Shown in pieces: positions 1-64,000 of a DNA stretch of 64,000 bases. Below the pieces are notes generated by a model. It was not told the origin of the DNA. It searched no databases and worked only from the letters and a program-made list of their open reading frames with translations. The first letter of the stretch is position 1. The number at the start of each line of letters is the position of its first letter. The position numbers and the translations under genes were made by a program. The stretch comes from Carex sylvatica (Eukaryota > Streptophyta > Magnoliopsida > Poales > Cyperaceae). Where the stretch lies: positions 186,001-250,000 of the forward strand of contig CAXKVR010000088.1 of NCBI GenBank assembly GCA_964058845.1, in the 5' to 3' direction.

Positions 1-110
1 CGTATCCGTATCCGCAATTATCCGTATCCGTTTAATCCGAATACGGATAATCTCCGGATACGGAGCGAATACGGAGCGGATTATCCGTATCCGTTTACAC
101 CCCTAGTACT
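1..110. repeat. TATCCG-rich short repeat
   Basis: This stretch is made almost entirely of TATCCG and its complement CGGATA. The left part reads TATCCG repeatedly and the middle switches to CGGATA, so it also forms short inverted repeats. It stops abruptly at about position 105. It may be the edge of a satellite or transposon that continues to the left of the window. No coding potential is apparent. Confidence 0.6.
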
Positions 111-340
111 GAGCATTCGTCTTTTATTAATGGCAACTCTTATGTTTAAAGATATGGAAAGCAAGTTCACATATTGTGTTGTTAAAAATTAAGATGGCCT
201 TTTAACATCGTATACTTTACGTCGAGCAGCGCAACGCAGTGCAGTCCCAAAGTATTTTTATTTCTCAACAGCGCTGTGTGAGCTCAAACCACGCTGTTAA
301 AATCCACAGCCCTCACCTGTCACCTCCTGGTTTGGTCCGC

Positions 341-499
341 ATCCTCTGTAATATTTCAAATTTTGAGTTTATATCCAGGTCGCCCGATCAGAATCCGGCC
401 CAATCCGACCCGAGGTGGAATGAGCGGGTCTCTTTAATATTGGTGCAAAAGATCTGACGGTCTGGATCGAAATCAAAAGTTAGATTTACTTTAGGGGAT
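341..499. repeat. MITE of the ATCCTCTG family, copy 1
   Basis: The stretch starts with ATCCTCTG and ends with the approximate complement TTAGGGGAT. It has a GAGTTTATATCC / GGATCGAAATCAAAA inverted pair and a core containing GATCAGAATCCGGCCCAATC. The same layout recurs at 4933, 12281, 54163 and 57640. This copy lies just upstream of, or within, the transcribed leader of the RPC8 gene. No transposase is present, so it is a non-autonomous element. Confidence 0.6.
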
Positions 500-762
500 A
501 CGAATTCCTCCGTTAAAACCCACAATCCCTCTGTTCTCTCTGCCGCCTCTTCGCCGCTCCTCTTTTCCGTTTTGGGACAAATTTTCACTCTTCGCTACCG
601 CCGCAGCTGTGCCACGTCGGAAACCCCTTCCTCCGTTTTACCTTTTGCTCCTCTCGTACCACCTTTCTCTGAACCCTGCTGACGCTAAACCCAACTCTTC
701 TTGAAGTTTTCTTCATTGGTCTTGCGTGGCAAGGGATCTTCTATTCTTCGTTGACAGTAAAG
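500..762 (+). other. Promoter-proximal and 5' UTR exon of RPC8
   Basis: A pyrimidine-rich stretch (many CTCTT and CCTCC runs, typical of plant 5' leaders) ends at a clear donor, AAAG|GTAATT, after 762. The matching acceptor is TTTTTTCCAG at 1842, six bases before the start codon, so the first intron would be about 1.08 kb and lie in the 5' UTR. The transcription start is not visible, so the left boundary is approximate. Nothing else recognisable is in the intron at 763-1842. Confidence 0.5.
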
Positions 763-1848
763 GTAATTTTCGTTTAAAGGTTTATTCTTTGTTGATTACC
801 ATGCTATTTTCTGTATAAATTATTGATTGGTTGGTTCACACTGGTGCAAATTTTAGACTATTGCTTTAGTAACAAAATTTGCAGAATAGAGTTGATTGAC
901 AAGAATTGGGTAAGCCGAAATTGAATTATTATAAGATACTTTAAATGTACATTTGTGTGGTCCTGCCAGTTTTCTCGAAATCACTCTGGTTTTATGGGAT
1001 TGAGTAAAATTATAGTTATCTTTTGAGAATCTTAGAGAGAGGAATAGAGATCAAAGCTCTTTGTCTTTCTAAGTGGCAACTACAAAACCTTACTTACAAA
1101 ATAATGTTTTGTCTACCACCACACTCCTTCTAAGTGCTACATGAGATTGTCTAATGAAGTTCAATATGCTACTTTGACTGATCAAGATGTAATTAGATTT
1201 CTTATGAGGTTTGCGATACTTGTGCCAGAAGAAAGTGGTTTGCATTTGATCTTAATACTGTCAACAATCTTGGTGTTTGGGGTTTAAGGACTTGGTCCAT
1301 GATTGTTGCTTGATTTGTAAGTCTTGAACTTGAATAAGGTTAGCAAGTTCCTATTTCAAAAAATGAAAAGAGGTGAATATGGACTCAATTTTTCTCTGTT
1401 TGTAATGACTTTATCACATGGTCTGGGGTGTCTGTATTGGTTTTACATTTCAAATTGCAACTGGCTATTACCTTTTCAAATCTTGCAGTTTGGGCAGTTG
1501 TTTGGTATTGGGCGTTTTATAATGCTTCATTAAATTGGAGAGAAGCATGATCCAATGCTCCAAAACCCTTTTAAGATACAGAGAAAGAAGCATGCCCTTT
1601 ATTACCTTGACTGCCCCAAAACCCTTTCCCAAGTTCCAAGAATTGCTATATACATTTCTTTGTCAAAAAATCAGTATTTTTGTAAGCACAATAATTTCTT
1701 TATTTAAAAAAAAAAAGGCCGAAGTCTGTTCCATTAACATGAAACTTTGATAACTACATTTAATCTAAGCACAATAATAATTTTCTTAAACAAGGTAGAA
1801 AAACAATAAGAAATTTCTTATTTTTTATTTTGTTTTTTCCAGGTAAAT

Positions 1849-3535
1849 ATGTTTTATCTCAGTCAAATTGAGCAGAATTTGCCGATGCCACCCCACTTAC
1901 TTAGGCCTCCTTTACTTGATTCAATAAGGGGTGAACTTGAAAATCTTTATTTAGATAAGGTATGATAACAGATAATTACTCCCTTTTTTTTTCTGCTGAT
2001 TTAAAGATTTGTTTACTACAAAATCTCCAATATGACACCTGAAGTCCAAGTTTGTAAAGCCTAGTTAAACCTAAACTAACTTTGACTTGTATCACAAGTG
2101 TACCAGACTGGCCTGGTATGTTGATCTATGCTTGTTATTTCAAATAATTAGGTCTAGGTGTATAGCTTTTAACAATTTTACTGGTACTTCTTCCAGGTTA
2201 TTGCAAATTTGGGGCTTTGTATTTCAGTATATGATATTCAATCAGTTGAAGGTGGTTTTATTTTCCCCGGAGATGGTTGTGCAACTTATCAGGTGTATAT
2301 ACGTTTTCTTACTTAGGTTATATCATTGTTTTTTGTTTGATAATTATAATCTGTGTGCTATTTACTAAATTTTGTACTGGTGTAGGTTAGTTGTAGGTTG
2401 GTGATGTTTCGGCCTTTTGTTGGAGAAGTCATTGTAGGAAAGATAGAGAGCTGTGATGAGTTTGGTTTGCAAGGTTATTTTTTGTAATAATTTGTTCATT
2501 GAACTTATGCTTAAAGAAATTTTCATTATTTAGCAATTATTTACTTTCATATATGTATATATTTTTGCTCCTTCCAGTGTCTCTTGGGTTCTTCAATGAT
2601 ATTAAGATACCTACTCGCCTCATGATGGAACCCAATCACAGGTTATATTCTTTTTTTCTTAATTTCTCCAAAGAGAGGTGAAGAGTAGGCGGGAATGGAA
2701 CGGAATGGGAAACATTATTTTTGTATTCTCTTGGTTGGTTGTTTCTTTTCATTACACTCCAATTTTACACAATATAAGCTTTAAAAAAATTATATGAGGT
2801 TAAAAGAGTAACTTTCTTTAACCTTATCCAATCAAAGAAGATTGATCTATGAAATTTCTGTTCCTCCCTTTCTATCCCTTTTGAATACCCTCTACTCAAA
2901 CAATTTGTTAATGTAATTTCATACTTTTCTTTGACATAGTTAGTTCTGTACTTTAATGGAATTGTTATTATTAGAGGAGAAGATGGGATATGGGTGTGGG
3001 ACTACGGTGAAGGCGGAGGAGATTCAAACTATTCTCTTGATATAGATGAGGAGGTATCCCTTTTTTAATTGTCATGGTTTTGTGTTTTCTAATTAGCATG
3101 GTTTTCAGTAAAATGATATTACTAAGATAAAATATGTTTTTACCAATAGATAAGATTTCGAGTAGCAAATGTGAAATTCCCTCCTATTCCTGTTGAACAA
3201 TCTGAGGATTCTAAGCCCTTCTCGCCAATGGAAATTACTGTAAGTTTATCTTTTCTTTTATAAATAATATTTGCTTAAAATGAAGACTTGGAAATTATCT
3301 TCTAACTTTGACCCAGGGTGCATCACAAGTGCATCACATATTTCCCCAATAAACTTGAATATATTGCTTTTCCATTTTATGTTTCCCCAATAAAACTAAT
3401 TTGATTATGCTGTGCCAATTAAATATCACAACATAGATTTTTAAATTTTACAAAGTGGTCGCTGATTGAATCTACTATTTTGTTTGTTAGGGAGATATAA
3501 ATGGTGATGGCTTGGGTCTTGTCTCTTGGTGGTAG
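1849..3535 (+). CDS. RPC8: DNA-directed RNA polymerase III subunit RPC8 (Rpb7/Rpc25 family)
   Basis: Seven coding exons join in phase: 1849-1959, 2197-2292, 2386-2473, 2578-2641, 2975-3053, 3150-3239 and 3491-3535, giving 190 residues. All introns are GT-AG. The protein starts MFYLSQIEQNL, has LYLDKVIANLGLCISVYDI and VEGGFIFPGDGCATYQ in the Rpb7-type N-terminal domain (about residues 1-75), then FRPFVGEVIVGKI and SLGFFNDI at the start of the S1-like Rpc25 domain, and ends GDGLGLVSWW. These are hallmarks of RPC8, not of the Pol II, IV or V paralogues RPB7, NRPD7 and NRPE7. In the family it pairs with the RPC9 subunit to form the stalk of nuclear RNA polymerase III, which makes tRNA and 5S rRNA. 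The frame stops right after SWW, whereas some plant homologues, as I recall them, carry a short acidic tail. The gene looks intact. Confidence 0.9.
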
Positions 3536-4157
3536 AGAGTAGAGTACAATTATGCCCATGTAAAGGCGCTCATTATTCAAGTTAGCATACTTAGCTAATT
3601 ATTTTTCTTTAGTATCATTTTTGTTTTACAATTTCTTAGATGCATGTAATGTTGAGTTATTCGTAGGTGGTTGTAAACTAATTCAATTATCAATTTTGTT
3701 GCAATGCTACTGAGAAATATGACATTTCATTATTGGTATAATGCTGATTCAATCCATGTGGCTCTTTTATATTGGTCCAGCACAATTCCTTTTTTATTTT
3801 GTACACCCTTAAAATAAAGCAGATGCAGTATCAGTCAGAACATCAACCAGAAACCATGAATCAACATTGAAAGTTACTGTACAATCTTGCTATTTCAAAA
3901 TTCAACCCACGTTTAAAGTTAAATACAATTTTTGAAGAAAACCATTTGCATAATATACATGTCTAACAAACTCAACTTTCATGATCTAGAAGAATTTAAA
4001 GATATACAAAAATATGATAATAGTATCATCTGTTTCAATGTAGTATTTTTGTATGATATACAATTGCAATCTGGTCCATAAGATTTGTTTTTTAATGTCC
4101 AAAAAATTGAAGTACAACAAATACAGCAACTAAAAGCTACAAAATATTTTTAGGAAG
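3536..4157. other. Intergenic stretch between RPC8 and CDSP32
   Basis: The first part should be the RPC8 3' UTR; an AATAAA-like signal is not distinct. The rest is AT-rich with no recognised element. The two genes converge here, since CDSP32 is on the minus strand and its stop codon is at 4158. Confidence 0.5.
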
Positions 4158-6394
4158 TTACATTACACCTTGATATCTGAGTATTTCACCAACAAGCTCC
4201 CCTTTGCCAGACCCAACATATCTACCGCAAATTTTTCCTTCTTTTATGAACAAAAATGTGGGAACCTCTACAACCCCCATATCTCTTAAAAACTCCATGC
4301 AGCTTTCATTCTCATCTCCATTCATTCTCGCAAAAACCACTATATCTGCCATTGACCTGGATAACTTAACCACTGTTGGGTACACCTGTTACAGTATATC
4401 ACAATATTATAATATTGTTTAGTGATCGGTATTGGCATAGTACGAACAAGCATGCTACTGCTTACTGGTACATCATACTGAGCATGACCACCATAGTACT
4501 GGTACACCCAGTTTCAGATAAGTGGATTCACAATATGTTATTCCTGTACCACTAGCCTTTGTCATAACTATCTTATGCAGTTAGACCTCCTAGACCAGTC
4601 TTTTACTGACACATAAGGACTAGGATTGGTACGGGGTTAGTATGAAGTATGAATGGACATGGTACCAGTACATCTCTTTATTTAGCTCGACCATCATGGC
4701 GCTGGTATATCTTGTACTGAGCTTCGTGGATTCACAACAAGTTTTGTAACTGCCCTATTTTATTGGTTTGTTCCGTTCCTGTACGTCTAGTTCTAATCCT
4801 GATTTCAGAAAGGAGGTAAGCTGGTGGTAGTTACTAAGGCTGATGGTTTTGTACCACTACATTTCTGTACCAAGCTTAACTAGATACCGCCAATCCGCCA
4901 TCATGTACTTGCTTAGGTTATACCGAGTACATATCCTTTGAGGTAACATAATATTTCTGTTTAGATCCAGACCATCTGATAATAATCCGGGCCAATCCGG
5001 ATCGAGGAGGAATGCTGATTCTGATCGAACGGTCAGGATCTAAACAAAAATATTATGTTACCTTAGGTGATTGAATTGAGGTTATACCTTGACGCAGGGT
5101 CCACAGTGCTTGAGGCCAACATCTAACACGATCAACTTTCCATCTTTGGCCTTGTGCTCAGCAACAAGTTCCTGGGCCTCTTGCTTGGAGTGAAGCTGCA
5201 CTACTGCCTGGTGGTGATCTCCATAGTACAAGACATCTCCAGCCAACATCTCGGGACCCACGCCTTCCTCCTCATGCAGCTTCTCCATCCCTTTGTAGAA
5301 TGTAAAGTGCGGGACCCGCGTGATGCCCTCCCTCCTACACCCCCAATATAAGTTAACCAACTTAATTAAAAATAGAATGTACATATCAATGGAACCTGAA
5401 CCTTTCATAATTACACAGAAAGCGCACTGAATAAGAAGCATATATGTGAACCAATTTATCGGAAAATCAAGACGATGTGTTAGAAAATAGAATGTATGGT
5501 GAAAAATGTGAATTGTGCTTAAGGTATATTTAGTCAATAACAGTATACTATGGGGAGAAGAGTAAATTGGGCCATCTTTAATTGTGCTTAGCTTGCCCCT
5601 GATTCTGAAGGAAAAGTGATTTACCCTGAGTTGTACCAGTAGAGGTCTGGGCCTCTGGGGCCAATTCCTAATACCAGTACAGACTAACTATGATTCTAAC
5701 AAACTGCAAGACAGACACGTGCCTTAATAATTCTCTAGTCTCTTCTGATTCATCACCCATGACCAATAAGAAATCAACATCTCCACATGACCTGCTGATG
5801 GCTGCCACTTTTGGGTAAAAGACTCTTCTTTTTCCTTCCAGCTCAGCTTCTAATTCATCTGTCATATAACACCACGATTTGTTACTTTGTCAGTGTGATA
5901 TCATTATTATTTATAACTGTTTTCTTACAATTTTATATTTTGGGAGCTGTTTGGGACTACTTTTAATGAACCTGTGAGTACTGTGAGACTTCTTTAATTA
6001 CAATCACAATAAAATGACAAAAAAAATTGTAAGTATTTCATTGGTTTATACCTTGTTCGTCTCCTATACCGTTAATTACGCTCCGTTGCTTGGCGTTATA
6101 TTCCACCACCACAAGCCGGTTTTTCGCAGCTTTTAAAGCAACATCAAACTCTTCTATGGTATGTATCTGGTGAATTTTATCTTCATTTTTGTTAGTATCA
6201 CTTACTGAGGGTTTGTTACGGGTTGCTTGAGAGGAAGAGGAAGGAGGAGAGGCATGGAGGAGTAGAGTTCTTGAGAGAGGTTTATTGAATGAAAAAGCAG
6301 GGGATAATATAGCTGGGTGGAGAGATAGCCTTGGTTTAGAGACTGATAGAGGAGATGGGAAGGGTTTAGAGATAAAGGTGGGTATGGTCGCCAT
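4158..6394 (-). CDS. CDSP32: CDSP32, chloroplast drought-induced stress protein with two thioredoxin domains
   Basis: Four minus-strand exons (6394-6052, 5858-5723, 5334-5088, 4385-4158) give 317 residues, close to the family length of about 300. Residues 1 to about 60 are Ser/Pro/Arg-rich, like a chloroplast transit peptide. The first thioredoxin fold (about 80-190) lacks a CxxC pair. The second (about 200-317) holds HCGPC, with Cys237 and Cys240, followed by [15 protein letters not shown] and VPTFLFI. Known family members reduce plastid peroxiredoxins and methionine sulfoxide reductase under drought and oxidative stress. The start at MATIPTF fits the family; an in-frame ATG 60 bases upstream (6454) would add 20 residues. 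Best family agreement ([11 protein letters not shown]) needs intron 2 to use a GC donor (AAG|GCACGT). The alternative GT donor after 5719 with a shifted acceptor loses two residues. Intron 3 carries a MITE. Confidence 0.92.
4430..4925. repeat. Degenerate GTACTGGTAC-type repeats in CDSP32 intron 3
   Basis: Variants of TACTGGTACATC and its complement recur many times here (for example TTACTGGTACATCATACTG, and GTACCAGTACATC near 4661). Similar strings occur at 25245-25335 (GGTACTGGTACGTTGTATC) and near 9385. They look like remnants of a dispersed repeat, but I cannot define its ends or class. Confidence 0.4.
4933..5075. repeat. MITE of the ATCCTCTG family, copy 2, in a CDSP32 intron
   Basis: Inverted repeats bound this stretch: GGTAACATAATATTTCTGTT on the left and AACAAAAATATTATGTTACC on the right, with TTTAGATCC / GGATCTAAA just inside. 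The left flank ATATCCTTTGAGG matches the start of the copy at 54163. The core CCGGGCCAATCCGGATCGAGG matches copy 1. It lies in intron 3 of CDSP32, close to the donor at 5087. Confidence 0.75.
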
Positions 6395-6640
6395 TAATGC
6401 TGTTAATCTAAAGTTGTGAAAGCCTCTAAAGAGAGAGAGAGAAGGAGAGGTCATGCATGTACAAGTGGAGGTGTGAGAGGGGTGGGGGTACTAAAGTGGG
6501 GATAATTCGTGAAGTTTGTGTGGTGGTTGTTTTAGGAGTTACAGATATTTGGTGGGTTTGTCATTTTCGTTACTAATCCTTATTATTTTAGTTCATGAAA
6601 AAAGTATATGCTTTCATAATTTAGATTTTATTATTTTTCT

Positions 6641-7670
6641 CATGAGAAGGGTTCTAATGCATATTTTTTTCATATCTCATCGTATCTCATATTTTATTTT
6701 TTCATTTTTAATGTCTAAATTGTCGATCTGAACCGTTTAACATAATATTTATACTAAAATATGCATAGAGATAAAATTTTATATTTTTTTGAAATTTTTT
6801 TACTATTTTTTAAGATATATACAAAATTAATGTTTTTGAACAGTTTAAAAAACAATGATTTTCTATCCATCTTAAAAAATAGTAAATAATTTTCAAAAAT
6901 TATAAAATTTCATACCTAACCATATTTTAGTATATATATCATGTTGAACGGTTCAGATCGACAATTTGAACTTTGAAAACGAAGATATAAAATAGGGGAA
7001 ATTTCACGTATACCTCTCAAAAACTTTAAAATTACCTATTTCCCCCTCTAAACTTCAAAAAGTCACATATTTATCCATTTCATTGTCTTTTATATTAAAA
7101 CTCATTCTAAATTTATAAAATATCTATTTTACCCTTCATTAAAAGTATAAAATGCCCAATCGAACTCAAATTTGAATCTAAAGGGTTTCTCTACCGTCCG
7201 ATCCGCGCGCATCACAATAAGATTATTGCATGTTCCCTTTAAGATTCATGCTAATCTAGCCCACATGAATCTCAAGCAATTTTGATCTATACACATTGCT
7301 TTAATTTCCGTGTTTGTTCACTTCAAAATTCGTGCTGATCTAATGTGCACGGATCTCAAAGCAATTCCGACGGTAGAGGACCTTTAGATTCAAATTGGAG
7401 TCAGATGGGTGTTTTATGCTTTTTAATAAAAGGATAAAATAGATATTTTATAAATTTAGAATGTGTTTTAATAGAAAAGACAATAAAATGGGTAAATAGG
7501 TGAGTTTTTGAAGTTTAGAGGGGATATGTCATTTCAAAATTTAGAGAAGAAAATATATAATTTTGATATTTTTGAGAGATATATGTGAAATTTCTCATAT
7601 TTTAAAATATGAGATGTAATGAGGTATAAAAAATATGAGAAATTAGAACCATTCTCTTTTCTCATATATC
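6641..7670. repeat. Hairpin MITE interrupted by a second MITE
   Basis: The outer element begins GAGAAGGGTTCTAATGC and ends ATTAGAACCATTCTC. Within it, GTCGATCTGAACCGTT near 6721 pairs with AACGGTTCAGATCGAC near 6948. Removing 6995-7595 restores a continuous hairpin of about 430 bp, so the inner element inserted into its right arm. The CGATCTGAACCGTT core and the AAAATTTTATA / TATAAAATTT arms relate it to the hairpins at 31653, 32061, 33070, 48676 and 57142. Confidence 0.7.
6995..7595. repeat. Inner MITE of about 600 bp
   Basis: The terminal inverted repeats read GGGGAAATTTCACGTATACC on the left and a complement ending GAGATATATGTGAAATTTC on the right. The pairing continues inward for over 150 bases: TTCATTGTCTTTTATATTAA pairs with TTAATAGAAAAGACAATAAA, and TCTAAAGGGTTTCTCTACCG pairs with CGGTAGAGGACCTTTAGATT. 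The centre (about 7195-7370) is less AT-rich and contains CCGATCCGCGCGCATC. There is no open frame of note. Confidence 0.7.
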
Positions 7671-8690
7671 TGATATCTTGATGGGGAAATAAATCTGTTG
7701 AGATTCAAAAATATCGCAGGACCTGCGATTCTACATCGCAGCGGATTTATTTCCATCTGACAGTCTCTCTCTTGTGATGATTGATCGTCGTGATCAATAT
7801 TATTTTTTATTTTTAGAACAAGGTTTAATTCTTATTCGTGTACGCCGTAGGCTCGTACAGAGAGATTTTTGTTTCCTTCTTTTACATTGAACTTTCATCG
7901 CAAAAGCATGATGTCCTCTTCGTCGATTTTTCAATGTAAAAAGTATTGAGAATTTATTGTTATTCACACGTACTTAAAAATCACCCGCATTGTTCTAAAG
8001 ATATTTTATCTGATTTTCTAGACCAGATATAAACAAATTAATCGATAAAATTGCGTTACGTACTTTCTAGACGGGAGCAGACGTGACGTTCTTTTTTTCC
8101 TCGAATATATTTGGAAATAATTTCGGACAAAGAAAAAGAGAAAATAATCGATAAAATCATATGCCAAATCGTTGTCCATAAACGATTTTATTTATTTATA
8201 GTTAGCAAGCGAGTAAAATAAATAGAAACGAATAAAAATTAAAAAGGTACGAGGAGACATCACTTGACAATATTTTGACAATAAAAATTTTAAAATTTTA
8301 AAATTAAGAAAGTAAATTTAGTGATATGTACAAATAAAAACATATGCCGAAATTTAATGTAATTCAAAATATTATTTGATGATCTATAAAAAAAACTGTT
8401 AATTTTGGACCGCTGAAATTTCAAGTCACGTGATATACTGCGAAACATATGCCGAATCTTATCAATATTGATCATGTATATTATATTAGATTTTAAAGTT
8501 AAATTTTATTTTTCTTTACTTGGATATTCAAGGAAATGATAGGGCTAATGGGATGACAATTTATATTTTGTTATTATTCAAATTGAAAGATAACAAATAC
8601 AAACATAAAAACCAGATATTGAAACAAATTATGATTATTTTTTCGTTCTTTTCCCATTCTCTTACTTTTCACCTTTCATTTTCTTCATTC
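7671..8690. other. AT-rich intergenic stretch, nothing recognised
   Basis: This contains short self-complementary spots, such as CAGGACCTGCGATTCTACATCGCAG near 7718, but no gene, RNA gene or bounded element that I can identify. The open frames are short and have no family resemblance. Confidence 0.4.
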
Positions 8691-8696
8691 TGTATC

Positions 8697-9345
8697 ACTA
8701 CTAGAATTCTGATTTTTTGCATAGATAAAAAGGTGTCTTGTTGCATGGGCTTACCCATGCAACAATCCTAAAACATGTCAGTTGCATGGGTTACCCATGC
8801 AACAAGCCCCAAAAAATACCGTTGCAACAACCCTCGTTGCAACTACTCAATTTCCGACTTGTTGCATGGGTTATCCATGCAATAATATCTGGAATACTTG
8901 TTGCAATGGTGAGCCCATGCAATAAGTACCCATGCAACAAATCTGATGCAGGAAATATTTGCAACGATATAGCATAGAGTATTTACAACGATATAACATT
9001 GAATAGTTGTATGGATATAGTGTGTGGGTCCCATGGAGTATTTGCAACGATAGATGATTGAGTAGTTGCATGGATATAGTGTGTGGGTCCCATGGAATAT
9101 TTGCAACGATAGAGGATTGAGTAATTGCATGGATAAAGTGTGTGGGTCCCATGGATTATTTGCAACGATAGAGGAGTGAGTAGTTACATGGGTAAATAAC
9201 GTGGGTCTCACATGGTTAGTTGCATGGATAATTAACTTATTAGTTGCATGGGTAAAGAAGGTGGGCCCCACCAGGTTATTTGCAAGGATATTGTCTGAGC
9301 CACATTTGTATAGATTTTTCGATGCAAAAAACTATCGTTCCTGAA
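8697..9345 (+). mobile_element. CACTA-like transposon end with subterminal repeats
   Basis: The stretch starts CACTACTAGAATTCTGATTT, the CACTA-type terminus, and then holds dense subterminal repeats. These are palindromes of the form TTGCATGGGTTACCCATGCAA at about 8740-8940, followed by a 59-bp unit repeated about four times (successive CCCATGG at 9030, 9089 and 9148) containing TATTTGCAACGATAGA and TTGCATGGATA. Dense subterminal repeats of this kind are typical of the CACTA superfamily, where the transposase binds them. A mirror-image copy of this terminus lies at about 30757. No matching right-hand terminus was found nearby and no transposase frame is visible, so the element is non-autonomous, broken, or extends to about 12.2 kb. 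Confidence 0.65.
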
Positions 9346-10880
9346 AAAAAAATTCAGACCCAATTATATAATTCACCCCGTACCAATTTGGTACCTGTAC
9401 CGATTTGGTACCAACCTAATGGCATTAATAATTTACATTTCAATTTAAATAAGCATTAATAACAACACATTGCAATAAGCATTAATCAACATAATGTTAT
9501 CAAGCATACATTGTAGCAAAAATCAAAAAGTATTACAATCACATTAATATAATAAACTTGTATTGTGGTACATATATCCAAAATAAATGATTTAACACTG
9601 GACTAAACAAATCTGAAGGTCAGTCATGAAGTTCTCTGCATTAAGAGAATTTTCAATTGATGTTAAGAAATTAAGAACATAGAAAATTTAAAAGTACAAG
9701 AAATAATAATAGCACGACATGTGTGAATTAATAAATTGTAAACTATAACCATATAAAATTTTGAACTGTAGACATTTCTACCAAACTGATGCATGCTCCT
9801 AATTTACTTCACTAGTTGGTAGAAATAAACTATAACCATAGCAAATTAGGTCATCTTGTCAAAGTTTATTTCTACCAACCAAGTCAGGTACATTATATAT
9901 AGCTCCTACCTAAGCATAACTTAGTTGAAACTATAACCATATAAAATAACTCACAATATATATTGCAATATTGCTCTTTAGGATTTCCTCGAAGTGCAAC
10001 TGTGCCTTTCCTCGCTCTGTGCCGGCTTCCTGTACATAAAATTTCACAACATATATTGCAATATTAGATTCCTGTACATTAAATTTCACAATGTGTGAAC
10101 TCACATGTTGCCTCTGCTTATTAGATTAACAATTTTGTAATTATTGAGAAGTAAAAATGAAAACAAAGAAAAAAACATTAAATTTTCATTTATTTTCAAC
10201 CATTTCAATACATATTTTTTTTAGCAAAAAAATATTTTGGGATATACTACCAGTAAAGCATCAATTGGAAAATATTGAGTAAGAAGAGCATCAATTGCAT
10301 AATAATCATTTTCAAGAGTCCAAACTAAAAGTTTGCTTTAATAAATAAATAAGAATATCCTCACTGATCCTAAAACTTAGAAGAAAAGATTTATTTAATT
10401 AGCTCATATAGATTAGCCAATGTTGCTAATCTTAAGACAAAAACAAGTACAAAAAAAGACATCTCAACTAAAAGTAATTTTGTTACAGTATCAGGCATGG
10501 GGATAAAGACTAAGATAATTATGTGTACATGGCAATTACTTCAATTGGCATTACTTATACAATAATCCAGCACTTATGGCAGTTACTTAAAATACAGTGA
10601 CCCAGCACTTATACTTCAATTGGCATTACCCTAAACCATAAACCTACCAAGTTAAATTAGATTTTAATTTGCTTACCAAGTCAAATTAAAATACAATGAC
10701 CCAGCAACTAAAGAAGCTTGTTATTGACTTTTAATATATAGATGACTACAAAAAGTTTCCAATCTAGTTTTCATCCCTACAAATCTAAAGTACATGCCAT
10801 AATATATTAATTGATCATTTCTATTATAACATTATTCTAATTTAATTATTACCATTTACCATTGATCTTGGTAAAATTAC

Positions 10881-10947
10881 CTTCTTGTACCAAAATTCTG
10901 TTTGCACATACACATGTTTGGCCACTGTTTCTGAACTTGCCAGCAAC
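10881..10947 (-). pseudogene. ALDH5F1: Captured exon of succinate-semialdehyde dehydrogenase
   Basis: On the minus strand, TTCTCAG|GTTGCTGGC opens a 67-base exon encoding 22 codons that include [14 protein letters not shown], and it closes at CAAGAAG|GTAATT. This is the catalytic-cysteine motif of aldehyde dehydrogenases in the exact form used by plant mitochondrial succinate-semialdehyde dehydrogenase, an enzyme of the GABA shunt. Both splice sites and the reading frame are intact. I found no neighbouring ALDH exons within about 1 kb on either side, so this is an isolated fragment and not a working gene. Confidence 0.75.
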
Positions 10948-11879
10948 CTGAGAACATTAAACATTTCCAAGTCATGAACATAAATTCATACTAGTGTGCA
11001 TCAAGATTAGTTTAGAAATTCATATTTAGTTTACTCAATTAACTATTTTAACCATTGCAGAAAATTAACACCTACAAGTAAATTCATACTAGTATGCATC
11101 ATGATTTTATTCAAGCATATATATACCTACAAGTAATTATTTTTATGTAGCTGCTCATTACATCAAAATAAAAAAAATTACATCTTGTCATTTGATTATA
11201 GAAAAGCCTGCATCATTAGAAATACAGATTCTCCTTAGAAAAATATAAACATTTAGAAAACAAGAAAGATGGAATCAAATACAGAAATCTTGAAAATAAT
11301 GGTAGTCAGATTTTATTTGAATTAACAAAATAAAGGTGCTTCTTTGTTGCCTAAGAAATCACAAAAATTTTAATAATTTGAATTGAAAGTATATAATTAA
11401 TTGGGTACAGTGGATTCATATGTTAAGTTGAAATATGCTTTTCCAAAAATGCTCATAATGGACTTAAGAACAACAATAGGGATGTGAAATGCTTATTACC
11501 TAAATTCGATCACGATGGAAGGCAAACATTAACCCACCAAACTGAATTGAAACTTGCTGTGTTACAGAAAGTCATGCCCAAACTTGACCTGACATTAAAT
11601 TGAATACCCATATACGACCAGCATACTTAAAACAAGATCAAACATTGAGATTGAGCTACAATAAATTAAATTTCAAAGAATCGATAAAAGACTCTCTTAA
11701 ACCGTGACCAGGAGTGTTTGATTCAAGAGGTGTCCCTAAACTTTGAATGAAACCTAAAATTGATCACATGCATTCAATTAATAAGTCTAAACGATTTCAC
11801 AGATCCAATCCAAGTCAAAATTATTGAGAAATGCAATGCAAAATCGATAAAGGCCATCTCAAACCTAGAATCAGGGTCC

Positions 11880-12245
11880 TAGGAGGTTCCAACGCCTATA
11901 ACGGCCACCAGTCACCGACACAAGGCCAGAGAGGTGAAAGCGATTGAGCTGACAAGGTAACAAAGGGTTTCTCTTGGAACGAAGCAGAGGGATGGACGAC
12001 TCAGATCAGATTTGGGCGAGAGAGAGGCGGGTCTGAGAGACCACGAGAGAGAGGACAAGAGGGGAGATTTTTGATAATTAGCGGGATGAGGGAATTTGGA
12101 CGAGTAGTGTATAATGGAAGGGAAGAAAAAAAAAGTTAGGGTTTTGGCATAAATTAGTGGGAAGAGGAAAAATAATTGGAGGCCCGTTCAGATGAAAAAA
12201 AAATGCCAAGTTCAGAGAGGCTGAGAGGAGAAGGGGCTTTGTATT
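11880..12245 (-). promoter_or_regulatory. Leader-like pyrimidine-rich block
   Basis: Read on the minus strand, this has a plant 5' leader composition: CCTTCTCCTCTCAGCC, AAACCCTAAC, CTCTTGTCCTCTCTCTCGTG and CCCGCCTCTCTCTCGCCC. It is much richer in G+C than its surroundings and lies upstream of the captured ALDH exon in that orientation. It could be the promoter and leader of a chimeric transcript carried by the transposon. No start codon could be assigned. Confidence 0.3.
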
Positions 12246-12280
12246 GCGCTGAGAGATCTACCCACCAATCCATGGTCACT

Positions 12281-12397
12281 AAGGTAATATAATATTTATG
12301 TTTTGATCGGAGCCGTTTGATCATAATTATACACGAGTATTAAAGGATTATGTGCATCATCTAGGTTCGGATCTAAACAAAAATATTATCCTACCAC
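12281..12397. repeat. MITE of the ATCCTCTG family, copy 3
   Basis: AAGGTAATATAATATTTATG on the left pairs with AAACAAAAATATTATCCTACC on the right, with GATCGGAGCCGTT and GGTTCGGATC inside. A core ACACGAGTATTAAAGGATTATG resembles the ATTAAAG part of copies at 54163 and 57640. It is shorter and more diverged than the copy at 4933. Confidence 0.55.
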
Positions 12398-13087
12398 AGA
12401 GAATAGAGACTCACTGCCACAATCTCTTAAATGAAGACATCAAGACAACACATTTTCAATCAAACAGATCAGATTTATATATTTACAAATTAGTTAATGA
12501 CTATACAGAAAATAATATGAAAAAATTAAAAATATATATTTAAATTTGTTACAGTTTTTATGACCATATTATACTTATAATTGTAAATTTTATAGACTTT
12601 TATTATTATTTGCCCCTTCAAATTTAGTAAATATTTGTGAACCGTTCATTTTTACGTGAGCGATCGATGATCGATCTAAAATGAAATGAATCCAAATTTA
12701 TTTTGAAATGATCAAGAGAAAACATTGAACGTAACCAACATAAAAGTTTTGAAGTTTTATTGTGTCCGAGCTTCGATCCAACATAAATCATTTATAGCCC
12801 TTCGATGTTTAAATATTCTGTCGTCTCGATGGACGGGTAAATAAAAATAAATTTTCGTTAGACTTTGATTCAGGAAAATAAATATAATGCTCTTTAATTC
12901 TAACGGTTCCGATCGACAAATGGACGACATATTTTCGTTCGTCTTCATTGATTCACAGAACAAGAGTTTATGTCCTATGAAACATAATAATTGCTTCTCG
13001 AGGTAGTTAATCTCACTAATTAACAATCCAAGTTTTCTCCTGTGCTAATTTGTTCGTGTGAAGTATGATTTGCTGATTTTGGGTTAG
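12398..13087. other. Intergenic stretch left of the Athila-type element
   Basis: No gene or bounded repeat is recognised. This was the host sequence next to the later LTR-element insertion. The insertion target TAATT sits at 13088-13092. Confidence 0.4.
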
Positions 13088-13092
13088 TAATT

Positions 13093-14559
13093 TGATATCT
13101 CCATATTATATCTGAATTATGGCCCTAATTTACAATGAAACCTGTGCTTTAAAGCCTATTAATGTTGACTTTTTACTTATATTTCGATGAATTGTGGTAC
13201 TGCTATGTTTTGTTTGGTATTTTGCAGGAAAAAGGGCGAAAAACTGGTTCTGACAACTTTTCATACGGCCCGTATGATATTCTGTGCGGGCCGTACAAGA
13301 ACTGCCTAACCACACAGAAGGATCCACAACAGAGGCACAAAGTCTCCAAGTCAAAGCCCAGGCATACGGGCCGTACGGGATCTCGTACGGGCCGTACAAC
13401 GCTGATTCGGAAAATCCAGCTGGAATCTGAATTGAGCACGATTTGAGGAGCCGAAAAGGAAACCCCTCCAGGCGTGATCTGGGGCATTAAAGGAGATATT
13501 CCACAGCAGGAAAGGGGATTAATAGGCAATCAATCAATAACTTTCCATCATTCATTCTATCATTGATTCTTACTAGGTTACTTGGACAAGAGGAAAAGAA
13601 GAAGAGAAGGGAAGAACGCGAGTTTTCCACGGATCTTCGGATTTTCCACTGTTTTGTCATGAACTCTTTTATTTCTTGTTATTTGTGCTATCTCATGAAT
13701 ATGAGTAGCTAATTTACTTAGTTTCTAGGGGTAAGATGTAGTTTCTAGTTTTGTTTTGTTGTATGCTACTTGGATTTTGTGTTGAACGCTTTGTTTTTAC
13801 TTCGTTATGTAGTATTTTTATTGCTCTATTTGTGCTTGCTTGAATCTGATTAGTCATCCCGTTAGATGAATGCGCACATCTAAGTGTTAGGAGCCAAGTC
13901 TATGAAATTCATTCCAACCGAATAAAGTATATGAAGTAGGGTGAAACCAAGGAGTACCCGAAAGGCGAAACTTTCCTCGAGGCGAAAGTCCTTGGATACT
14001 TTTAGTAAACTAACGAGTAACTTAGATAAATTAGGCCAAAATGCGAAAGTTGAGGTTTAACGCATCTAAGAGGGAAGTACTTGAGTCCGGTAATCGGGTA
14101 TTAGGCCAAAATGCGAAAGTTGAGGTTAGGTATCTAGATCTGGACAAAAGAAATCCTAAACACAGTATCAACACAGAAAACAGTAGCTGCAGCATTAACT
14201 TGAGGTTCCATACGGACCGTACGGGAATCTGTACGGGCCGTATGCCTTGAGACTGAACAGAAATGAAATCTGAACCCTGGAAACTCCTTTTTATCAATTG
14301 GAAACAACTTTAATTATCTTTTATTGTCTTTTAATCAGTAGAATTGTTAGAACTAAAACCAAACCAATTTCTCTCACTTCTAGAATCTTAAGTGATTTTA
14401 GGATAAGTCCGGTGTTTTTATTCCGTCCCTGCGGATCGATACCTGAGCATACTCAACGACAGGATAGTACACTTGCTATCTGAATTGACAGAGTATAACA
14501 AAGGTTTAAAAAGTATAGCTTGCTATACTGAAACTTTTTGGCATATTCTCGTGCGATCA
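13093..14559 (+). repeat. 5' LTR of the Athila-type element
   Basis: It starts TG and ends CA, and is 1467 bp long. I found four differences from the 3' LTR: at 13154, 13166, 13192 and 13307 (3' positions 22911, 22923, 22949 and 23064). It contains three paired-palindrome modules (13262, 13363, 14209) and an internal direct repeat, TTAGGCCAAAATGCGAAAG, at 14031 and 14101. No TATA box is obvious. Confidence 0.95.
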
Positions 14560-14565
14560 AGTTTT

Positions 14566-14582
14566 TGGCGCCGTTGCCGGGG
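14566..14582 (+). other. Primer binding site, tRNA-Asp type
   Basis: TGGCGCCGTTGCCGGGG begins six bases after the 5' LTR and is complementary to the 3' end of plant tRNA-Asp, including the CCA. This is the minus-strand primer site for reverse transcription and the usual choice in the Athila lineage. Confidence 0.9.
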
Positions 14583-14843
14583 ACGGCAACTAAAATTCTA
14601 TACTTTTTCTTATTTTTGCTTGATTCTAGATTTTAATTTTAATTTTTCGTATTCCATCTTTGCAGGAACATACTGGAAGAGTCACTGCCCAAGAACCACT
14701 ACCAACTTAGAAGCAAAGGGCAAACTTCCAACTCATTTGTTCCAGCACCACCACATCTGTCACCTCTCCGTACGGCCCGTACAAAATTCATACAGGCCGT
14801 ACAAACCGACAACAGAGTCCAGACAGATCCAGAACAAAACAAA

Positions 14844-17800
14844 ATGAGCAACCACGGTGCTGAACAAGATCCACTCAACGAGGGTACTGGACAAGGTCAA
14901 CCCAACGAGGATCAATACTCTGATGACGAAGGAGCAAACTATGCGCCAAGGACGTTGCGAGAGTTCAATGTCCCGCGAGCTGGAGATGTTAGAGGAGCAA
15001 TCCGATTGCCAAGGATTGTAGGCAACCAACCCAACTTCAATCCGGGCGTTGTAAACATCGTGCAACAAAACACATTCCATGGCATGGATCATGAGGATCC
15101 ACATGCCCATGTTCAAACCTTCCTTGAATGCTGTGCCACCATTAAAATTAATGGCGCAATAGCTAATTATATTAGACTTGCTTTATTTCCTTTCACTCTT
15201 AGGGATAAAGCCAAGAAATGGTTAGGGTCATTACCAAGGGATTCAATCACCACTTGGAGGGAATTGTCCAAACTGTTTTTGACCAGATTTTTCCCCCATA
15301 AAAGAACTGCCAAGGTTAGGACCCAACTGACCAGTTTCAAACAAAGGTCTGATGAACCACTGAATGAGGCCTGGGAAAGGTTTAGGGAATTGCAATACTC
15401 TTGCCCACATCATGGTATTCCTGAATGGTTACTTATTCAGTCCTTTTATGCTGGTTTAACTGATACCACTCGTACTTCTGTAGATGCAGTTGCAGGTGGA
15501 GCTCTCATGGATCGAGACGCTACTGAAGCAATGAACTTAATCGACAATATGGCGACTAACCAACAGTGGTCCGGCCGAGAGGGCAATCGACCAACTGGAG
15601 GAGGTCGACTTGAGCTCGATCAGATCACAGCTCTCACCGCCAAGTTTGACGCTATGCAGAAGGCTTTTGACAAGATGAGTGTCAAAGCACTCGGTAATCA
15701 GCAACCACAGCCTTGTGTTATGTGTGGAGACGAGGGGCACGAGTATGAGAATTGCCCTCTTGCGCAAAGGGATGAAGGGCCCGAGCAAGTTAACTCTCTC
15801 AACAGTGAACCATCCTACTTCCCAAAACCTCCTTTCAGCCGAACCTATTCCAAGGATCCGATTGAACAACAGAATTGGAGGTGGAAGCAAAACAATCCCA
15901 CACAATTCAACAACAACCCTTCTGGCAGCAACAACAACAACAACCGCAACTTCTACAACAATGCTGCATTCAATAACTCAAACAACCGACCACCATATTC
16001 TGGACCATCTAAGCCCTATGTTGCCCCTGCAGTAGAAAACTTCATGCATGAACAAGGGAAGATGAATCAAATGCTTTTCGAACAGATGCAAACGATCAGT
16101 GCTCAATTGGCAAGTTTGGCCCAAAACAAACCTCAAAGTGGGAGCCAAACTGCACCACCACAACCTGGGATGCTACCAAGCCAACCAGAGATTAACCCTA
16201 GGGGAGAGGCCAAAGCGGTAACATTGCGAAGTGGGACACAGTACCAAGGACCAGCAATACCTGTCGAGCCAGAAGTCGATCATACGGTCCGTACGAATCC
16301 CATACGGCCCGTACCAACACCCCCTGCGATTTCTGAACAGTCAAAGCCTGATCCGATTGAGGTTGTGACTGAGACAACAGACCATACGGTCCGTACAAAT
16401 CCCGTACGGCCCGTACCGAATGAAACTGATAAACAGAAAAAGAAGGTGACCGAGAAACCACCGCCCTACCGGCCACCAGTACCATTTCCACAGAGACTAG
16501 CCGAAACCCGACTCAATGAACAATTCTCAAACTTTCTTGGAGTTCTCAAGCAATTGCACATTACCATCCCATTCACCGAGGCTTTGACCCAAATGCCAAC
16601 CTATGCTAAGTTTCTCAAAGATATCCTATCCAATAAACGAAGCTTGGGGGGGCATGAGACGGTGAAATTGACTGAACAGTGCAGTGCTATCCTGAGAAAT
16701 GAACTTCCACCGAAATTAGGAGATCCGGGTAAATTTTCCATTCCATGCACGATTGGCAAAGCAACCATCCGACAAGCTTTATGCGATTTGGGGGCTAGTG
16801 TGAGTCTCATGCCGCGAACTATCTTCGAACGAATGGGTGTAGGCGAGCTTAGACCTACACGGATGACTTTACAACTTGCGGATTCTTCGGTGAGACTACC
16901 ACTTGGCATAGTGGAGGATGTACCGGTTCGAGTCGGTAAGTTCTATGTGCCCGGTGATTTTGTTGTGATGGAAATGGAGGAAGACAAGGAGGTCCCTATT
17001 ATTCTAGGACGACCGTTTTTGAGAACCGCCGGGGCGCTAATCGATGTGAAAAATGGGACTTTAACCTTGAACATTGGAGATGAGAAAGTTCACTTTCAAA
17101 TCGACCGAGCAATGAAGTATCCTGCTCAATCCGAATCGTGTTATATGGTCGATGTGATTGATGAATTAGTTGAAGAGAAGTTAATGGAGCAAATCAACAA
17201 CTCTCTAAGGTATCATTCTGATTTTTTATCTGATTTGCAGGCTGAAACAGGCGATCTTGAGAGAATTTGCGCAGCAGACATGACACCTGTCTGTCTGGAA
17301 GATTTTCCGTACGGGCCGTACACAGATCATACGGACCGTACAACAGACGAATTTAAAACAGAGAAGCTGGAGATTGAGAAGGAACCAAAAGGCCAGTCTG
17401 AAGCTGAGGCATACGGTCCGCACGAAACCCATACGGCCCGTACAACAAGCCAGACAGCACAGACCACTCCCGAATTAAAACCTCTCCCAGCCACTCTCAG
17501 GTACGAATTCCTTGACTCAGAAAAGACATGTCCTGTCATTGTGAATGCAGGGTTGACCCCTGACCAAACCGCCAAGCTCATGGAGAAGTTGAAAATCCAC
17601 AAAGGCGCGATTGGGTATTCTATCAAGGACTTGAAGGGGATCGATCCAACCACTTGCACACACAGGATCTTGCTAGAAGACGACCACAAGCCTTCAGTTG
17701 AACACCAAAGACGGCTCAACCTGAATTTAAAAGAGGTAGTAAAGAAAGAAATTTTAAAACTTTATGAAGCAGGTATCATCTACCCGATTTCTGACAGCAA

Positions 17801-20492
17801 ATGGGTGAGTCCCGTCCATGTGGTTCCCAAGAAAGGAGGAGCAACAGTGGTGAAAAATGAGAAAGAAGAGATGATTCAAACGCGCGTTGCAACCAGTTGG
17901 AGGATGTGCATAGATTATCGGAAGCTCAACGCGGCTACACGCAAGGATCACTTTCCCTTGCCATTTGTTGATCAACTCCTTGAGAGGCTTGCTAACCACT
18001 CATATTTTTGTTATCTTGATGGTTATTCAGGTTTCTTTCAGATTCCCATTCACCCGCAGGATCAAGAGAAGACCACATTCACATGCCCATACGGTACCTA
18101 CGCATACCGTAGGATGCCTTTCGGTCTTTGCAATGCACCTGCGACTTTTCAGAGAGCCATGATGGCTATTTTTTCTGATTTTATTGAGAAAGAAGTTGAA
18201 ATTTTTATGGATGATTTTTCTGTATACGGTACCTCTTTTGATGCTTGTTTGGCTAACTTGTGTAAGATTTTGCAGAGATGTGAAGAAGTCAATTTAGTCC
18301 TCAATTGGGAAAAATGTCATTTCATGGTCCAAGAAGGAATTGTCTTGGGGCATGTTATCACCTCTAGAGGGATAGAGGTTGATAAAGCAAAAATTGAGGT
18401 AATCGAGAAACTCGAAATCCCAACAAATGTCAAGGGGGTTCGAAGTTTTCTTGGACACGCCGGTTTTTATCGCCGTTTCATAAAGGACTTCTCAAAAATC
18501 GCGAAACCTTTGACCAATTTACTTATCAAAGATTCTGATTTTATTTTCACTGATGATTGTGTCAAGTCTTTTTGCAGTTTGAAGGAAGCTCTTATCTCTG
18601 CACCTATCTTACAGCCGCCAGATTGGTCACTACCATTTGAGCTGATGTGCGACGCAAGCGACTATGCAGTCGGAGCAGTTCTGGGGCAACGGAAAGACAA
18701 AAAGCCGTGTGTTATTTACTATGCTAGCAAGGTGCTAGACCCGGCCCAAATGAACTACACCACAACCGAAAAGGAGCTTCTCGCCATTGTATTTGCTCTC
18801 GACAAATTCAGATCATATCTGGTGGGCTCGAAGATAGTGGTCTACACAGATCATGCCGCACTAAGGTACCTCTTAAGTAAGAAAGATGCAAAACCAAGAC
18901 TGATTAGATGGATTCTTCTTTTGCAGGAGTTCGATCTTGAGATAAGAGATACGAAAGGAGTCGAGAACTCTGTAGCGGACCATCTGTCACGTCTTCATTG
19001 GGAAGAAGATACCACAATTAAGCTCCCGATCAATGACTCATTCCCCGATGAACAACTCTTTCAAATCAGTTCTCATCTGGACGACATCCATACGGGCCGT
19101 ACAGAAGTTTATACGGCCTGCACACTCCAACATACGGACCGTACACAAATTCATGCGGACCGTACAAGTACCAACCAGTCCAAACAGCAGACTCCCTGGT
19201 ATGCCGACATTGCGAATTACCTGGTCTCTGGAGTTTTGCCCGCCACAATGTCCCACCAACAGAAGAAGAAACTGAGGTCCGATTCCAAGTACTACTTTTG
19301 GGACGAGCCCTACCTCTTCAAGGTTGGAATTGATGGCGTATTCCGACGTTGTGTCCCATTCGAGGAAACAGACTCTATTCTTGCACATTGCCACTCATCC
19401 GCTTATGGAGGGCACTCTTCATTCTCTAAGACCACTGCCAAGGTATTACAATCTGGTTTATTTTGGCCTTCTCTTTTTAAAGATGCAAGATCTTTTGTTA
19501 TAGCTTGTGACAGGTGCCAAAGAACTGGAAACATGACGAGACGAAGTGAGATGCCTCTCAATTTTATCCTTGAGGTTGAGATTTTTGATGTTTGGGGCAT
19601 CGATTTCATGGGTCCATTTCCCTCTTCTCAAGGGAATGAGTATATTTTGGTGGCAGTCGACTATGTATCAAAGTGGGTTGAGGCGATGGCATGCCGAAAA
19701 GCTGACTCGAATTCGGTAAGAAAGTTTTTCAATGAGATCATTTTCCCTCGCTTTGGTGTGCCTCGAGCCGTCATCAGTGACGGAGGCAAGCACTTCATCA
19801 ATCGACAATTCGCGAAACTCTTGAGCCGACATGGGGTGACTCACAAGGTATCCACTTCTTATCACCCTCAAACTAATGGCCAAGCTGAGATTTCTAACAG
19901 GGAAATCAAGTCTATTTTAGAGAAAACCGTCGCAAGGACAAGGAAGGACTGGGCTTTCAAGCTGCATGATGCACTCTGGGCCTACCGCACCGCCTTCAAG
20001 ACACCGATTGGCATGAGCCCTTACAAGCTGGTGTATGGGAAGTCGTGCCACCTTCCCGTTGAAATTGAGCACAAGGCATTCTGGGCCACAAGAGCGATCA
20101 ACATGGACCTGCTTGCAGCTGGAGAAAAGCGTGTCCTCGACTTGCATGAGCTAGAGGAAATGAGGTTGCATGCGTATGAGAATGCGAAGTTTTACAAGGA
20201 AAAGACGAAGCGCTTGCACGACCAATGCATCTCACCTCGCCAGTTCAAAGAGGGAGATCTTGTACTTTTATTTAATGCTAGATTGAGAATTTTTCCAGGT
20301 AAACTCAAATCAAGATGGTCAGGCCCATTTCAGGTAGAGAAAGTGTACCCTTTCGGAGCAGTTGATATCTGGAGCAAAGAAAGTGGTACCTTCAAGGTAA
20401 ATGGTCAGCGTCTCAAGCACTACGTTGCTGACCACTTGATGGATGAGCGGAATGTTCAGTTTCTTTCTGACCCCGCTCAGATAGCAGTTTAA
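14844..20492 (+). CDS. Gag-Pol polyprotein of the Athila-type element
   Basis: A single uninterrupted frame of 1882 codons, with no frameshift between gag and pol. Gag covers about residues 1-450; its zinc knuckle [14 protein letters not shown] (CX2CX4HX4C) is at about 291-304. The aspartic protease motif CDLGASVS is at about 647. Reverse transcriptase has [23 protein letters not shown] and FMDDFSVYG (about 1120). RNase H has [13 protein letters not shown] (about 1268) and [11 protein letters not shown]. Integrase has the zinc-binding H-H-C-C start [12 protein letters not shown] (about 1514) to CDRCQ, then catalytic D (GIDFMG), D (SDGGKHF) and E (PQTNGQAE). The C-terminus has no chromodomain. 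Three stretches between gag and RT, and one between RNase H and integrase, are translations of the palindrome modules (for example [12 protein letters not shown] and [12 protein letters not shown]). The product would form particles, copy the RNA and integrate the cDNA. Confidence 0.97.
16281..17442 (+). repeat. Paired TACGGNCCGTA palindrome modules inside gag-pol
   Basis: Modules start at 16281, 16383, 17308 and 17410, with further ones at 19089 and 19131. Each has two 11-bp palindromes starting 20 bp apart (21 in the last two). The first four form two sets, each 102 bp apart; the last two are 42 bp apart. The same DNA is read in different frames (HTVRT, YGPY, IRPV, HTDRT). Outside the coding region, modules occur at 13262, 13363, 14209, 14769, 20705, 21259, 21301, 22405 and, in the 3' LTR, 23019, 23120 and 23966. 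Confidence 0.9.
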
Positions 20493-20532
20493 GTTGAAAG
20501 GTGGTCTAGCTAAAGACCTTAAATGAGCGCTT

Positions 20533-20550
20533 CTTGGGAGGCAACCCAAG
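20533..20550 (+). other. Hairpin after gag-pol
   Basis: CTTGGGAGGCAACCCAAG forms a six-base-pair stem with an AGGCAA loop, 40 bases after the gag-pol stop. As I recall, a near-identical string follows pol in many Athila elements. Its role is not known to me; an RNA-level function is plausible. Confidence 0.6.
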
Positions 20551-21354
20551 CATTTTTAAAATTATTTTGTTTAGTCATTTCTCTTATTGTTATTACTTTA
20601 GTTTCTGAATATTTAATTTGCTATTAGTTTTAATTTGGATTTTTCATTTTTGTAGTTGTCTTTCAATTCTGATCAGATAGGAGAAGAAATCATCTCTGCA
20701 GGTTGGTACGGTCCGTACAAAATATCATACGGGCCGTAGGGCACCCATCCGATGCAGAAACTCAAGGGGCGCGACCTTTTCTCTTCGTGTTCCTTCGCAT
20801 CAATTCGCGTCCCTTCGAATGGACCATCTTCCCTTTTATACCCAACCCCCCCGACAGACTCTACCCTACACCACCTCCTTTTTGTCGTTTTCTTCCTACG
20901 GACCGAACACCACCCCGTATAACCAAAACCCTAGCCGCCGCAACTTCTCCTCCCCCGCTCTCCGCCTCTAGCTACCCACCGGCCGCCCACTCTCCGCCAC
21001 CCTTCTATCCGCCTCTAGCGGATCGCTGCCACCTCACCTCCGCACCACCCTTCTCTTTTCCACCGGTCACCGATCTTCTCTAGCGGCTCGCCACCACCGG
21101 TCACCATCTCTAGCAGAGCACCACCGCCCTCGTTCGCTGCTACACCCTCGTGATTCCTTCCAAGCCGCACTACAAATCCCTCGCCGCCGACAACTTTTCT
21201 ACCAAGACACCGACCGAACCCTACCAGCCGCCTCCTTCCCCTCTGAGCACACACCAGCCCTACGGCCCGCACAGACTCCCCATCCAGGCCGTACCAACCA
21301 CCGTCCGACCCGTACAAATCCCTCTCCGGGCCGTACCACTTCCTACTGACCGCT
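20551..21354 (+). other. Non-coding spacer between gag-pol and the env-position ORF
   Basis: The first part is T-rich. The second (about 20800-21350) is very C-rich, with many CCACC and CCGCC strings, unlike the rest of the element. It contains palindrome modules at 20705, 21259 and 21301, the last two degenerate. A 126-codon open frame at 20703-21083 is probably a by-product of the low-stop composition. Confidence 0.5.
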
Positions 21355-21969
21355 ATGTCTGGTGAGCGCCGTCAAAAGCGGCGCCAAGACCGCTCCCCCA
21401 CACCACCCCGTCATCCCTCACCAGAGCCCTATGACTCCGGCTCTGACCGCACTTCCTCTGGTGAATACACCGACCGCGCCGACCGCTTCGCGGCACGGTA
21501 CTTTGAAATGCCCACTCGTCAGATGTACGAGAACTTCATCTCTTTACAACGGCGAGTATTCGAGAACACCGCCATGGTTCACTTCGACACACTCCACGCT
21601 CTTGGAGTCGAGGATGATTTCAACCTTCTCACCGCTGGAATTGGGTTCAGCCCAGATTTCTGAAACATTCGCAACCCCGCTTACGAGATGGACACCAAGG
21701 AATTCCTCTCCTCTCTCGAGCTGAAGTTGGACAACCACGATGTCCTCTTCATCAAATTCTGGCTCTGTAATCAAACCCATCGCGTCTATCTCTCCTCTCT
21801 ACGCGAGTGGTTCGGTTTCCATCGCGAGCCCACTACTGACACTCTCAGTTTCCGACCTGGGTGGGATCGAGATACCTTCTGGGCCATGATCACCGGCTGC
21901 CCTCGCTCCGCCAATGCATCATACCGAGCACGCTACATCCCTCACCCGGTTCTTCGTTTGTTTCTATAA
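21355..21969 (+). pseudogene. Env-position ORF of the Athila-type element, broken
   Basis: The frame opens with MSGERRQKRRQDRSPTPP, runs 102 codons to a TGA at 21661-21663, and continues in the same frame (NIRNPAYEMDTKEF and on) to a stop at 21967-21969. The part after the TGA has LWFRFHREPT-like, FWAMITGC and YIPHPVLRLF motifs, resembling the plant-retrotransposon ORF family often annotated as Athila ORF-1. Family proteins are much longer, so the 3' end also seems to be missing. I see no signal peptide or membrane segment, so a true envelope function is not supported. Compared with the intact gag-pol, this ORF has decayed or was never needed. Confidence 0.6.
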
Positions 21970-22833
21970 TCTAAGGGGGGTGATTAGTTATTTTCTTTAT
22001 TTTGCATTTAGTTTGTCTTAGTTTGTTTCTGTGTTTGCATGTTTTGAGGATTAAATCTGTGTGAATTGCGTGAATTAGGGTTCAATTTGAAAAATTTTGG
22101 TTGTGAAATGGTTGAATTTGGGAAATTGGAAATAACCACACATTTGGTTGAAAGAATTGTAAACGATAGTCTGTTTTGGGACTTTGTGGGATTGAATTGA
22201 ATTGTGTCAAGAAAGCATTTGAAACCGGAATATGCCTTGTAAAAATAGAAAAATGGGATTTCAAAGTAATAGAAAGATTAGGACATCCATTGGTATGAAT
22301 GAATATCATTGGATGTGTGTATTCATGATGCATACGAAGGGAAAAGATGGAGAATATAAGAGTACTGGCAATAAGCCGTGTTAGGCGCCTTTGAGCTCGT
22401 CTCCCATACGGACCGTACCCAGACCATACGGACCGTACACCTATAAAAAAAAAAAAAACCGAAAAGAGCCTTTACAAACATCAACACACGTAGTCCGTGA
22501 CTTTCTGACCTAAGCTTGTTCCAAGCTTGGGGGAATTTCCAACCACAAATGAGGGCATAAATTTGGTAAAGAATGAACTATTGATACATTTGATTGCTTA
22601 ATTCTTACAAATAGCATTACATTCTTGAAGTTAGAGTTTGATCAATTGAGTTGTGGGGTGAATTAAAGTTGACCAAAGGAAACCAAGTTACTATCTGAAA
22701 TGACTCCAATGGATTTCTAACGAACGCAAAATCATGCACCTTTTTCCTCTTAGTAGATTAAGTTGCATTTAGGTAAGTCCAACAACCCGAACCACACCTA
22801 AGTTAGAATTTTTGCTTGAGGACAAGCAAAGTT
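21970..22833 (+). other. 3' non-coding region of the Athila-type element
   Basis: This is AT-rich non-coding sequence with one palindrome module at 22405-22439, an A14 run at 22445 and a polypurine-tract-like string at 22522-22538. It probably replaces the missing end of the env-position ORF. Confidence 0.6.
22522..22538 (+). other. Internal second polypurine tract
   Basis: CAAGCTTGGGGGAATTT is identical over 17 bases to the polypurine tract that directly precedes the 3' LTR at 22834-22850, 312 bases downstream. It could serve as an additional plus-strand primer site, like the internal PPTs of some retroelements. Confidence 0.6.
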
Positions 22834-22849
22834 CAAGCTTGGGGGAATT
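22834..22849 (+). other. Polypurine tract
   Basis: CAAGCTTGGGGGAATT directly abuts the TG that begins the 3' LTR. The GGGGGAA core is the expected plus-strand primer for reverse transcription. Confidence 0.8.
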
Positions 22850-24316
22850 TGATATCTCCATATTATATCTGAATTATGGCCCTAATTTACAATGAAACCT
22901 GTGCTTTAAATCCTATTAATGTGGACTTTTTACTTATATTTCGATGAAATGTGGTACTGCTATGTTTTGTTTGGTATTTTGCAGGAAAAAGGGCGAAAAA
23001 CTGGTTCTGACAACTTTTCATACGGCCCGTATGATATTCTGTGCGGGCCGTACAAGAACTGCCCAACCACACAGAAGGATCCACAACAGAGGCACAAAGT
23101 CTCCAAGTCAAAGCCCAGGCATACGGGCCGTACGGGATCTCGTACGGGCCGTACAACGCTGATTCGGAAAATCCAGCTGGAATCTGAATTGAGCACGATT
23201 TGAGGAGCCGAAAAGGAAACCCCTCCAGGCGTGATCTGGGGCATTAAAGGAGATATTCCACAGCAGGAAAGGGGATTAATAGGCAATCAATCAATAACTT
23301 TCCATCATTCATTCTATCATTGATTCTTACTAGGTTACTTGGACAAGAGGAAAAGAAGAAGAGAAGGGAAGAACGCGAGTTTTCCACGGATCTTCGGATT
23401 TTCCACTGTTTTGTCATGAACTCTTTTATTTCTTGTTATTTGTGCTATCTCATGAATATGAGTAGCTAATTTACTTAGTTTCTAGGGGTAAGATGTAGTT
23501 TCTAGTTTTGTTTTGTTGTATGCTACTTGGATTTTGTGTTGAACGCTTTGTTTTTACTTCGTTATGTAGTATTTTTATTGCTCTATTTGTGCTTGCTTGA
23601 ATCTGATTAGTCATCCCGTTAGATGAATGCGCACATCTAAGTGTTAGGAGCCAAGTCTATGAAATTCATTCCAACCGAATAAAGTATATGAAGTAGGGTG
23701 AAACCAAGGAGTACCCGAAAGGCGAAACTTTCCTCGAGGCGAAAGTCCTTGGATACTTTTAGTAAACTAACGAGTAACTTAGATAAATTAGGCCAAAATG
23801 CGAAAGTTGAGGTTTAACGCATCTAAGAGGGAAGTACTTGAGTCCGGTAATCGGGTATTAGGCCAAAATGCGAAAGTTGAGGTTAGGTATCTAGATCTGG
23901 ACAAAAGAAATCCTAAACACAGTATCAACACAGAAAACAGTAGCTGCAGCATTAACTTGAGGTTCCATACGGACCGTACGGGAATCTGTACGGGCCGTAT
24001 GCCTTGAGACTGAACAGAAATGAAATCTGAACCCTGGAAACTCCTTTTTATCAATTGGAAACAACTTTAATTATCTTTTATTGTCTTTTAATCAGTAGAA
24101 TTGTTAGAACTAAAACCAAACCAATTTCTCTCACTTCTAGAATCTTAAGTGATTTTAGGATAAGTCCGGTGTTTTTATTCCGTCCCTGCGGATCGATACC
24201 TGAGCATACTCAACGACAGGATAGTACACTTGCTATCTGAATTGACAGAGTATAACAAAGGTTTAAAAAGTATAGCTTGCTATACTGAAACTTTTTGGCA
24301 TATTCTCGTGCGATCA
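22850..24316 (+). repeat. 3' LTR of the Athila-type element
   Basis: 1467 bp, the same length as the 5' LTR, with four substitutions found and no gaps. It carries the same three palindrome modules at 23019, 23120 and 23966. It is followed by the target duplication TAATT. Confidence 0.95.
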
Positions 24317-24321
24317 TAATT

Positions 24322-27300
24322 GTCGCTAATAATTGTTTTCTTCTCCGTGTAGAATTTTTTAGTTTGTAAATTATTTGTTGCTAATTTAATATTTTCTTGA
24401 AATAGGCATGTAAACATGAAAAGAAGGAAAATGCCTCGTTTATCAGGTACTGACATAGTAAGATTATAACCAATAGGTCACGAATTCAAGTCCACATTAG
24501 TGCAATTATCGATGAATTTTCAGTGAGGCATTTACTCGAACAACTTGCAGGCTATGTTATATTTGGGTGCTAGTTATCTAATTATTTTAACTTTTGATCT
24601 TTTAGTTAATCATGATGCACCACCAACTATAATTGGTGGTATACCCAGAAGAAAATGCAATAGAGGCAGTGATTGATCTTGAAATGCCCAGTACTCCAAT
24701 CAAAGCTGACAGTCTGGAAAGATAACCAAAATGGCACATTAATGGTACTGGTATACAACACCATGCAAGTTGACAACATTTTAGTATTTTAGACTATATT
24801 TTGAGGTTCAAAATAAATATTCTAGTTGGGACCTCACATCTTCATCTATAATTCTGGCACAGAAGATTTGCATCTGGTAAAGTTTTTTTTGGATGAACAA
24901 TGTCTTGGTCTTAAGTTTTTTTTTTGATGTACAAGTTTGTGATCAAATTTGGCACTTCAAATTTTATCAATCTAGGAACTAATAATGTCTTGCACATAAA
25001 CTATTTGTGGAAATGCCTAAATGGGAATAACAACACGACTAACGCTTAACCTGTAATATGATACTTACCATCTTTCGCAATTAATGATAAAACCACTTTC
25101 CACTAATATTTTCAAATAATATTTCTACACAGATTAAACCAGATAGTGGTATGGTACCCATTCTTGGCTGCTTAATTTTTGTTTATTGAATTTCTTCACT
25201 TTAAATGGTGTTTAATTTATAGGAGGAAGGACAAAAAATCATTCTTGGTACTGGTACGTTGTATCTTAGTATGCAGTTGTAATTTTAGCAGTATTCTTAG
25301 TACCGGTATGATGTATCTTGGTACTGGTTAGGTACATACATGATTATAGAGCAACAACTCATGATTAGAATGGTAAATATGACATTCAACTGAAATGTCA
25401 TAAGTAATTAAAGGTAATATTTTATGTCATAATTATCTGAAATGCTATAATTTTCCCAAGAGGAATCTCAGATAGTGAAGGTTGATGGGTACCAGGATGT
25501 ACCGAGAAACAATGAAAATGCTTTGCTAAAAGGCTGTGGCGAACCAGCCCGTCTCTGTTGCCATTGAAGCAAGTGGCTATGATTTTCTGTTCTACTCTTG
25601 AGGTTTGAATAAAAATATCTATATATGCTTCTATTGTACTTCAAATTTTCTTTATGCAATTTCTATAAAAAAAAAAAAAAAATATTTGCTACTGTTAAAA
25701 AAAAAACTGCAGGTTGTGTCAATTTCAAAGGTCTCAAAAGTGGGTCTCCTAAAAGCGTACGACCTTCATATTTTGTGGAAAACTAGGGTTTGTAGTTAAT
25801 ATTATGACTATATTTTAGTTTGGCCTAAATTAATAATCTAATGTCTACTAGTACAGTATTTTCTATGATCAGTCCAGATTCTGAGAAATTATGGACTGTT
25901 GGAGAAATGTGTACAAAAACAAATGTTACATTTCTTATTTTTACTTGATATTTTGTGAAATTATATTAGATATATATGGGAGGGTTATGTAAAATTTTTA
26001 AGGGGTACTGTCTGGAGAAAATGTGAGAAAAATCCATTTGAACTGGCATACCAGCTGCTGTTCAGAAAACTGCAGCAGGTTGCGACAAGTTCGAAGGCTC
26101 CAAAACTGAGTCTCCCAAAGACGCATGACCATAAAACTTTCTGAGAAACTGGGATTTGAAGTTAACATTGTGGTAATATTTTATTGTTTCTCCAAACTGG
26201 TACGATATGCAAACATAGAGGCCCTTTATGTTTCTTATTTTTTTATTGTTTCTCTGTTACATATGGTCAGTATTTTTTCTTATTGTTTCTTATTGTTATT
26301 GTACCAGTTTGATAACATATTTTACCTAGATCTAATAGTTACCAATGGAAAAAGGTTAGAAATTGTTGTGTGCTTTATATAGAGCAAGAGTGAAAGCCTT
26401 AAAATTATAAAATTATTTGACTACTGTACTTATTTACTGTGGTTTACAAGCAATAGCTCATATTGTTTTAGTAACACTTTTGTTTCTTTCTTGCAGTCTA
26501 CTATTGAGTCAATATTCTTGATATTGACCGGTGCAATAATCATCAGATAATAATTATATGCTTTGACAAAGATGTGCTAGTGCCTCTATTGTTTTAGCTA
26601 ATCTAGATCTAATACAATGTTGGTTACTTTGAGCACAGTAAAGAAATTCAGGTTTGGCCTTTTCTGAAAAATGAAATGAAGCTGAATTTTTCTTCAATTG
26701 TTTTGTGCCAACTGGCAAACTAATAGTATTCTTCTATTGTTGTTTTGGCTTGTGATGTCAATTCAGGATTAGTATCTTGAATACAATAATTAACTTAATA
26801 TTTAGGATTAGTATCTTGAGTCTTGCTAATCTTGTGCTAAGATTAAGTATCAGCACGTACAGGAGTTGTATAGTACTGTAATTTTATTTTTCCTTTGCAT
26901 CATTTTTTTGTGCGTGCTTGCTCAAACTGAGACTAGTGTTAAGCTTAGTGTGCACATTTCAAATTCGAATTGGGCTGGAAGCAGTATCAATTGCATGTTG
27001 GGTAAATAGAACAAAGGCATAAAGGAGATACTTGTCGAAATCGGTGTATATTTTCAAGAGCAAGTAACCAAATCTTATCTCCCTTAGCTTTTATTTTATA
27101 TATTGAATGAAATTATATATTTTGATTCTTCCTTCTGATTTGTAAATAGTATGGCTTTTTAATTAATCCTCTAACATGAACTCTTGTTTTGGATAGGTAA
27201 ATGCTTTAATTTTTATATTGAGTTGTAATGATTTTTTTTGGATTTAAGATGTGTAAGTTATGTTTATAATTGCAAGGGTGCTAGTTCTTTTTATAATTTA

Positions 27301-28060
27301 AATTTAAGATGTGTAAGTTCTTTTTAAGATGTGTTAGTTCCTTTCATGAAATTTACTTTGGTTCGGTTCTAATTGTTTGGTAAGTTTAATTCGGTCGAAT
27401 CGGTTCTATTTTTGAAAACCGAATAAAACTTTGGATTAGGCATTTCAATTGTGATTAATTGTATCACTTATTTCATGTCGGACCAAATTGTGCTATTTAA
27501 ATGGGATTATGAAAATCATGTTCAATTCAAATTTTATTATAAATCAAATTGTCAAAGTTTTAGAGAAAAAGTTGTTGTTTCTTAATTACATTTCAATTGT
27601 GATTAGATTAATATTAATGAAAATAATAAGAAATATTTTCTAATCATTAAACAACAATTAAGGCATTAAATTGGAATTGTTTATTGAAAAAGACATTCAT
27701 TAAACACCAGTTGTCTCTTATATTATTATTTTTTATAGTGAAAATGGTTATTGAAAAAGACATTATTATTTACCGTAAAGCAAATTCCTACAATACATCA
27801 TTATAAGTATATTAAATAATTATGTTTAGAATGACACCTATATTATCTTGAAACAATTATTATTATATTATCTTGAAAAATAATGGTCTGGATCTAGATT
27901 ATAGGTTTTAAATCAAATAGACTTGACAAATTAATACAAAGTAGGATGTGAAGAATATTAATTAGGATGTGAACAAATTAATATACTAATGTAATTTACA
28001 AAAGTATATTCAATTTGAAGGGAGAGATCAAATATATATAGAAAAGTTACTGTCCAGAAA
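24322..28060. other. Intergenic stretch with degenerate repeats
   Basis: No gene is recognised. Two diverged direct copies of about 105 bp, at 25710-25815 and 26070-26175, share CTGCAGGTTG, a CTCCTAAAAGCGTACGACC-like string and GGGTTTGTAGTTAA. GGTACTGGTAC-type repeats lie at 25245-25335. A stretch at 24625-24720 reads open for about 30 codons but has no family I recognise. From 27100 the sequence is simple and AT-rich. Confidence 0.4.
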
Positions 28061-30757
28061 TTCAATACTTGTTGCATGGATAACCCATGCAACAAATAGT
28101 TCTCAAAAATTGTCAAAACTTGTTTCATGGGTTACCCATGCAACAAATATTGTCTAGATTCTGGAGACTTGTTGTAACAGTAAGTCCATGCAACAAATCG
28201 GTCTCAAATATTTGTTGCATGGATTACTGTGACGTAGCGAAATCTGAAGAATATTAAAATAATAAAAATTTCGAAATATTAAGTTCATCTGAATTTTTCT
28301 GAATTTAAATCTAATGCCTTGATATATTTTTTTTTCTAATTTTATTCTGAATTTTCTGAGTCGAGGCATTTAGAATCGAATTTCTGATTTGATCGAATAA
28401 AAATAAACCTATCCGAATTGAAATATCAAATGGATCATTAAATTATACATATGAATATATCTATATGTATATATATATGCTATAATGCAAATTTCTATTT
28501 AAATTAAGCAAGGGCTTTTCTTGAAAAATTTACATATATGCAATATTGGAAGTTTAATGGGCCTATTAGCAAAATTGCCAAAACTAATCCAAAACCTTGA
28601 TCTTTTCTCTTCCTTTGGCCGTGACCCCTTGTGTGTATACGTGTGTGTGTGTATTGTGTGTGGTGGGTGGCGGAAACAAAGAGGAAAAGAGAGGGAGAAG
28701 GTGAGAAGAGAGAAAAAAGTGAGATCCGAGTACACCGAATCGATCAGACGTACGCGAAATCGAGTTTGGAGCAAAGCACTACCACCTTGATCATCTCCTT
28801 CTCTTCAATTTGGTTTAGCAGGACAATCAGGTGAATCCCGGAATACCGAAAGGAGTTCAGACCAACCGTAAGCGACACGAAAAGTACAAAGGTGCGGGGG
28901 TTCACGGGATTTTTCCTGAGGTTCAATTAGGAATTAAATAGGACGTTTTTAAATTGCATTTTGAATTTCTGATTTCAAGCATCATCTGAGCATTGCATAA
29001 CTAATTGAACTGTTTTATCTGTTGATCTGCATTCTGGTATGGTTTACCGATTGAACTGTTATTCTGATTCTGATAGAGAATGAAACCACAGTGAATTGCT
29101 ACTATTATATATATATATCACTGTAAGTGATATTCTGTTCTGCGAAATCTAGAGTATACACTAGATTTCGATTTCGGGAACCATATGCGCATTGGGGAAC
29201 GACCCCTCTGAGTCCAAACCGGTTGGAATGGGGATCTGTTATTCTGTGACTATAACTGTGGTAGATAAGATTCTGTTATTCTGATTTCTGCTCTGATTTC
29301 TGGAACTAAATACTGGAAAGGATATATCTGTATGATTGGAACTGTAATGTCTGATTAAGAACCAGTCTTTTGTAAATGGTTAAGCCAAAGCACTGCAGAT
29401 GAGGGTCTGATTTGATTGCACGGGGAGCGACATCTGTAGGTGTATGTAACCCTACAGATGCAGGTATGTTCTGGGACCAGTTCGGTGGAACATCTGCATG
29501 TGCTACCAGATATCTGAGTTTAATTAAGACCCAATATTCTGATATGTTTCTGATGATTCTGTTTAAAGGCATTTAAAGATGTAGAATCATTTGATTATCG
29601 ATTCAAAGCTTTGCATTCATGCTTTAACTCTGATTTTAGTTCCGTAGTTAATTCTGACGTGAATATCTGATAAATCCAGTAGCTTCGGCACTGAGATAAA
29701 CCGCGAAAAGGTTTTTCTCACCCGTTTCCTTGTGAAACATTTCAGGAAAGAAGGACTAGAGGCTTTCGGGATCAGACAGTGAGCTATCTGAGGTGTTAGG
29801 TATATGTATGCCCTGTTTTGAGATCGTTGTACTTGTTTAGTACTTGGATCAACTTTTGTTGTATATATATCCAACTAACCGGACTTGCGTAAATATTTCT
29901 AAACGGTTTCGATTTATGTTTTAAAATTTTATGTGCTTGCTTTATGCTTTCCATGCTATGTGTATGTATGCTTTTATGTTTTCAAAGTTTATGTTTTAAA
30001 AGTTATATGGTCTTTTGCATATATGTTTTTGTTGTGACATGATATGAATTTGGGGGTTTAAATGAATACGGGTGGGATGACCGGCGTGGAGGGTCTATAC
30101 TCCACGGTACCTGATATTTATAATTCTGACTAATCCGGGTAGATATAAATAAAAAAAAAATTAAATTTGGTTTTCTGATATGATAAGTCATTGTTCTATT
30201 GGTTTTATCGAATCGAATTTACAAAGGCATGTATAAAAGTTTTGAAAAGTTTCGGATCAGTTTTAAACTGATTTCAGATTTAATAAAATTGATTAAGTGT
30301 TCGGTTTGGGATAAAAACACCATTTATCTCATCGTAAATGCCTGGTGAATATATACGATCTATATATTCACGGCGATACCGTCATGCCCCTGATCTCGGG
30401 GTGTGACAATTACCCATGCAACTGTCTAGTCTAAATTTGGAAGACTTGTTGCATGGGTATGAGATGAGTTGTTGTATGGATATTCATTAGAATATACTTT
30501 CTATCCTTGCTGGTGGGTCACGGGTCATCAAATATTTGTTACATTGATAAATAAGAGGCAGTTGCATGGATAACCATCAAACTTGTTGCATGAGTAACTG
30601 TTGCATGGGACTACCGATGCAACAAATTTAACTGTGTCAGAAATGTCCGATGCAACAAATTTAACTGTGTCAGAAATGTCAATATTTGTTGCAACGACAC
30701 TACTTATCCATGCAACAAATATTTTTATCCATGCAAAAAATTCAGATTTTAGTAGTG
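28060..30757 (-). mobile_element. CACTA-like fragment split by a solo LTR
   Basis: TTGTTGCATGGATAACCCATGCAAC palindromes flank an inserted LTR on both sides (28072-28227 and 30409-30750). At the right edge, TTCAGATTTTAGTAGTG is the reverse complement of a CACTACTAAAATCTGAA terminus, matching the CACTA-like end at 8697. Without the LTR only about 520 bp remain, so this is a small derivative or remnant in the opposite orientation to the copy at 8.7 kb. Confidence 0.6.
28228..30408 (-). mobile_element. Solo LTR, 2181 bp, probably a Tekay/Del-type Ty3/gypsy family
   Basis: Read on the minus strand it starts TGTCACACCCCGAGATCAGG and ends CTACGTCACA. It is flanked by a perfect 5-bp duplication, ATTAC (28223-28227 and 30409-30413). 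No internal region is present, so the element was reduced by recombination between its LTRs. The TGTCACACCCC start is typical of Tekay/Del chromoviruses, as I recall; the lineage is an inference. A copy in the opposite orientation begins at 62714. Confidence 0.85.
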
Positions 30758-31016
30758 TATGGTATAGAGAGGCCCGTAAATAAAATTTACCTGAGGTCAG
30801 GTTGCAACCATCAACGACTTTTATTAGCAATGTATAACTCTAGGGGAAGTAGTCTAGTGCATGCTATCGCATGTTGTAAGTGCAGGAAGTTTGTATTTAC
30901 TCTTTGGTAGTAAGAATCTAAAAAAACGACTTATTAGCAATGAAGGATTTTAAAAGAGGCCGGACACCATAAATGATGAATTCAAAAATTAGTTGGTAGA
31001 AAAATCAGACACAAAC
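30758..31016. other. Short intergenic stretch
   Basis: No gene or bounded element is recognised between the CACTA-like end and the next TIR element. Confidence 0.4.
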
Positions 31017-31494
31017 ATATATGACAGCCATTTTTATTAATACTCTAAGAAAAACAAATTATTAATACCCTAAGAAAAAAGATAATTTTAAAACTGCTCC
31101 CACTACAGATATTTTTTTCAAAATTACCCGACCACCAGGTCCACGGGCGACCCAGTCTCCATAGAAGACCGCCCGGGCTAGAGGCGGTCCACTAGGGACC
31201 AGACTGCCTGGGGTCCAGGCGGTCCTCCTTTTTTTTTTTTTTTTAGAGATCTTAATAATTTGATTTAAATAATTTTGTGAAGAAATTTTTTTCTTGTATA
31301 GAGTTTATGCCAAAAAAATAAGACATTTGATATATTTATAAAGCGATGTCATAACTGTCTAGAGTCGTAGATTTATGAAGAAATAATTTTTTGGGGAGAG
31401 AGAAGCAGAGGCATTTTTTTAAAAGAAGTTGAATGCAGAGGCATTTTTTTAATTTTCTTTTTTTAAAGGGTATTAATAAAAATGACTGCATATG
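31017..31494. repeat. TIR element with a GC-rich core
   Basis: The left end CATATATGACAGCCATTTTT, followed by ATTAATACTCTAAGAAAAA, pairs with the right end TTTAAAGGGTATTAATAAAA, followed by ATGACTGCATATG. Inside, 31130-31230 is sharply GC-rich in an otherwise AT-rich setting and contains ACCGCCCGGGCTAGAGGCGGT, a near-palindrome, and CTGGGGTCCAGGCGGTCC. Then come a T17 tract and a duplicated GCAGAGGCATTTTTTTAA-like string. No transposase frame is visible. Confidence 0.5.
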
Positions 31495-31652
31495 TGATTG
31501 TGTAGAACTGTAGAAGTGATTCAAAAGAGCATGGAGGAACAAACAATTTGAAATTGAGACACTTGATGAGTTAGTATGATGTAATTTTATTTTACGGAAA
31601 AAATATAATAATTATAATTTTTATAAATAATATATATATAGAGAGAGAGAGT

Positions 31653-31985
31653 ATGGCTACGGTGCTATGGGTTGCATAGAGGGCTACGGTGCTACGGCTC
31701 AATATTTGAATTTTTAAAATCCTAACGGTCGATTCGAACCGTTCATCTTGTTCTCCATATTAATATGTGTTTGGAGACCAAATTTTACATATTTTGAAAA
31801 AAATTTACTATTTTTTTAGATAGGTAGAAAATTAAATATCTGAATGGTGTAGACCATTGAATTTTGCACTCATCTTAATAAATAGTAAAAAAATTTCAAA
31901 AAATATAAAATTTGGTCTCCAAGCACATTATTGTGGAGATCACATCTAACGGTTTGGATCGATGATTTGGACTTTGAAAATGTAT
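31653..31985. repeat. Hairpin MITE, CTACGGTGCTATGG family, one end lost
   Basis: It begins TATGGCTACGGTGCTATGG. The inner arms ATTTTACATATTTTGAAAA and TTTCAAAAAATATAAAATTT pair, as do TTGGAGACCAAATTTTA and TAAAATTTGGTCTCCAA. The right arm ends after GATTTGGACTTTGAAAATG without the complement of the first about 60 bases. It is homologous to the full copy at 57142. Confidence 0.7.
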
Positions 31986-32030
31986 AAAATGATTGTGATA
32001 ACTTGTTGTAACTCAAAAATTGTTGTAACT

Positions 32031-32060
<30 letters not shown>

Positions 32061-32064
<4 letters not shown>

Positions 32065-32479
32065 CTAATGTGTATTCGAATGTATATGGGCCGAAATATA
32101 TACGGTCCAAATTTGACTTTTCAAAATTCAAACAGTCGATCCGAACCGTTCATCTTGTTCTCCATATTAATATGTGCTTGGAGACCAAATTCTACATTTT
32201 TTTTGAATTTGTTTACTATTTATTAAGTATTTTACAAAATTGTTGATCCAACGGTGGCTTAACAAAACAGTAAAATCAGCAGCCACCGTTGGATCAACAA
32301 TTTTGTAAAATACTTAATAAATAGTAAATAAATTCAGAAAAATATAAAATTTGGTCTCCAAGCACATATTAATATGAAGAACAAGATGAACAGTTCGGAT
32401 CAACCGTTTGAATTTTAAAAAAATTGAATTTAAATCATATGTATTTCGATCCATATACATTCGAATGCACATTAGTCAC
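32061..32479. repeat. Near-perfect long hairpin MITE of 419 bp
   Basis: The left end GTGACTAATGTGTATTCGAA and the right end TTCGAATGCACATTAGTCAC are complementary. Pairing runs almost to the centre, where AACGGTGGCT and AGCCACCGTT close on a loop of about 20 bases. The inner arms share TTGGAGACCAAATT with the related hairpins. It is flanked by TATATA, the left side being a (TA)n tract at 32032-32060. A transcript would fold into a stem of about 200 bp. Confidence 0.85.
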
Positions 32480-32862
32480 GAATATATATATAAAAAGAGA
32501 GAGAAGGCTTACCCCCTTTCTCCAATACCTACTGCCTCTGCAATCTGCATAGGAGTCGATAATTTAGGGGGAATTTATGAGACTTCTGTAGAATATTTTT
32601 CCGTCAGCTAATATTTTATATATTATTATAGAAATAAAATAGTCGAGCATGCTCGAAAACTTTATCTATTAATTATTATTAGTATTTTTTTTTCATTTCT
32701 TGGAACTCGTCCACATGTATGGATAATCGGATATTATGACTTACAATTAAAAAAAAAATGCAACTGTTGAATAGAAACCCAATTGAAATTTTGAAGAATT
32801 ATTTTCTTTTTGTGACCATTTAAGGAAGTTTAAGCTGGTCACGTTTGGGTACAATTCCTTCA

Positions 32863-33118
32863 AAAAAATTAAGTATTTGATCAAAATTAAATAATTTTAA
32901 ATATTTTATTGAATACATAAACAAGAGGGTTTCAATACCTCATATTGTATATTTTTATTTCCAAAGTCCAAATTGTTGATTCAAAAAAATTAAGTATTTG
33001 ATCAAAATTAAATAATTTTAAATATTTTATTGAATATATAAACAAGAGGGTTTCAATACCTCATCTTTTTCATACCTCATATTGTATATTTTCATTTCCA
33101 AAGTCCAAATTGTTGATC
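32863..33118. repeat. Tandem duplication of about 125 bp
   Basis: TTAAGTATTTGATCAAAATT through GAGGGTTTCAATACCTCAT and CCAAAGTCCAAATTGTTGAT occurs twice in a row, starting at about 32869 and 32989. The second copy leads directly into the hairpin element at 33070. Confidence 0.8.
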
Positions 33119-33400
33119 CGAACCATTCAACATGAGTTTCATATTAAAATATATTTGGAGATAAAATTTTATAATTTTTGTAAATTTGTTACTATTTTTT
33201 AAAATATGTACAAAATTATTGTATCTGAAATGTTAAAAAATAATAATTTTTTACATATTTAAAAAAAAAATTATTTATCACTTAATATATTTTAATATAA
33301 AAATTAGATTAAATAATTCAGATTGATAATTTAAAATTTAAAAATATAAATATATAATATAAACAATAATGAGGTACGAAAGAAATGATACATTGGAACC
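33070..33400. repeat. Diverged hairpin MITE
   Basis: TACCTCATATTGTATATTTT at the left pairs with a right part ending ATAATGAGGTACGAAAG. The inner arms GATAAAATTTTATAATTTTTG and ATATTTTAATATAAAAATTAG are partly complementary. The core TTGTTGATCCGAACCATTCAAC is the family signature also found at 6735 and 32145. It lies close upstream of the cyclophilin gene. Confidence 0.6.
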
Positions 33401-33539
33401 TTCTCTCTAAACAATTCTCTTTTATAAGTTTTCAAAGTCTCGAACTCTCCGTACATAATACATCCCGTCCCTTGGAAGTTAGAACGGAAACGGCGAAATT
33501 TACATTTTAGAAACGGAAACACGGTCTAAAACCTCTCCC

Positions 33540-33868
33540 GTTTGAAACTTCTTTCAGATCCGACCCTTTTCTCCCGTCTACAAACAGTGACTACATATCG
33601 TCTATTCCAGATACCTTGTTATATTTCCTGTCACAATCCACTGACAGGTCAGATTCATTTCCGTGGTGCCCGCAGTCAGTGACTTGCAACAGGAATTACA
33701 CAATGGAATCTACAACAGAGAAATCGGAAGTCTCAAACACCGGGTCTGTCGAATTTGTTCCTTGGAGTAGGTACCTCTTTCTCTCTCTCTCTCTCAGAAC
33801 TCGACAACACGAACACAAAGTAACTAGCGAATTCTTTCAACACTCGTCTAAGGAACCAGTATTTACAG
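33540..33868 (+). other. 5' UTR exon of the CYP21-4-like gene
   Basis: The stretch is pyrimidine-rich, including a CTCTCTCTCTCTCTCTCTC run at 33779-33797, and ends at ATTTACAG|GTAACT (33868). The acceptor GTGGAACAG before 34503 would pair with it. The transcription start is not defined, so the left edge is approximate. Confidence 0.5.
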
Positions 33869-34542
33869 GTAACTTATCCATTGTCAAGTCAAAAAATTGT
33901 TAGATTTTTTGTTATCTGAATTGGGGTTGTTGTTAAGATTTCTCTTCTTGATTTCGATTTTGGTTTTAGTGGATAACTAGTAGCAAAAGTTTGCCTCGAA
34001 TAATTTACTTGATTTCGATGTTGGTTTAGTGAATCTTGCTTGTCCATTATCCGTTTCTTACTTGATCTATCGGGTCATGTTTGAATATTAGTTTCAGTTT
34101 ACTCAAAAGATGAGAAACCTAGTTTCCCAATTACGAAAAAAATTAAATGCTTTCTGGCCTTTCTTCTGGTTTTGCGGTTACATTCCGATTTTGCGGTCAA
34201 CTGTAAATGCTTAACAGTTGTATTTAGGAGAGATCAGATAGTATTAGTGTCAATTGGTCTTGGGCTGATGTCCCAGTTTGATCCTAAAGCTTGGTTCTTT
34301 CTTTTTATCTTAATTATAAATGGAACTAATTAATTATCCTTACCATATCAGAGCTTATGTTATCTGTCTTTTTTAATTAACATGGATACTGTTAATCTAA
34401 ACATGAGTAAGGTAAAATCAGTAATAAAGGAGAAATGTAGAAGATCAAATAGCATGTATTTGATGGTCAACTCATATACTGGTTATTATTTTTGTGGAAC
34501 AGGTTTTTTAGGGATTGTACGGGAAAAAATAATTTGTATAAA

Positions 34543-36775
34543 ATGGCAAGGATTAAACCGCAACAACTATTGATGCAAAGTAAAAAGAAAAAGGGACCAA
34601 GTAGAGTGAGCATACCGGCAATTCTGACTATAGCTCTCTTTACTCTCTTTCTTATTTTCTCTCTTATTGGCACATATCAGCACTGGCACAATAGGTAAAT
34701 CTCCTTCTTAACCTTTTCACATTATCTTACTTTAGCCCCACCTGCTAATTTGGCGAAAAACATGTAAATGCAATTAGGTCAAGTGAAGAACCATATTCAA
34801 ACCAAACTACAAAACCCTATTTGCTGACCATTTAAAATTGTATAAACTGTAGACTGTTCCTTTAGTATGCTTGATATGTGTATGCTTGACAGTGTTGTTG
34901 TTTTATACATTTTTAGGCCAAAAAATCAAGCAGAGATGGATCTGGTATTTGAGGTACCTATGTTTTTTTTTTTTTTTCCCCTTGTGAAGTTTTGCATTTT
35001 TTACTTAAACATTAACATTTGACAACTAATTTTTTTTATTTTCTTAAAGCGCTCAGATTTGACTACACAAACAGAGAAGCCTAGTGTGCCTAAGTATGCC
35101 GTAAGTACCTCTACTTCATCTTAGCAGTGCTACAAAAACAACAGTCAACTGTTAATATGCAAAATTGGTGCTGATAATATGCAATTCTATACAGATAATA
35201 GAAACAGGAAAGGGGGCAATAACAATGGAACTATACAAGGATGCTTCTTCTGATGTGGTTGAAAAGTTCATCGAATTGTGGTATATTTCTTTATTTCAAT
35301 ATTATGTTTTAATGCCACATTTAATTTTCAAATTGATCTGACCAACAAATTAATGAATGATATATGTACTTTGTACAGCAAGAAAGGGCATTTCAAAGGG
35401 ATGCTGTTTCACCACGTAATAAAAAATTACGTGATACAGGGAGGTGAATCTCAAGGAGATACGGCTCCACACGATTGGATCTTGAATGGTAAAAACGGTG
35501 CTAAACTCACCACCAGGTTATTTTCCATTTTCTTTTATTTATCTTCCAGGGGTTTTTGCAGATAACAGCCACCATGTATTAATTTTTGGTTTTGCATGCA
35601 CCATCTATCTTAAGTTCATAGAAATGATACAGAATCAAGTGGGTTTTTTTTTGGGGGGGGAATGCAAGGACTAGGAATTGGAGTAACTGTTTTATTGCAA
35701 AATATCTTCTTCTTTTTTTATGGAAGTAATAAGCAATTGCCAAAAATATGATTTTTGTTGACACCAATTTGAAATTTAGATGGGTCAAAACTATGTTAGG
35801 ATTGAATTAAGGGCAAAAATGATCAATTAATATATTTTCCTAAAACCCTGATAAAATGCTGTATTATTTGCTAAAACCTACATATGAAGTCCTAACTTAC
35901 CATTTATGTAATAAATGTATATATATCTGGTTCCAGTAACAGACAAAAACCTTATACCATACTTGTTGGCCTTAGCTTAATTGTACAAGCATATGAAATA
36001 TATATCTAAAACTTGAAAATATAAATTGTACAGCCCAAAGCACGAAGCTTTCATGATTGGTACAACAAAATTAAACCCTAACAGAAAAGGGTTTGATATC
36101 TTTATCACGACCGCACCTATTCCTGACTTGAATGAGAAGCTTCTGATCTTTGGTCGGGTCATCCAAGGGGAAGATGTTGTTCAGGTAATAACCTAATTTA
36201 AAAAAAAAAAACTGTAATTTAAACATTAAAAGGAAGAAAATTTTCATTCTTTTAAGTCTGATAGGGTAGTTTATTCTGAAATTAGGTGGTGGGTGCAAAT
36301 TTTGATACTGAAATACAAATTTATTAGTACTTGTAATCTGTGATGTAAACCTCTAGGTACAAGAGGTTTTTAGTTAGTGTTCTTTGACTTTTTTATTTCT
36401 CTTAAATTGCTACAGCATACTGTACTTGAGAGTATTTTATCCAGTGCTTGTTCATTTCAGTCCCACATAACTTTTGAGATTAAGATACAAGTCCTGAAGG
36501 GTTTACTAAATCCAAAATCCTTGATTTGGAATTTAGAAATGAATTTCTCCTGTTAACAAGGTCTCAGATAGTTAAGCACTGATGGTAGGATTCATTTGGT
36601 TAAAATTGTTCCTTCTCATTTCGTTTGATACTGGATATGGGTTCTACCATAATTTATTCTTGATTTCATTTTTTATTTTTTCTTATAGGAAATAGAAGAA
36701 GTAGATACGGATGAGCATTACAAGCCAAAATCCTCAGTTGGGATAGTAGACATATCTTTAAAAGAAGATCTTTGA
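34543..36775 (+). CDS. CYP21-4: CYP21-4-like membrane-anchored cyclophilin
   Basis: Seven coding exons (34543-34694, 34917-34953, 35050-35100, 35195-35280, 35379-35516, 36034-36184, 36689-36775) join in phase to 233 residues, near the family length of about 235. The N-terminus MARIKPQQLLMQSKKKKGP is basic and cytosolic, followed by one hydrophobic segment (about 23-46), a type II anchor. The cyclophilin fold follows, with GKGAITMELYKD, GHFKGMLFHHVIKNYVIQGG, SPKHEAFMIGT and ITTAPIPDLNEKLLIFGRV. Known CYP21-3/-4 proteins sit in the Golgi or secretory membranes. Several peptidyl-prolyl isomerase residues of human cyclophilin A are changed here: Arg55 is His, Phe60 is Tyr, and Trp121 and His126 are missing. 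Catalysis is therefore doubtful and a binding or scaffold role is likelier. All introns are GT-AG. Confidence 0.92.
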
Positions 36776-38310
36776 ACCAGTATATTTGTACTTTGAATTT
36801 CACATTTGAAGAGTATTAGTACTCATCAGAAGGAAGTTGTCTGATCGATTTTATGACCCATTTGCGGATGGTGAGGCCATGTATGTAAAAAATTTAGAAA
36901 TTATTTTGCATTTTGGTAATGCAAAATTGAAGTAGTGTTTTGCACTTTTAACAAGAGTTGTTTTTTTTTTTGTGCACTATTTCTTGGGTTTTGCACTTGA
37001 ACAAAATCATTTTTAGAACATTCATATCTTTTTAGATATTTCTTGTGCTGTGTGTGTGTGTGTGTGTGTGTTGCTGAGTATCTTTGTAAAAGAGAGGTGC
37101 TTTTCTCCTGTTACAGTATTACCAGTATTTTTGTTTAAACGTACAATAATATCGGATTACTAGGTGAAGATGACAAAAAGAATTTAACGTAGATGAGGGA
37201 ACATTTTTTGTTGAAGTTGCAGGGGTTAAAAGTTAAAACATTATATAATTTTTATTACAAAACTGGCTGGTTTCTGTTGTAGTGTACAGCCTTTTGAGAT
37301 ACTGGATGCATGTGCCGTTAAAATGTTTATCCTTTCTATTTTCCAAAATATGACTTGCCGATTACTAAATGCTAAATTTGGGTCGCATGCATAATTCTTT
37401 AGAGCTCTACCGTAAACCAATTTTAATGAGTCTTGCCAGTATAACATGAGTATCATTTCAGTCTATATAACACTTTCTAAAATTTATCGAATCGATGTCA
37501 AATAATAAATCCAAACTGTTCTACTTCATTAGTTGTGTTTACATGTAAAATTTATAACTTTTTGAATTTATTTGGTATCAAGTCAAACGGTTAAATGTGT
37601 GAGTTTTTAAGTTAATTTTAATACATTTATTTTTCAACATTTTTACTGCTTAATTTGATACTAAAATAACTCGAAAATATAAAAATATTGCATATAAATG
37701 TATTACTCATAAAGTAAATTGGTTTGAACAGTTTGAATTAGTTGTTTAAAATCTATTCAATTAATTTTAAAGTTAGTGTCATGTGACACTGATGCTATAC
37801 TAGCCGAACTCTATTTTAATTGAAAACTTGTGTCAACCTATCCAGTCCAGAAAATTCCAAACCAATCGATGATATCATATCACTTACCGATGGCATTGAG
37901 CCTATTTGAGCTGGCTTCGAATGGAAAATCTGAAATTATTGACAAGTCAACCTCTGGTATATAATCTATGGACGGGGTCTGCTCGATGTTCGGTCCAATA
38001 TCCACCGTACAATTCATATAAAAAATCGTGCAAACTTGATCCACACAAAATTTAAAGTTGTTCGTACAAATTATGATATGAACGTTTTGATTGGACATTG
38101 AACTGAATTTTGAATTTGATATAATATGAATTGAACCACTCAGTGTAGTAATATTCGGTCTATTTGGCCGAATATTTCTATTCGGTTACAATCTGAATAG
38201 AAAATCTATATTTGATTAGAATATGTAGTTTAGAGTATATTAACAGTAATAAAAATACCGATTTAGAGTATTAACAGTTGTTTATACTACATATTATCAT
38301 ATACATATTT
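36776..38310. other. Intergenic stretch after the cyclophilin gene
   Basis: The first 200-400 bases should be 3' UTR. A (TG)n microsatellite lies at 37049-37072. The rest is AT-rich with no recognised gene or bounded element; short open frames at 37241 and 37880 on the minus strand resemble nothing. Confidence 0.45.
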
Positions 38311-38745
38311 GAGGAGGATTCAAATGCCTCTATTTTTTGTGTCTCCATCATGTCTCCATTTTTTAAAACTTTAATAATTCAAAATTTAAAACTTAAAAGT
38401 AAAAAATAAAACTGTTGGATATGATCTATATCATTTTATCTATGCACGTGTAAAAAAATTATGATATTTCAATTTTATTTTGGTTGTCATCAAGAGCTTG
38501 TAAAAAACGTACTAATGTGAATAATTTCTAGACGTTAATTTTTAAACTTATTGATTCACATAAAAACAAAATTGAAATGTGATAATTTTTTATGAGCACA
38601 TAAAGAAAATAACATAGATCACATCTAACGGTTTTATTTTAACTTTAAATTTTTAAATTTTGAGTTATTAAAGTTTTTAAAAAATGGAGGCATGATGGAG
38701 GCACAAAAAATGGAGACATTTGAACTCTCATCTACTTATTTACAT
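38311..38745. repeat. Hairpin MITE of about 435 bp
   Basis: The left arm runs ATTCAAATGCCTCTATTTTT, then GTCTCCATCATG and CTCCATTTTTTAAAACTTTA. The right arm is its complement, ending TGATGGAGGCACAAAAAATG then GAGACATTTGAA. Further inside, CTGTTGGATATGATCTATAT pairs with ATAGATCACATCTAACGG, and ATTTCAATTTTATTTTGG pairs with CAAAATTGAAATGTG. It has no coding frame and belongs to a different family from the CTACGG hairpins. Confidence 0.75.
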
Positions 38746-40318
38746 ATATATGAATTCTCATTTAAAATTTGCATATATAAATCTGCATAAAAGTTTATAT
38801 ATGCAATCGCATACCGTACATACGGTATGCAGTGGCTTTCCGCATATATAAACCGAATATTCAAGCACTCTACGATTGTAAATGAATCGAAGTATTAAGT
38901 TTAGACTAATTCGATTGATTATTAGCTTTTTTGGTACCTATTTTTCTATTACTTTAGAGAAAAAATATATAACATTATAATTATTTTTTAGATGAAATTT
39001 AATAAGTTTATCAATATTTTGTTCCTACAATAAAATTTTAAAAATGAGATTTATATTTTATATCTCAAACTTAACATCTTATGTCGTATATTAATAGAAT
39101 AAAATAATTAAATACCGAACTATTTCGAATTGAATGAATCGATTTGAGTTAAACTTAATGTTTCATGACCAAAAAAAAAAAAACTAAGGCCTAATCAGTG
39201 ATCCCTAGCAACTTCTCTATTGCATAATCTGTAGCATGTTACTATTTATAGTCACAAGATTCGCCAATTATTCGCGAGTTAAATCTGAATAATTCATTTT
39301 TTTTGGTGATGTTAAACCGAACACCGAATTATTCGGTTAACCGAACTTTGACCGAATTAAACCTGACTTATTCGCAAAAAATTTCCGAATTTTTTTTAGA
39401 ACATTTTTTTTACTCTCTTGCAGAACTGAGATCTCTCATCCGAATAATTCTGAATTATTTCCGAATTATACCCAAAATATATTTGAATCACGAATTTTTG
39501 ACCTCACCGAACTAAATTCGAATAATTTATTTGTCACTATGGTTACTAACAATAATTAACCAATGTGATTACATTTTTGTAAGACTCGCTACACAGAGAC
39601 AAGCACAAGAAGTGTCACCCTCTCCAGCCTTTTCTAGAGATGCCCAGACGGAGGGTGTCTCTGTTTGCGTTGACAAATTTCACACACAAATATCTGGTTT
39701 TAACATATACGACAAAACTTTTTTAATAATCTTGATTAAGACGTGACATGGCCACATGGGTTCGCTGCGGGATTTCTTATTGGTTAAACAAATGAGTCTT
39801 GAATTAATTTCATGTGGTGTTCACTTTGCGTAACCCAGTGTAACAGTGTTGATTCAATCCGAATCCTACCAGGTACCTGACTCAAGGAAATTACAAAAAA
39901 ATTATAATTTGCTTGAGGCAGGTACGGTACCTGAGATCATCCGAATTCGTGTTGATTATCATACATGTTTAAACGATTTGAAGCCAAGTTCACATTCACA
40001 AAAAATTATAATTACTAAACTACAAATTTTATGAGAAGATAAACTATATATATATTTTTTTTTAAAATTTCAATATACATAATAAAAAAAAAGATTAAAT
40101 CATAAAAATGACAAGCACCAAGATTGGTCTTGCTTAGTTGACCTTTTACTCCGCTTTTGATAATATAATCTTTCGTTTGATAATATTAGTCACTAGTCCA
40201 GATTCCAGAAGGAAATATAAAATTTGTTACAGAGAATTTGATGAAAACATTGTTATTGTTATGTATTTTACAAGAGAAAATTGAATCTTTTATTAAATTC
40301 CGGTGAAATTAATAGAAG
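38746..40318. other. AT-rich intergenic stretch
   Basis: It holds a small palindrome GCATACCGTACATACGGTATGC at 38809, scattered CCGAATTATTCGG-type strings at 39270-39530, and GGTACCTGACTC / GGTACGGTACCTGAG strings near 39870-39930. No gene is recognised. Confidence 0.4.
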
Positions 40319-41909
40319 GTGACGCAGTGACCCGAAATTTTTATAAATGTCCAAATTTTTTAATAAATTACGGAATCTACTCTCTTTTTTATCAAAATTT
40401 GATTTCTACCCAATCCGGTTAACTACTAATCGGAAAAATCAAATATTTCCGGGTTTCCATTCCCCGGACCACTTGAAAAGAACCGGTTAATGGTTAACCG
40501 GACCCTTGGTCCGGTTAACGGTGCACTGGAAAGAGGATGAATTTAACACTCGTGACCTTTGGCTTCTATTTTTGTTTTCGTTTTTTTGCGTCAGTGAGGT
40601 AGAAATAGAAAGGAGAGAGCGACAGCGGGGTGAAAAAAAGAAAGAAGAAGAGGTAGCACGAGAGGGAGGAAGGGAGAAAAGGAAAAAAAAAGTGAAGTGT
40701 TGGCAGAGAAGGAAAAGGAAGAGGAAGAGGCGCACACCAGGTTTTTTTTTTTTTTTTTACAGAATATTGATTAGATTGTTTTGAATTATTTTGTTTAGAT
40801 TATTTAGAATTATTTGCAATATTATTTAGATTGTTTAGAATTATTTGAAATATTGTTTAGATTGTTTAGAATTTATAATATTGTTTAGATTATTCGTTCA
40901 ACAATTTAGAATAATTTAGATTATTTGTTTAGAATATTGTCCAAATAATTTTGATTATTTTGAAATAGTTTAGATTAGTTTAAAAAATTTAAAAATGATT
41001 TAGAATATTTAGAAAATTTTAAAATGGTAGTCCGAATAATTTAGAAAGTTGCAAAATAGTGTAGAATAATTTAGAAAAGTTCCAAAATAGTTTCAAAATA
41101 ATGTAGAATAATTTAGGAAGTTCCAAAATAGTATAAAATAATTTAAAAATATGTAAAGTGGTGCCCGAATAATTTAGAAAGTTTCAAAGTAGTTTAGAAT
41201 AATTTAAATTTTTTTTAAAATGATTTAGAGTAATTTGTAAAACATTAAAATGGTGAAAAATAATTTAGAAAGTTTCAAAATAGTGTAGAATAATTTAGAA
41301 AATTTTAAAATAGTGCCCGAATAATTTAGTAAAGTTCCAACACGGTATAGAATAATTTAGAAAATTTTAATATAGTGTTAAATAGTTTAGAAAATTGCAA
41401 ATTGGTTCTGAATAGGTTTACAATAATTTAGATAATCTAAATTGATTTAAAAATAATTACAAAAATGCAAAAGAGTTTACATTAGTTTAAAAATTTCAAA
41501 AACAATGAATTAACTTTGAATTAATTTTGTAGCATGGTAGACCGATTGAGATTTCCGCTATTCCGTTAACCGGATTATAATAATTGAGTCCGATTTCTGG
41601 TGCACTGTTAACCGGACCAAAACCCGGTTAACCAATAACCGGATTTATCCCATATTTTCGGTGGACCGTTAGCCGGACCAAATCCGGTTAACCACTAACC
41701 GAAAAAATTAAATATTTCCAGTTAACCATTAACTGGTTCTTTTCAAGTGATCCGGGGAATAGAAACCCAGAAATATTTAATTTTTTCAATTAGTGGTTAA
41801 CCGGATTGGATAGAAATTGAATTTTGATAAAAAAAAAAAAGAGGGTAGATTCCGTAATTTATTAATTTTTTTTAGACATTTATAAAAATTTCAGCACAGT
41901 GTAGCACAC
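40319..41909. mobile_element. Long-TIR non-autonomous transposon with internal tandem repeats
   Basis: The first about 190 bp (GTGACGCAGTGACCCGAAAT, then ATTACGGAATCTACTCTC and CAATCCGGTTAACTACTAATC) reappear as an inverted copy at about 41700-41909. Related GGTTAACCGG strings lie between 40480-40520 and 41560-41700. Internally there is a long purine run (about 40600-40735), a T18 tract, and about 750 bp of degenerate TTTAGAATAATTTAGAAA units with a recurring AGTGCCCGAATAATTTAG. Long TIRs without a transposase suggest a Mutator-like derivative. I could not identify a clean target duplication. Confidence 0.65.
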
Positions 41910-41964
41910 CAGTCTCAAGCTAAGCTGTCATAGAATTGCAACTGTTAACACAAGATATATATAT

Positions 41965-42733
41965 CAGTGTTGTAAAAAATGATCTTAATGGTCGATTAAA
42001 CGGCGGCCAAACCATTACGAATACACTTAATGGACAACTATTTGTGAATGAAAATGATTAATTGGTCATTTTACTGTTTAATCGTCTGTTTATTTTCGTT
42101 TATTCTAATTTATTCCAGTGAATATTTATTTTCACATTGATTATTTTTTTTGTGATTGTGTGTGATAATAAATTTTATAAATCATGTATTGTAGTTTTAT
42201 TTGTGCTTGGACATAAATCTTATGTTTTTATATATGTTTTTTCTCCTTACTTTGAAATTGATTAATTCTTTTGTTATTTATATACTATATTGTTTTTTTT
42301 ACTTACTGATGTAATTTTTTTCAATTAGTACGATGTGTTCATTATGAAACTAAGTTGTTATCATAAACTAAATTTAGTTATTTTATGGTGGAATGTTTCA
42401 TTTCTTTCAAATAATATATTATTAGTATTTGAAAAAGCTTAATTCTTGAATTTTTTTTAAAATAAATGTGTTACTTACGCATTTAAAGTGCTTATGCATT
42501 AAAAAAAACGCAGTGTCATTTAATTTTATAATAATAGAACTAAGTTAAATTAAGTTTATTTCATAAGTTTAATGAGTTAAATTAATTGTTTTTAATAAAT
42601 TATGATATATATACATAAATTTAATAAAAAAATTAAATTGTCGGCATAATTCCGATTAATCGGCGGCATACTAATTAATCGCTTGGCAGTACTCTGTCCG
42701 TCCGACGACCGCATACTATTATTTACAACGCTG
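41965..42733. mobile_element. hAT-like non-autonomous transposon, 769 bp
   Basis: Terminal inverted repeats CAGTGTTGTAAA and TTTACAACGCTG (11 of 12 matching) are flanked by the 8-bp direct repeat ATATATAT (41957-41964 and 42734-42741). TIR sequence and TSD length both fit the hAT superfamily. Because the TSD lies in (AT)n, it is weaker evidence than usual. Near the ends are GGTCGATTAAACGGCGGCC and CCGATTAATCGGCGGC. No transposase frame is present. Confidence 0.7.
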
Positions 42734-43035
42734 ATATATATATATATATGTCATTTGGCTACGAAATTATTATTTTTGGTATTGAAACATTCCATAGGCC
42801 AATTACATCAGATTCGTACTACATCAAATGTTGAATACAGGATTTGTATTACCCGTTCTATATATCCCAGTAATTAATAAATCATACAATGGTTTGCTGA
42901 AGTATGTGCTATCTTCAAAGTTAACCCTCTTCATTTCTACTACAGTGCATAGTTTTTAGACCAGTGATAGCATCTGCTTGAAGTCTCCAGGCACTCCAGA
43001 TCTCATCATACGACCTTCAATCATATAACAGCCAT

Positions 43036-43233
43036 AGGTGATTAGTATCTATAGAAATATTCATGAAGAGGTGATTAGTATCTATAGAAATATTCATGAA
43101 GAGGTGATTAGTATCTATAGAAATATTCATGAAGAGGTGATTAGTATCTATAGAAATATTCATGAAGAGGTGATTAGTATCTATAGAAATATTCATGAAG
43201 AGGTGATTAGTATCTATAGAAATATTCATGAAG
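43036..43233. repeat. 33-bp minisatellite, six copies
   Basis: The unit begins AGGTGATTAGTATCTATAG and continues AAATATTCATGAAG; six copies follow each other without visible differences. Because 33 is a multiple of three, open frames of about 70 codons occur on both strands, but they are a by-product. Perfect identity implies recent expansion. Confidence 0.95.
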
Positions 43234-46093
43234 ATAGGTCATAGGTGCAACCGCATGCATTTTCAGATTGGAGTATCACAGTGTTTCAAGCTTATATATA
43301 TACTGGATATATCACCCATTAGGATAAAGATATAAAGCAAAGCATGCAGAGGATATATAATATTAACTAAATACCTATTTGACAATTAATTAATTGCATA
43401 TGACTATAGATATTACAATACAAGATGTGTTACTTATTATTCGGACAGAGCATGCATGTATATATCTCCTTTGATACAGTTTAAAAATTATTTGATCACT
43501 TTCAAATTACCAAGCTAATGGGTAATCAATTAATTAGTTCAATTGTATTAATTAATTTGATAGAAAAGATATAAACTCTAAATAGCATATGTATAATTTT
43601 ATTTATTTAATAAGTCTTCCATTAATGACTATTAATTGCTAAGTAAAAGTTGTGTACTGGACCTAATTAAAGACCGTATCTCATACTCATATTTATCTTG
43701 TATGACAAGGTCGCCTATACTAAAATATTCCCCATTAGCTTTAGAAAAGAAGTACGCATGTAAGTTGATTAATATTAAATTGTGTGTTTCGGTGGGTAGA
43801 TAATTCAGAAATATTAATAATACTTTTCAAAAAGAAAGATAATCTAGAAATTAAAGAAGCCAGGTTGAATCTTCTTTTCTTTAAGTCTACTCATAATCGA
43901 TTTAACTAAAACTTTTGGCTTAGTACTGCCTCTCAATTTTATAACTAACCAACCATATTTTTTTTATATCATCTAAATCAAAGTATATTTCTAGAGAGAG
44001 CAATAATATTAACCACCTTCATACTTTAGCTTAGCTTCTTCTTATTGCTTTTGCTGTTGAAAAGTGTACCTTTTTAATATCAAATATTACAAAAATAATT
44101 AATGTATTGGGGAAAAATTGTAGAATACTCTATAGATAAACCTAGCTAATCGTCACACGGATATTAATTTTTTGTACAGAAACAACCTTCAAAACACGTT
44201 ATAGCACACATAAAAATGACCGAGTTTGTGTGCATTTATTTAAAATTTTAATATTAATTGTTTTTCTTAGACTAAATCTTAAAAGAAATACTTACCCCAC
44301 ACCAACCACATATTGAAAAAAAAAATTCAATATGCATCTTTTACATGAAATAATTTATCTTAGTGAATTAAGATTTGTTTAAGGATGTATTAGGATGTCT
44401 AACACACTGAATGAGAAATTATATTTTAGTTCAATTGAGAACTTTTTCCTAATTAACCCGTTTGTTGGTCATTGTAATATCAAATTGGAATAAATTAATA
44501 ATACCACAAATCATCTATCTCCTTCACAAGTTGTTGGGAAAATCTTTGGTCAAAATTCATATTTTTCTCTCTTGATGAAAGCAAATAAGAGCAAGCGACT
44601 GCCTACTTGTATTTCTAATTTATTTGAGAGGAATCTTCGTTTTTTATTGTTTGATTCAACTTTTTACCTAATTTGTGTTGGGGTCTTAGAATTTTTTATA
44701 ACCCATCTTGCCATATTTAATTTTTGTGTCCCTGTTTTTCTGGATTAGTTTGGAAAAAAATAATCAATAGCACCTAATTGTAATTAATCACTATTCAATC
44801 GTAAATATTTCTGTTAGAAGATTAATTTTATTAAAGGTCACTCAATTAGTATTTGACTTATTAGTTAATTTGCATCGATAACTATATTAATTTAAAAAAA
44901 AAATGCATTCAATTATGCTTTTGATAGAAATATATTTTTTTATATAATTATTCTCTCAGTACAACCAAACAATTAATCCTGCATATATATCGCACAACAT
45001 TCTTGTGTATTTTCACGAGTAAGATTTTCCGTATAATATTGATTTGTGAAACTCTTTATCCATTAAATCTCATCTCGTACAATTTCATATATCTAAACAT
45101 GTTCTAATGATTATAAGAAAGAAAAAAGGTATTATATTGAAGTTGTATTCTGATAATATTGACATAATTTTTCATCGTATATAATCATATTAAAATTCAA
45201 ACATAGATTGAATTCAAATTTTGATTAAAATCGCGCGAGTTGATATGCATTCTTAAGGAGTCGCACTTAAAATAATTATATTTGAACATTAAAATAAGTT
45301 AATGCAAGAAACAGGAGCACAGAAGAAGATAGATACTTCTTGAATCCACATTTAATTTAATGCACACTATTTGAGCACTTTCCTTCATGGAAACGGCTAA
45401 TTTGGTGGACCCAAAAGTACGAATAAATAATTGAATTTAATATAATAATCAGATTAGTTATTGCAAAACCAAGATGCTTAGAGAGACTTCTTGAATACAT
45501 GTAACGTTCTCACTATTGAGCTTAATTTCTTCATTTGAAAAATAATATTTGGGCACAATTTTATTATTTCATATGCCAATTTTTTACCGTAATTTTTATT
45601 AATAACCTTAAAAAAAAACCTAGTTTTCAACAAAATTCCAGAAATAACATTACCACTGGATAAGCCAACAATAATTCAGAATAAAACCACTGGATAAACC
45701 GCTAGATTATCCAGCAGTTTTGGATTTTTTTTTCTATTTACAACAATTCCTTTTATTTTGTTTTTATTGTTTAGATGTTTAAATTGTTTGAATATGTTAT
45801 GTGAAGTTTTATTTTTTAATTGTTTGAATATTTGAATATGTTGGTAGTTTTAATCTAATTGTTAATTAACAGAAATAAGACGTACAAGATTGAAGATCTC
45901 TATTGAATTGCCGACGATTCAATAGAGATAAGAAGAATTGAAACGTACCAAACAAGACATTAATTAAACACTAATAATAAATATCATAAATTAAACTCCT
46001 AAACATAAGTTTTAGTTGTCACTACAAATTAAAATTGGAACAGCATAAAAAATGACTCTTCAACATTAGTGTCTCTTGAAAAAGATCTTCTAG
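43234..46093. other. Long AT-rich intergenic stretch, nothing recognised
   Basis: Nearly 2.9 kb without a gene, RNA gene or bounded repeat that I can support. An imperfect CTGGATAA string recurs near 45655-45715. Confidence 0.4.
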
Positions 46094-46314
46094 CTGCTCC
46101 TGTTGGGAAAGGTATTTTTGAGAAAAGGAGGACCCTCCTATTCTTCAATCCGAACCGTTTAAAATCGATCAAACGGCTTCAATTATATTTTTATTTTATA
46201 TATATCAATATAATTTATTAAAACAAATCAGATGTAATTGAAGCCGTTTGATCGATTTTGAACGGTTCGGATTGGAGAATAGGAACATCCTCCTTTTCTC
46301 AAAAAAAGGAGCAG
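46094..46314. repeat. Hairpin MITE, CTGCTCC family, copy 1
   Basis: TTTTGAGAAAAGGAGGACCC at left pairs with CATCCTCCTTTTCTCAAAAA at right. ATCCGAACCGTTTAAAATCG and CGATTTTGAACGGTTCGGAT pair inside, as do GATCAAACGGCTTCAATTA and TAATTGAAGCCGTTTGATC. The outermost CTGCTCC is separated from its arm by about 15 inserted bases. It is homologous to 57875-58090. Confidence 0.8.
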
Positions 46315-47741
46315 AGTTCATTCCCCAAACTGCTGGATTATTAAGTCATAAGGTTACTTTTGAAATTTTTTTGAAAATCAGGTTATTTTTTATCTATTTA
46401 TTTTGGAGGTTTTTAATAAAAAAATTCGGAAACTTTTATGTACAAATTAAGTTGAGAGATTTCTGAAAAAAAGTCAAAAACTAACAATTTTCAACAAGTT
46501 TTCCCAATATTAAAGAATCATGTTTAATTAAGTAGCTAAAATATATTTTCTTCATGTAAAAGTTGTAGGTTTGAAATTTAATATTGAATATTGAGATGAA
46601 AGTCTTAAATCCTCATCCCATGTTAATAAAAATTCAAAAATATTTTTCCTAGATAATTTATTTTATTGAAACAGTTTACTTTTAAAACTCAAGCCTATTA
46701 AAACAACTTTTAGATATTTTGTAACATCTCAAGCATGCATAAAAATAATAATTTTCCAAAGAGTTACTATTAAGTATGAAAAATATTATACGTACATGTT
46801 GTATGCTCATTTAATACACTTTTCCTCCTCACTTCTTTATAAAATGAATAATAGATCTAGTTTAGTTTTTTTTTTTAAATGGATATAAAAGTGCTTAGGA
46901 GAGTTTCCGCCTGCCTTTTATTTTGTTTTAAGATTTTTTTGCCCCCATTTTTCAGCCTTAAGAGACGTTTTGAGTTCTTTGCCATACACAAATTTTTTTC
47001 TTTATATTGAAAACAGCGGTGTTCAAATGGTCAGCTGGTTCAAACTAAATTAAAATAGTCAAATTAAATGTTTATTCAATTTTCAAAAATCTTTTGAACC
47101 CACCAAATTCAACTTGTCAACAGAGTAAAAACTGAAGTAAATATCAATTTTGTTTGATTGAACTGAAATAAGAGAGAGATTTAATTTCAACAGATCAAAA
47201 TTCAATACATATACAAATACATTTAATAATCATAGAAATAAATATCAAAATATATATCAGTTGAACCGAAACAAAAGAAATTTCACCAAATCAAATGAAA
47301 AATCAAAGTAATTTAAGTAATTCAAATATTTAACCAAACCGAAACCTTTAATCCAAAATTTGTCGTATCAGTTGAAAATCAAATGAACCAGATCCAATAA
47401 ATGCTTCTTATTGAAAATGTTAAATCTTCTCAATTATATATTTTGAATTACCAAACAAAAAAAGAAATGTGTTAATTACATGCCCTTATTTCATCCAGTG
47501 CAATATGGGGGTGCAAGTTGGGGATTTCATAACAAAGGAATCTCTGGTTTCTCTCTAACGAGCAACGACCAAATCTTCTCTGTTTGGACCTTTCTGAACT
47601 TTCGTGAGCTTCATTTGTACACATTTCTATTTCATACAAAAGAAAACCCAAAATCTGAAATAAATTCTACCACCATCTCTTGCACCTGTTTAAATTAAAT
47701 TAAGCTGTTTAACCTAATTTGTTTCTAACTATATATTTCCA
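46315..47741. other. Intergenic stretch and upstream region of the RING gene
   Basis: AT-rich sequence with no recognised gene. The last few hundred bases should include the promoter of the gene starting at 47806. Confidence 0.4.
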
Positions 47742-47748
47742 TATATAA
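47742..47748 (+). promoter_or_regulatory. Likely TATA box of the RING-H2 gene
   Basis: TATATAA, 58 bases upstream of the ATG at 47806. A start about 30 bases downstream would give a very short leader containing CTTCAGCCC and a C10 run. Another TATATAT lies at 47730, so the exact element is uncertain. Confidence 0.45.
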
Positions 47749-47805
47749 CCCTTCAGCCCTTCATTGATACTTCAGCTCTTTAAACCACCCCCCCCCTCTT
47801 AAAAG

Positions 47806-50202
47806 ATGTTTGCAGTAGTTGGAAGAGTTATATTTGCAGTGCTCACTTGTGGCATAGCTCTGGGTAAGTTTGTATTTTACATTGCTGCAATTATGTTTAT
47901 ATATTATATATCAAGCTATGAAGAATTTTCTGTATGGTACATGCAAATGTGAACCTTTTGTTAATCCAACCATCATGCAGTACGTACTGCAGGGAATTTA
48001 CAAATCTCTTGAACAATTCATTAGAGGAAAAATGCTTCTGCAATCAGAGACATCACAGACTGATTTATAAGATATATAATACATGCATATATAGGATGAG
48101 ATAAAGAATTTTCTTGTTTCGATAAATGCCGGATGTTGCTAGTAAACAATTATAAATCATCATTGTATTCTACATTGTATCTGGTGCATTTCTTTGCATT
48201 TACAGAAATTAGAGGGTTATTCTGCAAAATATCAAACTTTCTCAATGTCAACTTATCTAAACGTGTTTGAATGTTGTTGTTGTTGTATTTTTTTTTCCAA
48301 TTTATATTATTTTTAACTATTATAAGTTGATATTTTATGTACAAAGAATTAGTCTTGGAAGAACTATCAAATTTTCCTTTCTCATTTTCCTTTTTTCTGG
48401 TCTTTGTTTTCTTGTTCCATGCAGTTGGCTCAGTTGTAGGAATTGTCCTTGGTTTTCTAATGGGTTTGGCCACGGAGTGCGGGATCTTTCGTGGCGCTGC
48501 TATCGGGGCTATCACAGGTGCTGTTTTCTGCATTGAAGCCGTTGAATCATCTATCAACATATGGAACTCTGGTGAATCAGCTAAAGATAGCTTAATTTAT
48601 GTGGTAAACTTTATAGACTTCACAGCATTCATTTGCTCATCATTTTAGCATAATTTGGCACAAGACAAAATCTATCGAGTGAGGCTATGGTATTATGCAT
48701 AGCGCATATTGGTTCGTACTATGGATCAATATCTTCGTTTTAAAAGTCCAAACAGTCAATCTGGACTGTTCAACATGATCTCCATATGAAAATGTACTAG
48801 TTGACTAAATTTTACATTTTTTAGAATTTTTTTACTATTTTTAGATAGGTGGAAAATCACTACTTTTAATTGGTCTAGAATTTTTAGATCAACTGATTTT
48901 CTACCTATCTTAAAAAAAGTACAAATTTTCTAAGAAATATATAATTTGGTCTACAAGTACATTTTTATATGAAGATCACGTTGAACGCTTAAGATCGACT
49001 GTTTGGACTTTCAAAATAGAGATATTGATCCACTGTACGGACCAATATACATTATGCATAGTACCATAGCCTCACTCAAATCTATATATTTTTTAAGCAC
49101 AACTAATTAAGGATTTCAGGGATGATTAATTTGATGATGACAAAACAAATGAATTTTCATTCAGATGGATATAATATCAAGCCTGTTGAATGGTAGAATA
49201 GTATGGGAAAAGGTGTATCCTGCTGTACAAAATGCTGTGATGAGTCAGGTAAAATGTCATCTCTATTCTTTCTTATATCAGCATGAAAATTAAAACTGAC
49301 CATCTGAATTGATAGCTTACTGGTAAAAGATTTAGACATGGAGGCCTCTATTCCCTGTATTTGGGAAACTTGCAATAGGTCAAGATCTCTTCATTTAATA
49401 CCAGAATAGTACATGTATTGCAAACCAATAAAAAAAAAAACCCTCTCTGAGAAAACAAGGTTTCTATTGTTGGTTTTAAAATTGACAGCATTGAATTAAT
49501 GTTATAATTGAAACAGTGCCTTACGAATCTAATACAAGCCAGAATCTTCTTTAAATTACAGATGAGTGTGATCATATCTCCCTTTGGAGAGATTACAGAC
49601 CCGTTTGAAACTGGGGGCACTAAAGGCATTTCCAGGAATGCCCTGGATAATATCCCAAAGGAAAAAATTACCACAGTAAATTTCACCGATGCGGCGGGTA
49701 ATAATTCCTGTTCTGTTTGCCTTCAGGTAAAATCATTCTGTTCTATTATTGATATAGATTATTGATATAAATTATTTCCTTACCTCCCACATGTTATAAT
49801 TGCTAAACATAACCAAGAATTTGGTAAAACCATGGTTTAAAAAAGCCTAGCATCTTTTTCTGATTGGGCTAGAAAAGAAAAGCCATGGTTTTAGAGCCCA
49901 AAGTAAATTCTAGGCTTTGTTTTAGAAAAATCAGTCCAACTGGATTTTTCTCTGACTTCAGCTGGCATGTAGTGCGACTGTGCGAATTCATATCATATAA
50001 GGCTTGAGAAATATAGATATTCCCCTTGCTTATCAAGCAACTTCATTTATTAATTTATAATTTATTTTATTTTTTGAAGGATTTTCGAGTCAAACAAATG
50101 GTACGGATACTGCCAAGTTGCCAGCACACATTTCACATGCAATGTATCGATGGTTGGTTAATTGAACATGGATCCTGTCCCCTATGCCGCAGAGACATTT
50201 AG
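47806..50202 (+). CDS. NEP1-interacting-protein-like RING-H2 membrane protein
   Basis: Five exons (47806-47863, 48425-48603, 49165-49248, 49562-49726, 50080-50202) join in phase to 202 residues. Hydrophobic, glycine-rich segments at about 4-40 (FAVLTCGIALVGSVVGIVLG) and 45-62 (GAAIGAITGAVF) fit the membrane-spanning N-terminal region of the NIP family, including the FRGAAIGAITGAV signature. The C-terminal RING-H2 has Cys157, Cys160, Cys176, His178, His181, Cys184, Cys195 and Cys198: CSVC, then SCQHTFHMQC, then CPLC. Family proteins are E3 ubiquitin ligase-like. NIP1 and NIP2 bind a plastid RNA polymerase (RpoTmp) and are on thylakoids, while NIP-like members sit in other membranes; location here is not determined. 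Intron 2 holds a 401-bp hairpin MITE. Confidence 0.9.
48676..49077. repeat. Hairpin MITE in intron 2 of the RING-H2 gene
   Basis: It starts GAGTGAGGCTATGGTATTATG and ends with the complement CATAGTACCATAGCCTCACTC. The arms AAGTCCAAACAGTCAATC / GATCGACTGTTTGGACTT and ATAGGTGGAAAATCA / TGATTTTCTACCTAT pair. The direct repeat AAATCTAT lies at 48668-48675 and 49078-49085. It is the same family as 57142-57546 and the partial copy at 31653. Confidence 0.85.
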
Positions 50203-51930
50203 GCCTTTAATTTGTTGAAACCTATACAGGAGCAGTTTAATCTTTCAAAATTTGTAGATAGCATTATTCCAAATTCTATTTCCTGATACTTTTTGTGTTT
50301 AGGTGCTTCAAAATCCCAATATTATGTACTGTGTAAACCATAAATTAAGTTTCAGATATAGGGTTCCCCTGGTTTTACTGGTTTTACTGGTTTTTCTAGA
50401 CAAGGATGAATGAGTTCTAGTCCAAACTTTTCTAATTATTAATTTTTATTGACATTCTATTTAATTAATTATTTACTTAGGTAAATGACTTTGCACGATG
50501 GGAATAAGTATATTTATCATATTTCAATATTTTCTAGATCCTTAAGCAATGGTGGTATAATAAATCTCAAGTAGATATATCATATATTTATTCATAACAG
50601 TTTGTCGGAATAAATTTACAGCATAATATGCAATTTAGTTTATTTTTTATGCATGATACATCAAGTATTATGCATAAACTTCTGATATAATGAATTTAGA
50701 ATGCATAGCATTATGCTAAAATACATTTACAATGTATTGTGGGTGTATGTTGATGTTTTTAATTAATTTAGGCATCACTTGTGATCATAAAATTGCCAAA
50801 CCTGACGAATAAAATCCAATTTATATATTTTACACTTGCATAATTTTATCCATGCTAAATCAAATATATGCAACAAAAATTATGCATAAAATCTCGTCAG
50901 AATGTATTTACAGTAACTTGTATTTTCTTATCATAAGATCACAAAACACGATAGATGAACTCTGAATTATGAATTTTACATGTATATAAGTTTATTTGTG
51001 CTATATCAAACATATACAATAAATACTATGAATAAAATTTGTCATATTGCATTTACATTGCGTTGGTGTGTATCTGTTAATATTCTTAATCAATTTAGGC
51101 ATCATTTATGATCATAAAATTATCAAAATTGAGAGATCAACTTAAATTGTTTCTTTTATGCGTGCATAACACAAAATTAAACAGATACAACAAATATTAT
51201 GCATAAAAAAAATTATCTGATGATCCTTCAATTTTCTTTGAACTTTTTATGTTTGTATTGCTGCTTGCAGCACTCATAAGTCATAATTGAGTTATACAGC
51301 TAAATCCATGAAAAGTTTCTTAGCCATCATTATAGGCTCCTAATACATATTGGTACCTTTATTATCTTATAATTTGTGTCTACTTCGTCATTTGCTATAT
51401 ACATAGAAGATACACAAATTATCACCTAATTTCAAACCCCTTTTTTTTTTTTAATCCACCTAATTTCAAACTTGACTGAGTAGATTGCGCACATGGCACT
51501 ATAGGATTGGTCGACAAATCCAAAACGAAAATTTTCAGAACAAGCCAAATAATTTCCCAAAATCTTAGTTCTATTATAGTAGCAGTAAAACATGCTAAAA
51601 AATGAGCATTTACAAGTACAGAGTACTTTTTATAACAAATAGCACACACAAATGTTATATAATCTGCATATTTGTAATTTAATATTAATGCTTGAATATT
51701 CTGGATAAATAATAGCTTAGTTAACCAACATAGGTAAGATGGATCCAGATTTAAGTTACAACAACCTTGCTTTGTTTGAAGCAAGAAGGCACACCCACCA
51801 GTCAAGAATTTTCTGAAAACTACCTCACAGACTGTTAAAATTAGAGAAACCCCTTATCTAAAAGTTCAATCGTTAGCTTCAATGAAAGGATCTGATTGAA
51901 TAAATATTTGAATCGGTAGAGCCTATTAGC
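50203..51930. other. Intergenic stretch between convergent genes, with diverged tandem repeats
   Basis: From about 50610 to 51215 a degenerate unit of about 150-210 bp recurs about four times. Each copy has ATTATGCATAAA, ATTTACA(A/T)TG, TTAGGCATCA(C/T)TTRTGATC and ATAAAATT strings. The flanks should be the 3' UTRs of the two genes. No coding frame is convincing. Confidence 0.5.
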
Positions 51931-52998
51931 CTAATCATACAACCCCTCTTCATGCCAGATATCAACCAAAAAATCGACCATCTCCTGAAAATAATAACAA
52001 ATTGATTAGTCCCTCCACAATGTACTTATACCAGCTTCATCGTAAAGGTATGGAAAAAAAAAAACGAATAAAAAAATGAAAAAAGGAGAGAATTAGCTGA
52101 CATGCTGGAAAAAATGAAGTTTTTAAATAAATCCTTGAAAGTAATGAAGGTTTTAGCAAAGGAGATTGAACCCAACACAAAACTGCTGTTCAGGTCTGTA
52201 CCAGTACAGAACTGGTACAAGAAGGCCAGTACTGTAAAACCTAGAATAAAGGAGGAAGCCTTACAGTTAAAGGAATTGGCTGCGGGAAGTGTTGGCTGCC
52301 TGAGAGGAGATCCTCATAAGTTGTGCACCAGCTGCGCATTGAATCATTTTAGTACCGGTTATATAGGATTGTTAAAACTTATAGGGACTTCTTGCAAAAA
52401 GATCACTATTAATCAGCAGATAAAATAAAAGAACAACTTTCCCTTTAATTTAACAACCCCAACTATGTTTTGACCGAACTTCATACAGGGTCAATTGAAG
52501 TACTCTTTTCTCACAATCCAGTTTCTCCTGTGTTTCTTTTGAAAGTCTTATGATTTGCTAAACCCTAATCACTTTGTTGAGGAGAAAATTTAAATAAATG
52601 CTCTTATGCAAATAGTGTCTGACATGATTTAGTAGGTTCAAAAGAAAATTATTCTAATATAAACTATAACATTCCACATAATTCCTTATCCATTTCAAGA
52701 ACAATGTACTTTCTAAATGCCACAATTAATTGCTGTTTCCTGTTTAATAAGGATGAATTGTGGGCATTTATCTGCAAAATTCCAAAATTACTGACAAAAC
52801 ATTTGCAAAAATCAGAATGACAATTAATATTACTAAAAAACATTTACAACTGGTACAATACCAGCATGGTACATACAATAAGGATGATTTAATGGATCTC
52901 AACAGAAGAACCTAAAAAAGAAAAAAAAGTCCAGCACAAATGAAAATACCCAGAAGTTTTAATTATACAGTAACATAGCAATACTGCATGTACCGGGG

Positions 52999-53029
<31 letters not shown>

Positions 53030-53589
53030 AAAGGGGAGGTAACACAGTTGGCTAGGAGAAAAGTCCTAGGACTGTTGGTTACCCAAAGGACGAGAGATTG
53101 ATTCTCCCTCACGACTTTGCAGCCTCTGCGAAGGTTTTCAAGAGAGAGAGAGAAACCTAACCTTATAATGGGTTCAGGTGGTGGTCTTTTGGATTTCTTG
53201 GATGCATCTCCTACCCATTTTTTTCTCGTATCATGCCAAACTATAGCAGCTGGAAGTCAGAGGGAACAAGATATCAATTGAAGTATAACTCAATATCCAT
53301 TTAAAAAATGACAACCAAGGAACAAGGCACTGGAACCTTTTTGTTATTAAAAAGTGATTCTCCTAAAACAATTACCGTACTACCCTTAGAAAATCCTAAG
53401 CATGCCTTTCTAATTTCAGTTGGCAAATGTTAGAAAATTGTTCATAAATAACATGAAAAGAAAACCTTGATTGACAAAATTTGTGCTATTTCCACTTTCC
53501 ACTGCTACTGTTGCTTCTTTGGTGCTGATAGTGGGAATCGACGAGATATTCGTATCGAGGGAAAGACATATAGCAACTTTATTTTCCAT
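51931..53589 (-). CDS. DUF4050 (Gag1-like clamp) domain protein
   Basis: Four short minus-strand exons join in phase: 53589-53466, 53249-53162, 52331-52265 and 51984-51931, giving 110 residues. After a Ser/Thr-rich N-terminus ending STNFVNQ come AIVWHDTRKKWVGD, then PPPEPIISWCTTYEDLLSG, QPIPLT, and the terminal EMVDFLVDIWHEEGLYD. This order and the C-terminus match the plant DUF4050 family as I recall it, whose biochemical role is not known to me. All splice sites are GT-AG. The start codon is uncertain: the chosen ATG lies in an exon that probably begins at 53686 after TGTATGCAG, and a longer N-terminus from other exons is possible. The exons are so short that open-frame searches miss this gene. 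A (GA)n tract lies in intron 2's leading part at about 52998-53026. Confidence 0.8.
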
Positions 53590-54950
53590 TTTTTCAAGAT
53601 TTCATCAAGACCATATGCTGACTTCCTCTTTCTCAATAAAATTAATTTTCTTATGTCTTTTAATTATTTGCAATATAGCAAATTCTCTGCATACACAATA
53701 AGAAAAGAAATGTCAAAACCAAATAAAATGCATGATGCAGGCTAAGATTACATGCTTCTTTTATTATCTCTTAGTTTAGAGATCCTTAATTTTTGCATTT
53801 CCCATTATTTTGTTTTTTCATTTTCTTTTTTAGTTAGAATAACATCATTTTGGCTTCAATCTAACTCCTAGTTTCGCAAAGAGAATTTGTTGACATCTTC
53901 ATGGAAATCATATAGTTAAATTTTATAGTCTTATATTTCCTTTGACTTAATTTTTATTCTTGTTATGTGGTTGAAGAGGACCTTTGATTTTTTTTACATC
54001 CCTTAAAAAGAAGATCAGTGGTAAAAAAAACGAATAAGTAATAGTATTTTTTAAGATAACTCTTATTATTGTAATTAACACAGTATTTAAGAGATGTTTT
54101 TTTCTTTTGCCGTCTCTAAAATCAGTATTTGTCAAGTTCATTGCTGTACCAGTCTATAGTCCATATCCTCTGAGGTAACAGAATATTTCTGTTTAGATTC
54201 GGACCTTCCGATCAGAATTCAGGCCAATCCAGCCCGACATAGAATGCACAGGGCCCTTTAATATTAGTGTGGATTATGATCGGATGGCCTGAATCAAAAC
54301 AGAAATATTCTGTTACTTGGTGATATGAATTCCCAGTCAATATGGTACATGACCTAATTACTGTGGTACATTATTGTTGAATGAAGTACCCGGAAGTGCC
54401 GCAATTACTCAGCCCAAAAAATAAAGCTGTATTTGCAATTCAAAATTTAACTTGAAATATCAGTCTCAATGCAAAGTTTGATCCTTTCGTCGTTAGTTAC
54501 CATAAAGCTACTGAACTAACAAAAATGGGGAATTTCTTTCTAAAGAAAATAATTGCACATTGCAATTTCACAGAAATCTCCAAGAATGGTATTGCGTCTC
54601 CAGAAATTCCCAATTTTTCCTATAGTTTAGCTGGAATTAGGTCAATTCAAGAAATTGCTTTACTTAGGTATAGATTTGTTCAAAAAAAAAAACATTTGCA
54701 AAACCAAAATTGGCCTCAAATCTGGTATAGAGCCATGATTTATAGAGGAATTACAGGAATTCAAAAATTTGTTTTTCCCCAATTGAATAAACGACGAACC
54801 AACAAAATTGCAGAGAGAGAAGAGGAAACTTACCTTCGATTACACGAGAAAGTGAGAGAGAGGAAAAAGAGAACACGAGCTCATTTTCCTCTTTTTGTAA
54901 TACCAGCTAATTCAATGGGAGACAATTTAACTTGAAACCTGGATGCACCT
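53590..54950 (-). other. 5' UTR region of the DUF4050 gene
   Basis: On the minus strand a pyrimidine-rich leader (CTCTTTTTCCTCTCTCTCAC) ends at ATCGAAG|GTAAGT (54834), a strong donor. The acceptor TTGTGTATGCAG before 53686 would follow after an intron of 1.15 kb. The second leader exon (53686-53590) has a small upstream ORF starting at ATGGTCTTG. The intron contains a MITE at 54163. Confidence 0.5.
54163..54325. repeat. MITE of the ATCCTCTG family, copy 4, in a DUF4050 intron
   Basis: ATATCCTCTGAGGTAACAG at left; AACAGAAATATTCTGTTACTTGG at right is complementary to GTAACAGAATATTTCTGTT. The core GATCAGAATTCAGGCCAATC and TTTAATATTAGTGTGG matches copy 1. It is one of the best-preserved copies. 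Confidence 0.8.
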
Positions 54951-57141
54951 GGAGCGTCCTGTACAAAAAATAACTCAGCTTGAAACCTACTCAACCACTT
55001 CAAACCTCAAATATAGCAGAATTTTTATCTATAGAAATAATTTAAAAATAATATAAACTACTAGATAGATAGATGCATCCATATTTTAATTCCATAGAAA
55101 GAACCATCATGAAGGCAGCACCATAAGATTTAGTTCAAATATTTAACAAATAATTAAAGTTGCGGAGATTTTTTCAGAAAATTCAAATCGACTTTGTAAT
55201 GTCGGTTAAATAAAATATCTAGTATCTAGAGTATTCCATTAGCTAATATAAATAGAAATCTTAGGGTGTGCTTCAGATAGGGATAGAAGACCTTCATTAT
55301 GTTGGAATTAATTTTAGAAAACTCAAAATTTAATTTTTTTTTTTTTATTGAAAGAAGAAAAATTAAATCTTCTAACCTTTGTTCAAAAATTATGGCTAGT
55401 AACCAACAAGGCATGAGAATGAATTTGAGTTGTATATTGATTTTGAGGATCATGAAAACTCTAAAAAGAGTCTAACCGACTTTGTTTCATTTACAATCAC
55501 CATATCAAAGTCGGTAATAGATTGGTAATAGGAATTGACTAGAAACTATTTAGAATTAATATATGTATTATTTAAAACTTGCCAACCAATATTAGAAAGC
55601 TATAAATAGGACTTAGAAGCTTATGTATTGTGTGTCCGTAAGAGTAAGAATGAGACTAATATCAAAGTTTGTACTTGTAAACTTCTCTCTTCTAATCTTT
55701 CACAATCTCATTTATATATCCAATAATTATATCAATTGATTAAATTCTTATCGACTGCTGGATATTGCGGAGTTATCGTCAGTCACTTCCAAGGTTGTGC
55801 CCCAAGAAGTTGACAACCCCGGATTATCTTGGTTGCAGTTTCATCTTGTACGGTAGAGACAAAATTCGTTTAAGTACAATGTTTCGAGTTTCGTACACGA
55901 TCTGGATATTATTGTTTTAACCTTATTTATTTTAACAAAATTTTATTATAACATTCTTAAGCTTTCAACATTCTTAAGCATTCAACATCCTGAGATATTT
56001 TTAATTATTATCCGATTTATTTTTATTTTGTAGTTAAATATTCAACATTCTAAAAGATTCAAATATTCAACATTCGAAAGTGAAATTCCTCGAATTGGAT
56101 AATAGTAACTTATATTCCTTTACCCTGTTAACAAGACTTGCATAGAAATTCATTTATTATTTAATAAATACAAATTACTACTTTCTATAAATTAAATATT
56201 ATATTAAACTTTAATTGCATTTATTGCAGCTATTTTCTATCATTACTCCTTTACTCAATTTTCAATTTTTTTTATATTTCCTAAATGAACCGATTTTGTT
56301 TACTTTATTTATATAAAATCGAAATATTGATACAATTTATCTAATACTCTATATTATTTTATAATAATTTTTATAAATAAAATTTTTGGGAATATAATCA
56401 ACTGACTGCTGAGTATAAACCGCCAATTAAATGGTTTGGCGGCTATTATTACGTTGACAGCCTCGAAAAAGAAAGAATTTGTTTATAGCCATCGGAGCGC
56501 CACACAGAAATAGAACGAGTTCATGTTAAAAACCATGTAAATACCTGTACAACATAAATATCTAACATAAGCTTCTGCACATAATATTAAAATAATTCCA
56601 CTCGCAATTAAATAATTATAATCAGATTTGCATGTACTCCTAAATTAATTATTTTATTATTTTTAAATAAGAAGTTAAAATATATTATAAAAATAAAGGA
56701 AAAAAAATAGATATGATCTAAAATATATGGATCATTTAATATTATTTAAAAATGGAATTTTAATGCATGTTTGTATATTAAAAAAAATCGTGCAAACATT
56801 CGTTTTTTAACTGACATTTCAACCAATATAAAAGAGACAAAAATACTATATCTTTATTAAATCAATCATTCGAATAAAGTAATTATATAAACCGCAAGTT
56901 TCATTGATCTAAGTTAGAAAGTAAGAGCGATCAATATCATATCAATACTACCTTCTTCTATTCTAATTTCCAGATGACCCATCCGTATTTGGTTTTAAAT
57001 TCTCTGAACTCAAAATTTGAGTTTAAATTCGGACAGTTCGATTAGAATTCGAATAGTCCGATCAAAATTCGAACAAATTGAACTTAGATTAAAATTTAGT
57101 AAATCACGAATTTTATTTAATATTCATACATATATTAATTA
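54951..57141. other. Intergenic stretch with a possible LTR-like promoter fragment
   Basis: At 55600 CTATAAATAGG is a strong TATA-type box, followed by a leader-like stretch (AACTTCTCTCTTCTAATC) and a short GC-richer block at 55760-55870. This resembles an LTR or pararetroviral promoter, but I found no LTR boundaries, PBS or coding region, so the class is unknown. The rest is AT-rich without features. Confidence 0.3.
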
Positions 57142-57546
57142 GAGTAAGGCTAGGGTGCTATGGATTGCATAGAGAGCTACGGTCCTACGGCTCAATATTC
57201 GACTTTTCAAAATCCTGACGGTTGATCCGAACCATTCATCTTGTTCTTCATATTAATATGTGTTTGGAGACCAAATTTTACATTTTTTGAAATTTTTTTA
57301 CTATTTTGTTAGATAGGTAGAAAATCACTTGATCTAAAAATTATACACCATTCATATATTTGATTTTCTAACTATCTAAAAAAATGGTAAATTTTTTTCA
57401 AAAAATGTAAAATTTGGTCTCCAAACACATATTAATATGGAGAGCAAGATAAATGGTTCGAATCGATCATTAGAATTTTAAAAACTCAAATATTAAACCG
57501 TAGCACCGTAGTCCTCTATGCAATTCATAGCACCATAGCCTTACTC
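57142..57546. repeat. Complete hairpin MITE, CTACGGTGCTATGG family
   Basis: It starts GAGTAAGGCTAGGGTGCTATG and ends CATAGCACCATAGCCTTACTC. The arms include GGAGACCAAATTTTACATTT and AAATGTAAAATTTGGTCTCC. It is flanked by identical 10-base repeats ATATTAATTA (57132-57141 and 57547-57556). The long TSD fits a Mutator- or hAT-type origin better than a Tourist- or Stowaway-type one. Confidence 0.9.
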
Positions 57547-57639
57547 ATATTAATTATCTGTCAAGATCATATTTTCCGAATCTTTGTAACTTTCATCTAC
57601 TTTTGATGATTCCGAGTCTTTCTATATAGCAGGTTTGAA

Positions 57640-57804
57640 TTCATATCACCAGAATTAACTAACTTTGAGTTTAGATCTAGGCCGTCCGATATGCTTTAGC
57701 ACGAATATTAAAGAGGCCATGTCCATTCACCTCTGACTGGATTCACCCGCATTCCAATCCGACGGTCCGAATACAAATGTAAAATTTGAGCTACTTCAGA
57801 GGAC
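57640..57804. repeat. MITE of the ATCCTCTG family, copy 5
   Basis: AACTTTGAGTTTAGATCTAGG at left and ATACAAATGTAAAATTTGAG at right, ending CTACTTCAGAGGAC. The CCAATCCGACGGTCCG and CACGAATATTAAAGAGG cores are found in reversed order compared with copies 1 and 4, so it lies in the opposite orientation. Confidence 0.65.
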
Positions 57805-57874
57805 CTCGTTTTATCATGTTCTGGAACAAACCAGTATTCTCTGTAATTTCCACGATGAGACCCACGGATTCAAA

Positions 57875-58090
57875 TCTGCTCCTTTTCTCGAAGAAGAGAA
57901 GGAGCACCATTCTATTTTTCAATCTAAACTGTTCAAAATCGATCAAACGGTTCTAGTTATATTATATCTAATTTATTTTAATAGATTATATTGATATAAA
58001 TGAAAAAAAGTAATTGAAACCGTGTGTCGACTTTTAACAGTTCAGATTGAAGAATAGGAGGGTGCTCATTTTCTTGAGAAAAGGAGCAGA
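57875..58090. repeat. Hairpin MITE, CTGCTCC family, copy 2
   Basis: TCTGCTCCTTTTCTCGAAGAA at left pairs with CTTGAGAAAAGGAGCAGA at right. AATCTAAACTGTTCAAAATC and a complement ending AACAGTTCAGATTGAAG pair inside. Same family as 46094-46314. Confidence 0.85.
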
Positions 58091-58399
58091 TTGGAATTCC
58101 AGACCCACTACTTTATGATTTAAGATTTACTCTTAGCTGCTTTGAGATTCGGACTAGCGCAAAAGAATATTAGTTGTGCTTTGAGTTTCATGCAAAGTTA
58201 AAAAGAACGATCTGAATCCTAATTTCTAGATCCACTAATTAGAAAACTATTGTAAAATATTTCCTTGTGCAGTAATTTACTGGATCAGTATTGTAAATAA
58301 TAGTATGTGCTCGTCGGACGGATATGATGTCACCAAATAATTAATTGGAAATAATCGACAATTAGCCGGAAAAATTCGTAACAGTTTGAATTTTACCAA

Positions 58400-59610
58400 A
58401 AAAAAACCCCAAATAGTGGGTGAAATGAATCTTTTCATTTTTGGCTTGAAATCAAAAGTAGTTAGGAGTTAAAACTATATAGATTTAGAATTTTAATGCT
58501 TGCAGATAGAAGTTTAAATGCTTACGAGTGTATCTCCCAAATAGTTTAACAGAAAAACTTTTCAATATTGTCTAATTTCTATTTCCAGCACTAATATCCA
58601 AACATTTAAAGCTATGTTTATAACACTTTAAAATGTTACTCACAAACATATAAACCTCTGTCTGAAATCATTTCTATATAGTTTTAACTCTCAACTACTT
58701 TTGTCTTCAAGTTAATAAAGAAAATATTCTTTTCACCCATTTTTTTATTTTTTTCTGATCGTTATAATTTATTTTCCCAATGATTCGTGATGAATTTTAG
58801 GAATCTAAAAATACGAACATTTTCAATTCAATTTTATCTTTCAAATAAGATCCATGAAGAAATATTTTGAGTAATTTTAAAGTCATTTGTTTTTTATAGT
58901 AAAACTCAAGAGAACTTTCAATTTTCAAGTTTTTAAATCTCAGTCTACAACCATTAAAATTTTCAAAGCTTTGTGTATGAGGTTTATATGCTTTGTAAAT
59001 GCAGTGTTATTATTGAGGTTTATATGCTTTGAAGTGTTATTGTTGAGGTTTAAATTTTTTGTATATGAGGTTTATATGTTTTATTCTAGAGATGTAAATT
59101 GTTATTAATGAGGTTTATATGTTTGTACATGAGGTTTATATGCTTGTAAACAGAGGTTAAAATTATTTTGAAGCAAAAAAAAAAAAAAATTGAAAGTCAC
59201 ATAGATTTAAAGTGGTAAAAAAAATTACGACACAAATATAACTCAAAGTTATTATTCATGGATCTCATTTGAAAGATAAAAACGGGTAAAAAACGTTCAT
59301 ATTTTTAGATTCGCAAAATTAATCACAGATCGTCGAGAAAATAGATGAGAATGATAAGAGAAAAAAATAAAAAAGTGGGTAAAAGAAATATTTCTATTTT
59401 TGGCTTGAAAACAAAAGTAGTTAGGAGTTAAAACTATACAGATTTAGAATTTTAATTCTTGCCGATAGAGATTTAAATGCTTGCGAGTAGTATTGTAAAA
59501 TATTATAAATATAACTTTAAATATTTGAATATTAGCACTGAAAATAAAAGTTAGAAAACATTAAAAAGATTTTCTGTCAAACTACTTGGGAGACGCGCTC
59601 GGAAATTTTG
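58400..59610. repeat. Large inverted-repeat element with internal short tandem repeats
   Basis: Sequences near 58435-58510 (TTTGGCTTGAAATCAAAAG, AGTTAGGAGTTAAAACTATA) recur almost unchanged near 59400-59475 in the same orientation, and also inverted near 58675-58715. The block at 58795-58860 (TTTATCTTTCAAATAAGATC) recurs inverted near 59255-59340. Between them, about seven GAGGTTTATATG(C/T)TT units fill 58975-59160. The overall shape is two nested palindromes of one family, with no coding frame. Confidence 0.6.
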
Positions 59611-61194
59611 TTTGTGGTACAATTATCAGGCTCCTTTTTTTTAAACTCAAATAATAAGTTACTATGATAATTGATGGCTAAAAATTAAGTTTCACTTAAC
59701 ACGATATTAAAGAAAGCTTGTAACTTTTTTTATTACTCAAAACATGAAGTTTTATGTGAATTAAAGATCAAAACTTTTTGATAAGTAAGGTTCTAATGCT
59801 TTTTTTTTTTTTTTTTTTTTTTTTGAGATGTAAGGTTTTATTGCTTAGCTGAAATTTCAAGGTTATTCTCTGCACAATATATATCATTGAAAATCAAGTG
59901 GTCATTGAATGCAAGGAACCATTCGATTCGACACACAACAATATAATTTTTTTTTCTAAATGATACTGTAAAAATATATTCTGGTCTTCTGGCATTGAAG
60001 TATCTCACATGTTTTCTCCTACTCGCTTGATTTGTTTTAAATGGTAGGAAAAAGAAATGACAGTGTCAGTGGAGAAAAGTAGCATTTTCTGATAAAAGTT
60101 GTAGAAAATTTGAAGTTAAAATAGTGGACAACGACCCGACGGTTTCTATTTTATTTTTTTTCATAAAAGTTTGAAAATCAAAATATATGAAAGAAAAAAA
60201 AAATTATATCTTCACTATATTTAAATCCACATAATATCACAACGTTAAAATAATTTAAAAGTTAACATATCAAGAGTTAAATATATCTACATGCTTCGAT
60301 AGTAATTTTATTATAAAAGTATTCAACTGAACGGACCGGTCGGTCCGACCTTACCATAAGCTTGAACCTAACTTTCCAATAAGTCATGTCCGATCCGACT
60401 CGACCAATTAAACATCAAGTCCAACGCACTAGTCATCCAGCTGGGTCGGATCAGAGAGTTATCTCTAATTCTCTATGATGATATTTGATTGTAGACTAAA
60501 TTGTAGAATAAAAATTTTAAACATAATTTAATTAAGTTAGACTAAGATGAAATAAGTCGACTTTTTAATTGATCTAAATTAATCTAAACTAACCTACCTA
60601 CATAGAATAAGTAAACTTTTAAGTTGGTCTAAACTGATTTAAACTAACCTACCTACAGTGGTGGTTTAATTTTATTTAGCATGTGAAGCCTTCAAAAGAT
60701 AGTTCTTTATATGATTTTAAGTGTTAGTACAAGCTATAATGTATTGTTATTATATTTTATTACTATCATGAAAATAAATTCGGATGATTATCCATCTCTT
60801 AGTATTGACAACGACTTTTTGAACATATGATCAAGAAAAAAACATGTCCTCTTTTAATATTTTTAATTTATTTTTAAACTCTGACAAGTAATTTTATAAT
60901 TAACCTTTTTTAAACAAACCTAAAGTTTATTGGAATATCCATGAAAACTCAATATTATATATCATGCATAGTTTTAATAAATGGAGCATCTAGCTATCCT
61001 CCCGTAACAATCCCCTATTTATTACCCAGTCATTAATTATTTCAATAACTACTAACTACCTAGGGAACCACTTACTATTTGAGGACCACCTAATATTTGA
61101 AAATTTTTACAACTGGCGCGCAAGTATTTATCTATAACACATCAAACATTCATATATAACATATCAAGTATTCATCCCAAATATATCAAGTATT
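59611..61194. other. AT-rich intergenic stretch
   Basis: A long T tract lies at 59800-59825. A run with CGGACCGGTCGGTCCGACC near 60331 and GATCCGACTCGACC near 60392 is GC-richer. TAAACTAACCTACCTACATAG-like strings are duplicated at 60585 and 60645. No gene is recognised. Confidence 0.4.
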
Positions 61195-62112
61195 TAAAAA
61201 AAAATGGACACGTTTTTAGAGGTGATTTTTTTTTCTTCGTTCAATTTAATCAATATTTTTGACGATCGGTGAGGAATTTTGCAAATTTAAAACCACGAAT
61301 GTTTTCTACATAATTGTATCTTTCAAATGAGATCCATGATGACATATTTTTGAGTTGTCTGTTGCACAAGTATTCATTCCCTATCGAAAAAATATTCATC
61401 ATCATCGTTCAACTGCAAAATATAAAAACTGGACACATCACTCATCCATATTTTACACATTTTTAGAGGTGGGGTTTTTTTTCTCCGTTCAATCTAATCA
61501 ATATTTTCTGACAATCGGTGAGAAATTTTACAAATCTAAAACCACGAATGTTTTCTACATAATCTTATCTTTCAAATGAGATTCATGATGACATACCTTC
61601 AAGTTGTCCGATGCACAAGTATTCATCCCTTATTGAGAAAATATTCATTTTCGCCGTGCAAGTGAAAATATAAAAACTGGACACATCATTCATCTATCTT
61701 TTACATGTTCTTAGAGGTGATTTTTTTCTCTGTTCAATCTAATCAATATTTCTGATGATCGGTAAGGAATTTTGCAAATCTAAAACCACGAATGTTTTCC
61801 ACATAATTTTATCTTTCAAATGAGATCCATGATGACATACTTTTGAGTTGTCTGTTGCACAAGTATTTATCCCTTATCGAAAAAGTATTCATCATCGTCG
61901 TGCAAGTGCAAATATAAAAATTAAACGCATCACTCATCCATCTTTTACACGTTTTTAGAGGTGGTTTTTTTTTTCTCCGTTCAATCTAACCAATATTTCT
62001 GATGTTCTGTGAAGAATTTTGCAAATCTAAAACCACAAACGTTTTCTACACAATTTTATCTTTCAAATGAGATCCATGTTGACATACTTTCGAGTTATCC
62101 GTTGCACAAGTA
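61195..62112. repeat. Tandem repeat of about 245 bp, nearly four copies
   Basis: CAAATGAGATCCATGATGAC (with small changes) starts at 61324, 61573, 61816 and 62063, giving spacings of 249, 243 and 247 bp. Each unit also has AAAACCACGAATGTTTTC, CACAAGTATTCATCCC and ACACATCACTCATCC strings. A diverged version of the same unit forms the arms of the inverted-repeat element at 58400-59610. Confidence 0.85.
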
Positions 62113-62713
62113 TTAATATATTGTCACACAAGTATTCATACCTAAGATATTAAATATTCATTCATACACGTTGAAGTATTCATACATATAACTCTATTTT
62201 TTTCAAATTTATTTATATGTCATTTACTTAGTACGCAGTGGCCTAATTCATCATTAATAAAGCTTTGTTCTTTGCAAAACTCGCTACTTCATGAGGAAGA
62301 AAAATATAGACATGAAAGGGATTAATTGCATCCACATATACAAAATTATTTTGATATGGTCGACAGTGATAGATCTGACCCGGTAGAGATGTGCTCTAGT
62401 ATTCATTCATACATGTTGAAGTATTCATTTATACACATTGAAGTATTCATCCCGGCAGAGGCGTCCTTGATTGGAATGGAGTGACGGGTGATCTCCGGCA
62501 GAACGTTCACTGGAGTGGGAGCAGCAGGTATAGACAGAAAAAACAGAGGCAGAAGTGTAAGAGGGAGGGAGCTTATTGTGTTTATCATTTCGAGGTGGGA
62601 GATGGTGAGAGGTGGGATGCGGAAGTGGGAGAGGGAGGTAGAGGAGGAGGTGAGGTGAGGTGTGGGAGGCAGAGGTGGGAGAGGCGGATGAGGGAGAGGG
62701 AGGTGGGAGAAAC
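62113..62713. other. Stretch with CAAGTATTCAT repeats and a purine-rich block
   Basis: GTATTCATACATGTTGAAG-type strings recur at 62140-62190 and 62400-62450. From about 62450 to 62710 the plus strand is G/A-rich (GGGAGAGGGAGGTAGAGGAGG). The open frames on both strands there reflect this composition. It is directly followed by the LTR at 62714. Confidence 0.4.
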
Positions 62714-64000
62714 TGTCACACCTCGAGATCAGGGGCATGACGTTATCGCCGTGAATATATAGATCGTATATATTCACCAGGCATTTACGATGAGATAAAT
62801 GGTGTTTTTATCCCAAACCGAACACTTAATCAATTTTATTAAATCTGAAATCAGTTTAAAACTGATCCGAAACTTTTCAAAACTTTTATACATGCCTTTG
62901 TAAATTCGATTCGATAAAACCAATAGAACAATGACTTATCATATCAGAAAACCAAATTTAATTTTTTTTTTATTTATATCTACCCGGATTAGTCAGAATT
63001 ATAAATATCAGGTACCGTGGAGTATAGACCCTCCACGCCGGTCATCCCACCCGTATTCATTTAAACCCCCAAATTCATATCATGTCACAACAAAAACATA
63101 TATGCAAAAGACCATATAACTTTTAAAACATAAACTTTGAAAACATAAAAGCATACATACACATAGCATGGAAAGCATAAAGCAAGCACATAAAATTTTA
63201 AAACATAAATCGAAACCGTTTAGAAATATTTACGCAAGTCCGGTTAGCTGGATATATATACAACAAAAGTTGATCCAAGTACTAAACAAGTACAACGATC
63301 TCAAAACAGGGCATACATATACCTAACACCTCAGATAGCTCACTGTCTGATCCCGAAAGCCTCTAGTCCTTCTTTCCTGAAATGTTTCACAAGGAAACGG
63401 GTGAGAAAAACCTTTTCGCGGTTTATCTCAGTGCCGAAGCTACTGGATTTATCAGATATTCACGTCAGAACTAAATACGGAACTAAAATCAGAGTTAAAG
63501 CATGAATGCAAAGCTTTGAATCGATAAACAAATGAATCTACATCTTTAAATGCCTTTAAACAGAATCATCAGAAACATATCAGAATATTGGGTCTTAATT
63601 AAACTCAGATATCTGGTAGCACATGCAGATGTTCCACCGAATTGGTCCCAGAACATACCTGCATCTGTAGGGTTACATACACCTACAGATGTCGCTCCCC
63701 GTGCAATCAAATCAGACCCTCATCTGCAGTGCTTTGGCTTAACCATTTACAAAAGACTGGTTCTTAATCAGACATTACAGTTCCAATCATACAGATATAT
63801 CCTTTCCAGTATTTAGTTCCAGAAATCAGAGCAGAAATCAGAATAACAGAATCTTATCTACCACAGTTATAGTCACAGAATAACAGATCCCCATTCCAAC
63901 CGGTTTGGACTAAGAGGGGTCGTTCCCCAATGCGCATATGGTTCCCGAAATCGAAATCTAGTGTATACTCTAGATTTCGCAGAACAGAATATCACTTACA
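62714..64000 (+). mobile_element. LTR of the same family as the solo LTR, cut by the window end
   Basis: It starts TGTCACACCTCGAGATCAGG and follows the reverse complement of 30408 downward to the last base of the window, 1287 of about 2181 bp, with few substitutions (for example C/T at 62723 and G/T at 62743). Whether it is a 5' LTR of a full element, a solo LTR or a fragment cannot be told from this window. Confidence 0.85.

Follow-up and report, generated by a model that had tools for sequence, protein, structure and literature searches.

Among LTR retrotransposons, the Tnt1 BII, Tto1 and ONSEN heat elements are repeated or dyad-symmetric host-factor sites that reside in the LTRs and act as enhancers, and the gypsy element of Drosophila carries the su(Hw) array, in which a single DNA-binding protein has about twelve sites. 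To our knowledge, neither concerted switching nor a lattice is known for LTR boxes of the Tnt1 BII, Tto1 and ONSEN type. Another kind of repeated sequence, the CGG-CCG repeated motif (RM) boxes, was described by Bousios et al. (2010; PMC2829016), who called them Sirevirus-specific and, in the sections of the paper used here, reported that the classic Ty1/copia elements examined lack them, mentioned box I of Tnt1 and motifs arrayed in twos or threes, and proposed a regulatory role for the RM boxes, for which no common binding factor had been found. VANC, the anti-silencing protein of VANDAL DNA transposons, binds its motif, with loss of methylation as the result. Its target motifs evolve together and occur as well in an unrelated element, AT9TSD1, according to the corresponding parts of PMC5735166. 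An earlier note on the DNA studied here knew of no described function for paired palindromes like those reported below, which holds as far as the literature consulted goes, although the kind of sequence itself had already been described in the Sirevirus repeated motifs (PMC2829016).

The window, that is, the whole 64-kb stretch of DNA that was analysed, contains a single unbroken copy of an Athila-type element with the following anatomy:

13093..24316, + strand: whole Athila-type element
13088-13092 and 24317-24321: target site duplication (TSD) TAATT flanking the element
13093..14559, + strand: 5' LTR (TGATAT...GATCA), sharing 99.7% identity with the 3' LTR
14566..14582, + strand: primer binding site TGGCGCCGTTGCCGGGG, which we take to be of the tRNA-Asp type
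14844..20492, + strand: gag-pol open frame of 1882 aa with gag, protease, RT, RNase H and integrase
21355..21966, + strand: remnant of the env-position ORF3 (ATHILA ORF-1 family, PF03078), split into short frames in this copy
22839-22849: polypurine tract TTGGGGGAATT, directly 5' of the 3' LTR
22850..24316, + strand: 3' LTR

The RT-RNase H-integrase order of pol, with Pfam domains of the gypsy type, indicates that this is not a Ty1/copia Sirevirus. ATHILA ORF-1 (PF03078) is found at the env position, as a remnant in the window (E 2e-5) and, in families B and C, as frames that are still open, and a Pfam search of the window element detected no chromodomain after the integrase at E <= 0.001, in which the chromoviruses of the same genome differ. 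The ATHILA ORF-1 remnant and a gypsy-type pol lacking a chromodomain match thus sustain the original assignment to Athila. The range first given for the palindromes, 13262..24000, does enclose all the modules, but the element extends beyond it, to 24316.

Each module is a pair of 11-bp palindromes resembling TACGGNCCGTA. All the first-palindrome positions of the 17 modules in the earlier note were borne out, with starts 20 or 21 bp apart and once 22:

13264..13295: module 1, LTR
13365..13396: module 2, LTR
14211..14242: module 3, LTR
14771..14801: module 4, leader
16283..16313: module 5, gag-protease linker
16385..16415: module 6, gag-protease linker
17310..17340: module 7, protease-RT linker
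17412..17442: module 8, protease-RT linker
19091..19122: module 9, RNase H-integrase linker, second palindrome degenerate
19133..19164: module 10, RNase H-integrase linker
20707..20738: module 11, between pol and ORF3
20897..20907: single partnerless site, one mismatch
21261..21293: module 12, degenerate, upstream of ORF3
21304..21335: module 13, degenerate, upstream of ORF3
22407..22437: module 14, 3' non-coding region
23021..23052: module 15, counterpart of module 1 in the 3' LTR
23122..23153: module 16, counterpart of module 2 in the 3' LTR
23968..23999: module 17, counterpart of module 3 in the 3' LTR

The window holds 24 exact TACGGNCCGTA sites, and 32 when up to one mismatch is allowed, every one of them inside positions 13264-23999 of the element; the degenerate partner palindromes at 19112, 21283 and 21304 have two mismatches each. 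The RM boxes of Sireviruses form CpG islands; in the present element, GC content is 0.57-0.63 and CpG o/e 1.1-1.2 at 20689-21488, and the values at the LTR start are 0.44 and 0.88. As had been claimed, the modules are read in different frames, the nine exact sites of gag-pol being split over all three codon phases (6, 2 and 1). The distances of 101, 102, 42 and 43 bp between neighbouring modules are also correct for this element, but they do not stand as a rule of about ten and four turns: in family C, successive sites of different modules lie 50-72 bp apart, so both figures describe positions particular to the window family.

In 300 first-order Markov sequences modelled on 13089-24316, at most one exact site was obtained (mean 0.003) and no exact module, against the 24 exact sites and nine exact modules (spacer 9-10) of the element. 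Genome-wide counts, performed on one assembly of 63,982,083 bases in 950 contigs with the reversed pattern as control, gave 1166 exact single TACGGNCCGTA sites versus 23, and 400 exact pairs at a spacer of 9-11 versus 0. At spacers of 0-8 the whole assembly has one exact pair, and at 12-30 none.

Variation was followed in 30 copies, the window copy plus 29, taken as the best 30 of 145 RT matches (RT identity 94-100%). Far from being absent in close relatives, the modules persist: with up to two mismatches allowed, 29 of the 30 copies retain 11 or all 12 of the gag-pol sites, and the remaining one, which is truncated, keeps 8/8. Over this set, inherited variants shared between copies number four in the 12 centre columns, six of which are variable, and three in the 120 arm columns, whereas single-copy decay of the arms is normal. 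The free centre base and the conservation of the rest, as first noticed, are therefore confirmed, and this combination reveals selection on the arms, acting while the element replicates. Simple column tests of constraint were weaker (p = 0.037 for all columns, 0.11 for CpG columns and 0.028 for third positions). At first codon positions, the arms differ by 3.1%, more than the protein-constrained rest (1.4%) but less than the flanks (5.3%). One of the two options originally put forward, that selection targets the DNA word and not the encoded protein, is supported.

Sister Athila families of the same genome use other palindromes (ACACGGNCCGTGT, TTGCGGNCCGCAA and an AGTGCGG-based one) with a similar period of 20-22 bp, and these alternative words partly sit at the same element positions as those of the window family. 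A CGG-N-CCG core is present in families A (the window family), B and C, and family D has TGCGG/CCGCA half-sites. In one family, the word has switched in concert at all sites with respect to a sister with 89% identical RT. Families A and C carry three modules per LTR and three before ORF3; in family B, the sites before ORF3 are more degenerate, three LTR sites lie 40 bp apart and the right arm is less regular, with positions 7, 10 and 11 altered at 5/12, 4/12 and 4/12, respectively. D258 has spacings of 14 and 21 and lacks 6, and family E repeats the half-site but has no lattice. Moreover, chromovirus LTRs of this genome bear two of the Athila-family words: the D word is common to Athila and chromovirus, and the C word occurs in one Athila and one chromovirus-like LTR that share no alignable array at the threshold used. 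One Athila LTR and one chromovirus LTR have in common an array of ~310 bp, in inverted orientation. Copying of DNA, the other original option, also occurs.

Our preferred reading, to which we give a probability of roughly 70%, is that a dimeric protein, binding DNA by its sequence, would have its sites in the modules, each family with sites of its own, and that this reader would be encoded either by the host or by the element. Each 11-mer would be a dyad of two NNCGG half-sites about one free base, and two dyads, two helical turns apart, would make up a single docking unit along the same side of the helix. Among the explanations first listed, a dimer bound in this way agrees best with the two-turn spacing, the free centre base and the half-sites that change in concert. 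The sites would act in cis during replication of the element, as a regulatory or anti-silencing address distributed over the LTR, the leader, the gag-pol linkers and the stretch before ORF3. The outer half-site bases switch in concert between families, which would provide each with its own address, and entire arrays can move between lineages. Against this reading stand the weaker column tests, the difference of the arms at first codon positions, the less regular right arm and the 40-bp distances of family B, the spacings of D258 and the missing lattice of family E.

That the reader is a host protein falls somewhat short of an even chance, in our judgement. A narrower version, about equally plausible, holds that the arrays are enhancer boxes for host transcription factors of one family, whose half-site is CGG; these factors would drive transcription of the LTR (and ORF3), the element families shifting among paralogous factors. 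In its favour, unrelated lineages have the C and D words in common, Copia Sireviruses carry CGG-CCG boxes in monocots as well as in eudicots (from the sections of PMC2829016 used), and a maize palindrome is common to Copia and Helitrons (from those of PMC10760457). Host-factor boxes alone, however, leave unexplained both the concerted word change relative to the sister with 89% identical RT and the sites inside gag-pol. Word sharing would also be compatible with an element-encoded reader, since AT9TSD1, as presented in parts of PMC5735166, carries the VANC motif although unrelated.

A reader encoded by ORF3 (ATHILA ORF-1), VANC-like and used in trans by the chromoviruses, is possible but somewhat less probable. 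ORF3 diverges far faster than RT, and VANC21 was the only clear structural match of one low-confidence ORF3 model (mean pLDDT 50); for a second low-confidence model, from family B (mean pLDDT 45), VANC21 was not among the matches listed. VANC has DUF1985, for which Pfam profiles gave no match in ORF3, and a DUF1985 profile search of the genome yielded three sub-threshold places only, none at ORF3 places. Downstream of pol, stop-to-stop frames in the D and E copies sampled reach at most 132, 164 and 177 aa, and no ATHILA domain was found in the long frame of chromoviruses L063/L064. Portions of PMC2829016 call the role of the env-position ORF in plant elements unproven and controversial, and describe four Sireviruses that, despite having no ENV, carry boxes in their LTRs. 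It is a tentative proposal, and a doubtful one, that the 'env-like' ORF of Athila would be a VANC-like sequence-specific anti-silencing protein rather than an envelope, with the boxes as its co-evolving family address and chromoviruses exploiting it through copied or convergent addresses.

A functionless self-propagating short repeat, spread and kept uniform through template switching or gene conversion, seems improbable. Arrays do get copied, as seen in the inverted ~310-bp cassette and in the linker arrays of D140, which are similar to its own LTR arrays, and the module spacers partially resemble one another; but whole-site copying cannot preserve the two arms around a centre base that stays free, and the variable centre columns and few shared arm variants make it insufficient. 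Even less probable is a hairpin formed by each module in the genomic RNA (for packaging, dimerisation or as siRNA precursor): two self-complementary 11-mers can pair regardless of origin, and small RNAs are drawn to maize Sirevirus palindrome regions in the parts of PMC10760457 and PMC5311732 used, but the array is kept inverted in another lineage and the central base pair of the supposed 11-bp stem, whose remaining pairs are complementary anyway because each word is a palindrome, is not kept complementary (6/16 successive pairs in A, where base composition predicts 4.4; 2/14 in B, 4.4 expected; 0/10 in C, 0 expected with centres all C or T; 0/186 exact modules in the 30 copies, non-independent and with both strands counted).

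Sites within coding sequence offer codon position as an internal control, and the sister families, whose words differ on a comparable lattice, form a ready specificity panel. If the VANC21 fold match holds, the question of the env-position ORF becomes a gel-shift experiment, and unrelated retrotransposons of one genome would share or borrow addresses; if ORF3 is truly VANC-like, a general self-recognition system would have its targets in the widespread CGG-CCG boxes of plant retrotransposons.

Compared with the Athila modules, the Tnt1 BII, Tto1 and ONSEN boxes are few-copy and confined to the LTR, and the su(Hw) array forms a single cluster within the 5' untranslated region of an animal element, bound by a host insulator protein. 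From the parts of Hosaka et al. (2017; PMC5735166) and Sasaki et al. (2023; PMC10398659) used here, VANC/VANDAL resembles our case in a short family-specific motif that is repeated through the element and differs between related families, and in a fast-evolving element-encoded protein, ORF3 here, with the VANC21 fold match in one of its two models. Unlike the Athila palindromes, the VANC motifs (YAGTATTAY; AGTTGTCC/AC) show no palindrome as written and form tandem repeats in non-coding regions, in Mutator-like DNA transposons and not in an LTR retrotransposon. With the RM boxes, as those sections of PMC2829016 present them, families A, B and C share palindromes with a CGG-CCG core, at least eight copies per element, and a location in the LTR and before the env-position gene. 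Reported in Sireviruses in 2010 without a reader, CGG-CCG boxes now appear in another superfamily, and what is new is their Ty3/gypsy hosts (Athila and chromovirus, instead of Ty1/copia), the sites also inside gag-pol linkers and leader, the two-turn period of 20-22 bp, the concerted switching from one sister family to another within a genome, and the test for selection.

The dyad sites of the window, which lie on a two-turn lattice, are real, selected and family-specific. All 24 exact copies of the 11-mer TACGGNCCGTA in the window fall within one element (both LTR copies included), a member of what we call family A:

13093-24316, + strand: Athila-type retrotransposon; its 5-bp target duplication, TAATT, is perfect
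14844-20492, + strand: gag-pol, a single open frame with gag, protease, RT, RNase H and integrase domains (Pfam)

The LTR pair is 99.7% identical, and a Pfam domain search gave no chromodomain match in gag-pol. The env-position gene (ATHILA ORF-1, PF03078; here ORF3) is disrupted in this copy; other family A copies have open frames of ~470-585 aa at that position. In the same assembly (G000), ORF3-like stretches also occur inside longer open frames of 829-1474 aa (C692, C44 and C109), perhaps from an Athila lineage with ORF3 fused to another gene. Other repeats of the window include fold-back (self-inverted) repeats, several of which are related (6644-6994, 8737-8935, 31649-33405, 48677-49081 and 57130-57554), repeated TGCATGG/CCATGCA words in another short dyad arrangement (the 8.7-8.9 kb fold-back and 30.4-30.8 kb), a 1.3-kb inverted repeat with 99.2% identity (29122-30411 and 62711-64000) that probably represents two copies of one mobile element, and a short array of the words CGTATCCG/CGGATACG at the edge (1-100).

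The earlier note had proposed a comparison with randomised sequence, and 300 Markov simulations of the element never gave a module (two sites 20-22 bp apart) and at most one exact site, against those 24. Across the whole assembly, the exact site is found 1166 times and the reversed pattern 23 times. The fixed spacing claimed for the paired palindromes also holds at this scale, with 400 exact pairs at spacers of 9-11, one at 0-8 and none at 12-30. Pairs of the core alone, CGGNCCG, number 902 versus 7 reversed at site spacings of 20-22, and 240 versus 60 for the fifteen spacings 23-37 summed, where many of those listed are other GC-rich repeats. Additional GC-rich repeat families in which the CGGNCCG cores are spaced differently, such as CGGTCCGGGTATGGTACCCGG... 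and CGGTCCGCTATAGCGCGTAGCG..., were seen in contigs C1, C2, C27, C28, C36 and others.

Athila relatives from this assembly, with RT identities of 75-89% to the window copy, carry different palindromes.

Words of the sister Athila families
Family B: ACACGGNCCGTGT
Family C: TTGCGGNCCGCAA; 256 assembly matches versus 0 reversed
Family D: half-sites AGTGCGG/CCGCACT; CAGTGCGG 26 times in 11.7 kb of copy D140, both LTRs included (0.15 expected)
Family E: ACGGCCAG; 8 versus 0.16 expected

The word-by-family matrix is almost diagonal; exact A-type sites occur in the B copies C298 (2) and C711 (1), and family C has 6 sites at one mismatch from the A word. Successive distances fit the 20-22 bp period in 16 of 16 cases below 60 bp in family A, in 10 of 10 below 50 bp in family C and in 12 of 18 in family B, where two further distances are 19 and three LTR sites lie 40 bp apart. 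Half-sites in D140 and the chromoviruses mainly show the alternation of family A (14/15 and 6 bp) in exchanged phases, and those of a second D copy, D258, are spaced by 14 and 21. When A is aligned with the B copy L046, the first base changes from T to C (12 of 12 aligned sites; one lacks a recognisable B site) and the centre base differs at 11 of 12. Positions 2-5, 8 and 9 changed in 5 of 72 cells, positions 7, 10 and 11 in 13 of 36, and the flanks at 96 of 193 bases. The T-to-C change appears in 7 of the 8 sites retained by a second B copy, L047.

All 12 gag-pol sites lie outside the Pfam domains, whose six stretches, as used here, take up 0.34 of the frame. The sites are grouped in three places, namely the gag-protease, protease-RT and RNase H-integrase linkers. 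In the last of these, the alignment shows no counterpart stretch for the copies sampled from C, D and E, so that the sites there lie in extra sequence of A and B. In L047 a tandem repeat of ~81 bp (2850-3800) replaces these RNase H-integrase modules.

Variation was studied over 3.8 kb in 29 copies compared with the window copy, a set that makes up the top 30 among 145 RT matches. Differences amounted to 70/3406 in the arms, 24/340 at the centre, 174/1858 in the spacer, 604/11080 in the flank and 3029/92090 in the remaining stretch. By codon positions 1, 2 and 3 they were 38/1246, 12/913 and 20/1247 in the arms, 191/3626, 171/3770 and 242/3684 in the flank, and 442/30736, 319/30678 and 2268/30676 in the rest, from which it follows that the protein of the linkers is under next to no constraint and that, measured against it, the arms show constraint in all three codon positions. 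CpG transitions were 23/1306 in sites, 55/809 in spacer plus flank and 488/6809 in the rest. None of 582 circular shifts of the site mask inside the linkers was as low as the 70 differences observed (least, 84). Plain column counts are a weaker test, and their p-values are approximate, as copies are related and columns inside one site are not independent: variable columns were 29/120 in arms versus 154/451 in neighbours (p = 0.037), 17/46 versus 136/268 for CpG (p = 0.11) and 10/44 versus 478/1221 for third positions (p = 0.028). The strongest selection result comes from splitting young from inherited changes. Variants confined to one copy have the same density in the arms, with 23 in 120 columns, as in the neighbours, with 82 in 451, whereas those in at least three copies number 3 and 69 in the same columns (approximate p = 0.0009), indicating that the arms are under constraint during element replication and decay normally once inserted. 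The centre, described earlier as free within an otherwise kept palindrome, is indeed so, with 4 variants in at least three copies in 12 columns.

Similar words are found beyond Athila. The D word is present in the LTRs of two chromoviruses, L063 and L064, which show weak chromodomain matches within a full gypsy domain set, and the assembly has 1309 matches to the D unit GTGCGG-N7-11-CCGCAC versus 0 reversed. About 310 bp of D array are common to the D140 and L064 LTRs, 84% identical and inverted; the D140 LTR matches L063 in two separate stretches, one of 190 columns (82%) and one of 59 (100%). L066, classed as a chromovirus LTR by similarity to the L063 LTR (74%, 385 columns), bears the C word as two pairs at 22-bp spacing plus a lone site, in an array that gave no alignment with the Athila C array at the threshold used. 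Neither word array was seen in a further locus, L067. The inverted D140/L064 array shows that arrays pass between lineages; to judge from the C word of L066, with no alignable C array at that threshold, they apparently also re-evolve. In L056, positions 2-182 (reverse complement) match L064 1043-1222 at 95%: the family-C element on contig C1 adjoins chromovirus sequence, probably through a nested insertion.

The dyad sites are likely bound by a protein, for which any reader is a candidate only; a novel reading of them is testable and possibly important. Palindromic repeated motifs were reported by Bousios et al. 2010 in 13 Sireviruses, with a CGG-CCG core in all except one, located in the LTRs and, in elements with ENV, in the linker, in most cases upstream of that gene; the authors term them Sirevirus-specific and state that no common factor could be named (PMC2829016). 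One maize palindrome is described as common to Copia and Helitrons (PMC10760457). Among the anti-silencing VANC proteins of VANDAL transposons, VANC21 binds YAGTATTAY and VANC6 targets bear AGTTGTCC/AC; the motifs form tandem repeats that vary from one family to another, VANC6 motifs occurring also in the unrelated AT9TSD1 (PMC5735166). Whether Athila encodes factors that shape its own methylation was left open by a 2026 paper (PMC12844716). The Carex Athila sites resemble those of Sireviruses in the kind of box and those of VANDALs in the pattern of co-evolution, and the finding links the two.
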